Virus record (IMG/VR): IMGVR_UViG_3300034018_000248
Coordinates: 1-50,764 of that record
Origin: a virus
DNA: 50,764 nt
Strand: one strand, 5' to 3'
Part shown: in pieces, positions 1 to 50,764 of the stretch
How the letters are laid out: the number at the start of each line of letters is the position of its first letter
Position numbering within the stretch: position 1 is the first letter of the stretch
Translations under genes and position numbers: made by a program
The notes under the pieces: generated by a model
Database searches by the model: none
Told to the model about the DNA's origin: nothing
Seen by the model: only the letters and a program-made list of their open reading frames with translations

Positions 1-25
1 ATAGCCATGGTAAAAACTACTAGAA

Positions 26-1975
26 ATGAATGTATTTATTTATGACATCGAGACAATGCAAGAGTTCTTTCTTGTCAACGTCTACGATCCACAGGAGGAT
101 AAGACTCACGAGTTTATGGTGAGTCAATGGCACAACACACTAGACATGATGGTTAAGTTTATTAGTGAGCATCCAGAGCATTACTGGGTGGGCTATAACA
201 ACTTACGATTCGATGCTCAAGTGGTTGAGTGGGTCTTGCGTAACTATGACTTCTGGCATGAGTGGGGTGGATTAGAGATATGTGCAGCTATTGCACAGAA
301 AGCTCAAGATGTAATCCATGACGCTAACTATGAAGTATTCTCAGAGTATAGAGAACATGATCTTACATGCAAACAGATAGATTTGTTCAAGGTTAATCAT
401 TACGACAATAAGAATCGTATGGTTAGTCTGAAGAGACTAGAGTTTGAGATGGATCTGGAGAACATCGAGGAGATGCCTATCCATCACAGTAAGACTGATA
501 TGACTCTAGAAGAGATACAGTTAACAAGAGACTATTGTACAAATGACGTAATGGCTACCTATGAGTTCTACAAAGTAACTACAGGTGATACAAATCATCC
601 ATTGTACAAGGGTAACAATCAGATAGAACTTAGACAAGATATCGAAGCAGAGTTTGGTATACCATGTCTTAACTATTCTGATAGTAAGATTGGTGATGAG
701 ATGATCAAGAAATATTACTGTGAAGAGAAACGCATTCAAGTGGGTGATATACCACGCAAAGGATATTTTAGAAAGAACATCAAGATTAAGAATTGTATTG
801 CAAAATATGTAGCATTTGAAACGCCACAGTTGCAAAGCTTTTTGAGCAGAATGAAACTTGTAATCTTAGCACTGAATGATGATTTTAAAGAAAGTATAGA
901 ATTCTATGGCAACACGTACACGTTTGCGAAGGGTGGTCTCCACACTGAGAATAAACCTGAGATCTTCGAAGCTGATGATGAATATGAAATCATTGATTGG
1001 GACGTTAGTAGTTATTATCCTGCTATTATTATCAATAATGGTCAATATCCTGGTGATCTTGGTAGAGAATTTCTTAATGGTTATATTAAAATGTTTGAAC
1101 GTCGTCTCGAACTTAAACCACAGGCTAAAAAAGATAAACGCATTGCAGGGATTGTTGGGGCTCTTAAGCTTGCTGTCAATTCTGTATATGGTAAATCTTC
1201 TGATATGCAGTCGTGGATCTACGATAGACAACTTACTATGTTTACTACTATTACTGGAGAGCTTAGCTTGCTTATGCTTATTGAAGCGTATGAGCTAGCT
1301 GGTATACATGTAATATCTGCAAACACAGATGGTGTAACGATTAGAATTAAGAAAACAGACATAGCCAAGCATTATAAGATTAATGATTGGTGGTCAAAAC
1401 TAACAAGATATGAGCTTGAACGAACAGACTATAGAAAGATTATCTTCTCGACTGTTAATGATTACCTTGCGATTAAAACTGATGGAGGAATCAAGAAGAA
1501 GGGTGACTTTCTTACTGATTTTGAGCTGCACAAGAATAAGTCTGGCAGGGTTGTTCCTATCGCACTCGAACAGTATTTTATTAATGGGACTCCTGTTAAC
1601 GACACTATACGTAATCATGGAAACATCTATGATTTTGCTATGCGTCAAAGAGCTACGAGAGATTTCCATTTCGAAGGACTTTCTGATGGAAGAACAAACG
1701 TCTACAACAAACTTATTAGATATTATGTATCAAATACAGGAGAGAAGCTCATCAAGGTAAAGAACAAAGACTCTACATCAGGAGCAGCAGCTGTATCACA
1801 AGTTGAAGCAGGTGAATGGCTAATGACTGTATGTAATCATTTAACACCAGATCACCCTCTAGATAACATTAATCATTCTTATTATATAGAGAGGGCAGAA
1901 AGAATTATTAATAAGATTAGTTACAATGGTAAGAGAAGACCATATGTAGCACCAAACCAATTATCATTATTTTAA
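26..1975 (+). CDS. Family B DNA polymerase with 3'-5' exonuclease
   Basis: Replicative DNA polymerase of the phage. The N-terminal proofreading exonuclease shows Exo I (DIE at residues 7-9), Exo II (YNNLRFD, 57-63) and Exo III (YCTND, 170-174). The polymerase domain has motif A (DVSSYYP, 326-332), motif B (KLAVNSVYG, 381-389) and motif C as NTDG (434-437), where the first Asp of the usual DTD is Asn but the second, catalytic Asp is kept. At 649 residues it is short for the family. The last five residues, QLSLF, match the sliding-clamp-binding pentapeptide, as at the C-terminus of E. coli Pol II. The start follows an A-rich leader without Shine-Dalgarno. A DnaB-type helicase and a primase downstream argue against protein-primed replication. 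Family assignment is firm; clamp use is inference. Confidence 0.93.
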   Translation: MNVFIYDIETMQEFFLVNVYDPQEDKTHEFMVSQWHNTLDMMVKFISEHPEHYWVGYNNLRFDAQVVEWVLRNYDFWHEWGGLEICAAIAQKAQDVIHDANYEVFSEYREHDLTCKQIDLFKVNHYDNKNRMVSLKRLEFEMDLENIEEMPIHHSKTDMTLEEIQLTRDYCTNDVMATYEFYKVTTGDTNHPLYKGNNQIELRQDIEAEFGIPCLNYSDSKIGDEMIKKYYCEEKRIQVGDIPRKGYFRKNIKIKNCIAKYVAFETPQLQSFLSRMKLVILALNDDFKESIEFYGNTYTFAKGGLHTENKPEIFEADDEYEIIDWDVSSYYPAIIINNGQYPGDLGREFLNGYIKMFERRLELKPQAKKDKRIAGIVGALKLAVNSVYGKSSDMQSWIYDRQLTMFTTITGELSLLMLIEAYELAGIHVISANTDGVTIRIKKTDIAKHYKINDWWSKLTRYELERTDYRKIIFSTVNDYLAIKTDGGIKKKGDFLTDFELHKNKSGRVVPIALEQYFINGTPVNDTIRNHGNIYDFAMRQRATRDFHFEGLSDGRTNVYNKLIRYYVSNTGEKLIKVKNKDSTSGAAAVSQVEAGEWLMTVCNHLTPDHPLDNINHSYYIERAERIINKISYNGKRRPYVAPNQLSLF

Positions 1976-1976
1976 T

Positions 1977-2372
1977 ATGGCAGGAACAGAGAAACAACGT
2001 GAAGAGATCAACAGGAAGTTGGTCTCTATGCAAATGGAAATGATAGGGCTAACTTATCAGGACGCAGTGGATACACCAGAGTTCTGGAGAATATATACAC
2101 TGACAACAGAACAAACATTAGAATGGCGTAAAGCAGCTTTACCACTTATTAAGAAGACATTTAAGTGTAATAAACGTAGAGCTGAGCTTACAATGGCTAT
2201 GTTTGAACTGAATTTAGGATTACGTGAGTTTAATCCAGATAACAAAGATGATATCTATTATGAACAAGTAACTAATCCCACAACAAGCACAACTACCACA
2301 TTGGTATTTAAACCAATTAAAGAGAAGCTTACATTGTGGCAGAAGATTAAGAAGTTTTTCATTGGATTCTAA
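1977..2372 (+). CDS. Hypothetical protein following DNA polymerase
   Basis: Unrecognised 131-residue protein starting one base after the polymerase stop (TAATATG), so almost certainly co-transcribed and probably translationally coupled. The N-terminal two thirds are charged and look helical. A short Thr-rich linker (about 100-107) is followed by a basic, aromatic C-terminus (WQKIKKFFIGF) that could form an amphipathic membrane- or DNA-contacting helix. A replication accessory role is suggested only by position. Confidence 0.75.
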   Translation: MAGTEKQREEINRKLVSMQMEMIGLTYQDAVDTPEFWRIYTLTTEQTLEWRKAALPLIKKTFKCNKRRAELTMAMFELNLGLREFNPDNKDDIYYEQVTNPTTSTTTTLVFKPIKEKLTLWQKIKKFFIGF

Positions 2373-2432
2373 TTATACGCGAAAGGGTATAATATTGCAC
2401 TATTTCCAAAATTTATACGTGAAAGGGTATAA
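2373..2432. repeat. Two tandem copies of a 20-bp element
   Basis: TTATACGYGAAAGGGTATAA occurs at 2373-2392 and again at 2413-2432, differing at one base, with start points 40 bp apart. Each unit has inverted ends (TTATAC/GTATAA). The spacing is near four helical turns, which would place both units on one face of the DNA. It could be a repressor or activator site, or a pair of phage-specific promoter elements. It lies just upstream of the structured region at 2461-2598. Confidence 0.7.
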
Positions 2433-2460
2433 AATTTGACAAAAAGTGTAATATAATGCA

Positions 2461-2598
2461 CATTAATTCGAATTATCGTCGAATTAGACGATGTAATTTA
2501 ACATCGTAAATCAGTAGTATTACTACTACTTTTACGAATTATTTAAACTGTTACAATTTGTAACGCTTTGAGCCTCAGAGAAATCTGGGGCTTTTTTG
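2461..2598 (+). ncRNA. Candidate structured small RNA ending in an intrinsic terminator
   Basis: The 249-base gap between genes holds a chain of base-pairing segments: an outer stem 2464-2470/2535-2541 (7 bp), hairpin A 2475-2480/2487-2492, hairpin B 2488-2494/2501-2507 (7 bp, excluding A), hairpin C 2513-2519/2521-2527 inside stem 2505-2510/2531-2536, hairpin D 2550-2556/2558-2564 (7 bp), then a terminator at 2571-2598. A and B compete for the same bases, as do B and the outer part of C. No ORF is visible. It may be a small RNA or a leader that switches folds. No known RNA family was recognised. Confidence 0.45.
2571..2598 (+). terminator. Rho-independent terminator
   Basis: A 9-bp G+C-rich stem (2571-2579 with 2584-2592, one G-T pair), GAAA tetraloop and a run of six T. 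It closes the structured gap after the polymerase operon and lies only 24 bases before the next start codon. Confidence 0.85.
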
Positions 2599-2621
2599 TT
2601 TCACAATTTAAATCATAAACA

Positions 2622-3176
2622 ATGGGAGCACAATCATTCATCCTAAGAAAAAGAGCAAAGAGTGCATCAGATGCATTCACCTTAGCACAAGAAGATGCTA
2701 TTGAAGAGTATGGTAATGACATTTATAATGGTACCATCAGTACATGTCATACATTTAGAGACGTCACGTCTGAGTTTCATCGTACTAACAAGTCTATTAA
2801 ACAGTTCATCGATGATAAGATTGGTGACATGGGTAAAAGAGACTGTTATGTAATCTGTGAACTAGAGCCAAAAGGTAACACTAACAAGATTAAATCATTT
2901 GTGCAGCACACTATTGTTAAAGGCACCAGTAAATGGGAACTTAGATACAATGTATATGTTGGTAGCTATGATGAGAGACAGTTACAGTCATTCAAGACAA
3001 AAGGTGATGCTGTTGAATATGCTCGTAAGCATACAGAGAAGACACAAGACACTACGTTTGTACGTATGGAGAAGTTCTTGAGCAATCAAGATCCTAACGT
3101 AGCATGCATTACGTATAAGTCTTCTCTTACAGAAAGAGATGGTCAGTATGTATTCTTTGGTATGGCAGCATGTTAG
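2622..3176 (+). CDS. Conserved-looking phage hypothetical protein
   Basis: Protein of 184 residues, function not recognised. It is soluble, with alternating charged helices and a central beta-rich part (about 85-125, KWELRYNVYVGSYD). The C-terminus carries scattered Cys residues but no clear metal motif. It heads a run of small, overlapping plus-strand genes that ends at the helicase, so early expression is likely. The start at 2622 follows an A-rich leader (AATCATAAACA) typical of this genome. Confidence 0.75.
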   Translation: MGAQSFILRKRAKSASDAFTLAQEDAIEEYGNDIYNGTISTCHTFRDVTSEFHRTNKSIKQFIDDKIGDMGKRDCYVICELEPKGNTNKIKSFVQHTIVKGTSKWELRYNVYVGSYDERQLQSFKTKGDAVEYARKHTEKTQDTTFVRMEKFLSNQDPNVACITYKSSLTERDGQYVFFGMAAC

Positions 3177-3244
3177 CACTAGCAGCATTTATTATAGGCA
3201 TAGTTACAGGTATGAAAATACAAGACTTATTAGATAAGAAATGA
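3170..3244 (+). CDS. 24-residue single-pass membrane peptide
   Basis: A tiny ORF that starts inside the end of the 184-residue gene and ends in an ATGA overlap with the lipoprotein gene downstream. The peptide begins MLALAAFIIGIVTGMK, a single hydrophobic segment of about 14 residues, then a charged tail (QDLLDKK). The overlaps at both ends suggest translational coupling and argue that it is real, though at this length chance is possible. Its role could be a membrane anchor or a partner of the lipoprotein. Confidence 0.45.
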   Translation: MLALAAFIIGIVTGMKIQDLLDKK

Positions 3245-3432
3245 GTAGTAAACTATGTTTGTTATTGATGTTGGGAGTGGCATCATGTACACAAGAAGAG
3301 CCTAAAGCTCAACCTTTTCAACCTTACAAACCTTTCTCTATGGAAATAAGCCATGATGAATGGCATGGTAAGTTAGAACCAGGTAGATATACTAAATCTG
3401 GAATTTTAATCACAAAGCAACATGAAAAATGA
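3241..3432 (+). CDS. Small predicted lipoprotein
   Basis: Protein of 63 residues with a lipoprotein signal peptide: basic N-terminus, hydrophobic LLLMLGV, lipobox VASC with Cys16. The residues after the Cys (TQEEP) are polar and acidic, resembling the Bacteroidota signal that sends lipoproteins to the cell surface. The mature part is about 48 residues and Pro-rich near its N-terminus. An early phage lipoprotein often blocks superinfection; an outer-membrane spanin is another option, although no clear inner-membrane partner lies next to it. Role is inference; the lipoprotein call is fairly safe. Confidence 0.7.
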   Translation: MSSKLCLLLMLGVASCTQEEPKAQPFQPYKPFSMEISHDEWHGKLEPGRYTKSGILITKQHEK

Positions 3433-3793
3433 AGTTGTAAGCTTTGATCAAGCAGTAGTATTGAATGAGTTAAAATACGATGGTGATTACAATTATACAT
3501 ATACTATAGATAAACATTTATGGTATGGTGATGTAAAAGCTGATGGTGTTTCTACTTTAGCTGCTCCACTTAAACAACAAGCATTTAGATGGTTTCAAAA
3601 TAAATATAACTGGTATCATACTATGGATTTTCGTAGAAAAGCATATCCAAGTACTAATCAATATAAATGGAAAATTGATATTGGTTTGGGTGATGTTTTT
3701 TTCATTGGATGGGCTGACACCTACGAAGAAGCAGAGAATGCTTGTATTGATAAACTTATAGAAATAGCTAAACAACAAGACAATGAAAGTTAA
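3422..3793 (+). CDS. Hypothetical protein of a small phage family
   Basis: Protein of 123 residues overlapping the lipoprotein gene by 11 bases. It opens with a pattern often seen in Bacteroidota phage proteins (FDQAVVLNELKYDG) and has an aromatic-rich middle (RWFQNKYNWYH) and a C-terminal Tyr/Glu/Ala helix (DTYEEAENACIDKLIEIA). That layout resembles small single-domain phage proteins of unknown function. No catalytic motif was seen. Confidence 0.75.
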   Translation: MKNEVVSFDQAVVLNELKYDGDYNYTYTIDKHLWYGDVKADGVSTLAAPLKQQAFRWFQNKYNWYHTMDFRRKAYPSTNQYKWKIDIGLGDVFFIGWADTYEEAENACIDKLIEIAKQQDNES

Positions 3794-3983
3794 AGTAATA
3801 AAAAGAGAAAAAGCAAGGTTTATAAACGATTCAACTTGTATTATAGAAACAGACTATGATGTATATGTTGGTGATAATCTTGAAAAACGTTTTGATTCAG
3901 AAAGACAGGTTGATAATTATATTACATATTTACAGCAGAAGAAGAAAGACAATGATATAGTTATTAAAGAAATAGAAATCTGA
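3783..3983 (+). CDS. Hypothetical small protein
   Basis: A 66-residue protein overlapping its upstream neighbour by 11 bases and touching the next gene by one base (TGATGG). It is rich in beta-forming and charged residues with a Lys-rich stretch near the C-terminus (QQKKKDND). No family recognised. Its place in a tightly overlapped gene string supports it being translated. Confidence 0.65.
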   Translation: MKVKVIKREKARFINDSTCIIETDYDVYVGDNLEKRFDSERQVDNYITYLQQKKKDNDIVIKEIEI

Positions 3984-4177
3984 TGGCTGATATAACATTT
4001 AAAAGAGGTGATAGAGTTTATGACGAAAGATATGGTAATGGAATAATAGATTATTTAGAAAACCATATAATAGTTCAATTTAGAATGGGTCAATACATTA
4101 CCTATGATTTAAAAGGTTATAGACATTTCCCAGAAGAAAAACAACAAACTTTATTTAAACAACAAAACAATGAGTGA
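3983..4177 (+). CDS. Small beta-barrel-like hypothetical protein
   Basis: A 64-residue protein with the pattern RGDRVYDERYGNGIIDY followed by a hydrophobic strand (HIIVQF) and YDLKGYR. This resembles the small SH3/KOW-like barrels (CarD-type N-terminal fold) common in phages of Bacteroidota. Such domains often bind nucleic acid or RNA polymerase, but nothing here proves it. It overlaps the next gene by 8 bases. Confidence 0.7.
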   Translation: MADITFKRGDRVYDERYGNGIIDYLENHIIVQFRMGQYITYDLKGYRHFPEEKQQTLFKQQNNE

Positions 4178-4382
4178 TATTTGTATGTGTAGGGACATGA
4201 AATGTCCTATGAAGTTTACGTGCTATAGGCACACAGCACCAGAGAATCAGTTTAGACAATCGTTCTTTTCTGAATCACCTCGTAAAGAGGGAACCTTTTA
4301 TTGTGACCAATTTTGGGACAATGAAGGACGTACATTAGATCCAAAGTTTAGAGAGTATGAACGTTATAATGATACAGAATAA
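4170..4382 (+). CDS. Cys-rich small protein, possible zinc binder
   Basis: A 70-residue protein whose N-terminus is packed with Cys (ICMCRDMKCPMKFTCYRH) plus a further Cys near residue 46 (YCDQFW). Four clustered Cys and a nearby His suggest a small zinc-binding knuckle. Proteins with a CxCxxxxC...CYR start are common in phage early regions; their function is unknown. It ends in a one-base overlap with the next ATG. Confidence 0.7.
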   Translation: MSDICMCRDMKCPMKFTCYRHTAPENQFRQSFFSESPRKEGTFYCDQFWDNEGRTLDPKFREYERYNDTE

Positions 4383-4549
4383 TGAAAATTATAATATTAA
4401 CTAAATCAGATTTATGTAATAATAGAGTCTCAAAAAATGCCATTCTTTGTACAGATTTTAAACAATCAGTAATTAAAGATATTGAAAGAGTAGACTTAGC
4501 ATTATATATTGATGACAAACACATTGAAGTAATTAAATCAAGATTTTAA
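4382..4549 (+). CDS. 55-residue hypothetical protein
   Basis: A short ORF that begins on the last base of the preceding stop codon (TAATG) and ends 12 bases before the next gene. The product starts MKIIILTKSDLCNN and ends HIEVIKSRF: mixed beta/alpha, mildly basic, no recognisable motif. It fills a gap in an otherwise gapless operon, which is the main argument for it. Confidence 0.6.
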   Translation: MKIIILTKSDLCNNRVSKNAILCTDFKQSVIKDIERVDLALYIDDKHIEVIKSRF

Positions 4550-4561
4550 AAAGAAACAATC

Positions 4562-4828
4562 ATGATACACATCGAAGATTATGAGCACGAAGCTCAGAAA
4601 GATTTAGTATATTTACAAGAAGATATGCAAGCATTTTATCGATCATTAAATGATCCTGGTATCGCTCAAATTGAGGTTTTTATGAGCGATAAAGTCGATC
4701 TTAATGATCTACAAATTTTACAAGAGCAAGCTAAAATTAATGTATGCATTCCTCAGAGTTTGATTAGAAAAATAGATCGCAGAATAATCAGAAATTATGA
4801 ACTTAAAATTGACGCTATTTCATTTTAA
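4562..4828 (+). CDS. Hypothetical acidic/helical protein
   Basis: An 88-residue protein, mostly helical and charged, with no recognised domain. It begins MIHIEDYEHEAQKD and ends in a mixed basic region. Its 3' end overlaps the following gene by 32 bases. An A-rich leader (AAAAAGAAACAATC) precedes the ATG. It sits directly before the replication genes. Confidence 0.65.
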   Translation: MIHIEDYEHEAQKDLVYLQEDMQAFYRSLNDPGIAQIEVFMSDKVDLNDLQILQEQAKINVCIPQSLIRKIDRRIIRNYELKIDAISF

Positions 4829-5423
4829 AGAGCTGTTAAAGAATGGTTTTAGTTTAGACATGGTCTTCCTCCTTAGATTAGTGGAGGAAGGCCATGATCT
4901 GAAAGAGATATGTCAAGGAGATGCTAAGATGGAAATTATATGTCAAGGTATCTATCGTAAAGGTTTGATATCAGGTGACAATAAGATCACTCTTACAGGT
5001 AGGAATCTATTGAAGTTTATGAAAGAGGAAGCTCCTAAAGACAAGGTGATTAAGAAGAAACCAGCTAGTGAAGATTTCAAGAGATGGTGGAAAGCATTCC
5101 CAGGTACTGATACATTTAGACATAAAGATAAAACCTTCGCAGGATCTAGATCTTTACGTAGAGATGAAGAGAACTGTAGGCTTAAGTTTAACGCCATTTT
5201 GTCAGAAGGAGATTACACTGCAGATGATTTGATAGCAGCCATAGAGTTTGATGTTCTTCAAAAGAAAGAGAACTCATACAAATCAGGAGAGAATAAACTT
5301 AAATACATTCAGAACAGTCTGACATATTTGACACAGAGAAGTTTCGAACCATTCATAGAACTTGTTAAACAAGGTATTGTGGTTGAAGAACAAGCTAAAC
5401 CAACAGGAACAACAGACATATGA
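4797..5423 (+). CDS. Putative replisome organiser / helicase loader
   Basis: A 208-residue protein directly upstream of the DnaB-type helicase and overlapping it by four bases (ATGA). Residues about 7-75 look like a winged-helix domain. A Lys-rich linker (DKVIKKKPASED) leads to a C-terminal domain with FKRWWKAFPGTD and a late YIQNSLTYLTQRSFEPF, a pattern like the C-terminal region of phage replication-initiation proteins that contact the helicase. The start could instead be the ATG at 4860, which would remove the overlap but cut the winged helix. Function is inferred from position and fold pattern. Confidence 0.6.
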   Translation: MNLKLTLFHFKELLKNGFSLDMVFLLRLVEEGHDLKEICQGDAKMEIICQGIYRKGLISGDNKITLTGRNLLKFMKEEAPKDKVIKKKPASEDFKRWWKAFPGTDTFRHKDKTFAGSRSLRRDEENCRLKFNAILSEGDYTADDLIAAIEFDVLQKKENSYKSGENKLKYIQNSLTYLTQRSFEPFIELVKQGIVVEEQAKPTGTTDI

Positions 5424-6487
5424 TATTTCAAGACTTAGCTAAGGCTGTACAAGATGGTATTGATGGTAGGAATAGTGGTATTCCTATGGGGTTTGATAGG
5501 CTTAACAGATACATTGGTATTCGTAAGTCTATGTATACATTGGTGGGTGGCTTAACAGGTTCTGGTAAGACTTCATTCATCGATGATGCGTATGTACTTA
5601 ATCCATTTGATTGGTATATATCTAGACAAGGTCAGGAATCTGGCATTAAGCTCAAGATTATATACAGATCAATGGAGCGTAGTAAGACATATAAGATGGC
5701 TAAATGGGTTAGTAGAAAGATATTTCTAGATAATGGAATAATCATTCCTGTTAGTAAACTATTGGGCTGGACTGGTAAGATGACTCATGATGAGCATGAT
5801 CTATTCTTATTACAAGAAGACTATATTGGTAGTATGAATGAAATCATTACTATAATAGATGGTCCAGATAACCCAGTGGGTATCGCTAAGCAGCTTAGAG
5901 ATAATGCTGAAGCTAATGGAGAGATACATGAGGTTGATAAGTATAATAGAGTGTATGTACCAAACAACGACAACACAATAACCTTAGTAGTTATTGATCA
6001 CGTTGGTTTATTGAAGAGAACGAAAGACTATCCAAGTAAGAAAGACTCTATCGATAAGATGTCTGATGAGCTTAGATATGCTAGAGATTTCTATGGATAC
6101 AGCCCTGTTGTAGTGAGTCAGTTTAATCGTGACATCTCTAACCCAATGCGTATTAAGAATGGTGATGTGGAACCACAGCTAGAAGACTTTGCTGATAGCT
6201 CATCTACACAGAACGATGCTGATGTTGTGCTAGCACTATTTGATCCAATGAGATATAAAGTTACAGACCCTAGTGGTTATAACTTAGATAGATTAAAGGA
6301 TGAGTTTGGTGCTAAGTATTATCGTTCACTAAGACTAATCAAAAATAGTTATGGTGAGGATGATGTACGAATAGGCTTAGGCTTTCTTGGTCAGATTGGT
6401 ATGTTTAAAGAATTAAAGAGACTCAAAGACATGTCAGAGTATGACTATCAATCAGTAGTAAATAAAACGTATTTTTTAGAACCTTAA
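5420..6487 (+). CDS. DnaB-type replicative helicase
   Basis: Unwinds DNA ahead of the polymerase. It is a RecA-fold helicase domain only (355 residues), without the N-terminal primase-binding domain of bacterial DnaB. Walker A is GGLTGSGKTS (43-52), Walker B is LVVIDH (189-194), motif H3 is SQFNRD (233-238), and a conserved SSSTQNDADVVLAL stretch follows (260-273). Translation is coupled to the preceding gene by ATGA. The primase lies about 3 kb downstream, as in other phages that carry separate helicase and primase proteins. Confidence 0.92.
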   Translation: MIFQDLAKAVQDGIDGRNSGIPMGFDRLNRYIGIRKSMYTLVGGLTGSGKTSFIDDAYVLNPFDWYISRQGQESGIKLKIIYRSMERSKTYKMAKWVSRKIFLDNGIIIPVSKLLGWTGKMTHDEHDLFLLQEDYIGSMNEIITIIDGPDNPVGIAKQLRDNAEANGEIHEVDKYNRVYVPNNDNTITLVVIDHVGLLKRTKDYPSKKDSIDKMSDELRYARDFYGYSPVVVSQFNRDISNPMRIKNGDVEPQLEDFADSSSTQNDADVVLALFDPMRYKVTDPSGYNLDRLKDEFGAKYYRSLRLIKNSYGEDDVRIGLGFLGQIGMFKELKRLKDMSEYDYQSVVNKTYFLEP

Positions 6488-6498
6488 ATATTATAACA

Positions 6499-6702
6499 AT
6501 GGCAACAAATAACGAAAAACAAGCCTTATTAAGTAAGTATGACAAGCTTATGTCAATGTATAAGCAAGCAATTGCTAAAGATGATGTGGAAGAGATTAAT
6601 GGTATCGAGTTACAAATGAAGAAGATACGCATCCAGCTAACAGCATTTGGAGACGTAGCTAATCCAACAACTGAAACACTAGATGAGCAACCTGAGGAAT
6701 AA
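6499..6702 (+). CDS. Small coiled-coil protein
   Basis: A 67-residue protein that is almost entirely helical and charged, with a heptad-like middle (KYDKLMSMYKQAIAKDD, EINGIELQMKKIRIQL) and an acidic C-terminal tail (TETLDEQPEE). It sits between the DnaB-type helicase and the SF2 helicase, overlapping the latter by 20 bases. It might be a small adaptor for one of them. No family recognised. Confidence 0.7.
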   Translation: MATNNEKQALLSKYDKLMSMYKQAIAKDDVEEINGIELQMKKIRIQLTAFGDVANPTTETLDEQPEE

Positions 6703-7777
6703 AAGACAACAGGAGTTTGCACAGATATGGCTTGATAAGAAATGGGGAATCCTAAATCTGTGTCCTAGGTTTGGTAAGATATATACAACAATTAACATCT
6801 TGGAAAAGATGAATTCAAATATATCTGTACTAATCGCCTATCCTGACGTTAAAATCAAGGATTCTTGGGAACAAGATTTCAACACAAGAGGATACAACAA
6901 TTCAAACATTACATACACAACACACTTATCTTTACATAAACATGTAAACAATGTGTATGATATTGTAATCATTGATGAGATACATTTGTTATCTGATGCA
7001 CAGATAGATGCTGCGTATGATTTAACATTGAAGAATCATCAAGTGTTAGGACTCACAGGAACTCTATCAACGTTTACACAGTCTGAACTTGATATGAGAT
7101 TGCAACTCCCTGTACTAGCATACTATCCTATTGAACAAGCCATCCAGGAAGGAGTTATCGTTGACTACCAAATCACAGTGATTAAGGTGCCATTAGATAA
7201 CAAGGTTGTTCAAACTATCAAGGGTAAAGCTAGAACAGAAAAGAAGCATTTTGATGCGTGTAGTTGGGTGATCGAGAAGCTTGATTCTGAGGGCAAGAAC
7301 ACAATGATGTTACGCCTGAAGAGAATGAGAATCATCCAAGGTAGCATTGCTAAGTTAAATATGACTAGAGCAGTGTTAAACAAGTATGCAGACGAGCGTA
7401 TACTTGTATTTTGTGGTACTACTGATAGTGCAGATAGCTTAGGCATCCCTTCACACCATAGTAAATCGCCTGACAAAGAGGGCTTCAAAAGGTTTGCAGA
7501 AGGAGAAGGAAACCACATGGCTGTTGTAAAGATTGGTAATACAGGAGTTACATACAAACCTTTAAACAAAGTGATCTTGAATTACTTTGACAGTAACGCT
7601 GAGAATCTAGCTCAAAAGGTAAATAGGTGCATGGCTATGGAATACAATAATCCAGACAAGAAAGCACAGATTTATATCATTTCCACCAATGAAGCAGTAG
7701 AGGAAAAGTGGTTAAATAAATCACTAGAATTCTTTGATAAAGACAAAATTAAAGTTGTTAATATGACTGATATTTAG
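6683..7777 (+). CDS. SF2 DNA helicase/ATPase with altered Walker A
   Basis: A superfamily 2 helicase of 364 residues. Motif I reads CPRFGKIYTT (27-36): the Lys is present, but the following Thr/Ser of GKT/S is Ile. Motif Ia region (VLIAYP), motif II DEIH (98-101), motif III LTGTL (124-128) and a motif VI-like QKVNRCMA near residue 315 are in the normal order, and the second RecA-like domain has the usual ILVFCGT strand. Phage UvsW-type helicases act in recombination-dependent replication and fork restart, a plausible role beside the Sak4-like and ssDNA-binding genes. The Thr-to-Ile change may lower or alter ATPase activity. Confidence 0.85.
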   Translation: MSNLRNKRQQEFAQIWLDKKWGILNLCPRFGKIYTTINILEKMNSNISVLIAYPDVKIKDSWEQDFNTRGYNNSNITYTTHLSLHKHVNNVYDIVIIDEIHLLSDAQIDAAYDLTLKNHQVLGLTGTLSTFTQSELDMRLQLPVLAYYPIEQAIQEGVIVDYQITVIKVPLDNKVVQTIKGKARTEKKHFDACSWVIEKLDSEGKNTMMLRLKRMRIIQGSIAKLNMTRAVLNKYADERILVFCGTTDSADSLGIPSHHSKSPDKEGFKRFAEGEGNHMAVVKIGNTGVTYKPLNKVILNYFDSNAENLAQKVNRCMAMEYNNPDKKAQIYIISTNEAVEEKWLNKSLEFFDKDKIKVVNMTDI

Positions 7778-7812
7778 TAATTTAGAGTAAGTAAAAACTA
7801 AATAAAATAAAC

Positions 7813-8484
7813 ATGGCAAGTAAACTGATTGGGATCGTTGGATCCACTGGAACTGGCAAATCGACATCGATTAAGCATCTGAATCCAGAAGAAACCTACA
7901 TTATCAATGTAGCAAAAAAGGAGTTACCTTTTAAAGGTTCTGAAAGTCTGTACAACGCAGAGAAGAAGAACTACAGAGAAATTGATGACGCAGTTGAGAT
8001 CACTCGATTGTTACAAAACATTTCTCAGAAAGCACCACACATCAAAAACATTGTGATTGAGGATTCAAACTACATCATGGGTTTTAACATTGTGTCACGA
8101 GCAACAGAAGTAGGGTTCACTAAATTTAGCATCATGGCTAGAGATATGGTGGCTTTGTTTCAAGAAGCTCGTAAACTACGTGACGATTTGAAAGTATTCT
8201 ATTTCACTCACCCAGAAACTATTGAAGAAGGTGGAGAGATTGTAGGATATAAGATCAAGACAGCAGGTAAGTTGATCGATAATCAAATCTTATTAGAGGG
8301 CTTGTTAACTGTTTGCCTTTACACATTTGTAGAGGAGAACAAAGATGGCTCAGTAACGTATAACTTTGTAACCAATAGGTTCAGAAAGTTCCCTGCTAAG
8401 AGTCCTGATGGCATGTTTGCAGACACCAAGATTCCTAACAATTTACAATTAGTTGCAGACACAGTAGATGAGTATTATAAATAA
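7813..8484 (+). CDS. Sak4-like RecA-fold ATPase
   Basis: A 223-residue P-loop ATPase with Walker A GSTGTGKST (10-18) and a Walker B-like strand NIVIEDSNY. Size and layout fit the phage Sak4/AAA_24 family, short RecA/Rad51-core proteins that help single-strand annealing in phage recombination. It is followed after 21 bases by a probable ssDNA-binding protein, the usual genetic partner of Sak4. A separate full-length RecA is encoded at 21115, so the phage carries two RecA-fold recombination ATPases. Start chosen at ATG after AATAAAATAAAC. Confidence 0.8.
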   Translation: MASKLIGIVGSTGTGKSTSIKHLNPEETYIINVAKKELPFKGSESLYNAEKKNYREIDDAVEITRLLQNISQKAPHIKNIVIEDSNYIMGFNIVSRATEVGFTKFSIMARDMVALFQEARKLRDDLKVFYFTHPETIEEGGEIVGYKIKTAGKLIDNQILLEGLLTVCLYTFVEENKDGSVTYNFVTNRFRKFPAKSPDGMFADTKIPNNLQLVADTVDEYYK

Positions 8485-8505
8485 ACTAAATAAAAACTAG
8501 AAACC

Positions 8506-9366
8506 ATGGCAGTAGGAGGAGTAAAAAGAGAAATTCCACAAGGTGGAGCTGAATTCCAAAAGAAAGTTGGTGTATTTGAAGCAAAGGTTATTGCTATTAA
8601 CCCAACTCCATTAGAGTACAAAGAGATTTTAGGCATTGACCTAAAAGAAGATAGTAATGCAACTAATTATTATGACAGTGTTTCAGGTAAGTTACGTGTT
8701 AACGTATGGTTGCAAGATGTAAACAGTGATTTTAGAACCACTGCTACATTTTGGTTAGAAAAAGGTGAGAAGATTAACAAGGACAACACTAAGAAGCAAT
8801 ACATCAATAACATTGGTGTGTGTAGCTGGGCTAGTAGTCCAGAGGCTTTACCTGCATGGTTTGCTAAGCGTGAAAATCGTGTAGCACATATAGGAGAAGA
8901 AGAGTTCTTAGGATTTGTTCGTACTTGGTTAGGTTCTCTTGACTTTTCTGATCCAGACACTGAGATATACTTAAATTGGGACAAGGTTATGAATAATAAC
9001 TTAACTGATTTAAAAGAACAAATTGATGGTGATCTTACACAAACTGTTGGCGTATTAGCAACTGTAAGAACTGTTGATAAAGGAGAAGGTCCTAAGTCAT
9101 ATCAGAACATCTTTGTTAAGTCATTCTTCCCAGGTTATTCTATCAGAAACATGCGTCTAGTTGATTACAATAACCCAGACGTAGTTCGTGGTCTTAAATT
9201 TAGAAAGAGTGCTGAGTTAAAGATGCATGAGCGTTTTGTAGTTGCTGTAACAGGTGACTATGGATGTAAAGATTTCTATACATTCAAAGACTTGCATGAC
9301 TATGATCCAGAAGCAAACTTAGTTGAGTCAGACAAAGTGATTGCTGTTGATGATTCAGATTATTAA
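8506..9366 (+). CDS. Probable single-stranded DNA-binding protein
   Basis: A 286-residue protein with a beta-rich, aromatic central region consistent with an OB fold (FRTTATFWLE; GVCSWASSPEALPAW) and an acidic C-terminal tail (VIAVDDSDY), the hallmark of SSB-type proteins that use the tail to recruit partners. It directly follows the Sak4-like ATPase. It covers and protects ssDNA during replication and recombination if the assignment is right. No exact family was recognised; assignment rests on tail, context and composition. A strong hairpin follows the stop. Confidence 0.6.
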   Translation: MAVGGVKREIPQGGAEFQKKVGVFEAKVIAINPTPLEYKEILGIDLKEDSNATNYYDSVSGKLRVNVWLQDVNSDFRTTATFWLEKGEKINKDNTKKQYINNIGVCSWASSPEALPAWFAKRENRVAHIGEEEFLGFVRTWLGSLDFSDPDTEIYLNWDKVMNNNLTDLKEQIDGDLTQTVGVLATVRTVDKGEGPKSYQNIFVKSFFPGYSIRNMRLVDYNNPDVVRGLKFRKSAELKMHERFVVAVTGDYGCKDFYTFKDLHDYDPEANLVESDKVIAVDDSDY

Positions 9367-9387
9367 TTTGTAACCATATTGTTTAGT

Positions 9388-9422
9388 AAAGCCCAGTCTA
9401 TATTAGATTGGGCTTTCTTTAT
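9388..9422 (+). terminator. Intrinsic terminator hairpin after ssDNA-binding gene
   Basis: A 13-bp stem (9388-9400 with 9404-9416, one G-T pair) around a 3-base loop, then CTTTATC. It would end transcription of the helicase-Sak4-SSB block, yet stands only about 20 bases before the primase ATG. A TTTGTAAC motif lies just upstream at 9367-9374. Confidence 0.75.
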
Positions 9423-9439
9423 CTAAACTAAAATGTAAA

Positions 9440-10453
9440 ATGGCAATAAGTGGAAACAAACGTTACTCTTACCTTACGCCAGAACTAATACTTGACAAGA
9501 TTAGTGAGTATGACATATTTAAATATTATATGCCCAATAGTGATTGGGAGCCCAATGTTGTGACGTTTTCTCCATTTAGAAACGAGCGTAATCCATCATT
9601 CGTGATTGGAAATAAGCATGGAAGGTTAACGTTTATTGATTTTGCAGACACAAGCAAACGAGGTTCTTGTTTTGATTTTGTTAGAATGATGTTCAATCTT
9701 AAAGATTTGAAAGAAGTTCTAGCTTTAGTTGACAGGGACTTTGGACTAGGTTTCTCGAAAGAGACTAGAACAGAAGTGTACAAGTATATTGTCAATCAAT
9801 ACCTTCAACCAGTAAAAGCTCCTAAAATATATTCTAACATCCAGGTGATGGTCAAATCATTTACCAACGAGGAGTTAGCTTATTGGAATCAGTATCATCA
9901 GAGTCTTGATGATCTCAAAGCAAATAATATTTATAGTATATCTAAGGTTTATCTTAACAAACAACTGTTCTCTTTCCCTATGGATGAGTTAAAGTTTGGT
10001 TATTTGTATGGAGATAAATGGAAGATATATCGTCCATATGCTAAGGATAAGAAAAAGAAATGGGTACCAAACAATGTACCCATCACTGCGATGGATGGTA
10101 AAGATGACATCAAACAATGTGATGTTGCCTTTATTAACAAATCAAAGAAGGATTACATGGTGATGAAGAAACTTTTTCCATGCAGCTGTGCTGTACAGAA
10201 CGAGGGACTGGGTTGTTTCTCCCCTGAGAACGTTGAATATATTAAGAGTAATTCTGCTAGTCAGATTCTTAGTTTTGATTCAGACATAACAGGCGTAGAG
10301 AATTCACAACAAATCACCAAGATATTTGACTTTGATTACTGTAATGTACCCAGGAAGTATTTATCTGAGGGCATTAAAGATTGGGCTGATTTAGCAAGAG
10401 TCCATGGTATGGAAGCAATAGAAAATTATCTAAAAGAAAAAGAACTACTATGA
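9440..10453 (+). CDS. DnaG-type primase
   Basis: Makes RNA primers for replication. The N-terminal region (about 35-85) matches the CHC2 zinc-binding domain in layout (SPFRNERNPSF at 44-54), but the metal-binding Cys/His residues are absent, so it is a zinc-less version. The TOPRIM domain shows Glu in QNEGLG (253-258), the DxD pair in SFDSDITG (278-285) and a third acidic site in IKDWADL (312-318). At 337 residues it lacks a C-terminal helicase-binding domain. It overlaps the next small gene by four bases. Confidence 0.88.
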   Translation: MAISGNKRYSYLTPELILDKISEYDIFKYYMPNSDWEPNVVTFSPFRNERNPSFVIGNKHGRLTFIDFADTSKRGSCFDFVRMMFNLKDLKEVLALVDRDFGLGFSKETRTEVYKYIVNQYLQPVKAPKIYSNIQVMVKSFTNEELAYWNQYHQSLDDLKANNIYSISKVYLNKQLFSFPMDELKFGYLYGDKWKIYRPYAKDKKKKWVPNNVPITAMDGKDDIKQCDVAFINKSKKDYMVMKKLFPCSCAVQNEGLGCFSPENVEYIKSNSASQILSFDSDITGVENSQQITKIFDFDYCNVPRKYLSEGIKDWADLARVHGMEAIENYLKEKELL

Positions 10454-10623
10454 ACGTAGAACAATTAGCAGTGGCTGTAGAAGATCTTGTGTATGAGATA
10501 CAACAAGAGACAGAATGGTTAGAGACTACAGAAGGAGACTCTATCGAATGTATAGGTATTGAAAACCTAGAAGGAATACTAAATAAATTTTTTGGATTTA
10601 AACTCAGAATATCACAACAATGA
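10450..10623 (+). CDS. 57-residue acidic protein
   Basis: A small ORF linked by ATGA overlaps to both the primase upstream and the DUF932-like gene downstream, which strongly suggests it is translated. The product starts MNVEQLAVAVEDLVYEIQQE and is acidic and helical in the first half, with a basic, aromatic end (FFGFKLRISQQ). No family recognised. Confidence 0.7.
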   Translation: MNVEQLAVAVEDLVYEIQQETEWLETTEGDSIECIGIENLEGILNKFFGFKLRISQQ

Positions 10624-11408
10624 AAAGAGCAGATTACACAAGCTTGAAGCACTTAGTAACAGATGTACCAGTGCCAGCACAAACAGCAACTTACAAACCT
10701 GTAAGCAATGCACAATTGATTGATTTAACACTAGCAGCTATTGATGGTGCAGGCTTTACATTAGGTAAAGAAGCCTATACATTAGCAGCTGATGGTCAAG
10801 TTGCCACAGGTAGATTTACACTCACTAACATTATGGATAGCGAGATGCAGATCCAGATTGGTTGGCAGAACAGCTACAATCGTATGGTTAGTTTGAAGTT
10901 TGCTATTGGTGTACACATCATGGTATGTTCTAATGGTTGTGTGTCTGGTGACATGGGTACCTTCAAGAAAGCACACAAGGGTTCTATTCAAGAGTTTACG
11001 CCAGCAGCGATCACTGAGTATATCAAGAGTGCAGGTGATTCATTTAGAGAGATGCAGATTCAACGTGAGTTGATGAAGAAGGTGGAGCTTAACACAAGAC
11101 AACAAGGCGAGATATTAGGTCGTTTAGTTGTTGAAGAGCAACTCATATCTACTATGCAGCTTAACATCATTCGCAAGGAGCTAGTTAAACCTAGCTATGA
11201 CTATGGTGTAGAGAATACATTGTGGGATCTTTACCAACACACTACACATTCTATGAAGGAAGTGCACCCAGGTAGTTGGATGACTGACCACATGAATGCT
11301 CATGATTTCTTTGTAAATGCACAAGGAGAACTGATCTCTAGCAAAAGACCTGCAATAGTTAGTGTACCACAGGTAGAACGTTATCAACAATTAGAACTAT
11401 CGTTATAA
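10620..11408 (+). CDS. DUF932-like phage/plasmid protein
   Basis: A 262-residue protein that resembles the DUF932 family of phage and plasmid proteins: a strand-rich core with SYNRMVSLKFAIG and MVCSNGCVSGDM, followed by long helices (about 135-185, FREMQIQRELMKKVEL). The biochemical function of the family is not established; these genes usually sit among replication and recombination genes, as here. The extreme C-terminus, QLELSL, resembles a weak clamp-binding motif. It overlaps the next gene by one base. Confidence 0.7.
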   Translation: MKRADYTSLKHLVTDVPVPAQTATYKPVSNAQLIDLTLAAIDGAGFTLGKEAYTLAADGQVATGRFTLTNIMDSEMQIQIGWQNSYNRMVSLKFAIGVHIMVCSNGCVSGDMGTFKKAHKGSIQEFTPAAITEYIKSAGDSFREMQIQRELMKKVELNTRQQGEILGRLVVEEQLISTMQLNIIRKELVKPSYDYGVENTLWDLYQHTTHSMKEVHPGSWMTDHMNAHDFFVNAQGELISSKRPAIVSVPQVERYQQLELSL

Positions 11409-12124
11409 TGAATTGGGACAAGTTTAAGCATTTGTTCGATGAGAGTTGGCATTATAAAATGAAGCCATTCATCGAGAGTGAAGCGTGTGATAAAATCTAT
11501 GCACAGCTAAAAGCTGACAGTAAGAGGGGCAAGCAAATTGCTCCTCTATCTGAAAATGTATGGAGATGTTTTAAAGAAACACGCTTCCAAGACGTTAAAG
11601 TTATTCTTATAGGTATGTGTCCATATCATACAATGATGGACTATAGACCTGTTGCTGATGGATTGATGATGAGTTGCTCTGTAACCAATGTGCTACAGCC
11701 TAGCTTACATCAACTCTATCAAGGCATAGAGAAAGAACTGTATGGTGGTTTTGCTTTCGATAGAAATAGAAACCCAGATCTAACATACCTTGCAAAGCAA
11801 GGCGTGTTATTGTGTAATGCTGCTCTCACTACAGAGGTTAATAAAGCAGGCTCTCATTTAGAAATATGGGAACCATTTATGAAATATCTACTAGAAGAGG
11901 CGTTCGCATTCACAGGAATACCAGTTGTATTCTTTGGTAAAGAAGCAGCTAAGCTTAAGAGATACATATCACCATTTACATTCTCATTTGTTGTTAGCCA
12001 TCCAGCTTCAGCTTCATATAAGAATGGAGATTGGGATAGCGAAGGAGTATTCACGAAAATTAACACACTGATCAAAGAGACTAATAATTACACTATTGAT
12101 TGGTTAGAAAAGGTAGATATTTAA
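11408..12124 (+). CDS. Uracil-DNA glycosylase-fold protein with altered active site
   Basis: Clearly of the Ung (family 1) fold over its length (238 residues): VILIGMCPYH (65-74) aligns with the water-activating GQDPYH loop, LLCNAALTT (134-142) with the uracil-binding Asn strand, VVFFGKEA (173-180) with the FLLWG region, and SHPASAS (197-203) with the HPSPLS loop. The Asn and His are kept, but the catalytic Asp is Cys71, the Gln before it is Met, and the uracil-stacking Phe region reads DGLMMS. So it may be a slow or inactive glycosylase, or a DNA-binding or processivity factor of the same fold. A dUTPase is also encoded. Confidence 0.82.
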   Translation: MNWDKFKHLFDESWHYKMKPFIESEACDKIYAQLKADSKRGKQIAPLSENVWRCFKETRFQDVKVILIGMCPYHTMMDYRPVADGLMMSCSVTNVLQPSLHQLYQGIEKELYGGFAFDRNRNPDLTYLAKQGVLLCNAALTTEVNKAGSHLEIWEPFMKYLLEEAFAFTGIPVVFFGKEAAKLKRYISPFTFSFVVSHPASASYKNGDWDSEGVFTKINTLIKETNNYTIDWLEKVDI

Positions 12125-12134
12125 ACTAGAAATC

Positions 12135-14453
12135 ATGATCTTAGAAAAACAAACACAATCTTTAATACATGAAGTAGGTAGTGCACAGGGCACTATTGGT
12201 ATGTCATTGGACCTTGACTCAGCTCAGGTCCTAATGCAAATGTTGAGTAAGAATCTTTATTCAGATTCTATTGGATCTACGATACGAGAGTGTGCTAGTA
12301 ATGCACTAGACTCACATCGTAGAGCTGGTGTTAATACACCTATTGTTGTTAAGTTCACCAAGGTGAGTAACAACTATGAGTTCTCTGTTGAGGACTTTGG
12401 TATTGGTTTGGATGCATATGATGTAGAGAACATCATTAGTAAGTATGGTAAGAGTACAAAGCGTGATTCTACCACAGAATTAGGCATGATGGGCTTGGGC
12501 TTCAAAGCTCCACTAGCTTATGCATCTAGCTTTTATTTTACAGCACGTAAGAATGGTGTAGAGCGTAAGTATATGATGTATGAGGGAGAAGAAGTCAATT
12601 CTATTGACTTGTTGCACGAATCACCAACAGATAAACCTAATGGTGTTAAGATTACTATTCCTGTTAAGTGGAGTGATTCAACTGAGTTTAAGATGAAGAT
12701 CAAAGAGCAGCTAGCTTACTTTGAGAGCGTATACTTTGATGTAGAAGGTATGAATAATCAGTTCAATATCTTCAGAAGTGAGCACTATCAAATCTCTGAG
12801 ATAGCAACAGATCGTCATCTACATATTTGTTTAGATAATGTGTATTATCCATTAGACTTTGATAAGCTTGGTATAGCTCGTATTGATATGAAGATGGGTC
12901 TTAGATTCTCTTTGACAGATGGTATCTTTCCTACACCTAACAGAGAATCTTTACGATATACGCAAGAGGCTAAGCAAATCATTCTTAAAAAGATCAGTGT
13001 TCTGGCTAATGACTTTATGGTTAAGTACAATGAGTCTATTGTAGACACTGATGATGTACGTACAGCTATTGAACACTTTAGTACAGAGTTTAGATATATC
13101 AAGGACCACAATGGTGACAATCTTGAGATAACTGACATTATCAAACGTGCTACTATTCAGCAACGTAAACCAACATTGTTAGGATGTACTTACTTCACTG
13201 CAGAAACTCTTTACAAAATTAGAGACTTTCTACTTAACGAATATGAAGCTAAGTATGAGCTCAGTCGATATAGAGGTACTATGCGTGAGTGTAAAGGTCG
13301 TTGGGATAAAGAATTAAGACTTGGTCAGATTCGTGGAAACATGATTGGTATCTTTACAGGTATACTTGGTGACAGAAAACGTCGTTATCTTAAACAAATA
13401 TATGCTGGTAAGGATGTTAAGTTTGTCAAAAAGACAATCTCATTTACTTTGTTCTCTAAAGAAAAGTCTTGGAGTAAGAGTAATCACTTAGTAGGTACCA
13501 CAGATATGTCATGCTATCATGATTTGCTGAAGTTGTACAACTATCCTAGAGTTCAATGGAGATCAATCATCAAAGAGTTTCAAGGATGTATCCACAAAGT
13601 AATTACAGACTTCATCGATGTTGACGCTATTGATATTCCAGAAGCATGGATCATTGCTGACAAAGCTAAGAACTACAAACCTAAGCCTAAAGTTTCTAAG
13701 GATGGTGGCGTAAAAGAGAAAGGCGATATCAACTGTAAGATAGCTGAAATTCCTGAACGTCATACAGGATCTAATGCTAAGTTCACTCCTATTATACTAA
13801 GTGGTAAAACTCTTCATGCAAGAAAGAAGCTCACTGTGTATGGTAAGGAAACTGATCGTGCTGTATTAGATTATCTATTTGGTATGTTTAGAGGTCATGT
13901 AGACTTAGTGATTATGTCTGATAGAGAGATTAAAGTGTTGGAGATGTACAACCTTCATAACTTTATGAACGTAGAAACATTCTTGAAAGGTGATAACAAA
14001 CCATTCAGACGTATTGCTACTGCTAGACTCATCAAGAAAATGAAAGCTATTTATGGTGCAACATTTGATTCTAAACCAGCAATGCGTGATGTACTACCTG
14101 ATCTTTCATATTATGTAGATAAGTTAGTAAAATTTAAGGATACGTATTATGTAGATTACAGTGTATCTAAGACTTGCGAAATGTTTGATATTGATAAGTT
14201 TGCTGGAGAAAACAATAAGTATGATGTAGAAATGTATCCACTGTTATTGAAAGTAGACAAGATCCTTACAAAGTTTCCATTTATAGAAACTATTTGTTAT
14301 CACATGCGTAGTTACAAAGGTAGTGAAGACCCTTTGATGAAAGTTCTTATAGATATGTGTCGTTACAAAAAAACACGTATGGCTAAGGGTAATTACAGGT
14401 TCACCATTAAGGTAAATCAGGAGCTGGTAGACATCTTAACAGATGCTGCATGA
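12135..14453 (+). CDS. rIIA-like GHKL ATPase
   Basis: A 772-residue protein with an N-terminal GHKL (Hsp90/gyrase/MutL type) ATP-binding domain: N box ECASNALDSHRR (52-63), G1 box EDFGIGL (86-92), G2 box GLGFKAPLAYA (120-130). The T4 lysis-inhibition and superinfection protein rIIA has this domain, and the next gene is rIIB-like, so an rIIA-type pair is likely. The long C-terminal part (300-770) has no recognised domain. In T4 the pair helps the phage overcome exclusion by resident prophages and affects membrane state; here the role is inferred by homology of layout. Confidence 0.75.
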   Translation: MILEKQTQSLIHEVGSAQGTIGMSLDLDSAQVLMQMLSKNLYSDSIGSTIRECASNALDSHRRAGVNTPIVVKFTKVSNNYEFSVEDFGIGLDAYDVENIISKYGKSTKRDSTTELGMMGLGFKAPLAYASSFYFTARKNGVERKYMMYEGEEVNSIDLLHESPTDKPNGVKITIPVKWSDSTEFKMKIKEQLAYFESVYFDVEGMNNQFNIFRSEHYQISEIATDRHLHICLDNVYYPLDFDKLGIARIDMKMGLRFSLTDGIFPTPNRESLRYTQEAKQIILKKISVLANDFMVKYNESIVDTDDVRTAIEHFSTEFRYIKDHNGDNLEITDIIKRATIQQRKPTLLGCTYFTAETLYKIRDFLLNEYEAKYELSRYRGTMRECKGRWDKELRLGQIRGNMIGIFTGILGDRKRRYLKQIYAGKDVKFVKKTISFTLFSKEKSWSKSNHLVGTTDMSCYHDLLKLYNYPRVQWRSIIKEFQGCIHKVITDFIDVDAIDIPEAWIIADKAKNYKPKPKVSKDGGVKEKGDINCKIAEIPERHTGSNAKFTPIILSGKTLHARKKLTVYGKETDRAVLDYLFGMFRGHVDLVIMSDREIKVLEMYNLHNFMNVETFLKGDNKPFRRIATARLIKKMKAIYGATFDSKPAMRDVLPDLSYYVDKLVKFKDTYYVDYSVSKTCEMFDIDKFAGENNKYDVEMYPLLLKVDKILTKFPFIETICYHMRSYKGSEDPLMKVLIDMCRYKKTRMAKGNYRFTIKVNQELVDILTDAA

Positions 14454-14490
14454 GTCTGAGTATTAATTAGTTAAATAACAATTTCAACAA

Positions 14491-14530
14491 GAGAATGTCC
14501 AGTTTTTTGCACAATTAACTGGACATTCTT
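14491..14530 (+). promoter_or_regulatory. 13-bp hairpin between rIIA-like and rIIB-like genes
   Basis: A perfect 13-bp inverted repeat (14492-14504 with 14517-14529) around a 12-base loop. No proper T run follows, so it is more likely an RNA-processing, stability or attenuation element than a full terminator. It ends 16 bases before the next start codon. Confidence 0.6.
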
Positions 14531-14545
14531 ACAAAAATCACAAAA

Positions 14546-16036
14546 ATGAACAATACAAGTTTAGAGTTTTTCAAGTCTCTCATCGAAAGAGACACAAAGA
14601 TGGCAGAATTGTTGTTGAAAGACACAACAGCTCCATCTGATTTTAGCGTAGAGCATAACGTCTTTGCTAAACCATATTCAAACATTAAGTTTGTTAATGA
14701 TGTGTTAACTATCATCTTGAATGATGGTAATATCATCAGTAAACATCCAGCTAATCTTACTGATTTTCAATTTGCTCGTAATGCAAAGACTGAAATGGAA
14801 TTGTTTACCATCTGTAGTTCTTCAGAAGGTTTAGAAGAGAAACGTAAGTTTGAAGAGGAAGTTAAGCGTAACACAGCATTAGCTCAAGGTATCAAGAGAT
14901 TAATGGATTTTGCTGAAGATGAGTTTGAAGAGCGTGATGGTGCCTTGTACATGATAGGTATTGATCGCAGCATGCCTCAGATTCTTATTGAGGAGTTTAT
15001 CATGTTGTTTCAAGAAGACTGGAATGAAGAAGTTAATGAGCGTTGGGAAGGCTTGAAGCGTTTCTGGATGTGGTGTTGCTTGAACCCACGTGCTGAGGTA
15101 GCTGATGAGTTGTTTCGCTTCTTGAAAGACAACAGCTTCAGAATCACTAAGCAAGGTTTCTTTGTTGCATTGCGTAACGTAGTTACATTGCATGGTGGTG
15201 CAGAGCTTGTACACTTTGTAAGTAACAGTTACAATAAGGTTAAAGCTGTGTGGAAGAAGAGTCCAGATAACTATCATGTATTCCTACTAAATGGTGAGTA
15301 TACATTAGTACACACTGATGATTTATGGCATGAAGAAGAAGGAACATGTAGTATTTGTGAAGGAACAGGAACAGTCTTTGCTGAGGAAGGTGATGATTTT
15401 GAAGGATACAATGATTGTTATAATGGTGATTCTGAAACTTGTTGGAACTGTGAAGGAGAAGGTGAAGTGATAAAAGATGTATACCACGATGGAGAAAATC
15501 TTGGTACACTTACAGAGCTTTATCTTGACCTACCTAATCGTGCAGAGAATCGTTTTACTGATGACTGGACTAAGACGTTTGACATTCGTGTAGGCGTTCC
15601 TGTCAAGATGCCTATGGAAGAGTGTAACTGGTCTACACAAGATTGTGCAGCAGCAGGTTTACACTTCACTGCAGATCAGATTCATTATGTAGGATGTGGT
15701 GACCAGTCTATGTTAGTGTTAATCAATCCTATGAAGGTAGTAGGTATTGGTCAGCACAAAGGTAGATGTTATGAGTATTTACCAATCATGACTGTACCAC
15801 GTGAAGAAGCTACTACCATCTTACACGATCTAGACTTTGATACTATGCAACTTGATGATGCTTATGCTATCCAAGAGCTTGATAACTTAGCAGAGAAAGT
15901 TAAAGAAGGATTCGCAGCTGAGGCTAAGAAGTACAACTTCAACTTCCCTACTATTAATCCTCAAACTGTGGAGAAGATTATAGCTAGTCTTGAAGACATG
16001 AAACAAGTTATTGGTGGTCGTGTAGTTATTGTGTAA
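14546..16036 (+). CDS. rIIB-like protein with DnaJ-type zinc module
   Basis: A 496-residue protein paired with the rIIA-like gene. Similarity to rIIB is seen in LFRFLKDNSFRITKQGFF (about 189-206) and in the C-terminal CAAAGLHFTADQIHYVG (367-383) with MLVLINPMKVVGI, matching the rIIB pattern CS.GLH...V.VNP..VV. Inserted between them are two CxxCEGxG motifs (268-275 and 299-306), the zinc-binding repeat of DnaJ. Such an insert in an rIIB-like protein is unusual and could bind unfolded or membrane proteins. The N-terminal 100 residues are not recognised. Confidence 0.65.
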   Translation: MNNTSLEFFKSLIERDTKMAELLLKDTTAPSDFSVEHNVFAKPYSNIKFVNDVLTIILNDGNIISKHPANLTDFQFARNAKTEMELFTICSSSEGLEEKRKFEEEVKRNTALAQGIKRLMDFAEDEFEERDGALYMIGIDRSMPQILIEEFIMLFQEDWNEEVNERWEGLKRFWMWCCLNPRAEVADELFRFLKDNSFRITKQGFFVALRNVVTLHGGAELVHFVSNSYNKVKAVWKKSPDNYHVFLLNGEYTLVHTDDLWHEEEGTCSICEGTGTVFAEEGDDFEGYNDCYNGDSETCWNCEGEGEVIKDVYHDGENLGTLTELYLDLPNRAENRFTDDWTKTFDIRVGVPVKMPMEECNWSTQDCAAAGLHFTADQIHYVGCGDQSMLVLINPMKVVGIGQHKGRCYEYLPIMTVPREEATTILHDLDFDTMQLDDAYAIQELDNLAEKVKEGFAAEAKKYNFNFPTINPQTVEKIIASLEDMKQVIGGRVVIV

Positions 16037-16055
16037 TAAGTGTTACAATTCTATG

Positions 16056-16063
16056 TATATTTG
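16056..16063 (+). promoter_or_regulatory. Candidate Bacteroidota -7 promoter element (TATATTTG)
   Basis: TATATTTG matches the TAnnTTTG -7 consensus of Bacteroidota promoters and is followed by TAACATAT. It lies 18 bases before the HNH gene start at 16082, which would give a very short leader. No good -33 TTTG is present at the usual distance. Nearly the same 13-mer (TATATTTGTAATA) occurs upstream of the minus-strand gene at 30850. Confidence 0.45.
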
Positions 16064-16081
16064 TAACATATATAACACATT

Positions 16082-16522
16082 ATGGCTAAGAGAATAGTAA
16101 AAAAGATACCAGTTAAAAAGTCCAGGGTTCCTAAAACAAGGAACTCTGGTACTTTGACAGAGTCAGCGTTTTGGTCCTTCATCAGGAGTGCACTAAGACA
16201 GAAGTCAAGATGGTGGAAACCTATCTCTGAAGCTAAAGCTAAAGCAAAGCGTCCATACAAAGGACCTTTGAAGAGACAGAAGTTTGAATATCAGTGTAAT
16301 CAATGTAAGGATTGGTTTCCTGATAAGAAGATTAATGTGGATCATATTTGCCCAGCAGGAAGTCTTAATTCTGCACAAGACCTGCCTGATTTCATTGAGA
16401 GGCTGTTTTGTGAAGTAGATAATCTACAGGTATTATGTGAGACATGTCACAATGTTAAAACAAAATCAGAAAAAGATGCGAAAGAGACTAGAAAAACTGT
16501 ACAAGCCAGAAAGAGACTCTAG
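16082..16522 (+). CDS. HNH endonuclease
   Basis: A 146-residue nuclease. The N-terminus is strongly basic (KRIVKKIPVKKSRVPKT). The C-terminal HNH/McrA-type domain has a zinc ribbon CNQCKDWF and CETCH around the catalytic VDHICPAG (His of the betabetaalpha-metal motif), followed by DNLQVLCETCHNVKT. It is free-standing, with no intron or intein beside it. Its own promoter-like element lies just upstream. Phage HNH proteins may be homing nucleases or take part in recombination or packaging; which applies is unclear. Confidence 0.85.
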   Translation: MAKRIVKKIPVKKSRVPKTRNSGTLTESAFWSFIRSALRQKSRWWKPISEAKAKAKRPYKGPLKRQKFEYQCNQCKDWFPDKKINVDHICPAGSLNSAQDLPDFIERLFCEVDNLQVLCETCHNVKTKSEKDAKETRKTVQARKRL

Positions 16523-16727
16523 TATAGAGTGGGCAGACTTGAGTATAAAAGAAGTTAGAGAGTGTGTTAAACTAGGCCAAGACTTTGAAGTCATTCATAA
16601 AGATGACGTCATGATCTTAACACCAGAACAATTAAGAAACGAAATAATTGGTAAAACAGACTCAGGTCGTGGCTATGAATTATTTGCTTATAAGTGGAAT
16701 CCAACTAAAAAGATAAACGAACTATAA
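16476..16727 (+). CDS. Hypothetical small protein overlapping the HNH gene
   Basis: An ORF of about 83 residues in another frame whose 5' end overlaps the HNH gene by 47 bases. In-frame starts are GTG 16437, ATG 16452 and ATG 16476; the last gives the shortest overlap and follows an A-rich stretch. The product begins MRKRLEKLYKPERDSSIEW and ends in an aromatic-basic tail (FAYKWNPTKKINEL). No family recognised. The one-base overlap with the next gene (TAATGG) supports translation. Confidence 0.6.
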   Translation: MRKRLEKLYKPERDSSIEWADLSIKEVRECVKLGQDFEVIHKDDVMILTPEQLRNEIIGKTDSGRGYELFAYKWNPTKKINEL

Positions 16728-16984
16728 TGGAAGAAAAACAAGCAACAGTATCCATCAATAAGAACTCGTCATTCACAGAAATCTGGTATGAGGGTTCTGT
16801 AGAGTTTAATGGTAAGGTCCACAACTTCTGGCTTATTAATCCTAGAGGATTAGATGAGCAAGGTAGAGAATACGAAATAGAAGTTAGGTGGTGGTTCAAG
16901 CGTGTTCCTTTAGAAGTAAGGAGAATGCATGACCAAATAGTAGAAGCATATTACGAATCACAAAACAAAAAACAAAATGATTAA
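16727..16984 (+). CDS. Hypothetical 85-residue protein
   Basis: A small protein with a beta-rich, aromatic middle (FTEIWYEGSVEFNGKVHNFW) and RWWFKRVP followed by an amphipathic C-terminal helix. It starts on the last base of the upstream stop and overlaps the exonuclease gene by 8 bases, so it belongs to this operon. The compact mixed fold could be a nuclease accessory protein; nothing specific is visible. Confidence 0.65.
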   Translation: MEEKQATVSINKNSSFTEIWYEGSVEFNGKVHNFWLINPRGLDEQGREYEIEVRWWFKRVPLEVRRMHDQIVEAYYESQNKKQND

Positions 16985-18023
16985 AGGTAATTCAAAAACA
17001 GAAGCAACATATAGAGCTATCGTAATGGATAGCTCTTCTAGTCTAAAAGAGTTTTCATCTGACAGAAAGAAGTATTATCGTAAGTATGTACTTGCTGAGA
17101 AAATAGATGATGATGACAGTAAGGCAGCAACCATGGGTAGATTGGTTGAGACTAAATTAATGGAACCACATTTGTTTGATGAGAAGTTCTATCTGTCTAC
17201 ATGTCAAGGTATACCAACAGGGTTGATGCTTGATTTTGTGGAAGCTTTATACAAGAACATGAAAGAAGCTACCAACGAAACTGGAGAAATCACTCGTGAG
17301 TTTGCTGAGATAGCTCAAGACGCCTACAAAGATTCAGGGTTCAAGATTACTTATGAAGCTGTTATGAAGAAATTCATAGACTCTGACGCAGAGGCGTATT
17401 TTGATGAGATTATGCTTGTTAGAAGCAAAGGTATGACAGTTGTTAGTATCAATGATGTCACAAATTGTGAAAAAATTGTGACAGAATTACAAACTAATCC
17501 AACTACTATGTACATTGTCAATCAAGATAAGACATCTAGATACGATGTACATAACCAGCTGCAGGTAGAAGGTTATACAGTGCATGGTCATCTATTTAAG
17601 AGTATGATGGACAAGGTGATTGTAGATCATGAGAACAAAACCATTCAAGTGTATGACTTAAAGTGCACATGGTCTGTTGAAGGTTTCTACAAAGAATATT
17701 ATCTTTATCGTAGAGCTTACATCCAAGCATTCTTGTACTGGCATGCAGCACATTATCATTTTAAAGACTTGGTAGATCAAGGGTATTATGTAGCATATCC
17801 AAAGTTTATTGTTTGTGATAGCACTAACTATTTTAGTCCTATCATCTATACACTAGATACAGAAGACATGACAAATGCTAGAGATGGTTTTGAACACAGA
17901 GGATACAAGTATCCAGGCGTCTTAGAAACAATCGATAATCTGAAGTGGGCTATTGATAATGATACATGGAGTGTGTCTCGTAAGAATTATTTAAGTGGAG
18001 GAGTTGTAAACATTAAAGAATAA
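16977..18023 (+). CDS. PD-(D/E)XK exonuclease (RecE/Cas4-like)
   Basis: A 348-residue nuclease of the PD-(D/E)XK superfamily. GRLVETKLME (54-63) corresponds to motif I of RecE/Cas4-type nucleases, Asp212 in SMMDKVIVD and the DLK triad (227-229) form the metal site, and RRAYIQAFLYWHA (245-257) is the conserved helix III pattern. Phage exonucleases of this type make 3' single-stranded ends for annealing proteins, which fits the Sak4-like and ssDNA-binding genes in the same arm. It abuts the next gene with no gap. Confidence 0.82.
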   Translation: MIKGNSKTEATYRAIVMDSSSSLKEFSSDRKKYYRKYVLAEKIDDDDSKAATMGRLVETKLMEPHLFDEKFYLSTCQGIPTGLMLDFVEALYKNMKEATNETGEITREFAEIAQDAYKDSGFKITYEAVMKKFIDSDAEAYFDEIMLVRSKGMTVVSINDVTNCEKIVTELQTNPTTMYIVNQDKTSRYDVHNQLQVEGYTVHGHLFKSMMDKVIVDHENKTIQVYDLKCTWSVEGFYKEYYLYRRAYIQAFLYWHAAHYHFKDLVDQGYYVAYPKFIVCDSTNYFSPIIYTLDTEDMTNARDGFEHRGYKYPGVLETIDNLKWAIDNDTWSVSRKNYLSGGVVNIKE

Positions 18024-18581
18024 ATGGAAGTAAAGAAAACAATCACTAGTATTTTCATGGTGCCCACTCTCAAAATTGACAAAGAAGACTTTGTTACTAA
18101 TACTTTTGTGAATGCTTATCTAGAAGATATAAGAAGAGACGTACAGTATAAAGACTCTGTCTATCTACTTTTTAAACCAGGAAACCTTGACAAGTTTCGA
18201 GAGTTTCTTGACAAGGAATATGAACGCACAAAAGACGTCATCGATGATTATGATTACGAAGATGGATTTGTTGTTGTTGTTTATAAGTTAAATAATAAAT
18301 GGAAGAATGATTTTGCTTTGATTAGAGAAGGCTTGTATTCTAAGACTTCTAAAGAATTTCAAGACGTCTTTCCTAAAGTTATTAAAACTAAGAAAAATGG
18401 TTTACGTAGAGATGAGATGTCTTTACAGTTTAGAATCTTCAACAAAAGCGATGAGCTACGTGTATATTGGGAGGAAAAGTTAGATGTAAAATTTACAGAA
18501 GACATGGAACTTTGGCGTGGATTCGTTTATGAAGAAGAAAGGTTAGATTTAGATAAAATTAAACAAATAGAAGAAGTATGA
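18024..18581 (+). CDS. Conserved phage hypothetical protein
   Basis: A 185-residue protein starting immediately after the exonuclease stop. Patterns such as SIFMVPTLKID, SVYLLFKPGNLDKF, VIDDYDYEDGFVVVVYKL and SLQFRIFNKSDELRVYWEEKL are of a type I associate with a conserved single-domain phage family of unknown function. It is acidic and contains no catalytic motif that I can name. Four-base overlap with the following gene. Confidence 0.75.
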   Translation: MEVKKTITSIFMVPTLKIDKEDFVTNTFVNAYLEDIRRDVQYKDSVYLLFKPGNLDKFREFLDKEYERTKDVIDDYDYEDGFVVVVYKLNNKWKNDFALIREGLYSKTSKEFQDVFPKVIKTKKNGLRRDEMSLQFRIFNKSDELRVYWEEKLDVKFTEDMELWRGFVYEEERLDLDKIKQIEEV

Positions 18582-18982
18582 AAGGACTAGAATTACTGGA
18601 CCAGAATCCAAATATCGCAAAGCTAATTGCTAGCTACTACTTGGATGTAATGATTGAATCTTTAAATAACGAAAGTTTACCTGAAGACTTCAAAGAGTTC
18701 ATTAGAGAACAAGGTATGGATAACGAAAAGATCGCTGCAATCATCGATGGTAATCCTAGAAACCTATTCGAGTTCTTTGATGATCATAACTTGTATATCA
18801 ATATTACAAGTTCTCCTGACACATTAGAATTCACATATTCTATAATGACTGATGTAGCTACTAGTGGCTCAAGTGAGACGTATAAAAATAGAAAAGATGC
18901 TGATAAAAATGCTGTAGAAACAGCCATTAAACAGCTTGAATCTATGTTAACTAAATCAGTTAGTGATAAGGAAAATAGTTAA
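18578..18982 (+). CDS. Hypothetical acidic protein
   Basis: A 134-residue acidic protein linked to the gene before it by ATGA. The first half is helical (AKLIASYYLDVMIESLNN), the second looks like beta strands with a Ser/Thr-rich loop (TDVATSGSSETYKN) and a final helix. No family recognised. It is the last gene of this transcript: a strong terminator begins 29 bases after the stop. Confidence 0.7.
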   Translation: MKGLELLDQNPNIAKLIASYYLDVMIESLNNESLPEDFKEFIREQGMDNEKIAAIIDGNPRNLFEFFDDHNLYINITSSPDTLEFTYSIMTDVATSGSSETYKNRKDADKNAVETAIKQLESMLTKSVSDKENS

Positions 18983-19000
18983 AGTTAATTTTCAAAAGTG

Positions 19001-19032
19001 GTTGTTTGGTAAGGGTTACAAAGTTACATTTG
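19001..19032 (+). promoter_or_regulatory. Bacteroidota-type promoter candidate overlapping a terminator
   Basis: GTTG (19001-19004), 20 bases, then TACATTTG (19025-19032), a good TAnnTTTG -7 element. The -7 element lies inside the terminator hairpin at 19011-19040, so one DNA segment may both stop the upstream transcript and start that of the ribonucleotide reductase gene. Confidence 0.4.
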
Positions 19033-19047
19033 TAGCCCTTATTTTTT
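19011..19047 (+). terminator. Rho-independent terminator
   Basis: A 12-bp stem (19011-19022 with 19029-19040, one T-G pair) with a 6-base loop and the tail ATTTTTT. It separates the exonuclease operon from the ribonucleotide reductase gene. Confidence 0.85.
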
Positions 19048-19071
19048 AAACATACATAAATAATTAAACAT

Positions 19072-20922
19072 ATGGATTTAGGACTAGAAGCCTTGAGTAA
19101 AATTACAGTGTTTAGCAAGTACGCCAAGTACATCCCTGAGCTAAACAGAAGAGAAACGTGGGATGAGATCATTGGTCGTTATGAGGCTATGATGATCAAG
19201 AAGTATCCTTATTTAGAGGAGTCAATCAAGGAGTCTATTCCAATGATCAGAGACAAGAAAGTCTTGCCTTCTATGAGAGCATTACAGTTTGCAGGTCCTG
19301 CAGCTGAAGTTAACAACGCTCGTATCTACAATTGTTGTTACTTACCTATCGATAGCTTACATAGCTTCTCAGAGTCTATGTTCTTATTACTAGGTGGTAC
19401 AGGTGTAGGATATAGTGTACAACGCCATCATGTTAGTGAACTACCAGACATCACTAAACCAGGTAAAGCTCGTACATACCTCATCGAGGATAGTATTATG
19501 GGCTGGGCTGATGCAGTGAAGGTGTTAATGAAAGCTTATCTTGAAGGATCTTTCTTACCAAAGTTTGACTTTCGTGCAATTCGTGAGAAAGGTGCACGTC
19601 TAGTTACAGCAGGTGGTAAAGCACCAGGACCAGAGCCATTGAAGTTATGCTTAGCACACGTACAAGCTATCCTTGATAGAAAGCAGCCAGGTGAAACATT
19701 ATCTTCTCTAGAGTGTCATGATATCTTATGTCACATCGCCAACTCTGTACTTGCAGGTGGTATTCGTCGTAGTGCAATGATTTCTTTGTTTGATCATGAT
19801 GACGAAGAAATGATTACATGTAAGTATGGTAACTGGTGGGAGACTAACGAGCAGCGTGGACGTGCTAACAACTCAGCTGTATTGAAACGTGGTGAAGTGA
19901 GTAAAGAAGAGTTCTTTGCTCTATGGAAACGTGTAGAAGCATCAGGATCAGGAGAACCAGGATTGTACTGGAGTAACAACCAAGACTGGGGAACTAACCC
20001 ATGTTGTGAGATTGCTTTACGCCCTTACCAATTCTGTAATCTTTGTGAAGTAAATGTAAGTGACATAGAAGATCAGTATGACCTTAATAATCGTGTAGGT
20101 GCAGCTGCGTTCTTTGGTACATTACAAGCAGGATTTACTGACTTCCATTACCTTCGTCCTATCTGGGCTAAAACAACTCAGCACGATGCCTTACTAGGTA
20201 TTGGTATGACTGGTATTGGATCTGGTGAAATCATGAAGTATGACTTAAAGATGGCAGCACACATTGCTAAGAAGGTTAACCAAATGATTTCTGAGAAAAC
20301 AGGAATTAATGAGGCAGCTCGTATTAGTTGTGTCAAACCTTCAGGAACTACATCATTAGTGTTAGGAACAGCATCAGGTATTCATGCTTGGCACAATGAT
20401 TACTATTTACGTACAATGCGTTTCAATAAAAATGAAGACATTGCACAATACCTAATGACTAATCATCCTGAGCTAGTAGAAGATGATGTATTACGCCCTG
20501 CAGATACAGTGTGTGTACGTATTCCAGTGAAGGCACCAGAGAATTCTATTCTTCGTACTGAGACAGCTATCGATACACTAGAGCGTGTTAAACATTTCTC
20601 TACTGATTGGATTAATGCAGGACATGTACATGGTGATAACACTCACAACGTAAGTGCTACCATCTCTATCAAAGAAGGTGAATGGGAAATTGTAGGTGAT
20701 TGGATGTGGGAGAATCGTGAATTCTATAATGGACTATCTGTACTACCTTATTGGGGTGGAACATATCAGCAAGCTCCATTTGAGGACATATCTGAAGAGA
20801 AATATAATTCACTTATTAGTGAACTTAAAGAGATTGATATTACTAAAATTAAAGAAGCAGATGACACAGTTAACTTTAACGAATCAGTCGCCTGTGGTGG
20901 AGGTGCCTGCGAGCTTGTCTAG
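19072..20922 (+). CDS. nrdJ: Class II (B12-dependent) ribonucleotide reductase
   Basis: Makes deoxyribonucleotides using adenosylcobalamin. The pattern is that of the monomeric Lactobacillus-type enzyme: redox Cys in RIYNCCYLP (84-92), finger loop NPCCEIALRPYQFC with Asn309, Cys311, Glu313 and Cys322 (the 11-residue Cys spacing of that enzyme), PSGTTSLVLG near 423, and the C-terminal shuttle pair Cys608/Cys613 (CGGGAC). All catalytic residues are present. At 616 residues it is shorter than the cellular enzyme (about 740). It needs B12 from the host. The 3' end overlaps a small Cys-rich ORF in the +1 frame. Confidence 0.92.
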   Translation: MDLGLEALSKITVFSKYAKYIPELNRRETWDEIIGRYEAMMIKKYPYLEESIKESIPMIRDKKVLPSMRALQFAGPAAEVNNARIYNCCYLPIDSLHSFSESMFLLLGGTGVGYSVQRHHVSELPDITKPGKARTYLIEDSIMGWADAVKVLMKAYLEGSFLPKFDFRAIREKGARLVTAGGKAPGPEPLKLCLAHVQAILDRKQPGETLSSLECHDILCHIANSVLAGGIRRSAMISLFDHDDEEMITCKYGNWWETNEQRGRANNSAVLKRGEVSKEEFFALWKRVEASGSGEPGLYWSNNQDWGTNPCCEIALRPYQFCNLCEVNVSDIEDQYDLNNRVGAAAFFGTLQAGFTDFHYLRPIWAKTTQHDALLGIGMTGIGSGEIMKYDLKMAAHIAKKVNQMISEKTGINEAARISCVKPSGTTSLVLGTASGIHAWHNDYYLRTMRFNKNEDIAQYLMTNHPELVEDDVLRPADTVCVRIPVKAPENSILRTETAIDTLERVKHFSTDWINAGHVHGDNTHNVSATISIKEGEWEIVGDWMWENREFYNGLSVLPYWGGTYQQAPFEDISEEKYNSLISELKEIDITKIKEADDTVNFNESVACGGGACELV

Positions 20923-21013
20923 AGAATTCTTAGCAAGCAGAGGTATCTGCTGTGGTAATAAGTGTAAAAATTGTCCTTACACCCCTAAATGGGTGAAGGG
21001 ATCTAAAGATTAG
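20894..21013 (+). CDS. DUF5522-like Cys-rich mini-protein overlapping nrdJ
   Basis: A short reading frame beginning within the last codons of the reductase gene and ending at TAG 21011-21013. No ATG is available; GTG codons at 20894, 20897 and 20903 could start it, or it could be reached by a +1 frameshift from the reductase. The product contains REFLASRGICCGNKCKNCPY, the signature of the small DUF5522 family, with four Cys likely to bind metal. Cellular DUF5522 proteins are longer. Family recognition is good; how it is translated is unknown. Confidence 0.55.
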   Translation: MVEVPASLSREFLASRGICCGNKCKNCPYTPKWVKGSKD

Positions 21014-21034
21014 TATTTAGATTGGAGTTTGTTT

Positions 21035-21071
21035 ATAGCCTAGATGTTTTGCGTCTAGGCTATTTTATTTT
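21035..21071 (+). terminator. Rho-independent terminator
   Basis: A 12-bp stem (21035-21046 with 21052-21063, one T-G pair) and a 5-base loop followed by TTTATTTT. It ends the reductase transcript 44 bases before recA. A TTTGTAACTTTAAT stretch at 21082-21095, between it and recA, is a weak promoter candidate. Confidence 0.8.
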
Positions 21072-21114
21072 CAATGAATTATTTGTAACTTTAATACAAC
21101 AAAAAATAAACGAA

Positions 21115-22182
21115 ATGGCAAAAAAGCAAACAGAAGTAGCTTCAGGTAAATCTAAGCTAGAGGACGCATTAGACGCCCTCAACAAAAAGTATGGTGTGGG
21201 TACCATCTTATCTTTAGGTGATAAAAACCACAACGAATATGATCTTATCTCGACAGGATCAATTGCATTTGACCACATTGCTCTAGGTGTTGGTGGCTTT
21301 GTTAAAGGTAAACTTTATGAACTAGTAGGCTGGGAAGGTAGTGGTAAATCTACTATCTGTGGTCACGCTGTAGCTAACTGTCAGAGTGCAGGTGGCAAGG
21401 TGTTATACATCGATGGCGAGCATGCTGTTGATCCTAATTACTTCACTGCTCTAGGTGTTGATATTGCTAGCATGTTAATTGCTCAGCCAACTTGTGGTGA
21501 GGAGGGTTTCCAAATTGCTATGGATATGATTAACACTGGAGAGATTGATCTTGTGATCATTGACTCAGATTCATCTTTGATCCCTAAGAAGGTGCTTGAT
21601 GGTGAGGTAGGTGATAGTTCTATTGGTCGCAAGGCTAAGCTTAACAGTGATGTGTATCCTAAGCTGAAAGGTATTCTATCTAAGCATCAGACATGTGTTA
21701 TTGTTGTATCTCAGTATCGTGAGAAGATTGGTGTTATGTTTGGCGATCCTCGTACAACTCAGGGTGGTCATGCGTTAAAGTTCTATGCAGATGTTCGTGT
21801 AGAGGTAAGTAAGACTGTTGCCAAAGAAGGTACAGAAGCTTATGGCAATCTAACTAAGATCAAGACTATCAAGAACAAGATGGCTCCTCCATTCAAAGGT
21901 GTAGAATTTGAGATCTTATTTGGTGTAGGTATTGATCGCATGTTAGAAGTTATGGACATGGCTAGTGACTTAGGTATTCTACGCAAGTATGGTAAAACTA
22001 TTACATACAATGATCACAAGTATGATTTGGATGACTTCGAACAACTGCTTACAGACAATCCTGAATTCTTTGATTCATTAAGGCAAAACATTATTGATAA
22101 AATTAATAACGTAAACGAAATAAACGAAACAGAAAATGAAGATACACTTCAAGAAGTTGAACCCACAGGCACAGAAGCCTAA
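21115..22182 (+). CDS. recA: RecA recombinase
   Basis: Homologous-recombination strand-exchange protein, 355 residues, full length for RecA. Seen: YELVGWEGSGKST (Walker A), VLYIDGEHAVDPNY, LVIIDSDSSLIPK (Walker B), GDSSIGRKAKL, VVSQYREKIGVMFGDP and the L2-type TTQGGHALKFYADVRVEV. The C-terminal domain ends in a Glu/Asn-rich tail. An upstream in-frame TTG would extend the protein across the terminator and is unlikely; ATG 21115 follows an A-rich leader. The 3' end overlaps the dUTPase gene by 47 bases in another frame. Confidence 0.94.
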   Translation: MAKKQTEVASGKSKLEDALDALNKKYGVGTILSLGDKNHNEYDLISTGSIAFDHIALGVGGFVKGKLYELVGWEGSGKSTICGHAVANCQSAGGKVLYIDGEHAVDPNYFTALGVDIASMLIAQPTCGEEGFQIAMDMINTGEIDLVIIDSDSSLIPKKVLDGEVGDSSIGRKAKLNSDVYPKLKGILSKHQTCVIVVSQYREKIGVMFGDPRTTQGGHALKFYADVRVEVSKTVAKEGTEAYGNLTKIKTIKNKMAPPFKGVEFEILFGVGIDRMLEVMDMASDLGILRKYGKTITYNDHKYDLDDFEQLLTDNPEFFDSLRQNIIDKINNVNEINETENEDTLQEVEPTGTEA

Positions 22183-22564
22183 GTTTGGGAAGCCAGGAGA
22201 TGCAGGTGCAGATCTTGTAGCTACAACAGTTGACCTATCTAGAGATGGTCAAGTAGTATATGGTACAGGTATTGCAGTAGAGATACCTGAAGGAATGGTG
22301 GGACTTGTGTTCCCACGTTCCTCTGTACGTAACTACAATTTATCAATGGCTAACTCAGTGGGTGTAATTGATAGTGGTTATAGAGGTGAGATCATGGTTA
22401 CATTTAATTTTAACTCTAGAACTCCTGATAATACAATTTATCAAGTAAGTGATCGTATTGCTCAGTTAGTAATCATGCCTGTACCATTAGCACAGTATGT
22501 AGAAGTAGACGAACTATCAGAAACAGAAAGAGGTCAAGATGGACATGGGTCCACAGGCAACTAA
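22136..22564 (+). CDS. dut: dUTPase
   Basis: Trimeric dUTP pyrophosphatase that keeps uracil out of phage DNA and supplies dUMP. All five motifs are present in 142 residues: DAGADL (I), FPRSSVRN (II), GVIDSGYRGEI (III), DRIAQLVI (IV) and RGQDGHGSTG (V). The start lies inside the 3' end of recA, so the two are co-transcribed and the recA tail codes in two frames. The presence of dUTPase suggests the phage has thymine, not uracil, DNA, which bears on the odd uracil-DNA glycosylase-like protein at 11408. Confidence 0.95.
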   Translation: MKIHFKKLNPQAQKPKFGKPGDAGADLVATTVDLSRDGQVVYGTGIAVEIPEGMVGLVFPRSSVRNYNLSMANSVGVIDSGYRGEIMVTFNFNSRTPDNTIYQVSDRIAQLVIMPVPLAQYVEVDELSETERGQDGHGSTGN

Positions 22565-22809
22565 GATATTAAGTGTGGATGTAGACAAATTAACTACCTG
22601 GTCATGAAACACATCAGGAGAGAAGGTTAACCAGGCTATCAATATGTAATATCCAAACAGCCTTTCGATAATAGGTGGCAATTATAATTACATATAGAAA
22701 CATGCTTAAATGAGAGTCTACAGGAAAGTCATTAACTCATATGGTTAGTCAAGTGTTTTAGGAAGAGGAAGTTACAGGAGTACTACTGTAGCTTCCATCT
22801 TCTTTTTTT
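22565..22809 (+). ncRNA. Candidate structured non-coding RNA
   Basis: A 266-base gap without a convincing ORF, ending in a strong terminator. Possible helices: CCTGGT 22597-22602 with ACCAGG 22630-22635; a 9-bp stem 22642-22650 with 22687-22695; AACA/CTT 22699-22707 with AAGTGTT 22751-22757 (2-base bulge); and ATGAG 22710-22714 with CTCAT 22736-22740 nested inside it. It might be a stand-alone small RNA or the structured 3' end of the recA-dut mRNA. It does not fit a tRNA and I recognise no ribozyme or riboswitch core. Confidence 0.4.
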
Positions 22810-22810
22810 A
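22762..22810 (+). terminator. Rho-independent terminator
   Basis: A stem of about 16 bp (22762-22777 with 22786-22802, one bulged A and one T-G pair) around an 8-base loop, followed by seven T. The strongest terminator in the left arm. It ends the recA-dut transcript and the structured gap. Confidence 0.85.
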
Positions 22811-22830
22811 TTAACATAAACAATAAACAA

Positions 22831-23121
22831 ATGGATCAAAAGGAAATTGAACATAGATTAGAAGGGAATATATTACAAGATCCCTATGGAGCACGTAAAC
22901 TTATGAAAGAAATACTAGAAAGAGAGATGGTCAATCATCCTGATCACTACCAAGGTAATAAGTTTGAGGTGATTGATATCATCGAAGACTATGAGTTAGG
23001 ATTCTCTCTAGGTAATGCCATCAAGTATATTCTTAGAGCTGATAAGAAGGGTAATAGGAAACAAGACCTTCAGAAAGCTATCTGGTACATTCAACGAGAG
23101 ATAGATCGTGAAGAACTGTAG
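22831..23121 (+). CDS. DUF3310 family protein
   Basis: A 96-residue protein carrying the DUF3310 signature: VNHPDHYQGNKFEVIDIIEDY, then GFSLGNAIKYILRADKKGN and DLQKAIWYIQREID. The family is common in phages and is sometimes annotated as a putative nucleotide kinase, without real proof. Its position after dUTPase and recA fits nucleotide metabolism. First gene after the terminator; overlaps the next gene by 14 bases. Confidence 0.85.
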   Translation: MDQKEIEHRLEGNILQDPYGARKLMKEILEREMVNHPDHYQGNKFEVIDIIEDYELGFSLGNAIKYILRADKKGNRKQDLQKAIWYIQREIDREEL

Positions 23122-23518
23122 CGTAGATGGATGCAACAATCCTGTATGGGGAAAGGGCTTATGTGTGAGTCACATCAAACGTAAGCCCATCACCCCTAAG
23201 AAAGGTGGATTGCTGAAAATGAGGCGTGAATTGTTTGTGATTCGAACTAAGACAGAGACCATGAGAAACTTCTTTATAGAGATCTGGAACGAACGCAAGC
23301 ATTACTCAGAAGTGAGTGGTGAGTATCTAGGAAGTGAACCATTATCAACTTTCTTTCATCACATCCTTCCTAAGAGTAAATATCCAGAGGTAGCGTATGA
23401 TAAATCTAATATTATTTTATTAACTTTACCAGAACATGAATCTGTAGAGAATGATATGTACAGATTTGAGGAAGTTAACAAGAGACGTATTGAACTTTTA
23501 AACAAAATAAACCAATGA
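23108..23518 (+). CDS. NinG-like / HNH-type zinc protein
   Basis: A 136-residue protein starting at GTG 23108. The N-terminus (NCSVDGCNNPVWGKGLCVSH) is a small CxxxxC...C..H zinc finger as found in NinG-type recombination proteins and HNH nucleases. The C-terminal half has FHHILPKSKYPEVAYDKSN and LTLPEHESVEND, an HNH-like layout (His-His, Asn, His). It may resolve recombination intermediates or nick DNA. GTG is favoured because it includes the complete zinc finger. Confidence 0.7.
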   Translation: MKNCSVDGCNNPVWGKGLCVSHIKRKPITPKKGGLLKMRRELFVIRTKTETMRNFFIEIWNERKHYSEVSGEYLGSEPLSTFFHHILPKSKYPEVAYDKSNIILLTLPEHESVENDMYRFEEVNKRRIELLNKINQ

Positions 23519-23841
23519 CACAAGAAGTTTACACAGACTTGGAGAGTCGCAAAACCAAACAATCAATGACAAATCAATTTTTCTACACTCGAAAAGAGGG
23601 TGACAAAGAGTATACAGACTCTTTCAACATTAACAAAGTGATTCGCAGCATTGCATTTGATGATGAGCTAGTAGTATTACTAGATGATATTCATGAGCGT
23701 GTTGAGGAAGTTCCTACACTTAATCCTAAGACTAATAAGGTGATAGGTGTACAACGTAAGCGTGACATCTTCCAATCAGATATTCATTTGAAAGGTGATG
23801 ACATTGTAAGATTTAAGAAACTAACTAACATTGAAGAATAA
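23515..23841 (+). CDS. Hypothetical protein
   Basis: A 108-residue protein coupled by ATGA to the gene before and by one base to the co-chaperonin gene after it. It is charged, with Asp/Glu-rich segments (DDELVVLLDDIHERVEEVP) and a beta-rich C-terminal half. No recognised domain. Possibly an accessory to the nearby co-chaperonin or nuclease, but only position suggests this. Confidence 0.7.
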   Translation: MTQEVYTDLESRKTKQSMTNQFFYTRKEGDKEYTDSFNINKVIRSIAFDDELVVLLDDIHERVEEVPTLNPKTNKVIGVQRKRDIFQSDIHLKGDDIVRFKKLTNIEE

Positions 23842-24128
23842 TGGCAAATTTTAAAAAATTACTAGGAAATAGAATCCTTTTAGACCTTCCTAAAAAAGAT
23901 GAAGGTAAACTTATTGTAGACGAGAACACAAAAGAAGCTCTTGAAAAAGAGATGTTACAGAAGCTTAAGAAGCTTACAGTACATGCTACAGGTGATCTTG
24001 TTAGTAATATCAAGGTGGGTGATGAGATCTTAGTTGATCCAGCAGCTTTAAGCAAAGCACCAGTGCTTCCTATTGGTGAAGAAAATAAGTTATTAGTTAC
24101 ACCATTTGATGTAATCTTAGTCTGGTAA
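23841..24128 (+). CDS. GroES-like co-chaperonin
   Basis: A 95-residue protein with the Cpn10 layout: NRILLDLPKKDEGKLIVDEN at the N-terminus, a GDLVSNIKVGDEILVDPAA beta-hairpin, and a C-terminal LLVTPFDVILVW strand. Phages such as T4 (gp31) encode a replacement GroES that lets host GroEL fold the large capsid protein. No GroEL is encoded in the window, so it would pair with the host chaperonin. The mobile-loop sequence (about 16-33) differs from typical GroES. Confidence 0.8.
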   Translation: MANFKKLLGNRILLDLPKKDEGKLIVDENTKEALEKEMLQKLKKLTVHATGDLVSNIKVGDEILVDPAALSKAPVLPIGEENKLLVTPFDVILVW

Positions 24129-24130
24129 TC

Positions 24131-24760
24131 ATGATCGATATACTTACAGAAGAAGTCAAAGGACACATATCCAACATTGCTAATATATTAGATAGTGTTG
24201 GAGAAAGAGTGGAAGGTAATTTGATATGTGATATAACGTCAGATAATCTTGTAGCTGATAGAAATGAAGCTAAGATTCATAATCTACTAAAGCTAGCTGA
24301 AGGTAAGTCAAAGATATGTGAGATAGGCGTTAACGCTGGCCATAGCTTATTGCTAATGGTCAGTGTTAACCCCACTGCAGAATATCTCCTATTTGATTTA
24401 GGTGGCCATGCTTATACTAGACCTTGTGTAGAGTATATCAAGAACGCATATCCATCTGCAAAGATAACAGAGATATATGGTGACAGTAATCTTACATTAG
24501 TAGACTATGTAAAGACTAATAAGTTACACACTTTTGATTTTATCCATATTGATGGTGGTCATGAGACTCACACTGTGATGAATGATTTTATCTACACACA
24601 GTTCATGCTAAAGCAAGGTGGTATTGTTGTATTTGATGACTATAACTTTGGTAACATCAAAGAAGTTGTTGATTACTATGTTGAAAGAAATGTAATAACT
24701 CAATATAATGACGAATTAGTTGACACTGATTTACATTATGTATATAAGATGAATGTATGA
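24131..24760 (+). CDS. Class I SAM-dependent methyltransferase
   Basis: A 209-residue methyltransferase of the Methyltransf_24 type. The SAM-binding motif is ICEIGVNAGHSLL, with YLLFDLGGH as motif II, TFDFIHIDGGHE as the post-motif and GGIVVFDDYNF as motif IV. Enzymes of this type often methylate sugars or small molecules and sit with glycosyltransferases, which is the case here: the next gene is a GT2 enzyme overlapping by four bases. The substrate is not visible. DNA methylation is unlikely because no DPPY/NPPY motif is present. Confidence 0.83.
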   Translation: MIDILTEEVKGHISNIANILDSVGERVEGNLICDITSDNLVADRNEAKIHNLLKLAEGKSKICEIGVNAGHSLLLMVSVNPTAEYLLFDLGGHAYTRPCVEYIKNAYPSAKITEIYGDSNLTLVDYVKTNKLHTFDFIHIDGGHETHTVMNDFIYTQFMLKQGGIVVFDDYNFGNIKEVVDYYVERNVITQYNDELVDTDLHYVYKMNV

Positions 24761-25422
24761 TTAGTGTACTAACAATTACCTACCAACGTCATCACCTTCT
24801 TGAAGAGGCTATTGAGTCATTCTTACAACAGGATGGTGACTATGAAATGGTTGTAGTTAACGATAGTCCTAAGGTAGAGTATGTGTACGACCATCCTAGA
24901 GTTAAGATCTTTAACTGTAAGGAAAGATTTCTATCAATAGCTGCTAAGCTGGAGTGGGGTTATAAGCAGTGTATAAATGATTATATCTATAGATTAGACG
25001 ATGATGATCTTATTGCAGACGAGGGACTATCCATTATGTCTGAAGCAATCATTAATCATCCTGGTCATGATGTGTATAGAAGCTCATCACATTACTTCTT
25101 TGTAGATAATAAATACAAACAAGCTAATGATAATATCAATAATGGTAACTGTTATAGTAAGTCCTATCTAGATAGAATTACTTGGCCAGATTCAAGTTGT
25201 GGAGAAGATGCTGATATAACCTTTGGTCATAAAGCAGATGTATTCACCATATCTAAACCAACAATGATTTATAGATGGGGAATGGCTACAGTACACATAT
25301 CTGGTATGGGAGATTTACCAAGTGAAGAAATATTAAAAAGAACAGATAAGGTACTTAATAAGGAGAATGGGATTATAAATCTCAGTCCACATTTCAAAGA
25401 AGACTATTATGGTCAATTGTAA
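24757..25422 (+). CDS. Family 2-like glycosyltransferase
   Basis: A 221-residue GT-A fold glycosyltransferase. The N-terminus (ISVLTITYQRHHLLEEAIES) is typical of GT2, with the first Asp in VVVNDSP and the metal-binding DDDD in YRLDDDDLIADEG. It is co-translated with the methyltransferase. The target may be DNA bases, a surface polysaccharide or phage proteins. It is the last plus-strand gene before the convergent terminator. Confidence 0.85.
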   Translation: MISVLTITYQRHHLLEEAIESFLQQDGDYEMVVVNDSPKVEYVYDHPRVKIFNCKERFLSIAAKLEWGYKQCINDYIYRLDDDDLIADEGLSIMSEAIINHPGHDVYRSSSHYFFVDNKYKQANDNINNGNCYSKSYLDRITWPDSSCGEDADITFGHKADVFTISKPTMIYRWGMATVHISGMGDLPSEEILKRTDKVLNKENGIINLSPHFKEDYYGQL

Positions 25423-25426
25423 AAAG

Positions 25427-25453
25427 AAAAAGGAGGCCAATGGTCTCCTTTTT
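25427..25453. terminator. Bidirectional terminator at convergent gene junction
   Basis: AAAAAGGAG...CTCCTTTTT forms a 12-bp stem (25427-25438 with 25442-25453, one G-T pair) with a short loop, flanked by A and T runs on both sides. It serves the plus-strand left arm and the minus-strand block that ends at 25496. Confidence 0.9.
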
Positions 25454-25495
25454 ACTTACAAAATGAAATCACAAAATTCAACGAAATGAAAAGTT

Positions 25496-25666
25496 TTACT
25501 TAGAAAGTCTCTTTTGTTTCAAAGGCCACATCTTACTTCTAAGACGCGTTGGCGTATCAGCCTCTCTCATATAATTACCATTAACTGGTTTAGGAGGTGC
25601 TACCTTAGGAGCCTTTGCAGGTTTGTGCATCTTAAGCACAGGTTTTGTTTTCTTACTTGCAGCCAT
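25496..25666 (-). CDS. Lys/Pro-rich 56-residue basic protein
   Basis: A short basic protein (MAASKKTKPVLKMHKPAKAP...) with Lys/Pro/Ala repeats in the first half and a basic C-terminus (RSKMWPLKQKRLSK). The ATG is complementary to 25664-25666, just inside the next upstream gene. It is the last gene of a run of small, very basic minus-strand proteins. A DNA-binding or packaged virion role is likely from composition; no family was recognised. Confidence 0.65.
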   Translation of the reverse strand: MAASKKTKPVLKMHKPAKAPKVAPPKPVNGNYMREADTPTRLRSKMWPLKQKRLSK

Positions 25667-25904
25667 ATTTGCATTTCTTTATAGAAGCACCTTTCTTGGC
25701 CATTTTAATCTTAGATCCATTTTTAGAAAAACCACCACCAGGAGTTTTCTCACGAGGTCCAACCTTAGGTCCATTATAGTTCTCCCCATCATCAGAAAGA
25801 ATAGGATATGATTTTTTCTTCTTAGGAGCAGGAGCCATTGGTTTTTTAGCAGCAGGTTTCTTAGGCATAGACGCACCAGCTTCTGCTTTTTTCATTGTTG
25901 CCAT
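25653..25904 (-). CDS. Lys/Gly-rich basic protein
   Basis: An 83-residue protein with a Lys/Pro/Ala-rich N-terminal half (MPKKPAAKKPMAPAPKKKK), a short neutral middle and a C-terminus GGGFSKNGSKIKMAKKGASI ending in KKCKYGCK. The KNGSK and KKGAS motifs recur in neighbouring genes. Very high positive charge suggests DNA binding inside the capsid. It overlaps its downstream neighbour by 14 bases. Confidence 0.7.
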   Translation of the reverse strand: MATMKKAEAGASMPKKPAAKKPMAPAPKKKKSYPILSDDGENYNGPKVGPREKTPGGGFSKNGSKIKMAKKGASIKKCKYGCK

Positions 25905-25906
25905 TA

Positions 25907-26059
25907 TTATTTCTTTTTAGTTTGAGCTTTAATTTTCTTTTCTTGCTTTAACATTGCTGAAGTTGGCTTCTTTCCACTTCCCTTGTTGGCACGAATATTG
26001 TCCCATAAACCACGCTGAGAGGTAGAACCATCAGCACGTTTAATCATTTGCTTTGCCAT
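25907..26059 (-). CDS. Small conserved phage protein (ADGSTSQRGLWDNIR type)
   Basis: A 50-residue protein with RADGSTSQRGLWDNIRANKG followed by SGKKPTSAMLKQEKKIKAQT. I recognise this pattern as a recurrent small phage protein of unknown function, usually in virion regions. It is basic and probably largely disordered with one helix at the C-terminus. The stop lies 2 bases before the next gene downstream and the start 1 base after the preceding stop. Confidence 0.75.
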   Translation of the reverse strand: MAKQMIKRADGSTSQRGLWDNIRANKGSGKKPTSAMLKQEKKIKAQTKKK

Positions 26060-26060
26060 C

Positions 26061-26315
26061 TTAACACTTCCACTTACGTAGAGATTTATTGATACGAGAA
26101 TTAGGATCGTTAGCTGTCTTAGAGCTAGTTAATTTCTTTTTCATACCTGACATCCTAGCACAGAATGACTTCTTACGAGGACCACCTTCAGGTTGAGGAG
26201 CTTTAAGACCAGGCTTACCTGGGTTAGCTCTATTGTAGGATGCCCTACCTTTTGCATTTAGGCCACCAGAAGGGTTCTTACCTTCCTTACGTTGCCAAGC
26301 TTCTGATTTAGCCAT
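26061..26315 (-). CDS. DUF6321-like small basic protein
   Basis: An 84-residue protein with SEAWQRKEGKNPSGGLNAKG, RASYNRANPG and KKSFCARMSGMKKKL, ending RKWKC. This matches what I recall of the DUF6321 family found in phages and some marine metagenome proteins. The function is unknown; association with virion genes and a strong basic charge suggest a structural or DNA-binding role. One-base overlap with the gene upstream. Confidence 0.75.
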   Translation of the reverse strand: MAKSEAWQRKEGKNPSGGLNAKGRASYNRANPGKPGLKAPQPEGGPRKKSFCARMSGMKKKLTSSKTANDPNSRINKSLRKWKC

Positions 26316-26599
26316 TACTTGTTCTTAATAGGTTGAACCTTGGATAGATTTTTCTTAATCTTATCCATAAAAAGCTTTTGTTTTTTAGGCTTCATGGCTT
26401 TTTTAATCTTACTAAAAGCATCTACCTTACCACCATTCTTTAATGATGTTCCATCCTTCTTAATAAGATGACCCTTAGGCACAGGTGTGATAGCTCCCTT
26501 GATTGCAGGGATACTATCACCATTTCTGAGCACTCCTTTACCTACATAGGCTGTAGCCTTCTGAGGATTATATGGACCAGGCTTTCTTATAGATGCCAT
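26315..26599 (-). CDS. Basic protein with NGGK motif
   Basis: A 94-residue basic protein. The N-terminal half (KPGPYNPQKATAYVGKGVLR) has few charges, then GHLIKKDGTSLKNGGKVDAF leads into a Lys-rich helix (SKIKKAMKPKKQKLFMDKIKKN). The KNGGKV motif is shared with the neighbouring 170- and 83-residue proteins. Position and composition point to the same functional group. One-base overlap on both sides. Confidence 0.72.
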   Translation of the reverse strand: MASIRKPGPYNPQKATAYVGKGVLRNGDSIPAIKGAITPVPKGHLIKKDGTSLKNGGKVDAFSKIKKAMKPKKQKLFMDKIKKNLSKVQPIKNK

Positions 26600-27111
26600 T
26601 ATTTTTTCATTTTACCACCATTCTTCTGGAAGCCCATCTTGTTTCTTACAGGCGTAGGAAGTTTAGCTAAACCTTTCTTACCAGCAGGTACAGGTTTTAA
26701 AGAAGCTCCCATAGCAGCTTTCTTCACTTTACCACCCATCTTATTCTCAGGGATTTTATTAAGATCTTGTTTGTTTTTAATAGCACGTTCAGTAGCCATC
26801 ATTGCACCATAAGGAACAGCTCCTGCTGCCAAACTTGGTGTAAGTGCTGCTTTAACAGCAGTGTTACCTGCTTTACGAATAAATTTACCAGCTTTAGTTT
26901 TAGCATCTTTAGCATCAAAAACGTCCATTTTATAAAAATTTTGTGCAACGTCTTTTATACTTCTACCAAAACCAGGACGTACTTTAACTTCTCCTGTTTC
27001 ACCTCTCTCTACAGTCTTTACCTCTTCGCCATTTTTAGCTTTACGCATTGAAGATTTTTTCTTCATCATCATTGCAGGTTTACCTGCCATCTTTTTCTTT
27101 GGGAGTGCCAT
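26599..27111 (-). CDS. Lys-rich protein with repeated GGKxKK motifs
   Basis: A 170-residue strongly basic protein. It starts with a Lys/Met-rich tract (KKKMAGKPAMMMKKKSSMRK), has a central helical and Ala-rich part (FIRKAGNTAVKAALTPSLAAG, about 78-98), and ends with two motif copies, MGGKVKKAAMGASLK and FQKNGGKMKK. The central part could be a hydrophobic helix. It is probably a virion-internal or DNA-condensing protein, judged from charge and context only. Confidence 0.72.
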   Translation of the reverse strand: MALPKKKMAGKPAMMMKKKSSMRKAKNGEEVKTVERGETGEVKVRPGFGRSIKDVAQNFYKMDVFDAKDAKTKAGKFIRKAGNTAVKAALTPSLAAGAVPYGAMMATERAIKNKQDLNKIPENKMGGKVKKAAMGASLKPVPAGKKGLAKLPTPVRNKMGFQKNGGKMKK

Positions 27112-27117
27112 GTTTAT

Positions 27118-27276
27118 TTATTGTTTAGATTTACGCTTTGCAGCCATTTTTTTGAAAGTTTTTGCTAAGGCTTTAGCTCTACCTGTACAACCAGGTTTAG
27201 TGATAGGAGTGCATTTGCCCTCTGTACCTCTACGTTTAATGGAGGCTGTTGCCTTCTGGATCCATTGCTTTGCCAT
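27118..27276 (-). CDS. 52-residue basic phage protein
   Basis: A small protein starting MAKQWIQKATASIKRRGTEG, with KCTPITKPGC in the middle and a Lys/Arg-rich end. The opening (KWIQKA-type, followed by KRRGT) is a recurrent start of small basic phage proteins. The ATG is complementary to 27274-27276, giving a 41-base overlap with the gene upstream. Likely part of the same basic-protein group. Confidence 0.65.
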   Translation of the reverse strand: MAKQWIQKATASIKRRGTEGKCTPITKPGCTGRAKALAKTFKKMAAKRKSKQ

Positions 27277-27463
27277 ACCTTTTAAATGTTGTATTAGGTT
27301 TTACCCTAATATCTTTATGAGTAAATTGCCAGAGCTCCCCAGTGGCGTTAATGATAATCGTATACATTGTGTCAGTTTCATGACCATATTCTGTAACAAG
27401 CCAGATGATGCCATCTCCTTTAGGTGTAGCTACATCTATTCTGTTAGCAGGTTCAAAGATCAT
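27236..27463 (-). CDS. Hypothetical 75-residue protein
   Basis: Unlike its neighbours this protein is not strongly basic. It looks like a small all-beta domain (GDGIIWLVTEYG, MYTIIINATGELWQF) of the kind that binds ligands or other proteins. It overlaps the 52-residue basic gene by 41 bases at its 3' end and touches the gene upstream by one base. Function unknown. Confidence 0.65.
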   Translation of the reverse strand: MIFEPANRIDVATPKGDGIIWLVTEYGHETDTMYTIIINATGELWQFTHKDIRVKPNTTFKRYGKAMDPEGNSLH

Positions 27464-27660
27464 TACTTCTTCTTCTTAGCACCCATCTTGGTAGCACCAA
27501 GCTGCTTATCTTTTTTCAATGAAGGTTTGCCACCTTTTGTACCAGCTAATGTACGCTCTTGTACTTTAGTCCATGCACCTTTAGGATCAACAGGTCCTAC
27601 ACGTTTAGGTTGAGAACCTACACCTGCAGATAACTCACCCATCTTTTTCATTTTTGCCAT
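27463..27660 (-). CDS. Basic Lys-rich small protein
   Basis: A 65-residue basic protein (MAKMKKMGELSAGVGSQPKR ... LGATKMGAKKKK). The central WTKVQERTLAGTKGGKPSL is less charged and may be the folded part. Ends in a poly-Lys tail. Belongs to the same row of small basic proteins. One-base overlaps at both ends indicate an operon. Confidence 0.7.
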   Translation of the reverse strand: MAKMKKMGELSAGVGSQPKRVGPVDPKGAWTKVQERTLAGTKGGKPSLKKDKQLGATKMGAKKKK

Positions 27661-28085
27661 TACTTTATAAGTTTAATACCTTTAAGTTTTTTGATAATTT
27701 TATTAGCCTCATCTTCAGCCATTGTTACTATTTCTTCTGACTTTTTCTCAGCGTCCCATTTATAAAGAAGAAGTGCCATGTGCATAGTCTCATGCATTAT
27801 CGCTGTCTTCTGTTCATCAGCACTATATCTTTTAAATGTGCCCATGTTTAAAAACAGAAAAGGTTTATAAGGAGCTTTAGCTGTTAGCTTTTTATCTGCT
27901 GGATCGTAGTTTGTCAATCCATAGATGTATACACCATTACCTTTAGTCTTATCAACCTCTTCTGCTTGAGCGTCTTTTAGATTAAGCCCATGCATTTCTT
28001 TAACCTTATAGTATTTGAATATGTCAGTAGCATCCTTACCAACTAGTAAGATGTACTTGCCCATATCAAATTCTTTAATGTTCAT
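27660..28085 (-). CDS. Possible HExxH zinc metallopeptidase
   Basis: A 141-residue protein with HETMH at 98-102 inside the helix IMHETMHMALLLY, the classic HExxH zinc site, followed 21-23 residues later by acidic residues (MAEDEA, 122-127) that could give the third ligand. The rest is alpha/beta with a beta-rich section just before (KPFLFLNMGTF). A phage peptidase here could mature a virion protein, or be an inactive relative. The HExxH match is direct; activity is inference. Confidence 0.5.
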   Translation of the reverse strand: MNIKEFDMGKYILLVGKDATDIFKYYKVKEMHGLNLKDAQAEEVDKTKGNGVYIYGLTNYDPADKKLTAKAPYKPFLFLNMGTFKRYSADEQKTAIMHETMHMALLLYKWDAEKKSEEIVTMAEDEANKIIKKLKGIKLIK

Positions 28086-28369
28086 TATTGCTCTTTATAC
28101 TCAACAACTAATCCTGACTCAACGTTTCTAGCCATGATAGATTCAATAGCGTCAGCTGCATCAGCAGCACGTAGAATGATTCTAGCCTCTGGCGTAGATA
28201 CAATTCCACGTAATGAGTTTAAAAGCATTCCAAATTCATTACCTGAAAGGATGAACTGGGCATCTTGATGCCAAGTGTATTTCTTTGATGGGTCGTACAT
28301 TGGTACTTCTGAAGCACCAGTCTCGTCGTCTTTAACTATTTGCATTTTATTTTTATTTGGTTTGGGCAA
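28085..28369 (-). CDS. Hypothetical phage protein
   Basis: A 94-residue protein with a basic start, an acidic linker (KDDETGASEVP) and a C-terminal helical domain (FILSGNEFGMLLNSLRGIV ... AADAADAIESIMARNVESG). The layout resembles small conserved phage proteins of the virion region. No motif tied to a function. One-base overlap with the gene downstream. Confidence 0.7.
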   Translation of the reverse strand: MPKPNKNKMQIVKDDETGASEVPMYDPSKKYTWHQDAQFILSGNEFGMLLNSLRGIVSTPEARIILRAADAADAIESIMARNVESGLVVEYKEQ

Positions 28370-28375
28370 ATATAA

Positions 28376-28660
28376 TTATCCTAGATCAATTTCAAAAGAA
28401 ATAACTGCATTAGTTTTAATGCTCTTACTCATATTTAGTTTGATCTGGAATCTATTGTGGAACTTAAACAGTTCCTCTATTAACATGTTTGTGTATCTAG
28501 GAAGAGAAGGTGCGATTCTGAATGAATAGTGCTTAGGATGTTTTACAACTTCCATACTAGATAGTTCATCAACGCTATCGATAATGCCCTCTAGATGTGA
28601 AAAGTATATCGCATCGTTATCAGACATTATTTTGGGAAAGAATCTCTTCTCTACTTGCAT
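28376..28660 (-). CDS. Hypothetical protein
   Basis: A 94-residue protein without a recognised domain. It has alternating hydrophobic strands (HYSFRIAPSLPRY, QIKLNMSKSIKTNAVISFEI) and may be a small beta-sandwich, as in minor virion or head-tail proteins. Its start overlaps the stop of the upstream ferritin-like gene by one base. Confidence 0.65.
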   Translation of the reverse strand: MQVEKRFFPKIMSDNDAIYFSHLEGIIDSVDELSSMEVVKHPKHYSFRIAPSLPRYTNMLIEELFKFHNRFQIKLNMSKSIKTNAVISFEIDLG

Positions 28661-29073
28661 TAAGACAAGGTTAATAGGTATTTAGTTTTGGCTGCCTCAC
28701 CAGATAATGCATCAGCTAAGTTACATACATCATGATAAGCATTCTTTTCACCATACATCTTTAATGATGATGCGAATGACATTATATCTGATACACATTG
28801 TTCAGCTGTACAGTCTGTAAGAGGTTCTATTTTATAAGCTCCAGGTCTCTTACCTGTATAGCCCATAAGCTTCTCAATCAATCCATCTTTGAAATCATGT
28901 ACGTAATCATACAATGCTCCTGTGGCTTGATGTTCTGCATAGCTTTTTGTTTGCCAGTGAGTCAAGTGTAATTGCTCATGAAAGTAAGTAAGCTTAGCAG
29001 CGATGCTCTCTAATGAGAGCTCGCTACCAGTTGCTTTACTTAACATTTCTTGTGGGAATAATGATTTAGCCAT
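28660..29073 (-). CDS. DUF5856-like ferritin-fold protein
   Basis: A 137-residue helical protein with LHLTHWQTKSYAEHQATGAL, matching the DUF5856 pattern of phage proteins distantly like Dps/ferritin (HWQT...AEH...Y). Helices follow with DFKDGLIEKLMGYTG. It might bind metal through the His/Glu set or simply use the four-helix fold as a structural unit. Phage members are of unknown role. One-base overlaps with neighbours. Confidence 0.72.
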   Translation of the reverse strand: MAKSLFPQEMLSKATGSELSLESIAAKLTYFHEQLHLTHWQTKSYAEHQATGALYDYVHDFKDGLIEKLMGYTGKRPGAYKIEPLTDCTAEQCVSDIMSFASSLKMYGEKNAYHDVCNLADALSGEAAKTKYLLTLS

Positions 29074-29342
29074 TATGGTGCTGCTGTTGTAGTAGTTGTA
29101 GTGGTACTAGTAGATGTTGACGTTGTAGTACTTGTTGACGTTGACGTAGATGTAGTAGTACTTGTAGAACTACTAGTAGTTGTAGTAGTAGGAGGAATAT
29201 AGTTGCAACATTCTTTTGCATCTATTTCTTGCCAATTACCATCTTTAGGCTTAAATCTTTGTAAGATTAAGCTGCTAGGTACAATACGTCCTGTTCCATC
29301 GAAACGAACGTATGCTTTCAATTGATTATTGCTATTTGCCAT
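29073..29342 (-). CDS. Small domain with long Thr/Ser-rich C-terminal tail (copy 1)
   Basis: An 89-residue protein. Residues 1-49 form a small domain (KAYVRFDGTGRIVPSSLILQ ... ECCNYIP), then about 36 residues of nearly pure Thr/Ser, ending TTTTTTTAAP. It is a paralogue of the next gene, with the same domain and tail, and a third gene at 30638 shares the tail. Such tails are classical acceptors for O-linked sugars and a glycosyltransferase is encoded between the copies. Codons in the tail are mixed, so the protein, not the DNA, seems selected. Function unknown. Confidence 0.8.
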   Translation of the reverse strand: MANSNNQLKAYVRFDGTGRIVPSSLILQRFKPKDGNWQEIDAKECCNYIPPTTTTTSSSTSTTTSTSTSTSTTTSTSTSTTTTTTTAAP

Positions 29343-29344
29343 GA

Positions 29345-29590
29345 TTAAGGAGCTGCTGTGGTTGTAGTAGTGGTTGTAGATGTAGACGTACTAGTACTAG
29401 TGGTAGTAGTCGTAGAAGTACTAGACGTTGTAGTCGTAGTTGTAGGAACATAATTACAGCACTCGTATGCTGGAATCTCTTGCCATCTTCCCACTTTTGG
29501 CTTGTTCTTTCTCAGAATAAGGCTGCCTGCAACAACCCTTCCACTACCATCGTAGCGAACAAATGCTTTTAAATCTCTCTGAATTGCCAT
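29345..29590 (-). CDS. Small domain with Thr/Ser-rich tail (copy 2)
   Basis: An 81-residue paralogue of the gene before it: KAFVRYDGSGRVVAGSLILR ... WQEIPAYECCNYVP, then a Thr/Ser tract ending TTTTTTTAAP. The CCNY motif just before the tail is shared. Gene duplication followed by divergence is evident. It lies directly downstream of the glycosyltransferase gene, 5 bases apart, so both are made together. Confidence 0.8.
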   Translation of the reverse strand: MAIQRDLKAFVRYDGSGRVVAGSLILRKNKPKVGRWQEIPAYECCNYVPTTTTTTSSTSTTTTTSTSTSTSTTTTTTTAAP

Positions 29591-29595
29591 TTTTA

Positions 29596-30612
29596 TTAAT
29601 AGTTTAATTTATACTTAAATTTAAGTTTCATCATTTGCTCAACATAGTAGTGTGTACCTTTCTCTTGTGCTCTTGCATCGTTGAATACATATTCTAAATG
29701 AGGATCAGTAAATGGATCGTTACCAGTTATATACTCACCCTTATAAAATGCTGGGTAGTCACCCATGTTTTTGTTTACTATTCCTGCATTGTGCAGGATG
29801 CCAAGCCTGTGGACTTTGTCAATAGGATCTGACGACCAAGAGAATTCCATTTCAGGTAAATTCTTAGTGACCCCACCTCTAAACCAAAGAGCCCAGAGGA
29901 CAGCCCACATGTCAGCACACCAACTTTGAAAGCCTGCAGATTCATCCTTGAAGTATAGTTTGTTTATGTTTAATAAATAACTACGTATTGTAATGCAATC
30001 TCTTAGTACCTTCTCCCAGAACATAGCATCAATATTCTTCAATAGATATTGTGCACCTCCTGAGTGGTCGTTGTTAGCTTCTGCTATTGTTCTTGATATA
30101 CCACACTGAGTGGCAATGTCTTCAAGAACATCTAGTTCTTTATATGCTTCCAATCTTTCTGGAAGCACTTGATGTATCTTACTGTCAAAATATGAAGCGT
30201 TGATGTAGCTATTGGTATCTGATAAATAGTTTATATCGTCATTAATATAGGCGTCAACATTAAACTTATCTGTAAACAATACGTCTGAGTCACAATACAA
30301 TACAGCATGATTCTTCATGTCTGGATGATCTTGCCAATAACGCATTAGAACATATGGACGTAGAACAGGAATATAGATTCCTAGTTTCTGACTTACACCA
30401 TCCTGATCTTTATAGAATTCGAACTTTGCTTCTGGGTAGAGATCTACGATCTGTTGCCACTTCTGGTTCTTTTCTCTGAATGATGGGATAAAGATAAGTA
30501 CAATAGCCTTATCTGAATGTCCAATGTTTCTTAAGCTTTCTAACCATAGATGTACCTGCCAAGTGTAGTAGGTATCATCTGGTTGAGCACAGATAAACTT
30601 TAATTCCTTCAT
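29596..30612 (-). CDS. GT-A fold glycosyltransferase
   Basis: A 338-residue protein with a nucleotide-sugar-binding DxD motif in AVLYCDSDVLF (about 103-113) preceded by a Rossmann-like N-terminal half and followed by ANNDHSGGAQYLLK and a late RLGILHNAG (His metal ligand). It is similar in layout to GT8-type enzymes. It is flanked on both sides by genes for Thr/Ser-rich tails, which makes O-glycosylation of those tails a sensible hypothesis. Confidence is high for a glycosyltransferase fold, low for the substrate. Confidence 0.75.
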   Translation of the reverse strand: MKELKFICAQPDDTYYTWQVHLWLESLRNIGHSDKAIVLIFIPSFREKNQKWQQIVDLYPEAKFEFYKDQDGVSQKLGIYIPVLRPYVLMRYWQDHPDMKNHAVLYCDSDVLFTDKFNVDAYINDDINYLSDTNSYINASYFDSKIHQVLPERLEAYKELDVLEDIATQCGISRTIAEANNDHSGGAQYLLKNIDAMFWEKVLRDCITIRSYLLNINKLYFKDESAGFQSWCADMWAVLWALWFRGGVTKNLPEMEFSWSSDPIDKVHRLGILHNAGIVNKNMGDYPAFYKGEYITGNDPFTDPHLEYVFNDARAQEKGTHYYVEQMMKLKFKYKLNY

Positions 30613-30637
30613 GTAGTTGTTGGTTTAATGTAAGCTC

Positions 30638-30850
30638 TTAAGGAGCTGCAGTTGTTGTTGTAGTCGTAGTAGATGTACTTGTAGACGTAGTAGTAGATGT
30701 AGTGCTACTTGTTGTAGTACTAGTAGTTAATCCTGCAGTGTTTCTAACTACAGCTCCCACTTGTCCAATCAATTGCTCCATTTGCTTAGAAATGTTCCAC
30801 AATTGTTGTGAGACTGGATCTTGCCCTGTAGGTCTAGATGATATAGCCAT
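30638..30850 (-). CDS. Protein with Thr/Ser-rich tail (copy 3, different head)
   Basis: A 70-residue protein. The head (SRPTGQDPVSQQLWNISKQM, then EQLIGQVGAVVRNTAG) is a single helix unrelated to copies 1 and 2, but the C-terminal half is the same Thr/Ser tract ending TTTTTTTAAP. So the tail is a module attached to different heads. Its head resembles short phage virion-associated helices. First gene of the minus-strand block; a promoter-like element is upstream. Confidence 0.75.
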   Translation of the reverse strand: MAISSRPTGQDPVSQQLWNISKQMEQLIGQVGAVVRNTAGLTTSTTTSSTTSTTTSTSTSTTTTTTTAAP

Positions 30851-30871
30851 GATAATTTTTATTAAATATTA

Positions 30872-30879
30872 CAAATATA
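30872..30879 (-). promoter_or_regulatory. Candidate Bacteroidota -7 promoter element
   Basis: On the minus strand TATATTTG followed by TAATA, nearly the same as the element before the HNH gene at 16056. It lies 21 bases ahead of the start at 30850 and could drive the 25496-30850 operon. The -33 element is not obvious. Confidence 0.45.
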
Positions 30880-30943
30880 TATTAGTTTCAACAATATGTA
30901 TTATACTGTTAAAAATTTACGTTAATCGTTTTTATTACATCAG

Positions 30944-30964
30944 CTCTAATCAAATTGATTAGAG
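30944..30964 (-). terminator. Hairpin at the end of the putative outer-membrane protein gene
   Basis: CTCTAATC (30944-30951) pairs with GATTAGAG (30957-30964) and can extend to 10 bp with a one-base centre. It overlaps the stop codon of the gene at 30959. No T run follows on the minus strand, so termination may be partial. The remaining bases up to 30871 hold nothing else that I can recognise. Confidence 0.4.
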
Positions 30965-32128
30965 ATTGATCTTGGTACCTATCATACCCATGTATGTTAT
31001 AGGTACAGCAGGATTTGTATTCAAGCTAACCTTTAGTCCACAGTTAAATCTAAACCTTTTACTAAGTGATACATCAAATCCAGAGCCTGTTAGTATACCA
31101 AAATCTTTTGTCAAAGAGTTGGAAACATAGATGTCTGGGGACATCGATAAGTACTTATTTACTCTAAATGGTCTAGTGTAGAAGCCCATCAATCCATGGC
31201 CCCACTCACCTGTATATGTAAGAGCGTAGTTGAAACCTGTAACTCCTTTACCTATTGGTTTGATAGCAGCAGCTGTAGCAAACGCTATTGTATTACCTTG
31301 TAGATATACTCCTGTCAAACCAAAGTTCTTTATCACCTTACCCATCCTTGTGTATCTACTTGATAGAGCAAACTGATTAAAGGAACTCCATATCATAGAG
31401 GTAAGTCCATAAGACACGTTCCCAAGGAGTGAGGATTGTGACGCACCCAATGATATAATAGCACTGAGAGGAACATCAGGTCCACTGAGAACAGTAAGAT
31501 CAGAACTATACACAATAGGATTAACTTTAGCAGCAGCCTTGCTGGAAGATTTAGAAGACTTTTTATCATCACTCTTTTTCTCTTTAGATTCACTTTTGCT
31601 TTCTGACTTCTCTTCTGATTTACTTTCTGTTTTACTCTCTGAACTACTCTCACTCTTAGTCTCACTACTAGTAGAAGAACTACTGCTAGATGATGGGCTC
31701 GCTGCAGGAGCAGGTGTTGGTGTTGAAGCAACTGCTGATGAGGTAGCTGCACTTGTAGCACTACTAGTAGCACTACTAGTTGCAGCAGCTGTAGCAGCTT
31801 GTGTTGCCTGAGCTGTAGCCTGTTGAGTTGCTTGCTGTGTAGCTTGAGCAACTGCCTGTGTTACAACAAGGGTTGTAGCTGTAGTTGTTTGTGGACAAGG
31901 TGTAGAGTTGATCATATTGATCCACGCTGTTAAAGCTCCTGACGTTATGTCATTTGCTGTAACTACCTTAGCCTTACCTCTATAAACAATTGTAACTGTC
32001 CCATTACTAATAGGAACAACTACAGTGAGTACTTGACCATTACATGGATCTACATAAATCTGTGTAAGAACCTGTGCATCGCACAAGTTCCACATCAGTA
32101 GTAATGTAACAGTCAATAACCATTTCAC
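30959..32128 (-). CDS. Putative exported outer-membrane protein with low-complexity linker
   Basis: A 389-residue protein with a signal peptide (MKWLLTVTLLLMWNLCDAQ). Residues about 20-85 look like a small beta domain. Then comes a long low-complexity linker: Gln/Ala/Thr repeats (90-135), a Ser-rich tract and a Ser/Glu/Lys tract (to about 205). The C-terminal 180 residues alternate polar and hydrophobic strands (YALTYTGEWGHGLMGFYTRP; FDVSLSKRFRFNCGLKVSLN), like an outer-membrane beta-barrel. So the phage seems to make a cell-envelope protein, with a linker rich in possible O-glycan sites. Fold call is moderate. Confidence 0.6.
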   Translation of the reverse strand: MKWLLTVTLLLMWNLCDAQVLTQIYVDPCNGQVLTVVVPISNGTVTIVYRGKAKVVTANDITSGALTAWINMINSTPCPQTTTATTLVVTQAVAQATQQATQQATAQATQAATAAATSSATSSATSAATSSAVASTPTPAPAASPSSSSSSSTSSETKSESSSESKTESKSEEKSESKSESKEKKSDDKKSSKSSSKAAAKVNPIVYSSDLTVLSGPDVPLSAIISLGASQSSLLGNVSYGLTSMIWSSFNQFALSSRYTRMGKVIKNFGLTGVYLQGNTIAFATAAAIKPIGKGVTGFNYALTYTGEWGHGLMGFYTRPFRVNKYLSMSPDIYVSNSLTKDFGILTGSGFDVSLSKRFRFNCGLKVSLNTNPAVPITYMGMIGTKINL

Positions 32129-32466
32129 TACTTAGGTTCAAGCTTAAGAGTAGAGTCAATAGAAACTTGTGAACGCTTCAACTTTAACATCTCATCTTGA
32201 TAATCCCATTTAGCTTCCATAGCTTTAATCTTCTGACGCTCTTTGATCTTGCCACGTAGTTTGAAGATCTTACCTTCAACCTTAGAAATCTTTACGTAAC
32301 GTGCTGCAGGATCGCTTTCTGTTACTTTAATAACTTCTAGTTTGTGTTCTAGATTAGAGATACGAGTTTGATACATAGGTATCTTGGCTCCCTGATATAT
32401 CTTAATAGCAGGGTAGATCGATGCAACTAATGCAATCGAACCAGCAATGATTAGTTTTTCTAACAT
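32128..32466 (-). CDS. Membrane-anchored coiled-coil protein
   Basis: A 112-residue protein with one N-terminal hydrophobic segment (LIIAGSIALVASIYPAI, 5-21) and a long charged helix with heptad-like pattern (KISKVEGKIFKLRGKIKERQ, 55-100). An inner-membrane spanin would look like this, but it sits with the exported-protein genes, so it could be an anchor or scaffold for the CsgG-like secretion proteins. One-base overlap with the next gene. Confidence 0.65.
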   Translation of the reverse strand: MLEKLIIAGSIALVASIYPAIKIYQGAKIPMYQTRISNLEHKLEVIKVTESDPAARYVKISKVEGKIFKLRGKIKERQKIKAMEAKWDYQDEMLKLKRSQVSIDSTLKLEPK

Positions 32467-32475
32467 TGGTTTTAT

Positions 32476-33201
32476 TTATTTAGTGAATATTTTCTTTTTT
32501 ATCATCCTTACCACAATCTTGCTAGCAGCATCTTCAAGTGCCTTCTTAGTCGTTGTGCCAATGGTGGATTGATTAAACTTAACATCAGTAAAGTTAGCAT
32601 CGTTCATCAATGTTGCTTCTCTAGTAGTTTGAGCTGTGCCCAAACCTGAACCAGTGAAGTACGCTCCAGTCTCAGCGTCTACAAATTTGACCTGTAGACC
32701 TAGTCGTGTTACCACAGTTTGCTTTACATTACCTTTCAAAGATAATGATTCGTCTTCAGAAACAGAAAAGTCATACACCTCAATGTATACAAAATATTTA
32801 GCTAGGCGTATCTTACCACGTCCATCTAATTTATCTTGAGTTATCCCAGACTGTGATGCCTGGAATTGTTTGACCATTCTATTCTTGATCTCAGCTTTGT
32901 CTTCAGTGAATATGAACCTATTAGTTTCCTCTAGGTACTCTACAACTATATTAGTAACACCAAGACCCACTCGTTTGTCCTTGAGTTCTGGATAAGAAGT
33001 ATAGACGTCTTCATTGATACCAAGAGATAAGAGTTGAATAGGAATGGTTGGGCCATCATAATCCATCAATGAGTCTATGTTAATCTTCTTTTCAAATGAA
33101 GCTGTGTAAGATTCTGTCTTAGTTGTAGCAATCTGACCACTAACGCTGTACGTTAGTAATACACTCAATAATAAACTGAATAAAAAGCTTAATTTCTTCA
33201 T
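32476..33201 (-). CDS. CsgG-like secretion-channel protein
   Basis: A 241-residue exported protein. Signal peptide about 1-22 (KKLSFLFSLLLSVLLTYSVSG). Mature sequence shows the CsgG/curli-transporter pattern: VGLGVTNIVVEYLEET ... RFIFTEDKAEI, RLGLQVKFVDAETGAYFTGS, and a C-terminal helix (KKALEDAASKIVVRMI). E. coli CsgG is a lipoprotein that forms a nonamer pore; no lipobox Cys is present here. CsgG homologues have been reported in marine phages. Its C-terminal pattern FNQS...KKALEDAASKIV recurs in the gene at 35630. Confidence 0.6.
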   Translation of the reverse strand: MKKLSFLFSLLLSVLLTYSVSGQIATTKTESYTASFEKKINIDSLMDYDGPTIPIQLLSLGINEDVYTSYPELKDKRVGLGVTNIVVEYLEETNRFIFTEDKAEIKNRMVKQFQASQSGITQDKLDGRGKIRLAKYFVYIEVYDFSVSEDESLSLKGNVKQTVVTRLGLQVKFVDAETGAYFTGSGLGTAQTTREATLMNDANFTDVKFNQSTIGTTTKKALEDAASKIVVRMIKKKIFTK

Positions 33202-33229
33202 ATAGTTTTCTCATTAAGAGGGGGTTTCG

Positions 33230-33541
33230 TTACCACTTAGGCTCTTCTTGCAAAGCCTCCTTTTCTGTCTTAGCCTTAGGCTTAGCAGGTTTTTCTACCA
33301 CACGCTCAATAACTTTTGTGCCTCCAGCAGATGCTGCTTGTTGTTGAGAGTTATTAGTAGTGATATTGATTACAGGTGCAGGAGTTGTGGTAGCAGCAGG
33401 AGCAGCTTCAGCTTTCTCTTCTCCACCACCAAACATCTGTGAGCCTATGTAAGCACCACCAGCTGTTACAATTGTTCCTACAGTTCCTACTATAGTCTTG
33501 ACCAACCCTGACCAAGTACCATCATTTTGTTCTTCTGACAT
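33230..33541 (-). CDS. Single-pass membrane protein with disordered tail
   Basis: A 103-residue protein. An N-terminal acidic start is followed by a hydrophobic Gly/Thr-rich helix (VKTIVGTVGTIVTAGGAYIG), then an Ala/Thr/Pro-rich disordered region, an Asn/Gln-rich strand (INITTNNSQQQ) and a charged tail (RVVEKPAKPKAKTEKEALQE). It is probably membrane-inserted with a flexible tail. Role unknown; one-base overlap with the lipoprotein gene suggests joint work. Confidence 0.6.
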   Translation of the reverse strand: MSEEQNDGTWSGLVKTIVGTVGTIVTAGGAYIGSQMFGGGEEKAEAAPAATTTPAPVINITTNNSQQQAASAGGTKVIERVVEKPAKPKAKTEKEALQEEPKW

Positions 33542-33903
33542 TATCGTTTAATGATTAAAGGTTTTTTAATAGATACACCAGCTACATCAGTAAGTGTAAG
33601 ATCATAGATACCATCTTGTAGGTCTTTGAAGTCATACACTTTAGTTACAATCTCTTCCTCAGCTGTTAAAGGAAGAGTCTTGGTTGGTTCTGTCTTACCA
33701 AACTCGTACACTTGTACAGAATACTTAGCTCCCACTGTTAAGTTGTATGTAATAGTAGCCTTAACACCTTGAGACACAACGCTCAAAATTTGTGTGTTAG
33801 ATGCTTTTGCACCTAGATTTATTGGAGTGCTCTCAAATTGTTCTAAATCAGAACATGCAAGTGTTAGAAAAATGAACAATATAAATACTAATGCTTGTCT
33901 CAT
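33541..33903 (-). CDS. Predicted lipoprotein with beta-sandwich domain
   Basis: A 120-residue protein with a lipoprotein signal (MRQALVFILFIFLTLACSDL; Cys17). The mature part contains alternating strands (ATITYNLTVGAKYSVQVYEF; GIYDLTLTDVAGVSIKKPLI), as in Ig-like/FN3 folds of Bacteroidota surface lipoproteins. It is part of the exported-protein block together with the CsgG-like and cohesin-like genes. Confidence 0.7.
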   Translation of the reverse strand: MRQALVFILFIFLTLACSDLEQFESTPINLGAKASNTQILSVVSQGVKATITYNLTVGAKYSVQVYEFGKTEPTKTLPLTAEEEIVTKVYDFKDLQDGIYDLTLTDVAGVSIKKPLIIKR

Positions 33904-33908
33904 AGTGG

Positions 33909-35633
33909 TTAGAAGTTATTGTATCCTGTAAGTTTAATTTTATCTGTATTCATGTTAATAGGTAGTTGTGATCCTTTAGCGTCAGCAGCATCCATGATAG
34001 GACTAACCCTAATAAATGTATTGATGTCTAGTCCATTCTGTAATGCTGTGAAGCGTAACTTGAATGGAGTGAACTCACCTTCTACAGGAGTCTTAAGGTT
34101 CTGATCTAATGCACCAAACTTAATATATCCTTCACCTTTGTTAGCAAACACATGCCAGTTGTTAGGCATCTCGTTCTTCAACTCTTCAAACTTCAACTTA
34201 CTTGTGTCATAAGAGAATTGGAATTGTAAAGCTTCTACTTTGTTTCCATTTGTGGAAACTTTTACAGGGATCTCAATTGAATTAGATGTAACTACAGCGT
34301 TTGTTAAGCTTACACTAATAGGATTAACTGCAAGTCTTCTGTTCAATACTAAAGATCCATTTTGTGTAACTGTAGATGAACTAGATTTATTTATGTCACC
34401 AAATAATAAGTAGCTAATGTTAATCGTTTCTGGTGTACCACGTTGAGCAGGAGTAGTATATACATACTGTGTAGGTCCTACAGGGAATCGAGTAAGCCAA
34501 TCAGCAGGTGTAGCAGCGTTATAATCAGATGATTTAAATGTCATGAAGCTCATGTATCCATTAGATCCAGCTGTATATCCAGCAGGAAGTACAACTAATT
34601 GATCTACACTTACTACTTGTGCAAATAATCTAGTTAAGTCACCACCATCAAGCTTACCACTTCTATTAACATCTGCAGCTTTATATCCAGCACCACTAGT
34701 GATAACTGTGTTCTTAAATGTACCATCTAAGTTCTGTGATATAAACTCAGACTGTGCAGCTGTGTAATCAGATGTTGTAATACCAGCGTTGTATAATGCT
34801 TGGATATGATCCATGTTATACATTACCATGATCTTATACTGAGTATTAGGTGCAAGTGATGAGTCAACAATGCTAACAGTACCATTAGATGTTACATCAA
34901 ATAAAGGTCCTTGGTTAGTAGTTGCATTAACAAACGCCACCTTAGTGTAAGCAGGATTCAACGCACTACTTAATGCTACTGTAGCATTAACAAGTTTAGT
35001 AGCGTTAGGATTCTGTGTAATGATTGTAGTTAGAGGAACCTCCATTAACGTAGCACCAGTAGAACCATCTTGATTAAACGCAGCACCAAAGTTCATCTTT
35101 ATAGGATCCCAGGAGTTACCAACAGCTGTAGTCTTTAATCTAAAACGAAGCTTAAGTAATGGACTATATGCAGCAAATGGTAAAGCATTAGGAGATGCCC
35201 AGTTCAAATACACACGCATGATAGTCTTAGGACCACCAGATGTGAAAGCATAAGCAGCATTCTGATAGTTAGCATTACCATTGGTTGTATTGTTATTAGC
35301 GTTAGCCACCCAAGTATAACCAGGATATAAATAGTTTGTAAGATCTATACTAGATCCTGCAGGAAGAACACCACCATTACCACCAGTACCAGTGTGTGCA
35401 ACAGAAACAAATTCAAACGCAGCGTTGTTGAATTCAAAATCAAAGTAGAGTGAGCGAGCAGTAGTGTTACCATTACCATTCAGGTCTACGTTAACAATGA
35501 ACTCATCACCTTTGTCAATAACGCCACCAGCGATATCAACTTTAGTAGAGTCAGAGCCAAGTTTTAATTTAACGTTTTGACCAAGAGTATTAAATGTTAC
35601 TAAGGTTAGAACTAGGAATAAGAGTTTTTTCAT
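33909..35633 (-). CDS. Secreted protein with cohesin-like and dockerin-like domains
   Basis: A 574-residue exported protein. Signal peptide 1-18 (KKLLFLVLTLVTFNTLG). Residues about 22-200 resemble a cohesin/CBM-like beta-sandwich (GDEFIVNVDLNGNG ... SLYFDFEFNNAAFEFVSV). A dockerin-type calcium motif ADVNRSGKLDGGDLTRLF follows at about 317-335, with a half-site FGDINKSSS near 411. A second cohesin-like domain ends the chain (IEIPVKVSTNGNKVEALQFQ, FSYDTSKLKFEEL). Such domains bind each other in cell-surface assemblies. Export may use the CsgG-like neighbours or a host system. Confidence 0.6.
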   Translation of the reverse strand: MKKLLFLVLTLVTFNTLGQNVKLKLGSDSTKVDIAGGVIDKGDEFIVNVDLNGNGNTTARSLYFDFEFNNAAFEFVSVAHTGTGGNGGVLPAGSSIDLTNYLYPGYTWVANANNNTTNGNANYQNAAYAFTSGGPKTIMRVYLNWASPNALPFAAYSPLLKLRFRLKTTAVGNSWDPIKMNFGAAFNQDGSTGATLMEVPLTTIITQNPNATKLVNATVALSSALNPAYTKVAFVNATTNQGPLFDVTSNGTVSIVDSSLAPNTQYKIMVMYNMDHIQALYNAGITTSDYTAAQSEFISQNLDGTFKNTVITSGAGYKAADVNRSGKLDGGDLTRLFAQVVSVDQLVVLPAGYTAGSNGYMSFMTFKSSDYNAATPADWLTRFPVGPTQYVYTTPAQRGTPETINISYLLFGDINKSSSSTVTQNGSLVLNRRLAVNPISVSLTNAVVTSNSIEIPVKVSTNGNKVEALQFQFSYDTSKLKFEELKNEMPNNWHVFANKGEGYIKFGALDQNLKTPVEGEFTPFKLRFTALQNGLDINTFIRVSPIMDAADAKGSQLPINMNTDKIKLTGYNNF

Positions 35634-36151
35634 TTGAGAAGTTTATTAACTAATGTATTACAGGACTTTTTAAGTGCACTTGATAAATTGGTTTGATTAA
35701 ACTTTCCACCTTCGTCTATAACCAATGCAGCCATTGATACTTCCTCAGCAGATTCTTCTACTATTACTGTCTTCTTTACTTTACCATCTTCAACCAACTG
35801 TCCTCTCATACGTATGACAACAGCATCAGAGTTACGATGAAAGACTGATAAATTAGTTTGCGTTTTGAGAACATCTAGATATAACAATTCTATCTTGATC
35901 TCCTTAGTTGCTTCATCACTAACATCATAGCCATCTTCTTGTAAGAATTCTTCCATGATACCTTTAACTCCAAATGCCAGGTTTCTACTACCTGCTAATT
36001 GTCCCATGACAATTCTGTTGTTAACAGGTGCCACCTTGATAGGATTGTCTGGAGTTGTAAAGTGTCTATAGATGTATACAGACTGAATCATTAATGCTGA
36101 TCCCACCACTGTGGATGTGAACCAGAAAGTAATAGCGAAAAGTAGTTTCAT
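35630..36151 (-). CDS. Second CsgG/YajG-like exported protein
   Basis: A 173-residue protein with an N-terminal hydrophobic segment (LLFAITFWFTSTVVGSALMI), either a signal peptide or an anchor. The mature part has beta strands (IKIELLYLDVL; AVVIRMRGQLVEDGKVKKTV) and ends KFNQTNLSSALKKSCNTLVNKLL. That ending closely resembles the C-terminus of the CsgG-like protein at 32476 (KFNQSTIGTTTKKALEDAAS), so the two may be related and act together. It overlaps the next gene by four bases. Confidence 0.5.
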   Translation of the reverse strand: MKLLFAITFWFTSTVVGSALMIQSVYIYRHFTTPDNPIKVAPVNNRIVMGQLAGSRNLAFGVKGIMEEFLQEDGYDVSDEATKEIKIELLYLDVLKTQTNLSVFHRNSDAVVIRMRGQLVEDGKVKKTVIVEESAEEVSMAALVIDEGGKFNQTNLSSALKKSCNTLVNKLLK

Positions 36152-36181
36152 GTTGGTTGGTTTTATGAAAACAGGGAAGTG

Positions 36182-36313
36182 TTATCTTCCCTGTCCTCTG
36201 TATTTCTTTTTACTTGGTGCAGCCTTAGGGCCAAATGTTTTTTGATGTTTGCCTTTACGTCTCACGCCAAAGACAATCTTTTTAGACTCAGAGGATTTGC
36301 TTGGTTTAGCCAT
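36182..36313 (-). CDS. 43-residue basic protein
   Basis: A small basic protein (MAKPSKSSESKKIVFGVRRK ... PSKKKYRGQGR). KKYRGQGR at the C-terminus is a recurrent ending of small phage basic proteins. The stop is 30 bases before the next gene downstream; the start overlaps the endolysin stop by one base. Perhaps of the same class as the basic proteins at 25496-27660. Confidence 0.65.
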   Translation of the reverse strand: MAKPSKSSESKKIVFGVRRKGKHQKTFGPKAAPSKKKYRGQGR

Positions 36314-37167
36314 TATGATAATAGTTTATAGTACTCGTTAAAATGTTTTTGTCTATCAGCTAAACCAATTGTTCCTCCATTAACACGTTTAGTTACTGCT
36401 GTTACTGTAGCACTGTCAGCTCCTTTATCACAGATAGCCCATAGCTTGTTGCTGTTAAAGAAGAATGCTGCTGATGCTAATGGATATTTAGTTGCTACTA
36501 AATCAGGATTAGCTATAATGTCTTCAGGAACTGTAGAGTTAAATCTTGTATAATTCTCTTTACCTGTCAACTGTATATATCCTCTTCCTCTAAATTTATA
36601 TCCATCTCCAGATCCTTCAGGCCCATTACCCATACGACTAGCATAAACCCTGTTAGCAATTTTCTCAGGCTGTCTTTGATAAGCATTAGCAAGTGATGCA
36701 TTTGGAAAGTATTTTTTAAATATGCCCATCAATCCTTTAGCAGAATAGTTAAGGTTCTCACGAACTGCTTTCCACCCACCTGATTCATGGCCACACTGTG
36801 ATAAAAAATGAGCAAGGCGTAAGTTATTTGTAATACCAAAACGTGCAGCTGTATCAGGAATCTGTGCAATCACAGCGTCTGGGATATGTCCTTTAAGTTT
36901 GTCTAGTTTAAATCCAGAGTTGTTTGGAATAACTACAGGTGCAGCAACTGGTGCTGCTACAGGGGCAGTCTGTGGTAAAGCCTCGATGCCTAACTTAGAC
37001 AATGTGAAAGGACCAGCTATACCATCTGCTGTAAGTCCATTATTAATTTGCCAAGCTATTAAAGCAGCTTCTGTCTTAGGACCAAACTTACCAATAGCGT
37101 CCACGCCAAGCTTCTCTTGAAGCTTAGTTACTAATGGACCTTCATCACCTCTACGTAATACAGACAT
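36313..37167 (-). CDS. Endolysin: peptidoglycan-binding domain plus GH19 muramidase/chitinase-like domain
   Basis: Cell-wall lysis enzyme of 284 residues. Residues about 3-60 are a PG_binding_1 repeat (RRGDEGPLVTKLQEKLGVDA ... GKFGPKTEAALIAWQ), a Pro/Ala linker follows (66-80), and 95-284 is a GH19 domain with FLSQCGHESGGW (catalytic Glu128) and YKFRGRGYIQLTGKENY (190-206). No signal peptide, so it needs a holin. It is encoded next to a holin-like and spanin-like pair, a standard lysis cassette. Confidence 0.92.
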   Translation of the reverse strand: MSVLRRGDEGPLVTKLQEKLGVDAIGKFGPKTEAALIAWQINNGLTADGIAGPFTLSKLGIEALPQTAPVAAPVAAPVVIPNNSGFKLDKLKGHIPDAVIAQIPDTAARFGITNNLRLAHFLSQCGHESGGWKAVRENLNYSAKGLMGIFKKYFPNASLANAYQRQPEKIANRVYASRMGNGPEGSGDGYKFRGRGYIQLTGKENYTRFNSTVPEDIIANPDLVATKYPLASAAFFFNSNKLWAICDKGADSATVTAVTKRVNGGTIGLADRQKHFNEYYKLLS

Positions 37168-37169
37168 TT

Positions 37170-37778
37170 TTATTTTATTTTACGATAGTAACTAAAACCA
37201 AAACCTAAAGATCCTTCTGTATTGACTGTTACCTTACTACCAAAGATGTTATCCTTTTTATCTTTATACAATAGTCCAGCTTCTGCACCATTGATCTTAT
37301 TAACACTGATAGCATTTACGCCTCCACCAATAAAGAAGTTACGTGTAGGAGGAGCATACTTAGTGATGGTCATTGTTTCTTTAACAATAGGGATCTTAAA
37401 GTTGTCCTTAGCTGTACGCTTACCAAGTTTATTCTCAGCCACTGTATCAGTGATCTGAATATATCCATGTGTCCCAACCTTAACTGAATCAACATAGATT
37501 CTGCGAGAAGCATACTTCTTAGCAAGATCATCGTATTGTTTCTTTAAACCAGGATAACTAGTGTCAGCCTGATATTTAGTTACAAGTACTTCGTGTGGTA
37601 CTGGTACTTCTTTAAGAAAAGGTACTTCTTTAACGATGGTCTTTTCATGTATCTGCCAAGTAGTATCGTGTACAACTAGAGTGTCTGGACCTTTAGCACC
37701 TTCGTGCTTTGAATCATTATAGAAATATATAAGTAGTGTACCTATAATGATTATAATTGCTAATGTTAGTTTTTTCAT
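37170..37778 (-). CDS. Membrane-anchored spanin-like protein
   Basis: The best start is the ATG at 37778 (202 residues, KKLTLAIIIIIGTLLIYFYN); an upstream in-frame start at 37826 would overlap the holin-like gene by 41 bases. One N-terminal membrane helix, then a periplasmic part with repeated Val/Pro/Lys/Glu (KTIVKEVPFLKEVPVPHEVL), a helix (YPGLKKQYDDLAKKYASRR), and a C-terminal region that may be beta-rich (FFIGGGVNAISVN; GSLGFGFSYY). Its place between endolysin and holin-like genes suggests disruption of the outer membrane (spanin), but it is larger than most. Confidence 0.6.
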   Translation of the reverse strand: MKKLTLAIIIIIGTLLIYFYNDSKHEGAKGPDTLVVHDTTWQIHEKTIVKEVPFLKEVPVPHEVLVTKYQADTSYPGLKKQYDDLAKKYASRRIYVDSVKVGTHGYIQITDTVAENKLGKRTAKDNFKIPIVKETMTITKYAPPTRNFFIGGGVNAISVNKINGAEAGLLYKDKKDNIFGSKVTVNTEGSLGFGFSYYRKIK

Positions 37779-37785
37779 AAGAGAT

Positions 37786-38091
37786 TTATCCCTCTTCATA
37801 AGGGGCTGGTTGTTCATTCTTATCACCAGCTTCTCCTTTTGTTTTCTTTCCCATAACGTTTTCTACGCCAGAGATACCAAAACAACCAAGAACAATGATG
37901 GTTAAAGAATTAAATACATAATCATTAAGGACTAATTCTTTGCCTACGTATCCTGTAACTAAATCTACAGTAACTACAATAAGCATAAAAAGGAATGCGA
38001 TAGCTCCAATGATGGATTTCTCATTCCAATCGTTATCATCTTTAAAAATACTGAAGAAAGATTCTTTAGGCTCTTCAATTAAATGTTTCAT
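37786..38091 (-). CDS. Holin-like two-helix membrane protein
   Basis: A 101-residue protein with two hydrophobic helices (IIGAIAFLFMLIVVTVDLVT, 27-46; YVFNSLTIIVLGCFGISGV, 58-76), a charged N-terminus and a very charged C-terminal tail (KKTKGEAGDKNEQPAPYEEG). This is the topology of class II holins, which form the lethal membrane lesion that frees the endolysin. It overlaps the gene before it by 17 bases. Confidence 0.75.
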   Translation of the reverse strand: MKHLIEEPKESFFSIFKDDNDWNEKSIIGAIAFLFMLIVVTVDLVTGYVGKELVLNDYVFNSLTIIVLGCFGISGVENVMGKKTKGEAGDKNEQPAPYEEG

Positions 38092-38368
38092 ATTCTTTAG
38101 GGGTTAGGTCATTGTCTTTTAAGACAGCCACCATCTCTGATCTAAACGTTCCTTTAGGGTGTTCACTTGGAGGGAATGGTGATTTATATGTTGTTTGCTT
38201 ATAGAATTGACGTTCTATATTCTCGATTTTAATTGTGTTAGTTACTGTACGATCATTAAGACTGTGCAGTTGTGTCTTGATATCCTTGATGTCATACCAC
38301 ATCATTCCTACTACTAGAGAAGCTAGTCCCTTAATAAAATAATCTTTGAAACTCTCATTTGAGGCCAT
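38075..38368 (-). CDS. Small membrane protein, lysis-cassette member
   Basis: A 97-residue protein with a modest hydrophobic segment (GLASLVVGMMWYDI, 14-27) and then a helical, heptad-like part (IKDIKTQLHSLNDRTVTNTI). One TM plus coiled coil fits an inner-membrane spanin or an antiholin. It is the first gene of the lysis cassette. The start is 8 bases beyond the T run of the preceding terminator. Confidence 0.6.
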   Translation of the reverse strand: MASNESFKDYFIKGLASLVVGMMWYDIKDIKTQLHSLNDRTVTNTIKIENIERQFYKQTTYKSPFPPSEHPKGTFRSEMVAVLKDNDLTPKEYETFN

Positions 38369-38375
38369 AGTAGTG

Positions 38376-38422
38376 TAGAAAAAACAATAGCGTCCCTACC
38401 CCAAATAGGGCTGAGACGCTAT
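38376..38422 (-). terminator. Intrinsic terminator (minus strand) ahead of the lysis cassette
   Basis: ATAGCGTC/GACGCTAT (38387-38394 with 38415-38422) with an inner CCTA/TAGG pair, and on the minus strand a T-rich tail (TGTTTTTTC). It would stop transcription from the gene at 38526, but only a few bases before the lysis genes begin at 38368. Confidence 0.7.
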
Positions 38423-38482
38423 GTAGTTAACAAAAAATTGAGGAAGTATAAAAACGCTTTTAGGAAATCAAAAGTCTTGTAA

Positions 38483-38514
38483 CAAATATCTGCAATTCCT
38501 ACGAATTATGCAAA
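38483..38514 (-). promoter_or_regulatory. Bacteroidota-type promoter candidate for the lysis cassette
   Basis: On the minus strand TTTG (38511-38514), 20 bases, GATATTTG (38483-38490). The -33 element is perfect; the -7 element misses the TA of TAnnTTTG. It would start RNA about 60 bases before the hairpin at 38387-38422, so that hairpin would be in the leader of the lysis transcript. The rest of 38423-38525 holds nothing recognisable. Confidence 0.4.
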
Positions 38515-38525
38515 TAAATTTTTAA

Positions 38526-38894
38526 TTAATATGGATTATAAGATTTTTCTTCTATGATGTCAGATCCATATTTAATATTTATTTCTTTTTTAATGAATGC
38601 TCTTCTATCATTTGTGAAGTAAACATCACGTGCCATCTGTATAAACTCAGCATCAAACTCACCTAATCGCTCCTTCTCTCTGATGTTATCTTCTATACGC
38701 CATAGCTGGAAGTTTACAATACATAGTTCAGTGTACAACTTATCAATTAAGATTTCTGCAGGGAATGATTCCACTAATGCACTAAGTTCTTTTTGAACAT
38801 TAGCTAACTGAGTCTTATCAGTTATCTTTTCATTCTTAATAACCAGGATACTGATCTTATCAGCCACTTCTCCTGTACTAACATCTATTAACAT
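38526..38894 (-). CDS. DUF6165 family protein
   Basis: A 122-residue protein with the DUF6165 pattern: DVSTGEVADKISILVIKNEK, NVQKELSALVESFP and LYTELCIVNFQLWRIEDNIR. DUF6165 genes are usually near glycosyltransferases in bacteria and phages; here the divergent five-gene glycosyltransferase operon begins 53 bases away. The function of the family is not known; a role in surface sugar synthesis is plausible. Confidence 0.75.
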   Translation of the reverse strand: MLIDVSTGEVADKISILVIKNEKITDKTQLANVQKELSALVESFPAEILIDKLYTELCIVNFQLWRIEDNIREKERLGEFDAEFIQMARDVYFTNDRRAFIKKEINIKYGSDIIEEKSYNPY

Positions 38895-38898
38895 AGCT

Positions 38899-38930
38899 AT
38901 TGTATTTTTGTGTAAATATATCTAACTTTG
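38899..38930 (+). promoter_or_regulatory. Bacteroidota-type promoter of the glycosyltransferase operon
   Basis: ATTG (38899-38902), exactly 20 bases, TAACTTTG (38923-38930), a perfect TAnnTTTG -7 element. The ATG at 38948 is 17 bases further on. It lies in the divergent region between DUF6165 and the first glycosyltransferase. Confidence 0.6.
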
Positions 38931-38947
38931 AACAAACCAACAAATAC

Positions 38948-39898
38948 ATGAAGTCAATTTGCTTAAATCTTAGCGAATGTCCTGCTCTTGGTGATCTTAT
39001 ATGTGCTACGCCTACAATAAGAAAACTATCTAGAGCCTATGAACAGAACATTACTGTGGTGAGCCCTATGCCAGAGCTGTTCAAAAATAATCCATACGTA
39101 CAAGCTAGTTACAAATCCACGTCAGTTGATTGGGATTACTTCAATGAACATTTCATTGTGCATAATTCATTCTATTTAGTGGGCAAAAAAGATGAACGTG
39201 GTGTAGAGATGAAGCATAACACTATGGATATACGTCAATATCATGCTGTACGTCTAGGGTTTATGTTAGATAGCACAGAGTTGTATTGTGAATACTCCCC
39301 TACAGAATCAAATAGATTTAGTATATCCCAAAAGTATATACTTATACACCCTGTAACTACATGGGCTAACAGAACATGGGCTGCTGAGAAGTGGATGGAG
39401 CTTGTAAAAAAGCTCAACGATGCAGGAGTGTATGTAGTTAGTATAGGTAAAGATAGTAGTGAGACTGGATTCTTTAATGTAGAGAAGCCTGTGTTCAACT
39501 TTGAGATACCTCATGGATTAAACCTAATGAATAAGACTTCTATATCAGATTGTTATCACCTTATACATAATGCATCATGTTTTATAACTATGGACAGTGG
39601 GTTACTACATCTCGCTGGAACTACAAATACTCCCATTATACACTTGGGTTCGTCACTCAATCCTAACTACAGAGCTCCATACAGAACAGTGCATGGTCAG
39701 TACCATAGATATAAATATGTTGCTGGTACGTGTGCACTTCAATGTTGTTCTGACATGAAGTATGGTGTGAAGGAGTGGGGATCTGTACAAGGCGTACAAC
39801 CTCTAATAGGTTGCCTTGAAAATAAAGATAAGTTTTATTGTCATCCAGAAGTAGATCAAGTTTATGAAGAAGCTATTAATTATATCTCCACACTTTAG
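38948..39898 (+). CDS. Family 9 (heptosyltransferase-type) glycosyltransferase
   Basis: A GT-B fold enzyme of 316 residues of the ADP-heptose:LPS heptosyltransferase family. N-terminal LSECPALGDLICATPTIRKL carries the conserved Gly-Asp; the C-terminal half has YILIHPVTTWANRTWAAEKW and the sugar-nucleotide site FITMDSGLLHLAGTTNTP. A longer upstream TTG start exists, but ATG 38948 follows the promoter well. It overlaps the next gene by 35 bases. In bacteria this family adds heptose to LPS core or to proteins. Confidence 0.85.
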   Translation: MKSICLNLSECPALGDLICATPTIRKLSRAYEQNITVVSPMPELFKNNPYVQASYKSTSVDWDYFNEHFIVHNSFYLVGKKDERGVEMKHNTMDIRQYHAVRLGFMLDSTELYCEYSPTESNRFSISQKYILIHPVTTWANRTWAAEKWMELVKKLNDAGVYVVSIGKDSSETGFFNVEKPVFNFEIPHGLNLMNKTSISDCYHLIHNASCFITMDSGLLHLAGTTNTPIIHLGSSLNPNYRAPYRTVHGQYHRYKYVAGTCALQCCSDMKYGVKEWGSVQGVQPLIGCLENKDKFYCHPEVDQVYEEAINYISTL

Positions 39899-42488
39899 TA
39901 CAGGAGGAGCACCACAGGTAACATTAAATAAGGTAAAATTGTTACGAGACCACTATGAAATCATGGTGGTGGAATATGCATTTCTTGCATGGAACTTTGT
40001 TGTACAGCGTAAGAAGGTAGAAACTTTACTTGGAAACAACTTTGTATCTCTAGGGGAGAATAAGATGGAGCTTCTAGATATTATTGAAAGCTTCAACCCT
40101 GATGTCATCTCTATGGAAGAGTTTCCTGAGATGTTCATGGACAATTCTCTTACTGGTATGATATACAATGATAGAACGTATCGTATTGTAGAGACTACCC
40201 ATGATAGTTCATTTCCTCCTCATGAGAAAAGATGGATGCCTGATAACTTTGTGTTTGTTAGTGCATACAATATATTCAAGTATGCTCACCTAGATATTCC
40301 TATGGAAGTTATTGAATATCCTGTCAATGTAAAGCTTGACAATAGGGAACCAAAAGTAAAGCTACACCTTGACGTTTGTATCGTTGGACTGTGGACACCA
40401 CGTAAGAATCAAGCCTATGCTATAGAGATGGCAAGACATCTTATAGACTACAATGTAAGATTTCACTTCTTAGGTAATCAAGCTGGTAACTTTGAGAGCT
40501 ATTGGAAACCATTAATGGAAGATCTACCAGACAATTGTATAGTGCATGGAGAATCAGATAGGGTTAGTAGTTTTATAAAAGATTGTGACATGTTCTTGTT
40601 CACATCTAAAGGTGATAGAGGTAATAAGGAGCTCAATCCTATTGCTATCAAAGAGGCGTTAGAGTATCCACACATTCCTAAGATGATGTTTAATCTAGAT
40701 GTCTATTGTAATAAATATAATGATCATAAAGATGTACTCTATCTAAGTGGTGATAGCTATCTTGATGCAATGAACATGGCAACAGTATTAAAGTTACAAG
40801 AAAAGAACAATGAGATTATTGTTATAGGTACATATCCTAACACTGAGACTAGAACACAACTAACTTTAGCTTGTATCGAGAGTGCTAAGAAGTTAGGTAG
40901 ACCTATCATGTTAGTTAGTCACTATCCTGTAGAATTACACGTACAAAAAATGGTGGATTACTACGTATACGATGCAAACAATCCTCTAACGCATCACAGC
41001 TATTACAATAGATTCTATCGTGAAGATGCAGAAGCTAAGGTGGAGATGAAGATAACTGGAAACAGTAACCAGTCTCTCACTGTTCTAACTAACTTAATTA
41101 ATGCAAGTAAAGTAGCTAGAGGCTTAGGATATACCAAGATGTTCTATGTAACATTTGATATAGAGCTTGAGGATAGAGACTTTGATGAGATCAATAGTAG
41201 GTTCCATCAACTAGATAATGAATGGCAAGCTGTCTTAGCTACATTGAATACGCCATTTGGTAAAGGTATACAAACCAATGGTATGTTCTTCAAGACAGAC
41301 TTTGTTGGTAAGCTATTGGATGATGTACGTACGCCAGAAGAGTATAACAAGTTATGTGAATCTATAGGAGCTCAAAACTTCTTAGAGGACTACATGATGA
41401 AGAAAGTTCAAAGAACACAAGGTGTGTGGGTAGAGTATCCTGATGTGGAAACTTTTTTAGAGTATAGTGGTCATGGTAAGTCTTCCAATAGTGAGTATTA
41501 TGGTATAGTAAAAGAACAAACTACTGGCCAGAATGTATTCTATTTTCATTCTTATAATACTGACAATAGAATAATAGAGGTGATATTAGATGATGAGCTG
41601 CCAGTTGAATTAAAACTATCAGAGAAACAAACATTAGTATTACCTATTCCTAATCACATTAAACAAGTAGTGATGCTTATAATAGAGGATTGGGAAACCA
41701 TTGCAGAAAAAGTTTATAACTTAGATGGTTATGAGCATGATGGAACCATTGTTCTAAAACAAGTAAAGGATTCAAATAGACCTAACATTAAATTAGTACA
41801 CATTCAAACTACATTAAACGATGATAGAGAAAGATTATCTAGAGCGTCGCTGGAACAAGTTAAAGATTATGGATGGGAGTATATCCTCCACCAGAATATC
41901 CCTTATGCCAGCCTCCCACCCCAGCATAACTGTAACAGACCACAAGCAGTCTCAATGGAGTTATTCGATGAGGCTACAGTCAGAGAAAGAAGCACAGCTC
42001 TTACGCCAGCACACTATGGTTGCTATGAAGCCTTCAAGAATGCCATCCTAAGTGAGATGCATGACTGTGACTATCTTATTGTGTGTGAAGGGGATTGTTT
42101 AATTGAAGGAGATGTTGAAAAATTCATACACAAAGTAGAGAAATGTGCTTTAATGTTGGAAGAAAACAACATAGGCTTTATGTCTTTTGGAGATAAGGAT
42201 ACATTAGAATTTGCGTGGCCACAGAGTCCTGTAGTGAAAGAAGTAGATGAAGATATGTATGTTACAGATCATCTAATAGGATTGCAATGCATCATGTTCC
42301 CTTATTATGTCAGTAACTTTTTAAAGGAAAAACTGCGTTTAAACAACTGGGACGCAGCTGACATGTATTTTAACCAAATATTTTATTCAAGTTCTTATAA
42401 CATGGGTATTGTACATAAACGTTTGACAACCCAAGCAGATGGTTATTCATTGATTGATAAACAATTCAAAGAGTTTATAAAGAAATGA
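39864..42488 (+). CDS. Large multi-domain glycosyltransferase
   Basis: An 874-residue protein with at least three modules. 1-310 is a GT4-type GT-B domain (LLIISPHFSTGGAPQVTLNK; VCIVGLWTPRKNQAYAIEMA; ELNPIAIKEALEY). About 320-560 is a GT-A-like domain (MLVSHYPVELHVQKMVDYYV ... FYVTFDIELEDRDFDEI) related to the next gene. About 560-640 is beta-rich. 640-874 looks like another GT-A domain (LVHIQTTLNDDRERLSRASL; YLIVCEGDCLIEGD; GFMSFGDKD) like GT25/LPS transferases. It could build a multi-sugar chain alone. Confidence 0.8.
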   Translation: MKKLLIISPHFSTGGAPQVTLNKVKLLRDHYEIMVVEYAFLAWNFVVQRKKVETLLGNNFVSLGENKMELLDIIESFNPDVISMEEFPEMFMDNSLTGMIYNDRTYRIVETTHDSSFPPHEKRWMPDNFVFVSAYNIFKYAHLDIPMEVIEYPVNVKLDNREPKVKLHLDVCIVGLWTPRKNQAYAIEMARHLIDYNVRFHFLGNQAGNFESYWKPLMEDLPDNCIVHGESDRVSSFIKDCDMFLFTSKGDRGNKELNPIAIKEALEYPHIPKMMFNLDVYCNKYNDHKDVLYLSGDSYLDAMNMATVLKLQEKNNEIIVIGTYPNTETRTQLTLACIESAKKLGRPIMLVSHYPVELHVQKMVDYYVYDANNPLTHHSYYNRFYREDAEAKVEMKITGNSNQSLTVLTNLINASKVARGLGYTKMFYVTFDIELEDRDFDEINSRFHQLDNEWQAVLATLNTPFGKGIQTNGMFFKTDFVGKLLDDVRTPEEYNKLCESIGAQNFLEDYMMKKVQRTQGVWVEYPDVETFLEYSGHGKSSNSEYYGIVKEQTTGQNVFYFHSYNTDNRIIEVILDDELPVELKLSEKQTLVLPIPNHIKQVVMLIIEDWETIAEKVYNLDGYEHDGTIVLKQVKDSNRPNIKLVHIQTTLNDDRERLSRASLEQVKDYGWEYILHQNIPYASLPPQHNCNRPQAVSMELFDEATVRERSTALTPAHYGCYEAFKNAILSEMHDCDYLIVCEGDCLIEGDVEKFIHKVEKCALMLEENNIGFMSFGDKDTLEFAWPQSPVVKEVDEDMYVTDHLIGLQCIMFPYYVSNFLKEKLRLNNWDAADMYFNQIFYSSSYNMGIVHKRLTTQADGYSLIDKQFKEFIKK

Positions 42489-43480
42489 AACCAGTAGTTA
42501 TCATAGATACATTTCCTGAAAGTAGAAAGGCGTACAGCATTCTCAATACATCTATAGACTCATTCAAGTCTATGGGTTATGATGTCATGCTTGTAAGTCA
42601 CATCTATATAGATGAGTCTACTGCCAAGAAGTGTAAGTATGTGATATACGATCAAGACAATAAGTTCCTACCTAGGAAACATTGTCCAGTGTTCTACAAC
42701 ATCTTTTCAAACATTTACTTTGAGATAGCCTATGGAGGACATGCTCTTCCTATCTGTAGAAGTATAAAAGCATCTGTAGCCCTAGCTAAAGCCTTTGGCT
42801 ATGAGTACTTTATATTCACAGAGTCTGATGTAATAATAAAAGGAAAGGACTGTCAGTTATTTGAATCATACGTTTATCAAATGGTTAACGAGAATAAGTC
42901 TATGATGTTCTTTAAACCAAAAGACTTTAAATCCCCATCAGGAGAAGACGTATATGAATCATTACTGTTTGCAGGTAACATAGATTACTTTAACAAAACG
43001 TTCAAGGTGCCAACTAATGTAGACGAGTGGTTGAAAGTTCCTATGCAGCTAACCTTAGAGCAATCTTTCTTCAGCGTATTCAATCGAGACGAGAAGAAAT
43101 TTCTTATAGTTCCTGATCACAGCTCTAAGATATTTAAGGAGAGTGATGTTAACTTGATGAGAATAGGACTGTTCAATTGTGAAGTGGTTTATAATGAAGT
43201 TACTCCAACTAAACCAGTGTTGGTTATAATGAACTACCTATTAGAAAACAATACAAAGTATGTAGACATATATGTGAATGGTGAGATGTCATCAAACCAA
43301 GTATTAATACGTGGACAGTTTTGGTTCTACGACTTTAACATAGATAACTCTGTAATACATGTAAATGTATATAATGATAGTGAGAAGAAATCTTTATATT
43401 TATCTAAACGATTTGTTATGAATGAAGAACTTGCTAATAAAGTAAATGATGTTGGAACATTTAAATATATAAACGAATGA
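42485..43480 (+). CDS. GT-A-like glycosyltransferase related to the middle of the previous protein
   Basis: A 331-residue protein whose first 230 residues (IIDTFPESRKAYSILNTSID; MLVSHIYIDESTAKKCKYVI; FGYEYFIFTESDVIIKG) match the middle domain of the 874-residue protein in order (MLVSH, K..YY/V.YD, A..A..GY..F...D). The ESD motif stands where DxD is expected. The C-terminal 90 residues are beta-rich. Gene duplication of this domain is likely. Overlaps both neighbours by four bases. Confidence 0.75.
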   Translation: MKPVVIIDTFPESRKAYSILNTSIDSFKSMGYDVMLVSHIYIDESTAKKCKYVIYDQDNKFLPRKHCPVFYNIFSNIYFEIAYGGHALPICRSIKASVALAKAFGYEYFIFTESDVIIKGKDCQLFESYVYQMVNENKSMMFFKPKDFKSPSGEDVYESLLFAGNIDYFNKTFKVPTNVDEWLKVPMQLTLEQSFFSVFNRDEKKFLIVPDHSSKIFKESDVNLMRIGLFNCEVVYNEVTPTKPVLVIMNYLLENNTKYVDIYVNGEMSSNQVLIRGQFWFYDFNIDNSVIHVNVYNDSEKKSLYLSKRFVMNEELANKVNDVGTFKYINE

Positions 43481-44490
43481 AAATAGTTCAAGTAGCAACA
43501 GGACTCATCACCATCCCACCTAATGGTTGGGGTGCTGTAGAACGTATCATCTGGGAGTATGCTAATAACCTTCAGTTGATGGATATAGATGTAGAGATCA
43601 AGAACTGGAATGATGTAGTGTACGAAGAGAACACTATTGTACACTGTCACATGGCTAACACAGCTCTTGATATGCGTGACAAAGGTATTCCATACATCTA
43701 CTCACTACACGATCACCATGCTGAATGGTATGGTAAAGACAGTGGTGTATATCAGAATAACCTAGCAGCTATTAAAGGATCTGTTATATCTATTTGTCAT
43801 AGCAAACACATCATTGATTACTTTGATGGCACAGATAAGTTGTTCTATCTACCACATGGTGTTAACACAGACTTCTTCAGACCTATTCTACCAGATGTAC
43901 GAGAGAAGAAGAAATTATTAATGATCTGTAACAATGGTATTGCTGGAGATATTAGTATAGATCGTAAAGGATTTAGGATAGCTATTGAGGCAGCTAAGAA
44001 GTATAACCTACCTATCACAATTGCTGGTCCAGAGAACAATCAAGGATTCTTTGAGCATCATAAGGATCTATTAGAGTATGAAAAGTTAACTTTAAAGTTA
44101 ACAAATCCTACAGATGATGAAACCTTGAAGTTATATCAAGAGCATAGTATCTTCATGGCCCCATCATTCTTAGAGTATGGACATCCTAATCTATCTATAT
44201 TAGAAGCAATGAGTTGTGGATTACCAATTGTTGGTACATGCAATGCTGAAGTACCTGGCATGTATAGAATGAAAGAGGTGAGTCTTGACGAAGCAGTTAT
44301 GGGATTAGTAATATTAGATACACAGTGGTTTAGATATTATCATGACCAATTAAATCAACGTGAGAATCATAGTTGGTATAAAGTATGTAAACAACTTAAA
44401 AAGTTCTACAATGCTGCTAGTATCGTTACACAGAAGTGGACTGACGATGATACAACCAACGCTTACATAAATGTATACAATGGATTATAG
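43477..44490 (+). CDS. Family 4 glycosyltransferase
   Basis: A 337-residue retaining GT-B enzyme. N-terminus KIVQVATGLITIPPNGWGAVE (Gly-rich acceptor region), middle HCHMANTALDMRDKG and ISICHSKHIIDYFDG, and the donor-binding C-terminal motif EYGHPNLSILEAMSCGLPIV with the ExxxxxxxE pattern. Complete. The adjacent enzymes suggest assembly of one glycan. Confidence 0.9.
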   Translation: MKIVQVATGLITIPPNGWGAVERIIWEYANNLQLMDIDVEIKNWNDVVYEENTIVHCHMANTALDMRDKGIPYIYSLHDHHAEWYGKDSGVYQNNLAAIKGSVISICHSKHIIDYFDGTDKLFYLPHGVNTDFFRPILPDVREKKKLLMICNNGIAGDISIDRKGFRIAIEAAKKYNLPITIAGPENNQGFFEHHKDLLEYEKLTLKLTNPTDDETLKLYQEHSIFMAPSFLEYGHPNLSILEAMSCGLPIVGTCNAEVPGMYRMKEVSLDEAVMGLVILDTQWFRYYHDQLNQRENHSWYKVCKQLKKFYNAASIVTQKWTDDDTTNAYINVYNGL

Positions 44491-45559
44491 ATTATATAAT
44501 ATTGAGGGTCTCTACTTTGAACTAGTAGATACTCCTGATGACAAAGAATACCAGTGTACGTTTATTGAAGAACGTAACAACGTACGTACAGAAATCTATA
44601 AGGACAACCTGAAGAAGGGTATGTGGATGAAGTGTAATAAGCGTTACATTGGTAACTTCTTTGTAGAAATCAGGAATGAGAAAGGTGTATTGAAAGAGCG
44701 TATAAGTTTCTTACATCACCTTAAAGACAAACGTGTGTTTATTAGTTTTGATAGCTCAGCACTTGGTGATACTATCGCATGGTTTCCTTATGTATTAGAA
44801 TTCCAAAAACGTTATCAATGTAAAGTTATTGTGTCTACATTCAAGAACTGGATGTTTAAAGATGCATATCCTGAGCTAGAGTTTGTTGAACCAGGGTCCA
44901 CTGTAGAGAACATTGTAGCTATGCCTTTACTAGGATGGTTCTGGGATAAGGATAGAGAACTTGTTAATCCTGTAACAATACCACTACAGAAGTCAGCTAC
45001 GAATGTTTTGAATCTGCCTTATAAGGAGATTAGACCAAGGCTAGCTTACAAACCTAAGCCTTTTAAATCTGACAAGAAGCATATCTGTATCAGTGTAAAG
45101 TCTACAGCACAACTAAAACTTTGGGATAAATGGCAAGATCTTATAGATGCACTTATAACTTTAGGATATGATGTGTATGAAATCTCTAAAGATGATTGTG
45201 ATTTAAAGAATGTGTATAGACCAGAAGATCAATCATTAGAGAACATCATGGACATCCTTGCTGGCTGTGAGATGTATATAGGATTGAGCAGTGGGCTTAG
45301 CTGGTTAGCTTGGGCTATGGAAGTTAAGGTTGCAATGATAGCAAACTTTACTAATAGTGAACACGAGTTTGAATGTATACGTATAGAGAATAGATCTGTA
45401 TGCAATGGATGCTGGAACAATCCTATGTTTAAATTCAATCGTGGAGATTGGAACTGGTGCCCTGAACATGAAGATACTCCTAGGCAACATGAGTGCCATA
45501 AGAGTATCTCTGTTAATGATGTACTATCTAAATGTATCGCCTCCCACCCAAACAACTAA
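44471..45559 (+). CDS. Protein O-heptosyltransferase-like enzyme (BAHT/TibC type) with Cys4 finger
   Basis: A 362-residue GT9-type GT-B enzyme. FDSSALGDTIAWFPYVLEF (93-111) contains the conserved Asp100; ICISVKSTAQLKLWDKW (205-221) and EMYIGLSSGLSWLAWAM (267-283) form the sugar-nucleotide site. Cys311, 314, 330 and 342 (CNGC, WC, EC) form a four-Cys finger like the iron finger of bacterial autotransporter heptosyltransferases, which add heptose to Ser/Thr of surface proteins. So this phage enzyme may glycosylate proteins. The 3' end overlaps a convergent gene by 36 bases. Confidence 0.75.
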   Translation: MYTMDYRLYNIEGLYFELVDTPDDKEYQCTFIEERNNVRTEIYKDNLKKGMWMKCNKRYIGNFFVEIRNEKGVLKERISFLHHLKDKRVFISFDSSALGDTIAWFPYVLEFQKRYQCKVIVSTFKNWMFKDAYPELEFVEPGSTVENIVAMPLLGWFWDKDRELVNPVTIPLQKSATNVLNLPYKEIRPRLAYKPKPFKSDKKHICISVKSTAQLKLWDKWQDLIDALITLGYDVYEISKDDCDLKNVYRPEDQSLENIMDILAGCEMYIGLSSGLSWLAWAMEVKVAMIANFTNSEHEFECIRIENRSVCNGCWNNPMFKFNRGDWNWCPEHEDTPRQHECHKSISVNDVLSKCIASHPNN

Positions 45560-46117
45560 AGACTTTCTTGTTCCCTTAGTTATTGGTGTCACTCTGTGCA
45601 TTAAGTAGCTAGGGAACAAGACAGCAAATGATTGTTCTCTAGGAGCTTGTTTTGGTTCTCTACCTACCCAAAACTCAAGGTCTCCACCTTCATAGTCATC
45701 AGGATTAGACAACTGAATAGTTATACTTATCTTTCTACTGTTTTGTGGATAGTCACCTACATCCATATGCCAATCATAGTGACCACCATTCTCATAGTAT
45801 TCTGTATACTGAATAGGATCTGTAATAGAGTTGATTGTAAAGCCCCATGATTTATTAGCCTCATTGATAAATGTTACTAACTTATCATATACCCACCAAG
45901 ACCTTTCATCATGGTGTATCCATTTTATCCTAGACTTTCTAATAGACGTATCTATCTCTAGAGTCTCATCTGCACCTATTGTAGCATCTTGATATGGATA
46001 TAACTCCTGTAAGTTACCTATCCACTCTAGTTCTTCTTTAGTAAACGAATTACTTATAAAGTAAGGACTTGTTTGATGATAATTTGGGTTGGTTTCAAAT
46101 ACTGGTCTAACGTGCAT
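45524..46117 (-). CDS. 2-oxoglutarate/Fe(II) oxygenase (prolyl-4-hydroxylase type)
   Basis: A 2OG oxygenase with the metal site HYDWHMDVGDYPQ (HxD), a distal His in SYLMHRVTPI and the 2OG-binding Arg in KGTRKSLVVWVGGD; double-stranded beta-helix strands surround them (SITIQLSNPDDYEGGDLEFW). It is close to P4H and PiuC-type enzymes. The start is probably ATG 46117 (198 residues); an in-frame ATG at 46156 would overlap the upstream gene by 50 bases. It is the last gene of the minus-strand halogenase operon and converges with the glycosyltransferase operon. Confidence 0.85.
   Translation of the reverse strand: MHVRPVFETNPNYHQTSPYFISNSFTKEELEWIGNLQELYPYQDATIGADETLEIDTSIRKSRIKWIHHDERSWWVYDKLVTFINEANKSWGFTINSITDPIQYTEYYENGGHYDWHMDVGDYPQNSRKISITIQLSNPDDYEGGDLEFWVGREPKQAPREQSFAVLFPSYLMHRVTPITKGTRKSLVVWVGGDTFR
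45567..45620. repeat. 12-bp inverted repeat within a coding end
   Basis: CTTGTTCCCTTAG at 45567-45579 pairs with CTAGGGAACAAG at 45609-45620 (12 bp, one bulged T). It lies inside the 2OG oxygenase gene, just after the end of the convergent glycosyltransferase gene. It could act as a transcript end or processing site for the plus-strand operon, which has no other terminator. Confidence 0.55.
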
Positions 46118-46682
46118 TATATAGTTGTTTGGGTACATAGAATCCATAGGAGACATTTAATCTCATTCTAGATCCTTCATTGATAACACTGGCATGCTTA
46201 ACTAGAGATGCTTCACACATCCACATTCCTTTCTCACCTACATCTAACACTTCTCCATCGTAGATAGGTTGCCCACCTGAGTTAGGCATAGACACTATAA
46301 CATTATATCTACGAATGTTATAATCTTTATATTCATCAGTTGTTAAATCAGTGTGTGGTTCTACAAAGGCGTCTTCATCTGTCATCCCAAACCAATCTCC
46401 TAAAGATGGATCGTGGATAATTGGTTCACGTATCCCTTCCAATTCAATGATTCTATTTCTAATCTCTTCTACTAGTGGATGTGGATCAAGATCATATACT
46501 TTTTTAAGAGCAACTGTATCAACAGTTCTACGTATTAACATATCATACTTAGAGTTATAACCATTAGATACAGCATGGCTCATTATATCTTGTATAGATA
46601 GTATATATTGACGAAGGATCTTTTGCTCTTCGTCAGTTATAAAATTATCGTAACAGTATGTTTTACCAACTAATCTCTTCAT
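46107..46682 (-). CDS. 2-oxoglutarate/Fe(II) oxygenase-like protein
   Basis: A 191-residue protein with FVEPHTDLTTDEY (HxD), then a distal His in LVKHASVINEGSRMRLNVSY (His plus Arg): the complete 2OG/Fe(II) set. The N-terminal KTYCYDNFITDEEQKILRQY is the usual helix region. It is only distantly like the other oxygenases here. Hydroxylates or otherwise oxidises an unknown target; a tail protein or cell metabolite is possible. Confidence 0.75.
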   Translation of the reverse strand: MKRLVGKTYCYDNFITDEEQKILRQYILSIQDIMSHAVSNGYNSKYDMLIRRTVDTVALKKVYDLDPHPLVEEIRNRIIELEGIREPIIHDPSLGDWFGMTDEDAFVEPHTDLTTDEYKDYNIRRYNVIVSMPNSGGQPIYDGEVLDVGEKGMWMCEASLVKHASVINEGSRMRLNVSYGFYVPKQLYNAR

Positions 46683-47250
46683 TTGTTTCGAATATAATGT
46701 TAATTGCTATCGCAGCCTTTGTTGTAATTGGAGATGTATTAGCAGAATATGTATTAGACTTAAACAATAGGCCACACCCTTCTACAGGAGTTTGTCTATG
46801 ATTAATTGTTAATTCTATAGGATCATATGAATAACTCTCATTAAATAATACAGTGTCACCATCTGAGTTATTGACATAATATATTAATGTGTATGTATTA
46901 TCGTCAACTTTATTATTTGTAAATGGTGTATGATATTTATCACTACCTTTAGGTAACATAGAACATGATGCATGTATCATTCTACTGCACACAATACCTT
47001 CGTTCTCTTCAAGGTTCTTCATTATCTTTTGCACAAACTCTATGTACTCTGATAACATTTTATCATCAGCAAATAGCATGTGACTAAACTTAACTACATC
47101 ATCTACATTGATACTATCGATAGTGGTTTCTTTATTTATATAGTTCTTCTTAGAAGAATCTTGATAGAACCATTGAAAGTAATCGTTTGATAAAATGCGT
47201 TTAATCTTATCTCTATAATTCTCATGTACAATATTTTCTATAAACTTCAT
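46663..47250 (-). CDS. Oxygenase-fold protein with degenerate metal site
   Basis: A 195-residue protein that follows the pattern of phage 2OG oxygenases (YTLIYYVNNSDGDTVLFNES; GCGLLFKSNTY; KAAIAINIIFE). The iron-binding HxD position reads YHTPFTNNK, so the expected PHVD His and Asp are Phe and Asn. The distal His position is Ser (NTYSANTS) and the Arg appears to be Lys. So it is probably catalytically dead or uses another mechanism; it might be a partner of the active oxygenases next to it. 20-base overlap with the gene downstream. Confidence 0.65.
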   Translation of the reverse strand: MKFIENIVHENYRDKIKRILSNDYFQWFYQDSSKKNYINKETTIDSINVDDVVKFSHMLFADDKMLSEYIEFVQKIMKNLEENEGIVCSRMIHASCSMLPKGSDKYHTPFTNNKVDDNTYTLIYYVNNSDGDTVLFNESYSYDPIELTINHRQTPVEGCGLLFKSNTYSANTSPITTKAAIAINIIFETNEEISW

Positions 47251-47582
47251 GATAATAAATGTCTAGTAATAATGGTTAATGAAATACAAATCCAAATAGT
47301 ATTAAATACAATCAATGTAGGTAAGCTCTTTCTCATACTAGCCCAGATTAAAGCTGATGATGTAGCTAGTGTTAAGAAGTGTAACCACCATAACTCTACT
47401 CCAAATACCAGTCCAGGAATGATGATGGCAGCTTTAGCCATCCAAGCACACAGCTCAATAATGTTGTAGTCTGTCCAATAACTCTTATCGAGGTACATCA
47501 TTAGTCTATCTACAATCTTTTCTACACCAATAAAGGTATATAAGATTGCTGTAAATGCAATAAATATGGCTATGTACATCAT
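47247..47582 (-). CDS. Small integral membrane protein
   Basis: A 111-residue protein with about three to four hydrophobic helices (MYIAIFIAFTAILYTFIG; AKAAIIIPGLVFGVELWW; LHFLTLATSSALIWASM; LIVFNTIWICISLTII) and few charges. No signature of a holin or transporter is clear. Being within the halogenase/oxygenase operon, it may bring the enzymes to the membrane or transport a substrate. It overlaps its neighbours by four bases on both sides. Confidence 0.65.
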   Translation of the reverse strand: MMYIAIFIAFTAILYTFIGVEKIVDRLMMYLDKSYWTDYNIIELCAWMAKAAIIIPGLVFGVELWWLHFLTLATSSALIWASMRKSLPTLIVFNTIWICISLTIITRHLLS

Positions 47583-48199
47583 TTAATTGTTGTGTTTAAA
47601 CAAACATTACCTGCAATGATCACTCGATCAAGCGTTGAGTTAGGACTTAGTTCTGGTCTATGGGGAAGTAATGAATCCCACATATATAAACATCCTTCTT
47701 CAGGAAAGAATTTAAATACGTTAGAGTCATCTCTAGTATAATCGTGAGCCTCCTTAAAGAATATCTTACCTTCATCACCCACACAGTTGTCAGGTGTCTG
47801 TATGTAATATATCCAAGTGTATGATGTTGGTAAACCAATATCCTTCTTTGAAAATATTACATGGTCATGATATGCTGATATAGGATTACTAGCTGTAGAT
47901 ATGTATATCCAAGTTGCAGCAAGAGAACTATATATTGTTTCTCTAGGATATTCTTGTTTATATATATCAAGACTTGCATCACATGACTTCTTTTTGATTA
48001 ATGTTAACTGATCACCAGTCATTAAATCACTAGACATCTGTATACCAGGCAGCCCTGTACTCTCATCATTATACTCCCTGTCAAAGAATAGATAATTCTT
48101 ATTAGTATATATCTCCTTCAACAAAGCCTCTTTATCAATACCTTCTAGTTTTGTCTTGAAGATATTGATATTCCCATTACTTAGTTTTTCGTAGTTCAT
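47579..48199 (-). CDS. Putative 2OG/Fe(II) oxygenase-like protein
   Basis: A 206-residue protein with a likely cupin/double-stranded beta-helix fold. Candidate metal residues are in ISAYHDHVIF (His-Asp-His) and in LLPHRPELSPNSTLDRVIIA (His and, later, Arg); WIYYIQTPDNCVGDEGKIFF matches the strand pair of phage 2OG oxygenases. The HDH motif differs a little from a strict HxD. It touches the halogenase gene by one base. Substrate unknown. Confidence 0.65.
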   Translation of the reverse strand: MNYEKLSNGNINIFKTKLEGIDKEALLKEIYTNKNYLFFDREYNDESTGLPGIQMSSDLMTGDQLTLIKKKSCDASLDIYKQEYPRETIYSSLAATWIYISTASNPISAYHDHVIFSKKDIGLPTSYTWIYYIQTPDNCVGDEGKIFFKEAHDYTRDDSNVFKFFPEEGCLYMWDSLLPHRPELSPNSTLDRVIIAGNVCLNTTIK

Positions 48200-49752
48200 T
48201 AATTCTCTCGAATGTATTTTACTAATGTACTATGATGTGCTAATGTAGCCAAGTTGATATCCATATTGATATAAAATGATGGACTCACTTTACCAATTCT
48301 TTCACGTCTGATGTCACTCATCATTCCTGAATAGACTTCAGAAGCTTTATCTTTCTTAATAATACGTAATCCTTTGCCTACAGAGTGCCAACTAGCTATA
48401 TCATAAACACTACTAATACTTCTAATGAATCTAGAATCAGGAACTGTAAACTCACACTCATCTATAAACTGCTTAACCCTATCTGGCATCTTGTTATTCT
48501 CTGTAAACTTAGACCAGAACTCTGTATCTTTGCGTTTAGTTACATAATGTAAGTATACAAAGTCAAAAGTATAATCGTGATACTCAGTAACTAGTTTGTT
48601 ATATCTATCAATATAGAATTGATTCTGCAGAATGTTTCCTAGTGTATTAGGTAGGAATGTATTAAGAGCATAGATACTTGTCATGATAGACGTGGCCTCT
48701 AAAGGTTCAATAAACCCAGAGGACAATCCAATAGCTATACAGTTCTTAACCCAAGGAGTTTCATAACGTCCTGCTTCAAATGTAAAAGACTTAGCACCAA
48801 ACTCTACACCAACACCAAACTTCTCTAGAACTTCTTCTCTAGCTTGTTCTTCTGTAATGTGTTTATCATCAAATACATATCCACAACCATAACGTCCTTC
48901 AACAGGAATAACCCAAGACCAACCATACTTCATAGCAATGGCTTCAGTTTGGGCTAAGATGTTTTCGTTATCGTGTTGTATGAAGAAAGGGATAGCCCTA
49001 TTTACAGGAAGAGAATCTTTATAAGATTTCCATGGAGCGTCAAAGAACTTACCAATTATCTCACGTTTGAATCCTGTACAATCAAATACAAAGTCTGCAT
49101 CATATACATCTTTGTTAACTGTTTCTAATGATATAATATTACCTGTTTCATCAGTTAATATTTTAGATACCTCATCATCAATATATCTAACTCTTCTTGT
49201 TACAGCTACACGCTTTAAATACTTAGCAAGTAGTACAGCATCAAAGTGCAAGGATAATGTACCTACGCCATCGTATTGTGTTAATATTGACTTATGATTT
49301 CCAAGATTAGAGTTTGCTTTTAGTTTAACTAACCCACGTGAAGATGCGTTTGCACCAAACACACAGTTATCAAGATTATTAGCATTGATCATCTGATCTA
49401 ATACAATAGCTGATATACCTGAATCATCAAAGTCTGTTACATTAAAGCAGTTGTGTGTAGTTCCATCGTAGAATGGATGAAAGTAAGAACGATCATCACC
49501 ATTCCAGTTAGTGAATTTAATACCATTCTTAAATGTACCTTTAGCATATTTAACAACGTCTCCTATAGGAATGTCTAGTTTACTTAAGAACTCAACAAAG
49601 TGTGGAGTGGTTCCTTCACCTGCACCAATTATACCTATGTCAGAACTTGCAATTACTGTAACACTTGCCCAAGGATAGTGGTGAGATAGGAATAGTGCAG
49701 TCAGCCAACCAGCTGTTCCTGATCCAACCACTGTGAATTTATAAGTTTTCAT
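48199..49752 (-). CDS. Flavin-dependent tryptophan-type halogenase
   Basis: A 517-residue FAD-dependent halogenase. FAD-binding GSGTAGWLTA (10-19), catalytic Lys75 in GTFKNGIKFTNW, WSWVIP (278-283; family WxWxIP, which prevents monooxygenation), and Glu in GFIEPLEATS (346-355). All key residues of PrnA/RebH-type enzymes are present. It needs reduced FAD from a host reductase. A halogenase of this family from a cyanophage (VirX1) has been reported to iodinate small molecules, so phage members can be active. Promoter-like TAACTTTG lies 27 bases upstream. Confidence 0.9.
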   Translation of the reverse strand: MKTYKFTVVGSGTAGWLTALFLSHHYPWASVTVIASSDIGIIGAGEGTTPHFVEFLSKLDIPIGDVVKYAKGTFKNGIKFTNWNGDDRSYFHPFYDGTTHNCFNVTDFDDSGISAIVLDQMINANNLDNCVFGANASSRGLVKLKANSNLGNHKSILTQYDGVGTLSLHFDAVLLAKYLKRVAVTRRVRYIDDEVSKILTDETGNIISLETVNKDVYDADFVFDCTGFKREIIGKFFDAPWKSYKDSLPVNRAIPFFIQHDNENILAQTEAIAMKYGWSWVIPVEGRYGCGYVFDDKHITEEQAREEVLEKFGVGVEFGAKSFTFEAGRYETPWVKNCIAIGLSSGFIEPLEATSIMTSIYALNTFLPNTLGNILQNQFYIDRYNKLVTEYHDYTFDFVYLHYVTKRKDTEFWSKFTENNKMPDRVKQFIDECEFTVPDSRFIRSISSVYDIASWHSVGKGLRIIKKDKASEVYSGMMSDIRRERIGKVSPSFYINMDINLATLAHHSTLVKYIREN

Positions 49753-49778
49753 AACTTAGTTGATTTAATTAGTTCAAC

Positions 49779-49786
49779 CAAAGTTA
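49779..49786 (-). promoter_or_regulatory. Candidate -7 promoter element for halogenase operon
   Basis: On the minus strand TAACTTTG, identical to the element before the glycosyltransferase operon. It lies 27 bases ahead of the halogenase start. The -33 region is not a good match. Confidence 0.45.
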
Positions 49787-49802
49787 ACAAATAATTCTTG
49801 TA

Positions 49803-50258
49803 TTAATCTAAGGGTACATCCATTATTTTTTCTAAGTATATTAGTTCCCAATTAACTATGTCTTCATTCCAAACATAACGATGTTGCTTAACTAAAACTT
49901 TTCCAGGAACTCCTGTATAAATCATCTCTTCAGGTATAACAATAAGGTTAGGAAATGGTACAGGTGCTTCCCATGTATAAGTAGTTTCATTCAACACCCA
50001 AGATGGGTATGGTTTTTTAATAACAAATACATCTCTAACTGGATCATACTTACCACCTATGCTAGCATAGTTACCTCTAAAAGGAGTTCCACCAGCCAAA
50101 TGTTTATTATGTCTAGTGTTATATGATGTCTTCATCCATCTACCAGGAATCATACATACATTATTAATGTAGTCTTCTCCCCAATCTTCGTAATCGTCGC
50201 TAATTTTCATAACATCGATCACAGTGTTGTCATCATCTAATTGTGCAAAGTGTGCCAT
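49803..50258 (-). CDS. Conserved tail-fibre-associated protein
   Basis: Best start is ATG 50258 (151 residues, MAHFAQLDDDNTVIDV); an in-frame start at 50321 would run into the neighbouring gene. The pattern AHFAQLD..N.V, GRWMKTSYNTR, NYASIGGKYD, KPYPSWVLNETTYTWEAP is well known from phages, including T4-like cyanophages, near tail-fibre genes. The function is not established; it may be a fibre component or assembly factor. It links this end of the window to the virion module. Confidence 0.8.
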   Translation of the reverse strand: MAHFAQLDDDNTVIDVMKISDDYEDWGEDYINNVCMIPGRWMKTSYNTRHNKHLAGGTPFRGNYASIGGKYDPVRDVFVIKKPYPSWVLNETTYTWEAPVPFPNLIVIPEEMIYTGVPGKVLVKQHRYVWNEDIVNWELIYLEKIMDVPLD

Positions 50259-50260
50259 AA

Positions 50261-50764
50261 TTAACAATAAGTATACATTGATGTACCACCATAATATATA
50301 TGATAGGTAAGACTTCCCCAATAGTTTCCATCAGTTCCTCTAGAACCACCAGGATATTGGATCTGAACTCTACCACTTCCACCAGATCCAGCATTCTGTG
50401 AGTTGTTAGGTCTGTTACCACAACCTCCACCACCTCCACCAGATCCTCCAGGTTTATCAGTACCATTACAGTTACCACCTCCACCAGCACCTTGAGTTCT
50501 TGTAGGTGTTCCACCATTAGCATTACCAGCCCAAGAGCATTGGTTATTCTCACCACCTGATCCTCCTCCTCCACCACCTTCAGTAGTTTCGTTTACTTCA
50601 CTATGATATTCACCATCTCCACCCCAACCATTAGCATACTCACCATGAGATCCAGCAGAGCCTCCACCTCCTCCACCTCCTCCACGAATATTACCACCAC
50701 CAGGTCCACCAGGATATCCATTACCCCAAGATGAGCCACCTGAGCCCCAACGCATTCCTCCTCC
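50261..50764 (-). CDS. Gly-rich tail-fibre or adhesin C-terminus (5' end outside window)
   Basis: An open reading frame that continues through the right edge with Gly codons; only the last 168 residues or so are visible. It is very rich in Gly (GGPGGGNIRGGGGGGGG; GGSGGGGGGCGNRPNNSQ) with several Cys, ending in an aromatic stretch (YWGSLTYHIYYGGTSMYTYC). This resembles Gly-rich C-termini of phage tail fibres, and the poly-Gly type II sandwich of T4-like S16 adhesin is one possible fold. A putative internal start at 50755 is not needed. Confidence 0.7.
   Translation of the reverse strand, partial: GGGMRWGSGGSSWGNGYPGGPGGGNIRGGGGGGGGSAGSHGEYANGWGGDGEYHSEVNETTEGGGGGGSGGENNQCSWAGNANGGTPTRTQGAGGGGNCNGTDKPGGSGGGGGGCGNRPNNSQNAGSGGSGRVQIQYPGGSRGTDGNYWGSLTYHIYYGGTSMYTYC

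Follow-up and report, generated by a model that had tools for sequence, protein, structure and literature searches.

A conserved block of exported-protein genes with cohesin, dockerin and T9SS-type sorting domains in viruses that appear to infect Bacteroidota

Results

Conservation of the block

Positions 30959-36151 of a viral DNA of 50,764 nucleotides (IMGVR_UViG_3300034018_000248; the window, i.e. the whole stretch that was analysed) hold seven minus-strand genes, near-contiguous or overlapping by a few bases. They belong to a module of related viruses in which a secreted cohesin/dockerin protein, COH, either carries a type IX secretion system (T9SS) sorting domain of its own or is accompanied by a lipoprotein, LP120, which appears from sequence to replace that domain one for one. 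We consider the chances about even that the block acts late in phage infection and anchors a cohesin/dockerin assembly to the outside of Bacteroidota that possess a T9SS. The original prediction had placed seven adjacent ORFs here, and all were present; its descriptions of the outer-membrane protein OMP, of COH and of LP120 were also borne out. It missed the T9SS link, the equivalence of LP120 and the sorting domain, and the lectin-dockerin partners of the relatives.

Homologues in other viral contigs were found at 98 loci for OMP, 100 for CsgG2, 100 for TM103, 86 for LP120, 98 for COH and 96 for CsgG1. The core order CsgG1-COH-(LP120)-TM103-CsgG2-OMP is kept in about 100 related viral loci, so that the search for the same block elsewhere, proposed at the outset, succeeded both there and in a cultured phage. 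The carriers appear to be large viruses of Bacteroidota. Pairwise dN/dS values of the block genes against two of the loci, L003 and L008, lay between 0.05 and 0.43, indicating purifying selection, with TM103 under the weakest constraint. The module was present in 2 of 22 DNA-polymerase relatives, all of them fragments that allow no estimate of prevalence. CsgG2 is absent from several such relatives on contigs of 90-118 kb, again fragments, and a CsgG1 search of six, likewise fragmentary, gave no match. Because several of these relatives lack CsgG2, the module may be dispensable, as far as fragmentary contigs can indicate. A bacterial origin of the block was considered and rejected: a genome scan returned two MAG contigs only, which are probably binned phage.

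Flavobacterium phage immuto (host Flavobacterium sp. LMO8) carries a shorter version of the block with the core module, almost wholly unannotated. It was the only tblastn match among cultured phages for CsgG2 and for COH; the same search with OMP and CsgG1 gave no match, and profile searches do detect both in immuto. Since a cultured phage carries the core module, the proposed function is directly testable.

Export signals were called with a crude heuristic, applied alike to block homologues and control ORFs. A Q-type signal peptide (Bacteroidota-style, ending before Q) was called in 88 of 93 distinct COH homologues, 66 of 73 for CsgG2 and 73 of 77 for OMP, and in none of the 33 plus-strand ORFs longer than 80 aa within window bases 1-25500. 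Hydrophobic N-terminal segments are present in 71/73 CsgG1 and 73/74 TM103 homologues. The near-universal occurrence of signal peptides or membrane anchors claimed for the block thus extends to its distinct homologues.

COH, LP120 and the sorting domain

COH (574 aa; 33909..35633, minus strand) reads in Pfam profiles as a secreted cohesin-dockerin-cohesin protein. The cohesin profile PF00963 matched two stretches (E=2.9e-6, 28.0 bits, cut-off 24.1), and the dockerin profile PF00404 scored just under its cut-off (E=5e-4, 20.7 bits against 22.9). The residues D321, N323, D329, D332 and D413 of the putative dockerin Ca loops are invariant among COH homologues. T9SS sorting domains are labels for outer-membrane translocation, and in many relatives COH bears one at its C-terminus. 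The sorting domain exceeded the curated cut-off in the COH proteins of L067, L059, L049, L057, L109 and immuto (gp015) and scored below threshold in that of L063, and TIGR04183 matched 5 of 19 COH proteins. The window COH matches neither PF18962 nor TIGR04183.

LP120 (120 aa; 33541..33903, minus strand) is a lipoprotein, with a lipobox in 63 of 65 distinct homologues, whose C-terminal part resembles the T9SS sorting domain (hhalign, 96.8%, E=2.8e-10). Among 22 homologues, 12 matched PF18962, at best with E 5.9e-5; the window copy was not one of them. Terminal cohesins that lack a sorting domain are matched in number by LP120 genes in 95 of 95 modules: 76 modules show a 1:1 and 6 a 2:2 relationship, and the remaining 13 have none, with the domain fused. 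On the CsgG2 tree, four switches between the fused and separate states are needed, at least three of them by well-supported branches. Moreover, LP120 was absent from 29 of 30 modules fetched with sorting-domain COH queries, a set selected on the domain itself and overlapping in part with the earlier contigs. The single apparent exception is a 56-residue stray match. The exchange between a fused and a separate sorting-like domain constitutes a natural test of trans action, and a split, trans-acting T9SS-type domain would, if true, be new.

Right after the lipid Cys of LP120, 33% of residues are acidic, compared with 9% in the background, with acidic residues at +3 in 46 and at +5 in 45 of 63 homologues. 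This stretch resembles the SDDFE export signal of Flavobacterium surface lipoproteins (PMC5080379), but the spacing is D-x-E rather than D-D. As LP120 consists of little beyond a lipid anchor and a sorting-like domain, it could be imagined as a decoy that, with the sorting domain, jams the host type IX machinery; a general decoy would not need the exact match between LP120 and terminal-cohesin counts, and we regard such interference as very unlikely.

Many modules also hold secreted Lectin_C proteins, two of them with Laminin_G_3, and PA14 proteins, most of which carry a dockerin related to that of COH. A domain-only profile derived from the COH dockerin matched the larger group's lectin proteins at E 1e-6 to 1e-12; immuto-type lectin proteins are not among the listed matches, their likeness being by eye. 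An iterated lectin search drifted onto all COH proteins, apparently via the common dockerin region. The lectin partner is missing from the lineage of the window.

Lectins are common in tail fibres. This and the probably late expression of the genes would suit a role of the seven products as fibre or decoration proteins of the virion. The signal peptides, the lipobox and the T9SS sorting domains argue against it, as does the lack of any convincing structural-protein match for the seven proteins in Pfam and PHROG profile searches, and we give a virion role the smallest chance of the readings considered.

Predicted envelope proteins

OMP (389 aa; 30959..32128, minus strand) comprises an N-terminal domain with two conserved Cys, a helix, a long disordered Ser/Glu/Lys linker and a C-terminal 12-stranded barrel. 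In the AF2 model the barrel (residues 205-388) reached a pLDDT of about 80-88, and the N-terminal part was poorly predicted. Structural comparison with VIA gave NalP (Z 24.2, rmsd 2.2 over 214 residues), KdgM (Z 21.3) and FapF (Z 19.6); NanC was matched as well, and 12-stranded barrels are common. OMP is thus predicted to be an outer-membrane barrel resembling autotransporters and FapF. No autotransporter Pfam match was found for OMP (E up to 10) or its homologues. TM103 (103 aa; 33230..33541, minus strand) has one membrane helix, a Pro/Ala/Lys-rich tail and a terminal Trp, W103, invariant in the alignment. TM112 (112 aa; 32128..32466, minus strand), a membrane anchor followed by a charged helix, is a narrow-range member found at 16 loci only.

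CsgG2 (241 aa; 32476..33201, minus strand) is the best-conserved member of the block. Its AF2 model, built from 16 sequences, is of low confidence (pLDDT 65) and shows a CsgG/LptE/PelC-type fold: Foldseek aligned it with CsgG (4uv2) at E=1.3e-6 and probability 1.00, and VIA ranked Cj1090c (Z 12.2) above CsgG (Z 9.8, rmsd 4.3 over 161 residues). The one clear match in a viral structure library is a phage protein annotated CsgG. A single long hairpin (136-175) of this low-confidence model bears charged residues. CsgG1 (173 aa; 35630..36151, minus strand) is exported or membrane-anchored and weakly YajG/Lipoprotein_16-like (PF03923, E=1.8e-4, below gathering; 18 of 28 homologues match it too). 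Neither the CsgG1 nor the CsgG2 profile found anything among PDB sequences. A common origin of the two proteins was not retained, as they share just a weak C-terminal motif.

The pair had originally been called CsgG-like. This holds for CsgG2 at the level of the fold only and fails for CsgG1, whose sole sequence match is the sub-threshold one to YajG/Lipoprotein_16. Searched up to E=10, the window contained no match to the CsgG family profile PF03783, and 16 CsgG2 homologues gave none either. The window CsgG2 has no lipobox, and the prevalence of Q-type signal peptides indicates that CsgG2 is mostly not a lipoprotein. CsgE, CsgF and curlin had no Pfam match among the seven window proteins, the relatives having been scanned in part. 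As sequence family, lipobox and partners all fail, membership in curli (type VIII) secretion was rejected; the block is not a curli system. In outline, the evidence supports the wider reading of the block as a system for secretion or surface assembly: the outer-membrane barrel is well predicted, a CsgG-type fold is seen weakly and COH relatives carry the T9SS sorting domain.

The fold of CsgG2 and the FapF-like barrel would also fit a secretion pore of the phage's own, in which CsgG2/CsgG1 rings and the OMP barrel export COH in a curli- or Fap-like manner and COH polymerises outside into a fibre that binds sibling cells. Cohesin and dockerin do lie within one COH chain, and sibling capture was already proposed for pelagiphage curli (PMC7029224). 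However, CsgG2 lacks the family match and, mostly, the lipid anchor, and any pore hairpins are putative. Moreover, CsgG1, CsgG2 and OMP are kept in relatives whose COH has a T9SS sorting domain, which would make a private pore redundant there. We judge this reading improbable.

Lysis-gene neighbourhood

The adjoining lysis genes, already pointed out originally, are real, and in relatives, too, the block usually lies beside endolysin, holin-like and spanin-like genes. Next to CsgG1 on the minus strand lie sm43, a small basic protein (36182..36313; 59 loci), an endolysin (36313..37167; PHROG 181, E=1.2e-66), a product read as spanin-like from its N-terminal membrane helix and long periplasmic part (37170..37826; 64 loci) and a putative holin-like two-helix protein (37786..38091; 93 loci). 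Of 41 loci flanked on each side by 9 kb or more, 35 have a member of this endolysin family at a distance of 2.1-4.5 kb from CsgG2.

This linkage equally fits a role in lysis. The block proteins would then be accessories that help holin, endolysin and spanin late in infection by weakening or tearing the outer membrane and the surface layer. Holin-like genes are indeed found inside the block, between TM103 and CsgG2, in many relatives, L039, L045 and L077 among them; a lipase class 3 gene is near CsgG2 or OMP in 10 loci, and exported nucleases are near the block in other loci. On the other hand, many loci already have a spanin-like gene, domains of the lectin, cohesin, dockerin and T9SS sorting types do not belong to a lysis machinery, and in immuto the endolysin is about 6 kb away with other genes in between. 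An egress accessory seems rather unlikely, though a serious contender.

Discussion

In the surface-anchoring model that we put forward, COH would first be exported into the periplasm by Sec. The C-terminal sorting domain that COH itself bears in many relatives would then route it through the type IX secretion system of the host; for the lineage of the window, the sorting-domain-like LP120 may supply the sorting role in trans together with a lipid anchor. OMP, CsgG2, CsgG1 and the inner-membrane tether TM103 would make up, or help to hold, the part of the assembly that lies in the envelope, and the cohesin would in many relatives serve as docking site for C-type lectin or PA14 proteins that bear a dockerin. 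The assembly would be made with the lysis proteins and would cover the cell shortly before lysis and in its course. The most likely effect would be that surface glycans are masked or cross-linked, so that progeny and rival phages are kept off the dying cell and its debris. The phage may benefit because re-adsorption or superinfection is blocked, because cells are captured or because egress is made easier. A more specific form of the model, tentatively entertained, is a cellulosome-like display machine whose cohesin scaffold is held by the host T9SS or by a trans-acting T9SS-type lipoprotein and whose lectins dock via dockerins. The window copies count against display, COH being without a sorting domain and LP120 without a PF18962 match. 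If the surface-anchoring model is true, abundant phages of aquatic Bacteroidota reprogramme the host surface through a conserved assembly that uses type IX secretion.

The block points to late-stage remodelling of the host surface, for which no earlier description was found. Earlier work had described curli operons with CsgG/CsgF in phages and, separately, T9SS cargo encoded by phages (PMC7029224, PMC9004378, PMC9599517, PMC7468147), and a literature search on phage cohesin with CsgG modules or phage use of T9SS gave nothing beyond these reports. Pelagiphages and methylophage Melnitz encode partial type VIII secretion systems with CsgG/CsgF, some with CsgA/B, for which surface, lysis or aggregation roles were proposed (PMC7029224, PMC9004378, PMC9599517). 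Our block shares with them a phage operon of exported envelope proteins and a CsgG-type fold. It differs from them in that matches to the CsgG family and to CsgF/CsgA are absent, most CsgG2 proteins lack a lipobox, a cohesin/dockerin protein is present together with an outer-membrane barrel and a T9SS-type domain, and the hosts are Bacteroidota. With type V autotransporters and FapF, the OMP model shares an N-terminal domain and a 12-stranded barrel whose lumen contains a modelled helix, but it lacks an autotransporter match in Pfam, has the disordered linker and is part of a multi-gene module. Cellulosome scaffolds also combine cohesins and dockerin, and the relatives have a carbohydrate-binding protein with a related dockerin; unlike in cellulosomes, no cellulase was found among the scanned proteins, the block dockerin has a long insert between its two loops and binding is putative. 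Finally, Cryophage encodes T9SS cargo with type A sorting domains, presumably using the host T9SS (PMC7468147). These are variable single cargo genes, whereas the present block is a conserved multi-gene module with the sorting-type domain fused to COH or placed on a separate lipoprotein. What appears new, judging from the sequences, is a COH sorting domain in relatives that is replaced by LP120 where it is missing, with exactly matching counts.

Organization and conservation of the block

The original prediction of seven adjacent genes at 30959-36151 was borne out: all were found on the minus strand, nearly without gaps, in the reading order CsgG1, COH (the cohesin/dockerin protein), LP120 (a lipoprotein), TM103, CsgG2, TM112 and OMP, and every one is under purifying selection. 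The window is a linear virus record of 50,764 bases with phage replication genes. When viral contigs were scanned with CsgG2, 326 related stretches came up and the 80 best of these were retrieved; a scan with COH added 25 further loci, partly on contigs already retrieved. Profile searches of these 105 loci detected CsgG2 and TM103 in 100 each, COH and OMP in 98 each, CsgG1 in 96, LP120 in 86 and TM112 in 16. The order CsgG1-COH-(LP120)-TM103-CsgG2-OMP is mostly kept, even where the lysis genes lie elsewhere, and the other neighbours vary. Among cultured phages the block was found in four records, all of Flavobacterium phage immuto, whose gp014-gp019 correspond to COH (two genes), TM103, CsgG2, OMP and CsgG1 and are annotated as hypothetical, save for the label 'cohesin domain-containing protein'. 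The CsgG2 family appears to be confined to phages, since a scan of genome contigs yielded just two, both metagenome-assembled.

CsgG2 is the best-conserved member. Its AlphaFold model (pLDDT 65) matches CsgG in Foldseek (E 1.3e-6) and also the wider CsgG/LptE/PelC/FlgT group. The OMP model starts with an N-terminal domain in which two cysteines are invariant; a helix and a long disordered linker follow, and then a 12-stranded barrel that is predicted well. The top structural matches of OMP are NalP (Z 24.2), an autotransporter, KdgM, a porin, and FapF, which secretes amyloid. In COH a dockerin-like segment is flanked by two cohesin stretches, and its calcium-loop residues are invariant.

Exchange of a sorting domain and LP120

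One group of COH homologues carries about 85 additional C-terminal residues, which by sequence are a type A sorting domain of the type IX secretion system (T9SS). PF18962 matched above the cut-off in L049, L057, L059, L067, L109 and immuto gp015, and below it in L063; TIGR04183 matched 5 of 19 COH proteins. LP120 resembles the same domain in profile-profile comparison (probability 96.8%, E 2.8e-10), and PF18962 matches 12 of its 22 members (best E 5.9e-5), the window's LP120 not being among them. Behind the invariant lipobox cysteine of LP120 stand acidic residues that recall the surface-lipoprotein signal of Flavobacterium.

Counted by terminal cohesin domains, an exact rule holds across 95 modules, which are not independent loci: one unfused terminal cohesin is paired with one LP120 in 76, there are two of each in six, and in 13 the sorting domain is fused and LP120 is absent. 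The two-COH modules (L041-L043, L079-L081) support the rule most strongly, since in them cohesin and LP120 agree in number. The CsgG2 tree requires four switches between fused domain and separate LP120, at least three of them via well-supported branches. Loci from sorting-domain COH queries, chosen for that domain and overlapping earlier contigs, also fit, with one stray match of 56 residues.

Proposed surface display and possible role in lysis

The T9SS sorting domain is a label for the outer surface. From this it follows that COH or a close relative would be so labelled, and the exact replacement leads us to infer that LP120 takes over the role. On these grounds, the reading we favour is that the block would be a late module for surface display, most likely serving to shield both the cell as it dies and the resulting debris against adsorption.

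Help with lysis or egress is the main rival, and both may hold together. Endolysin, spanin-like and holin-like genes directly precede the block on the minus strand. Of the 41 loci whose flanks both reach at least 9 kb, 35 have a member of the window's endolysin family at a distance of 2.1-4.5 kb from CsgG2. The spanin-like protein (37170-37826, minus strand; no Pfam match) has an N-terminal membrane helix and a beta-rich C-terminal end that could insert into the outer membrane. A basic 43-residue protein (36182-36313, minus strand) is conserved in 59 loci, mostly between endolysin and CsgG1. An additional membrane protein, in which an RRW motif occurs (L006:9438-10004, L059:8579-9112), is encoded in 59 loci in or near the block, mostly between TM103 and CsgG2; by eye it is holin-like, and the window lacks it.

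Partners of the putative display module occur in relatives. In about 40 loci a secreted protein contains a C-type lectin domain, which in two scanned proteins is interrupted by Laminin_G_3; in L057 a PA14 protein takes the position of the lectin protein. A dockerin profile built from COH matches the larger group's lectin proteins (E 1e-6 to 1e-12); in the immuto-type proteins the likeness was seen by eye only. Some lineages also have lipase class 3 genes (10 loci) and exported nuclease genes (16 loci) within the block or close to it. Non-specific nucleases (PF01223; L045:9538-10152, L107:9935-10513) adjoin the block in two lineages and might degrade the DNA of incoming phages or make the lysate less viscous. 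Near the block, the phage contigs L081 (12675-16351; Pfam), L079 and L054 (the latter two by sequence) carry a TonB-dependent-receptor-like outer-membrane gene and, behind it, a gene for a lipoprotein.

Other genes of the window

Three small proteins (29073-29342, 29345-29590, 30638-30850) with N-terminal parts of two kinds share near-identical terminal Thr/Ser tracts closing in TTTTTTTAAP, which could be O-glycosylated, since a glycosyltransferase-like gene (29596-30612) sits among their genes. A run of glycosyltransferase-like genes, recognized by eye, diverges from the block on the plus strand (38900-45559). Distant homologues of the lysis inhibitors RIIA and RIIB lie at 12135-16036. A tryptophan halogenase homologue (48199-49752; PHROG 2928, E 6.7e-102) is a metabolic gene unusual in a phage.

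Comparison with known systems

Membership in the curli system failed the test: despite the fold match, CsgG sequence profiles gave no match to CsgG2. No description of the present module was found among open-licence papers. Phage-encoded curli pores have been published (PMC7029224, PMC9004378, PMC9599517), as has phage T9SS cargo, termed there a unique occurrence (PMC7468147); neither body of work describes the present module or a separate sorting-type lipoprotein. In its proposed function, the block resembles parts of curli, of T9SS cargo and of cohesin-dockerin systems.
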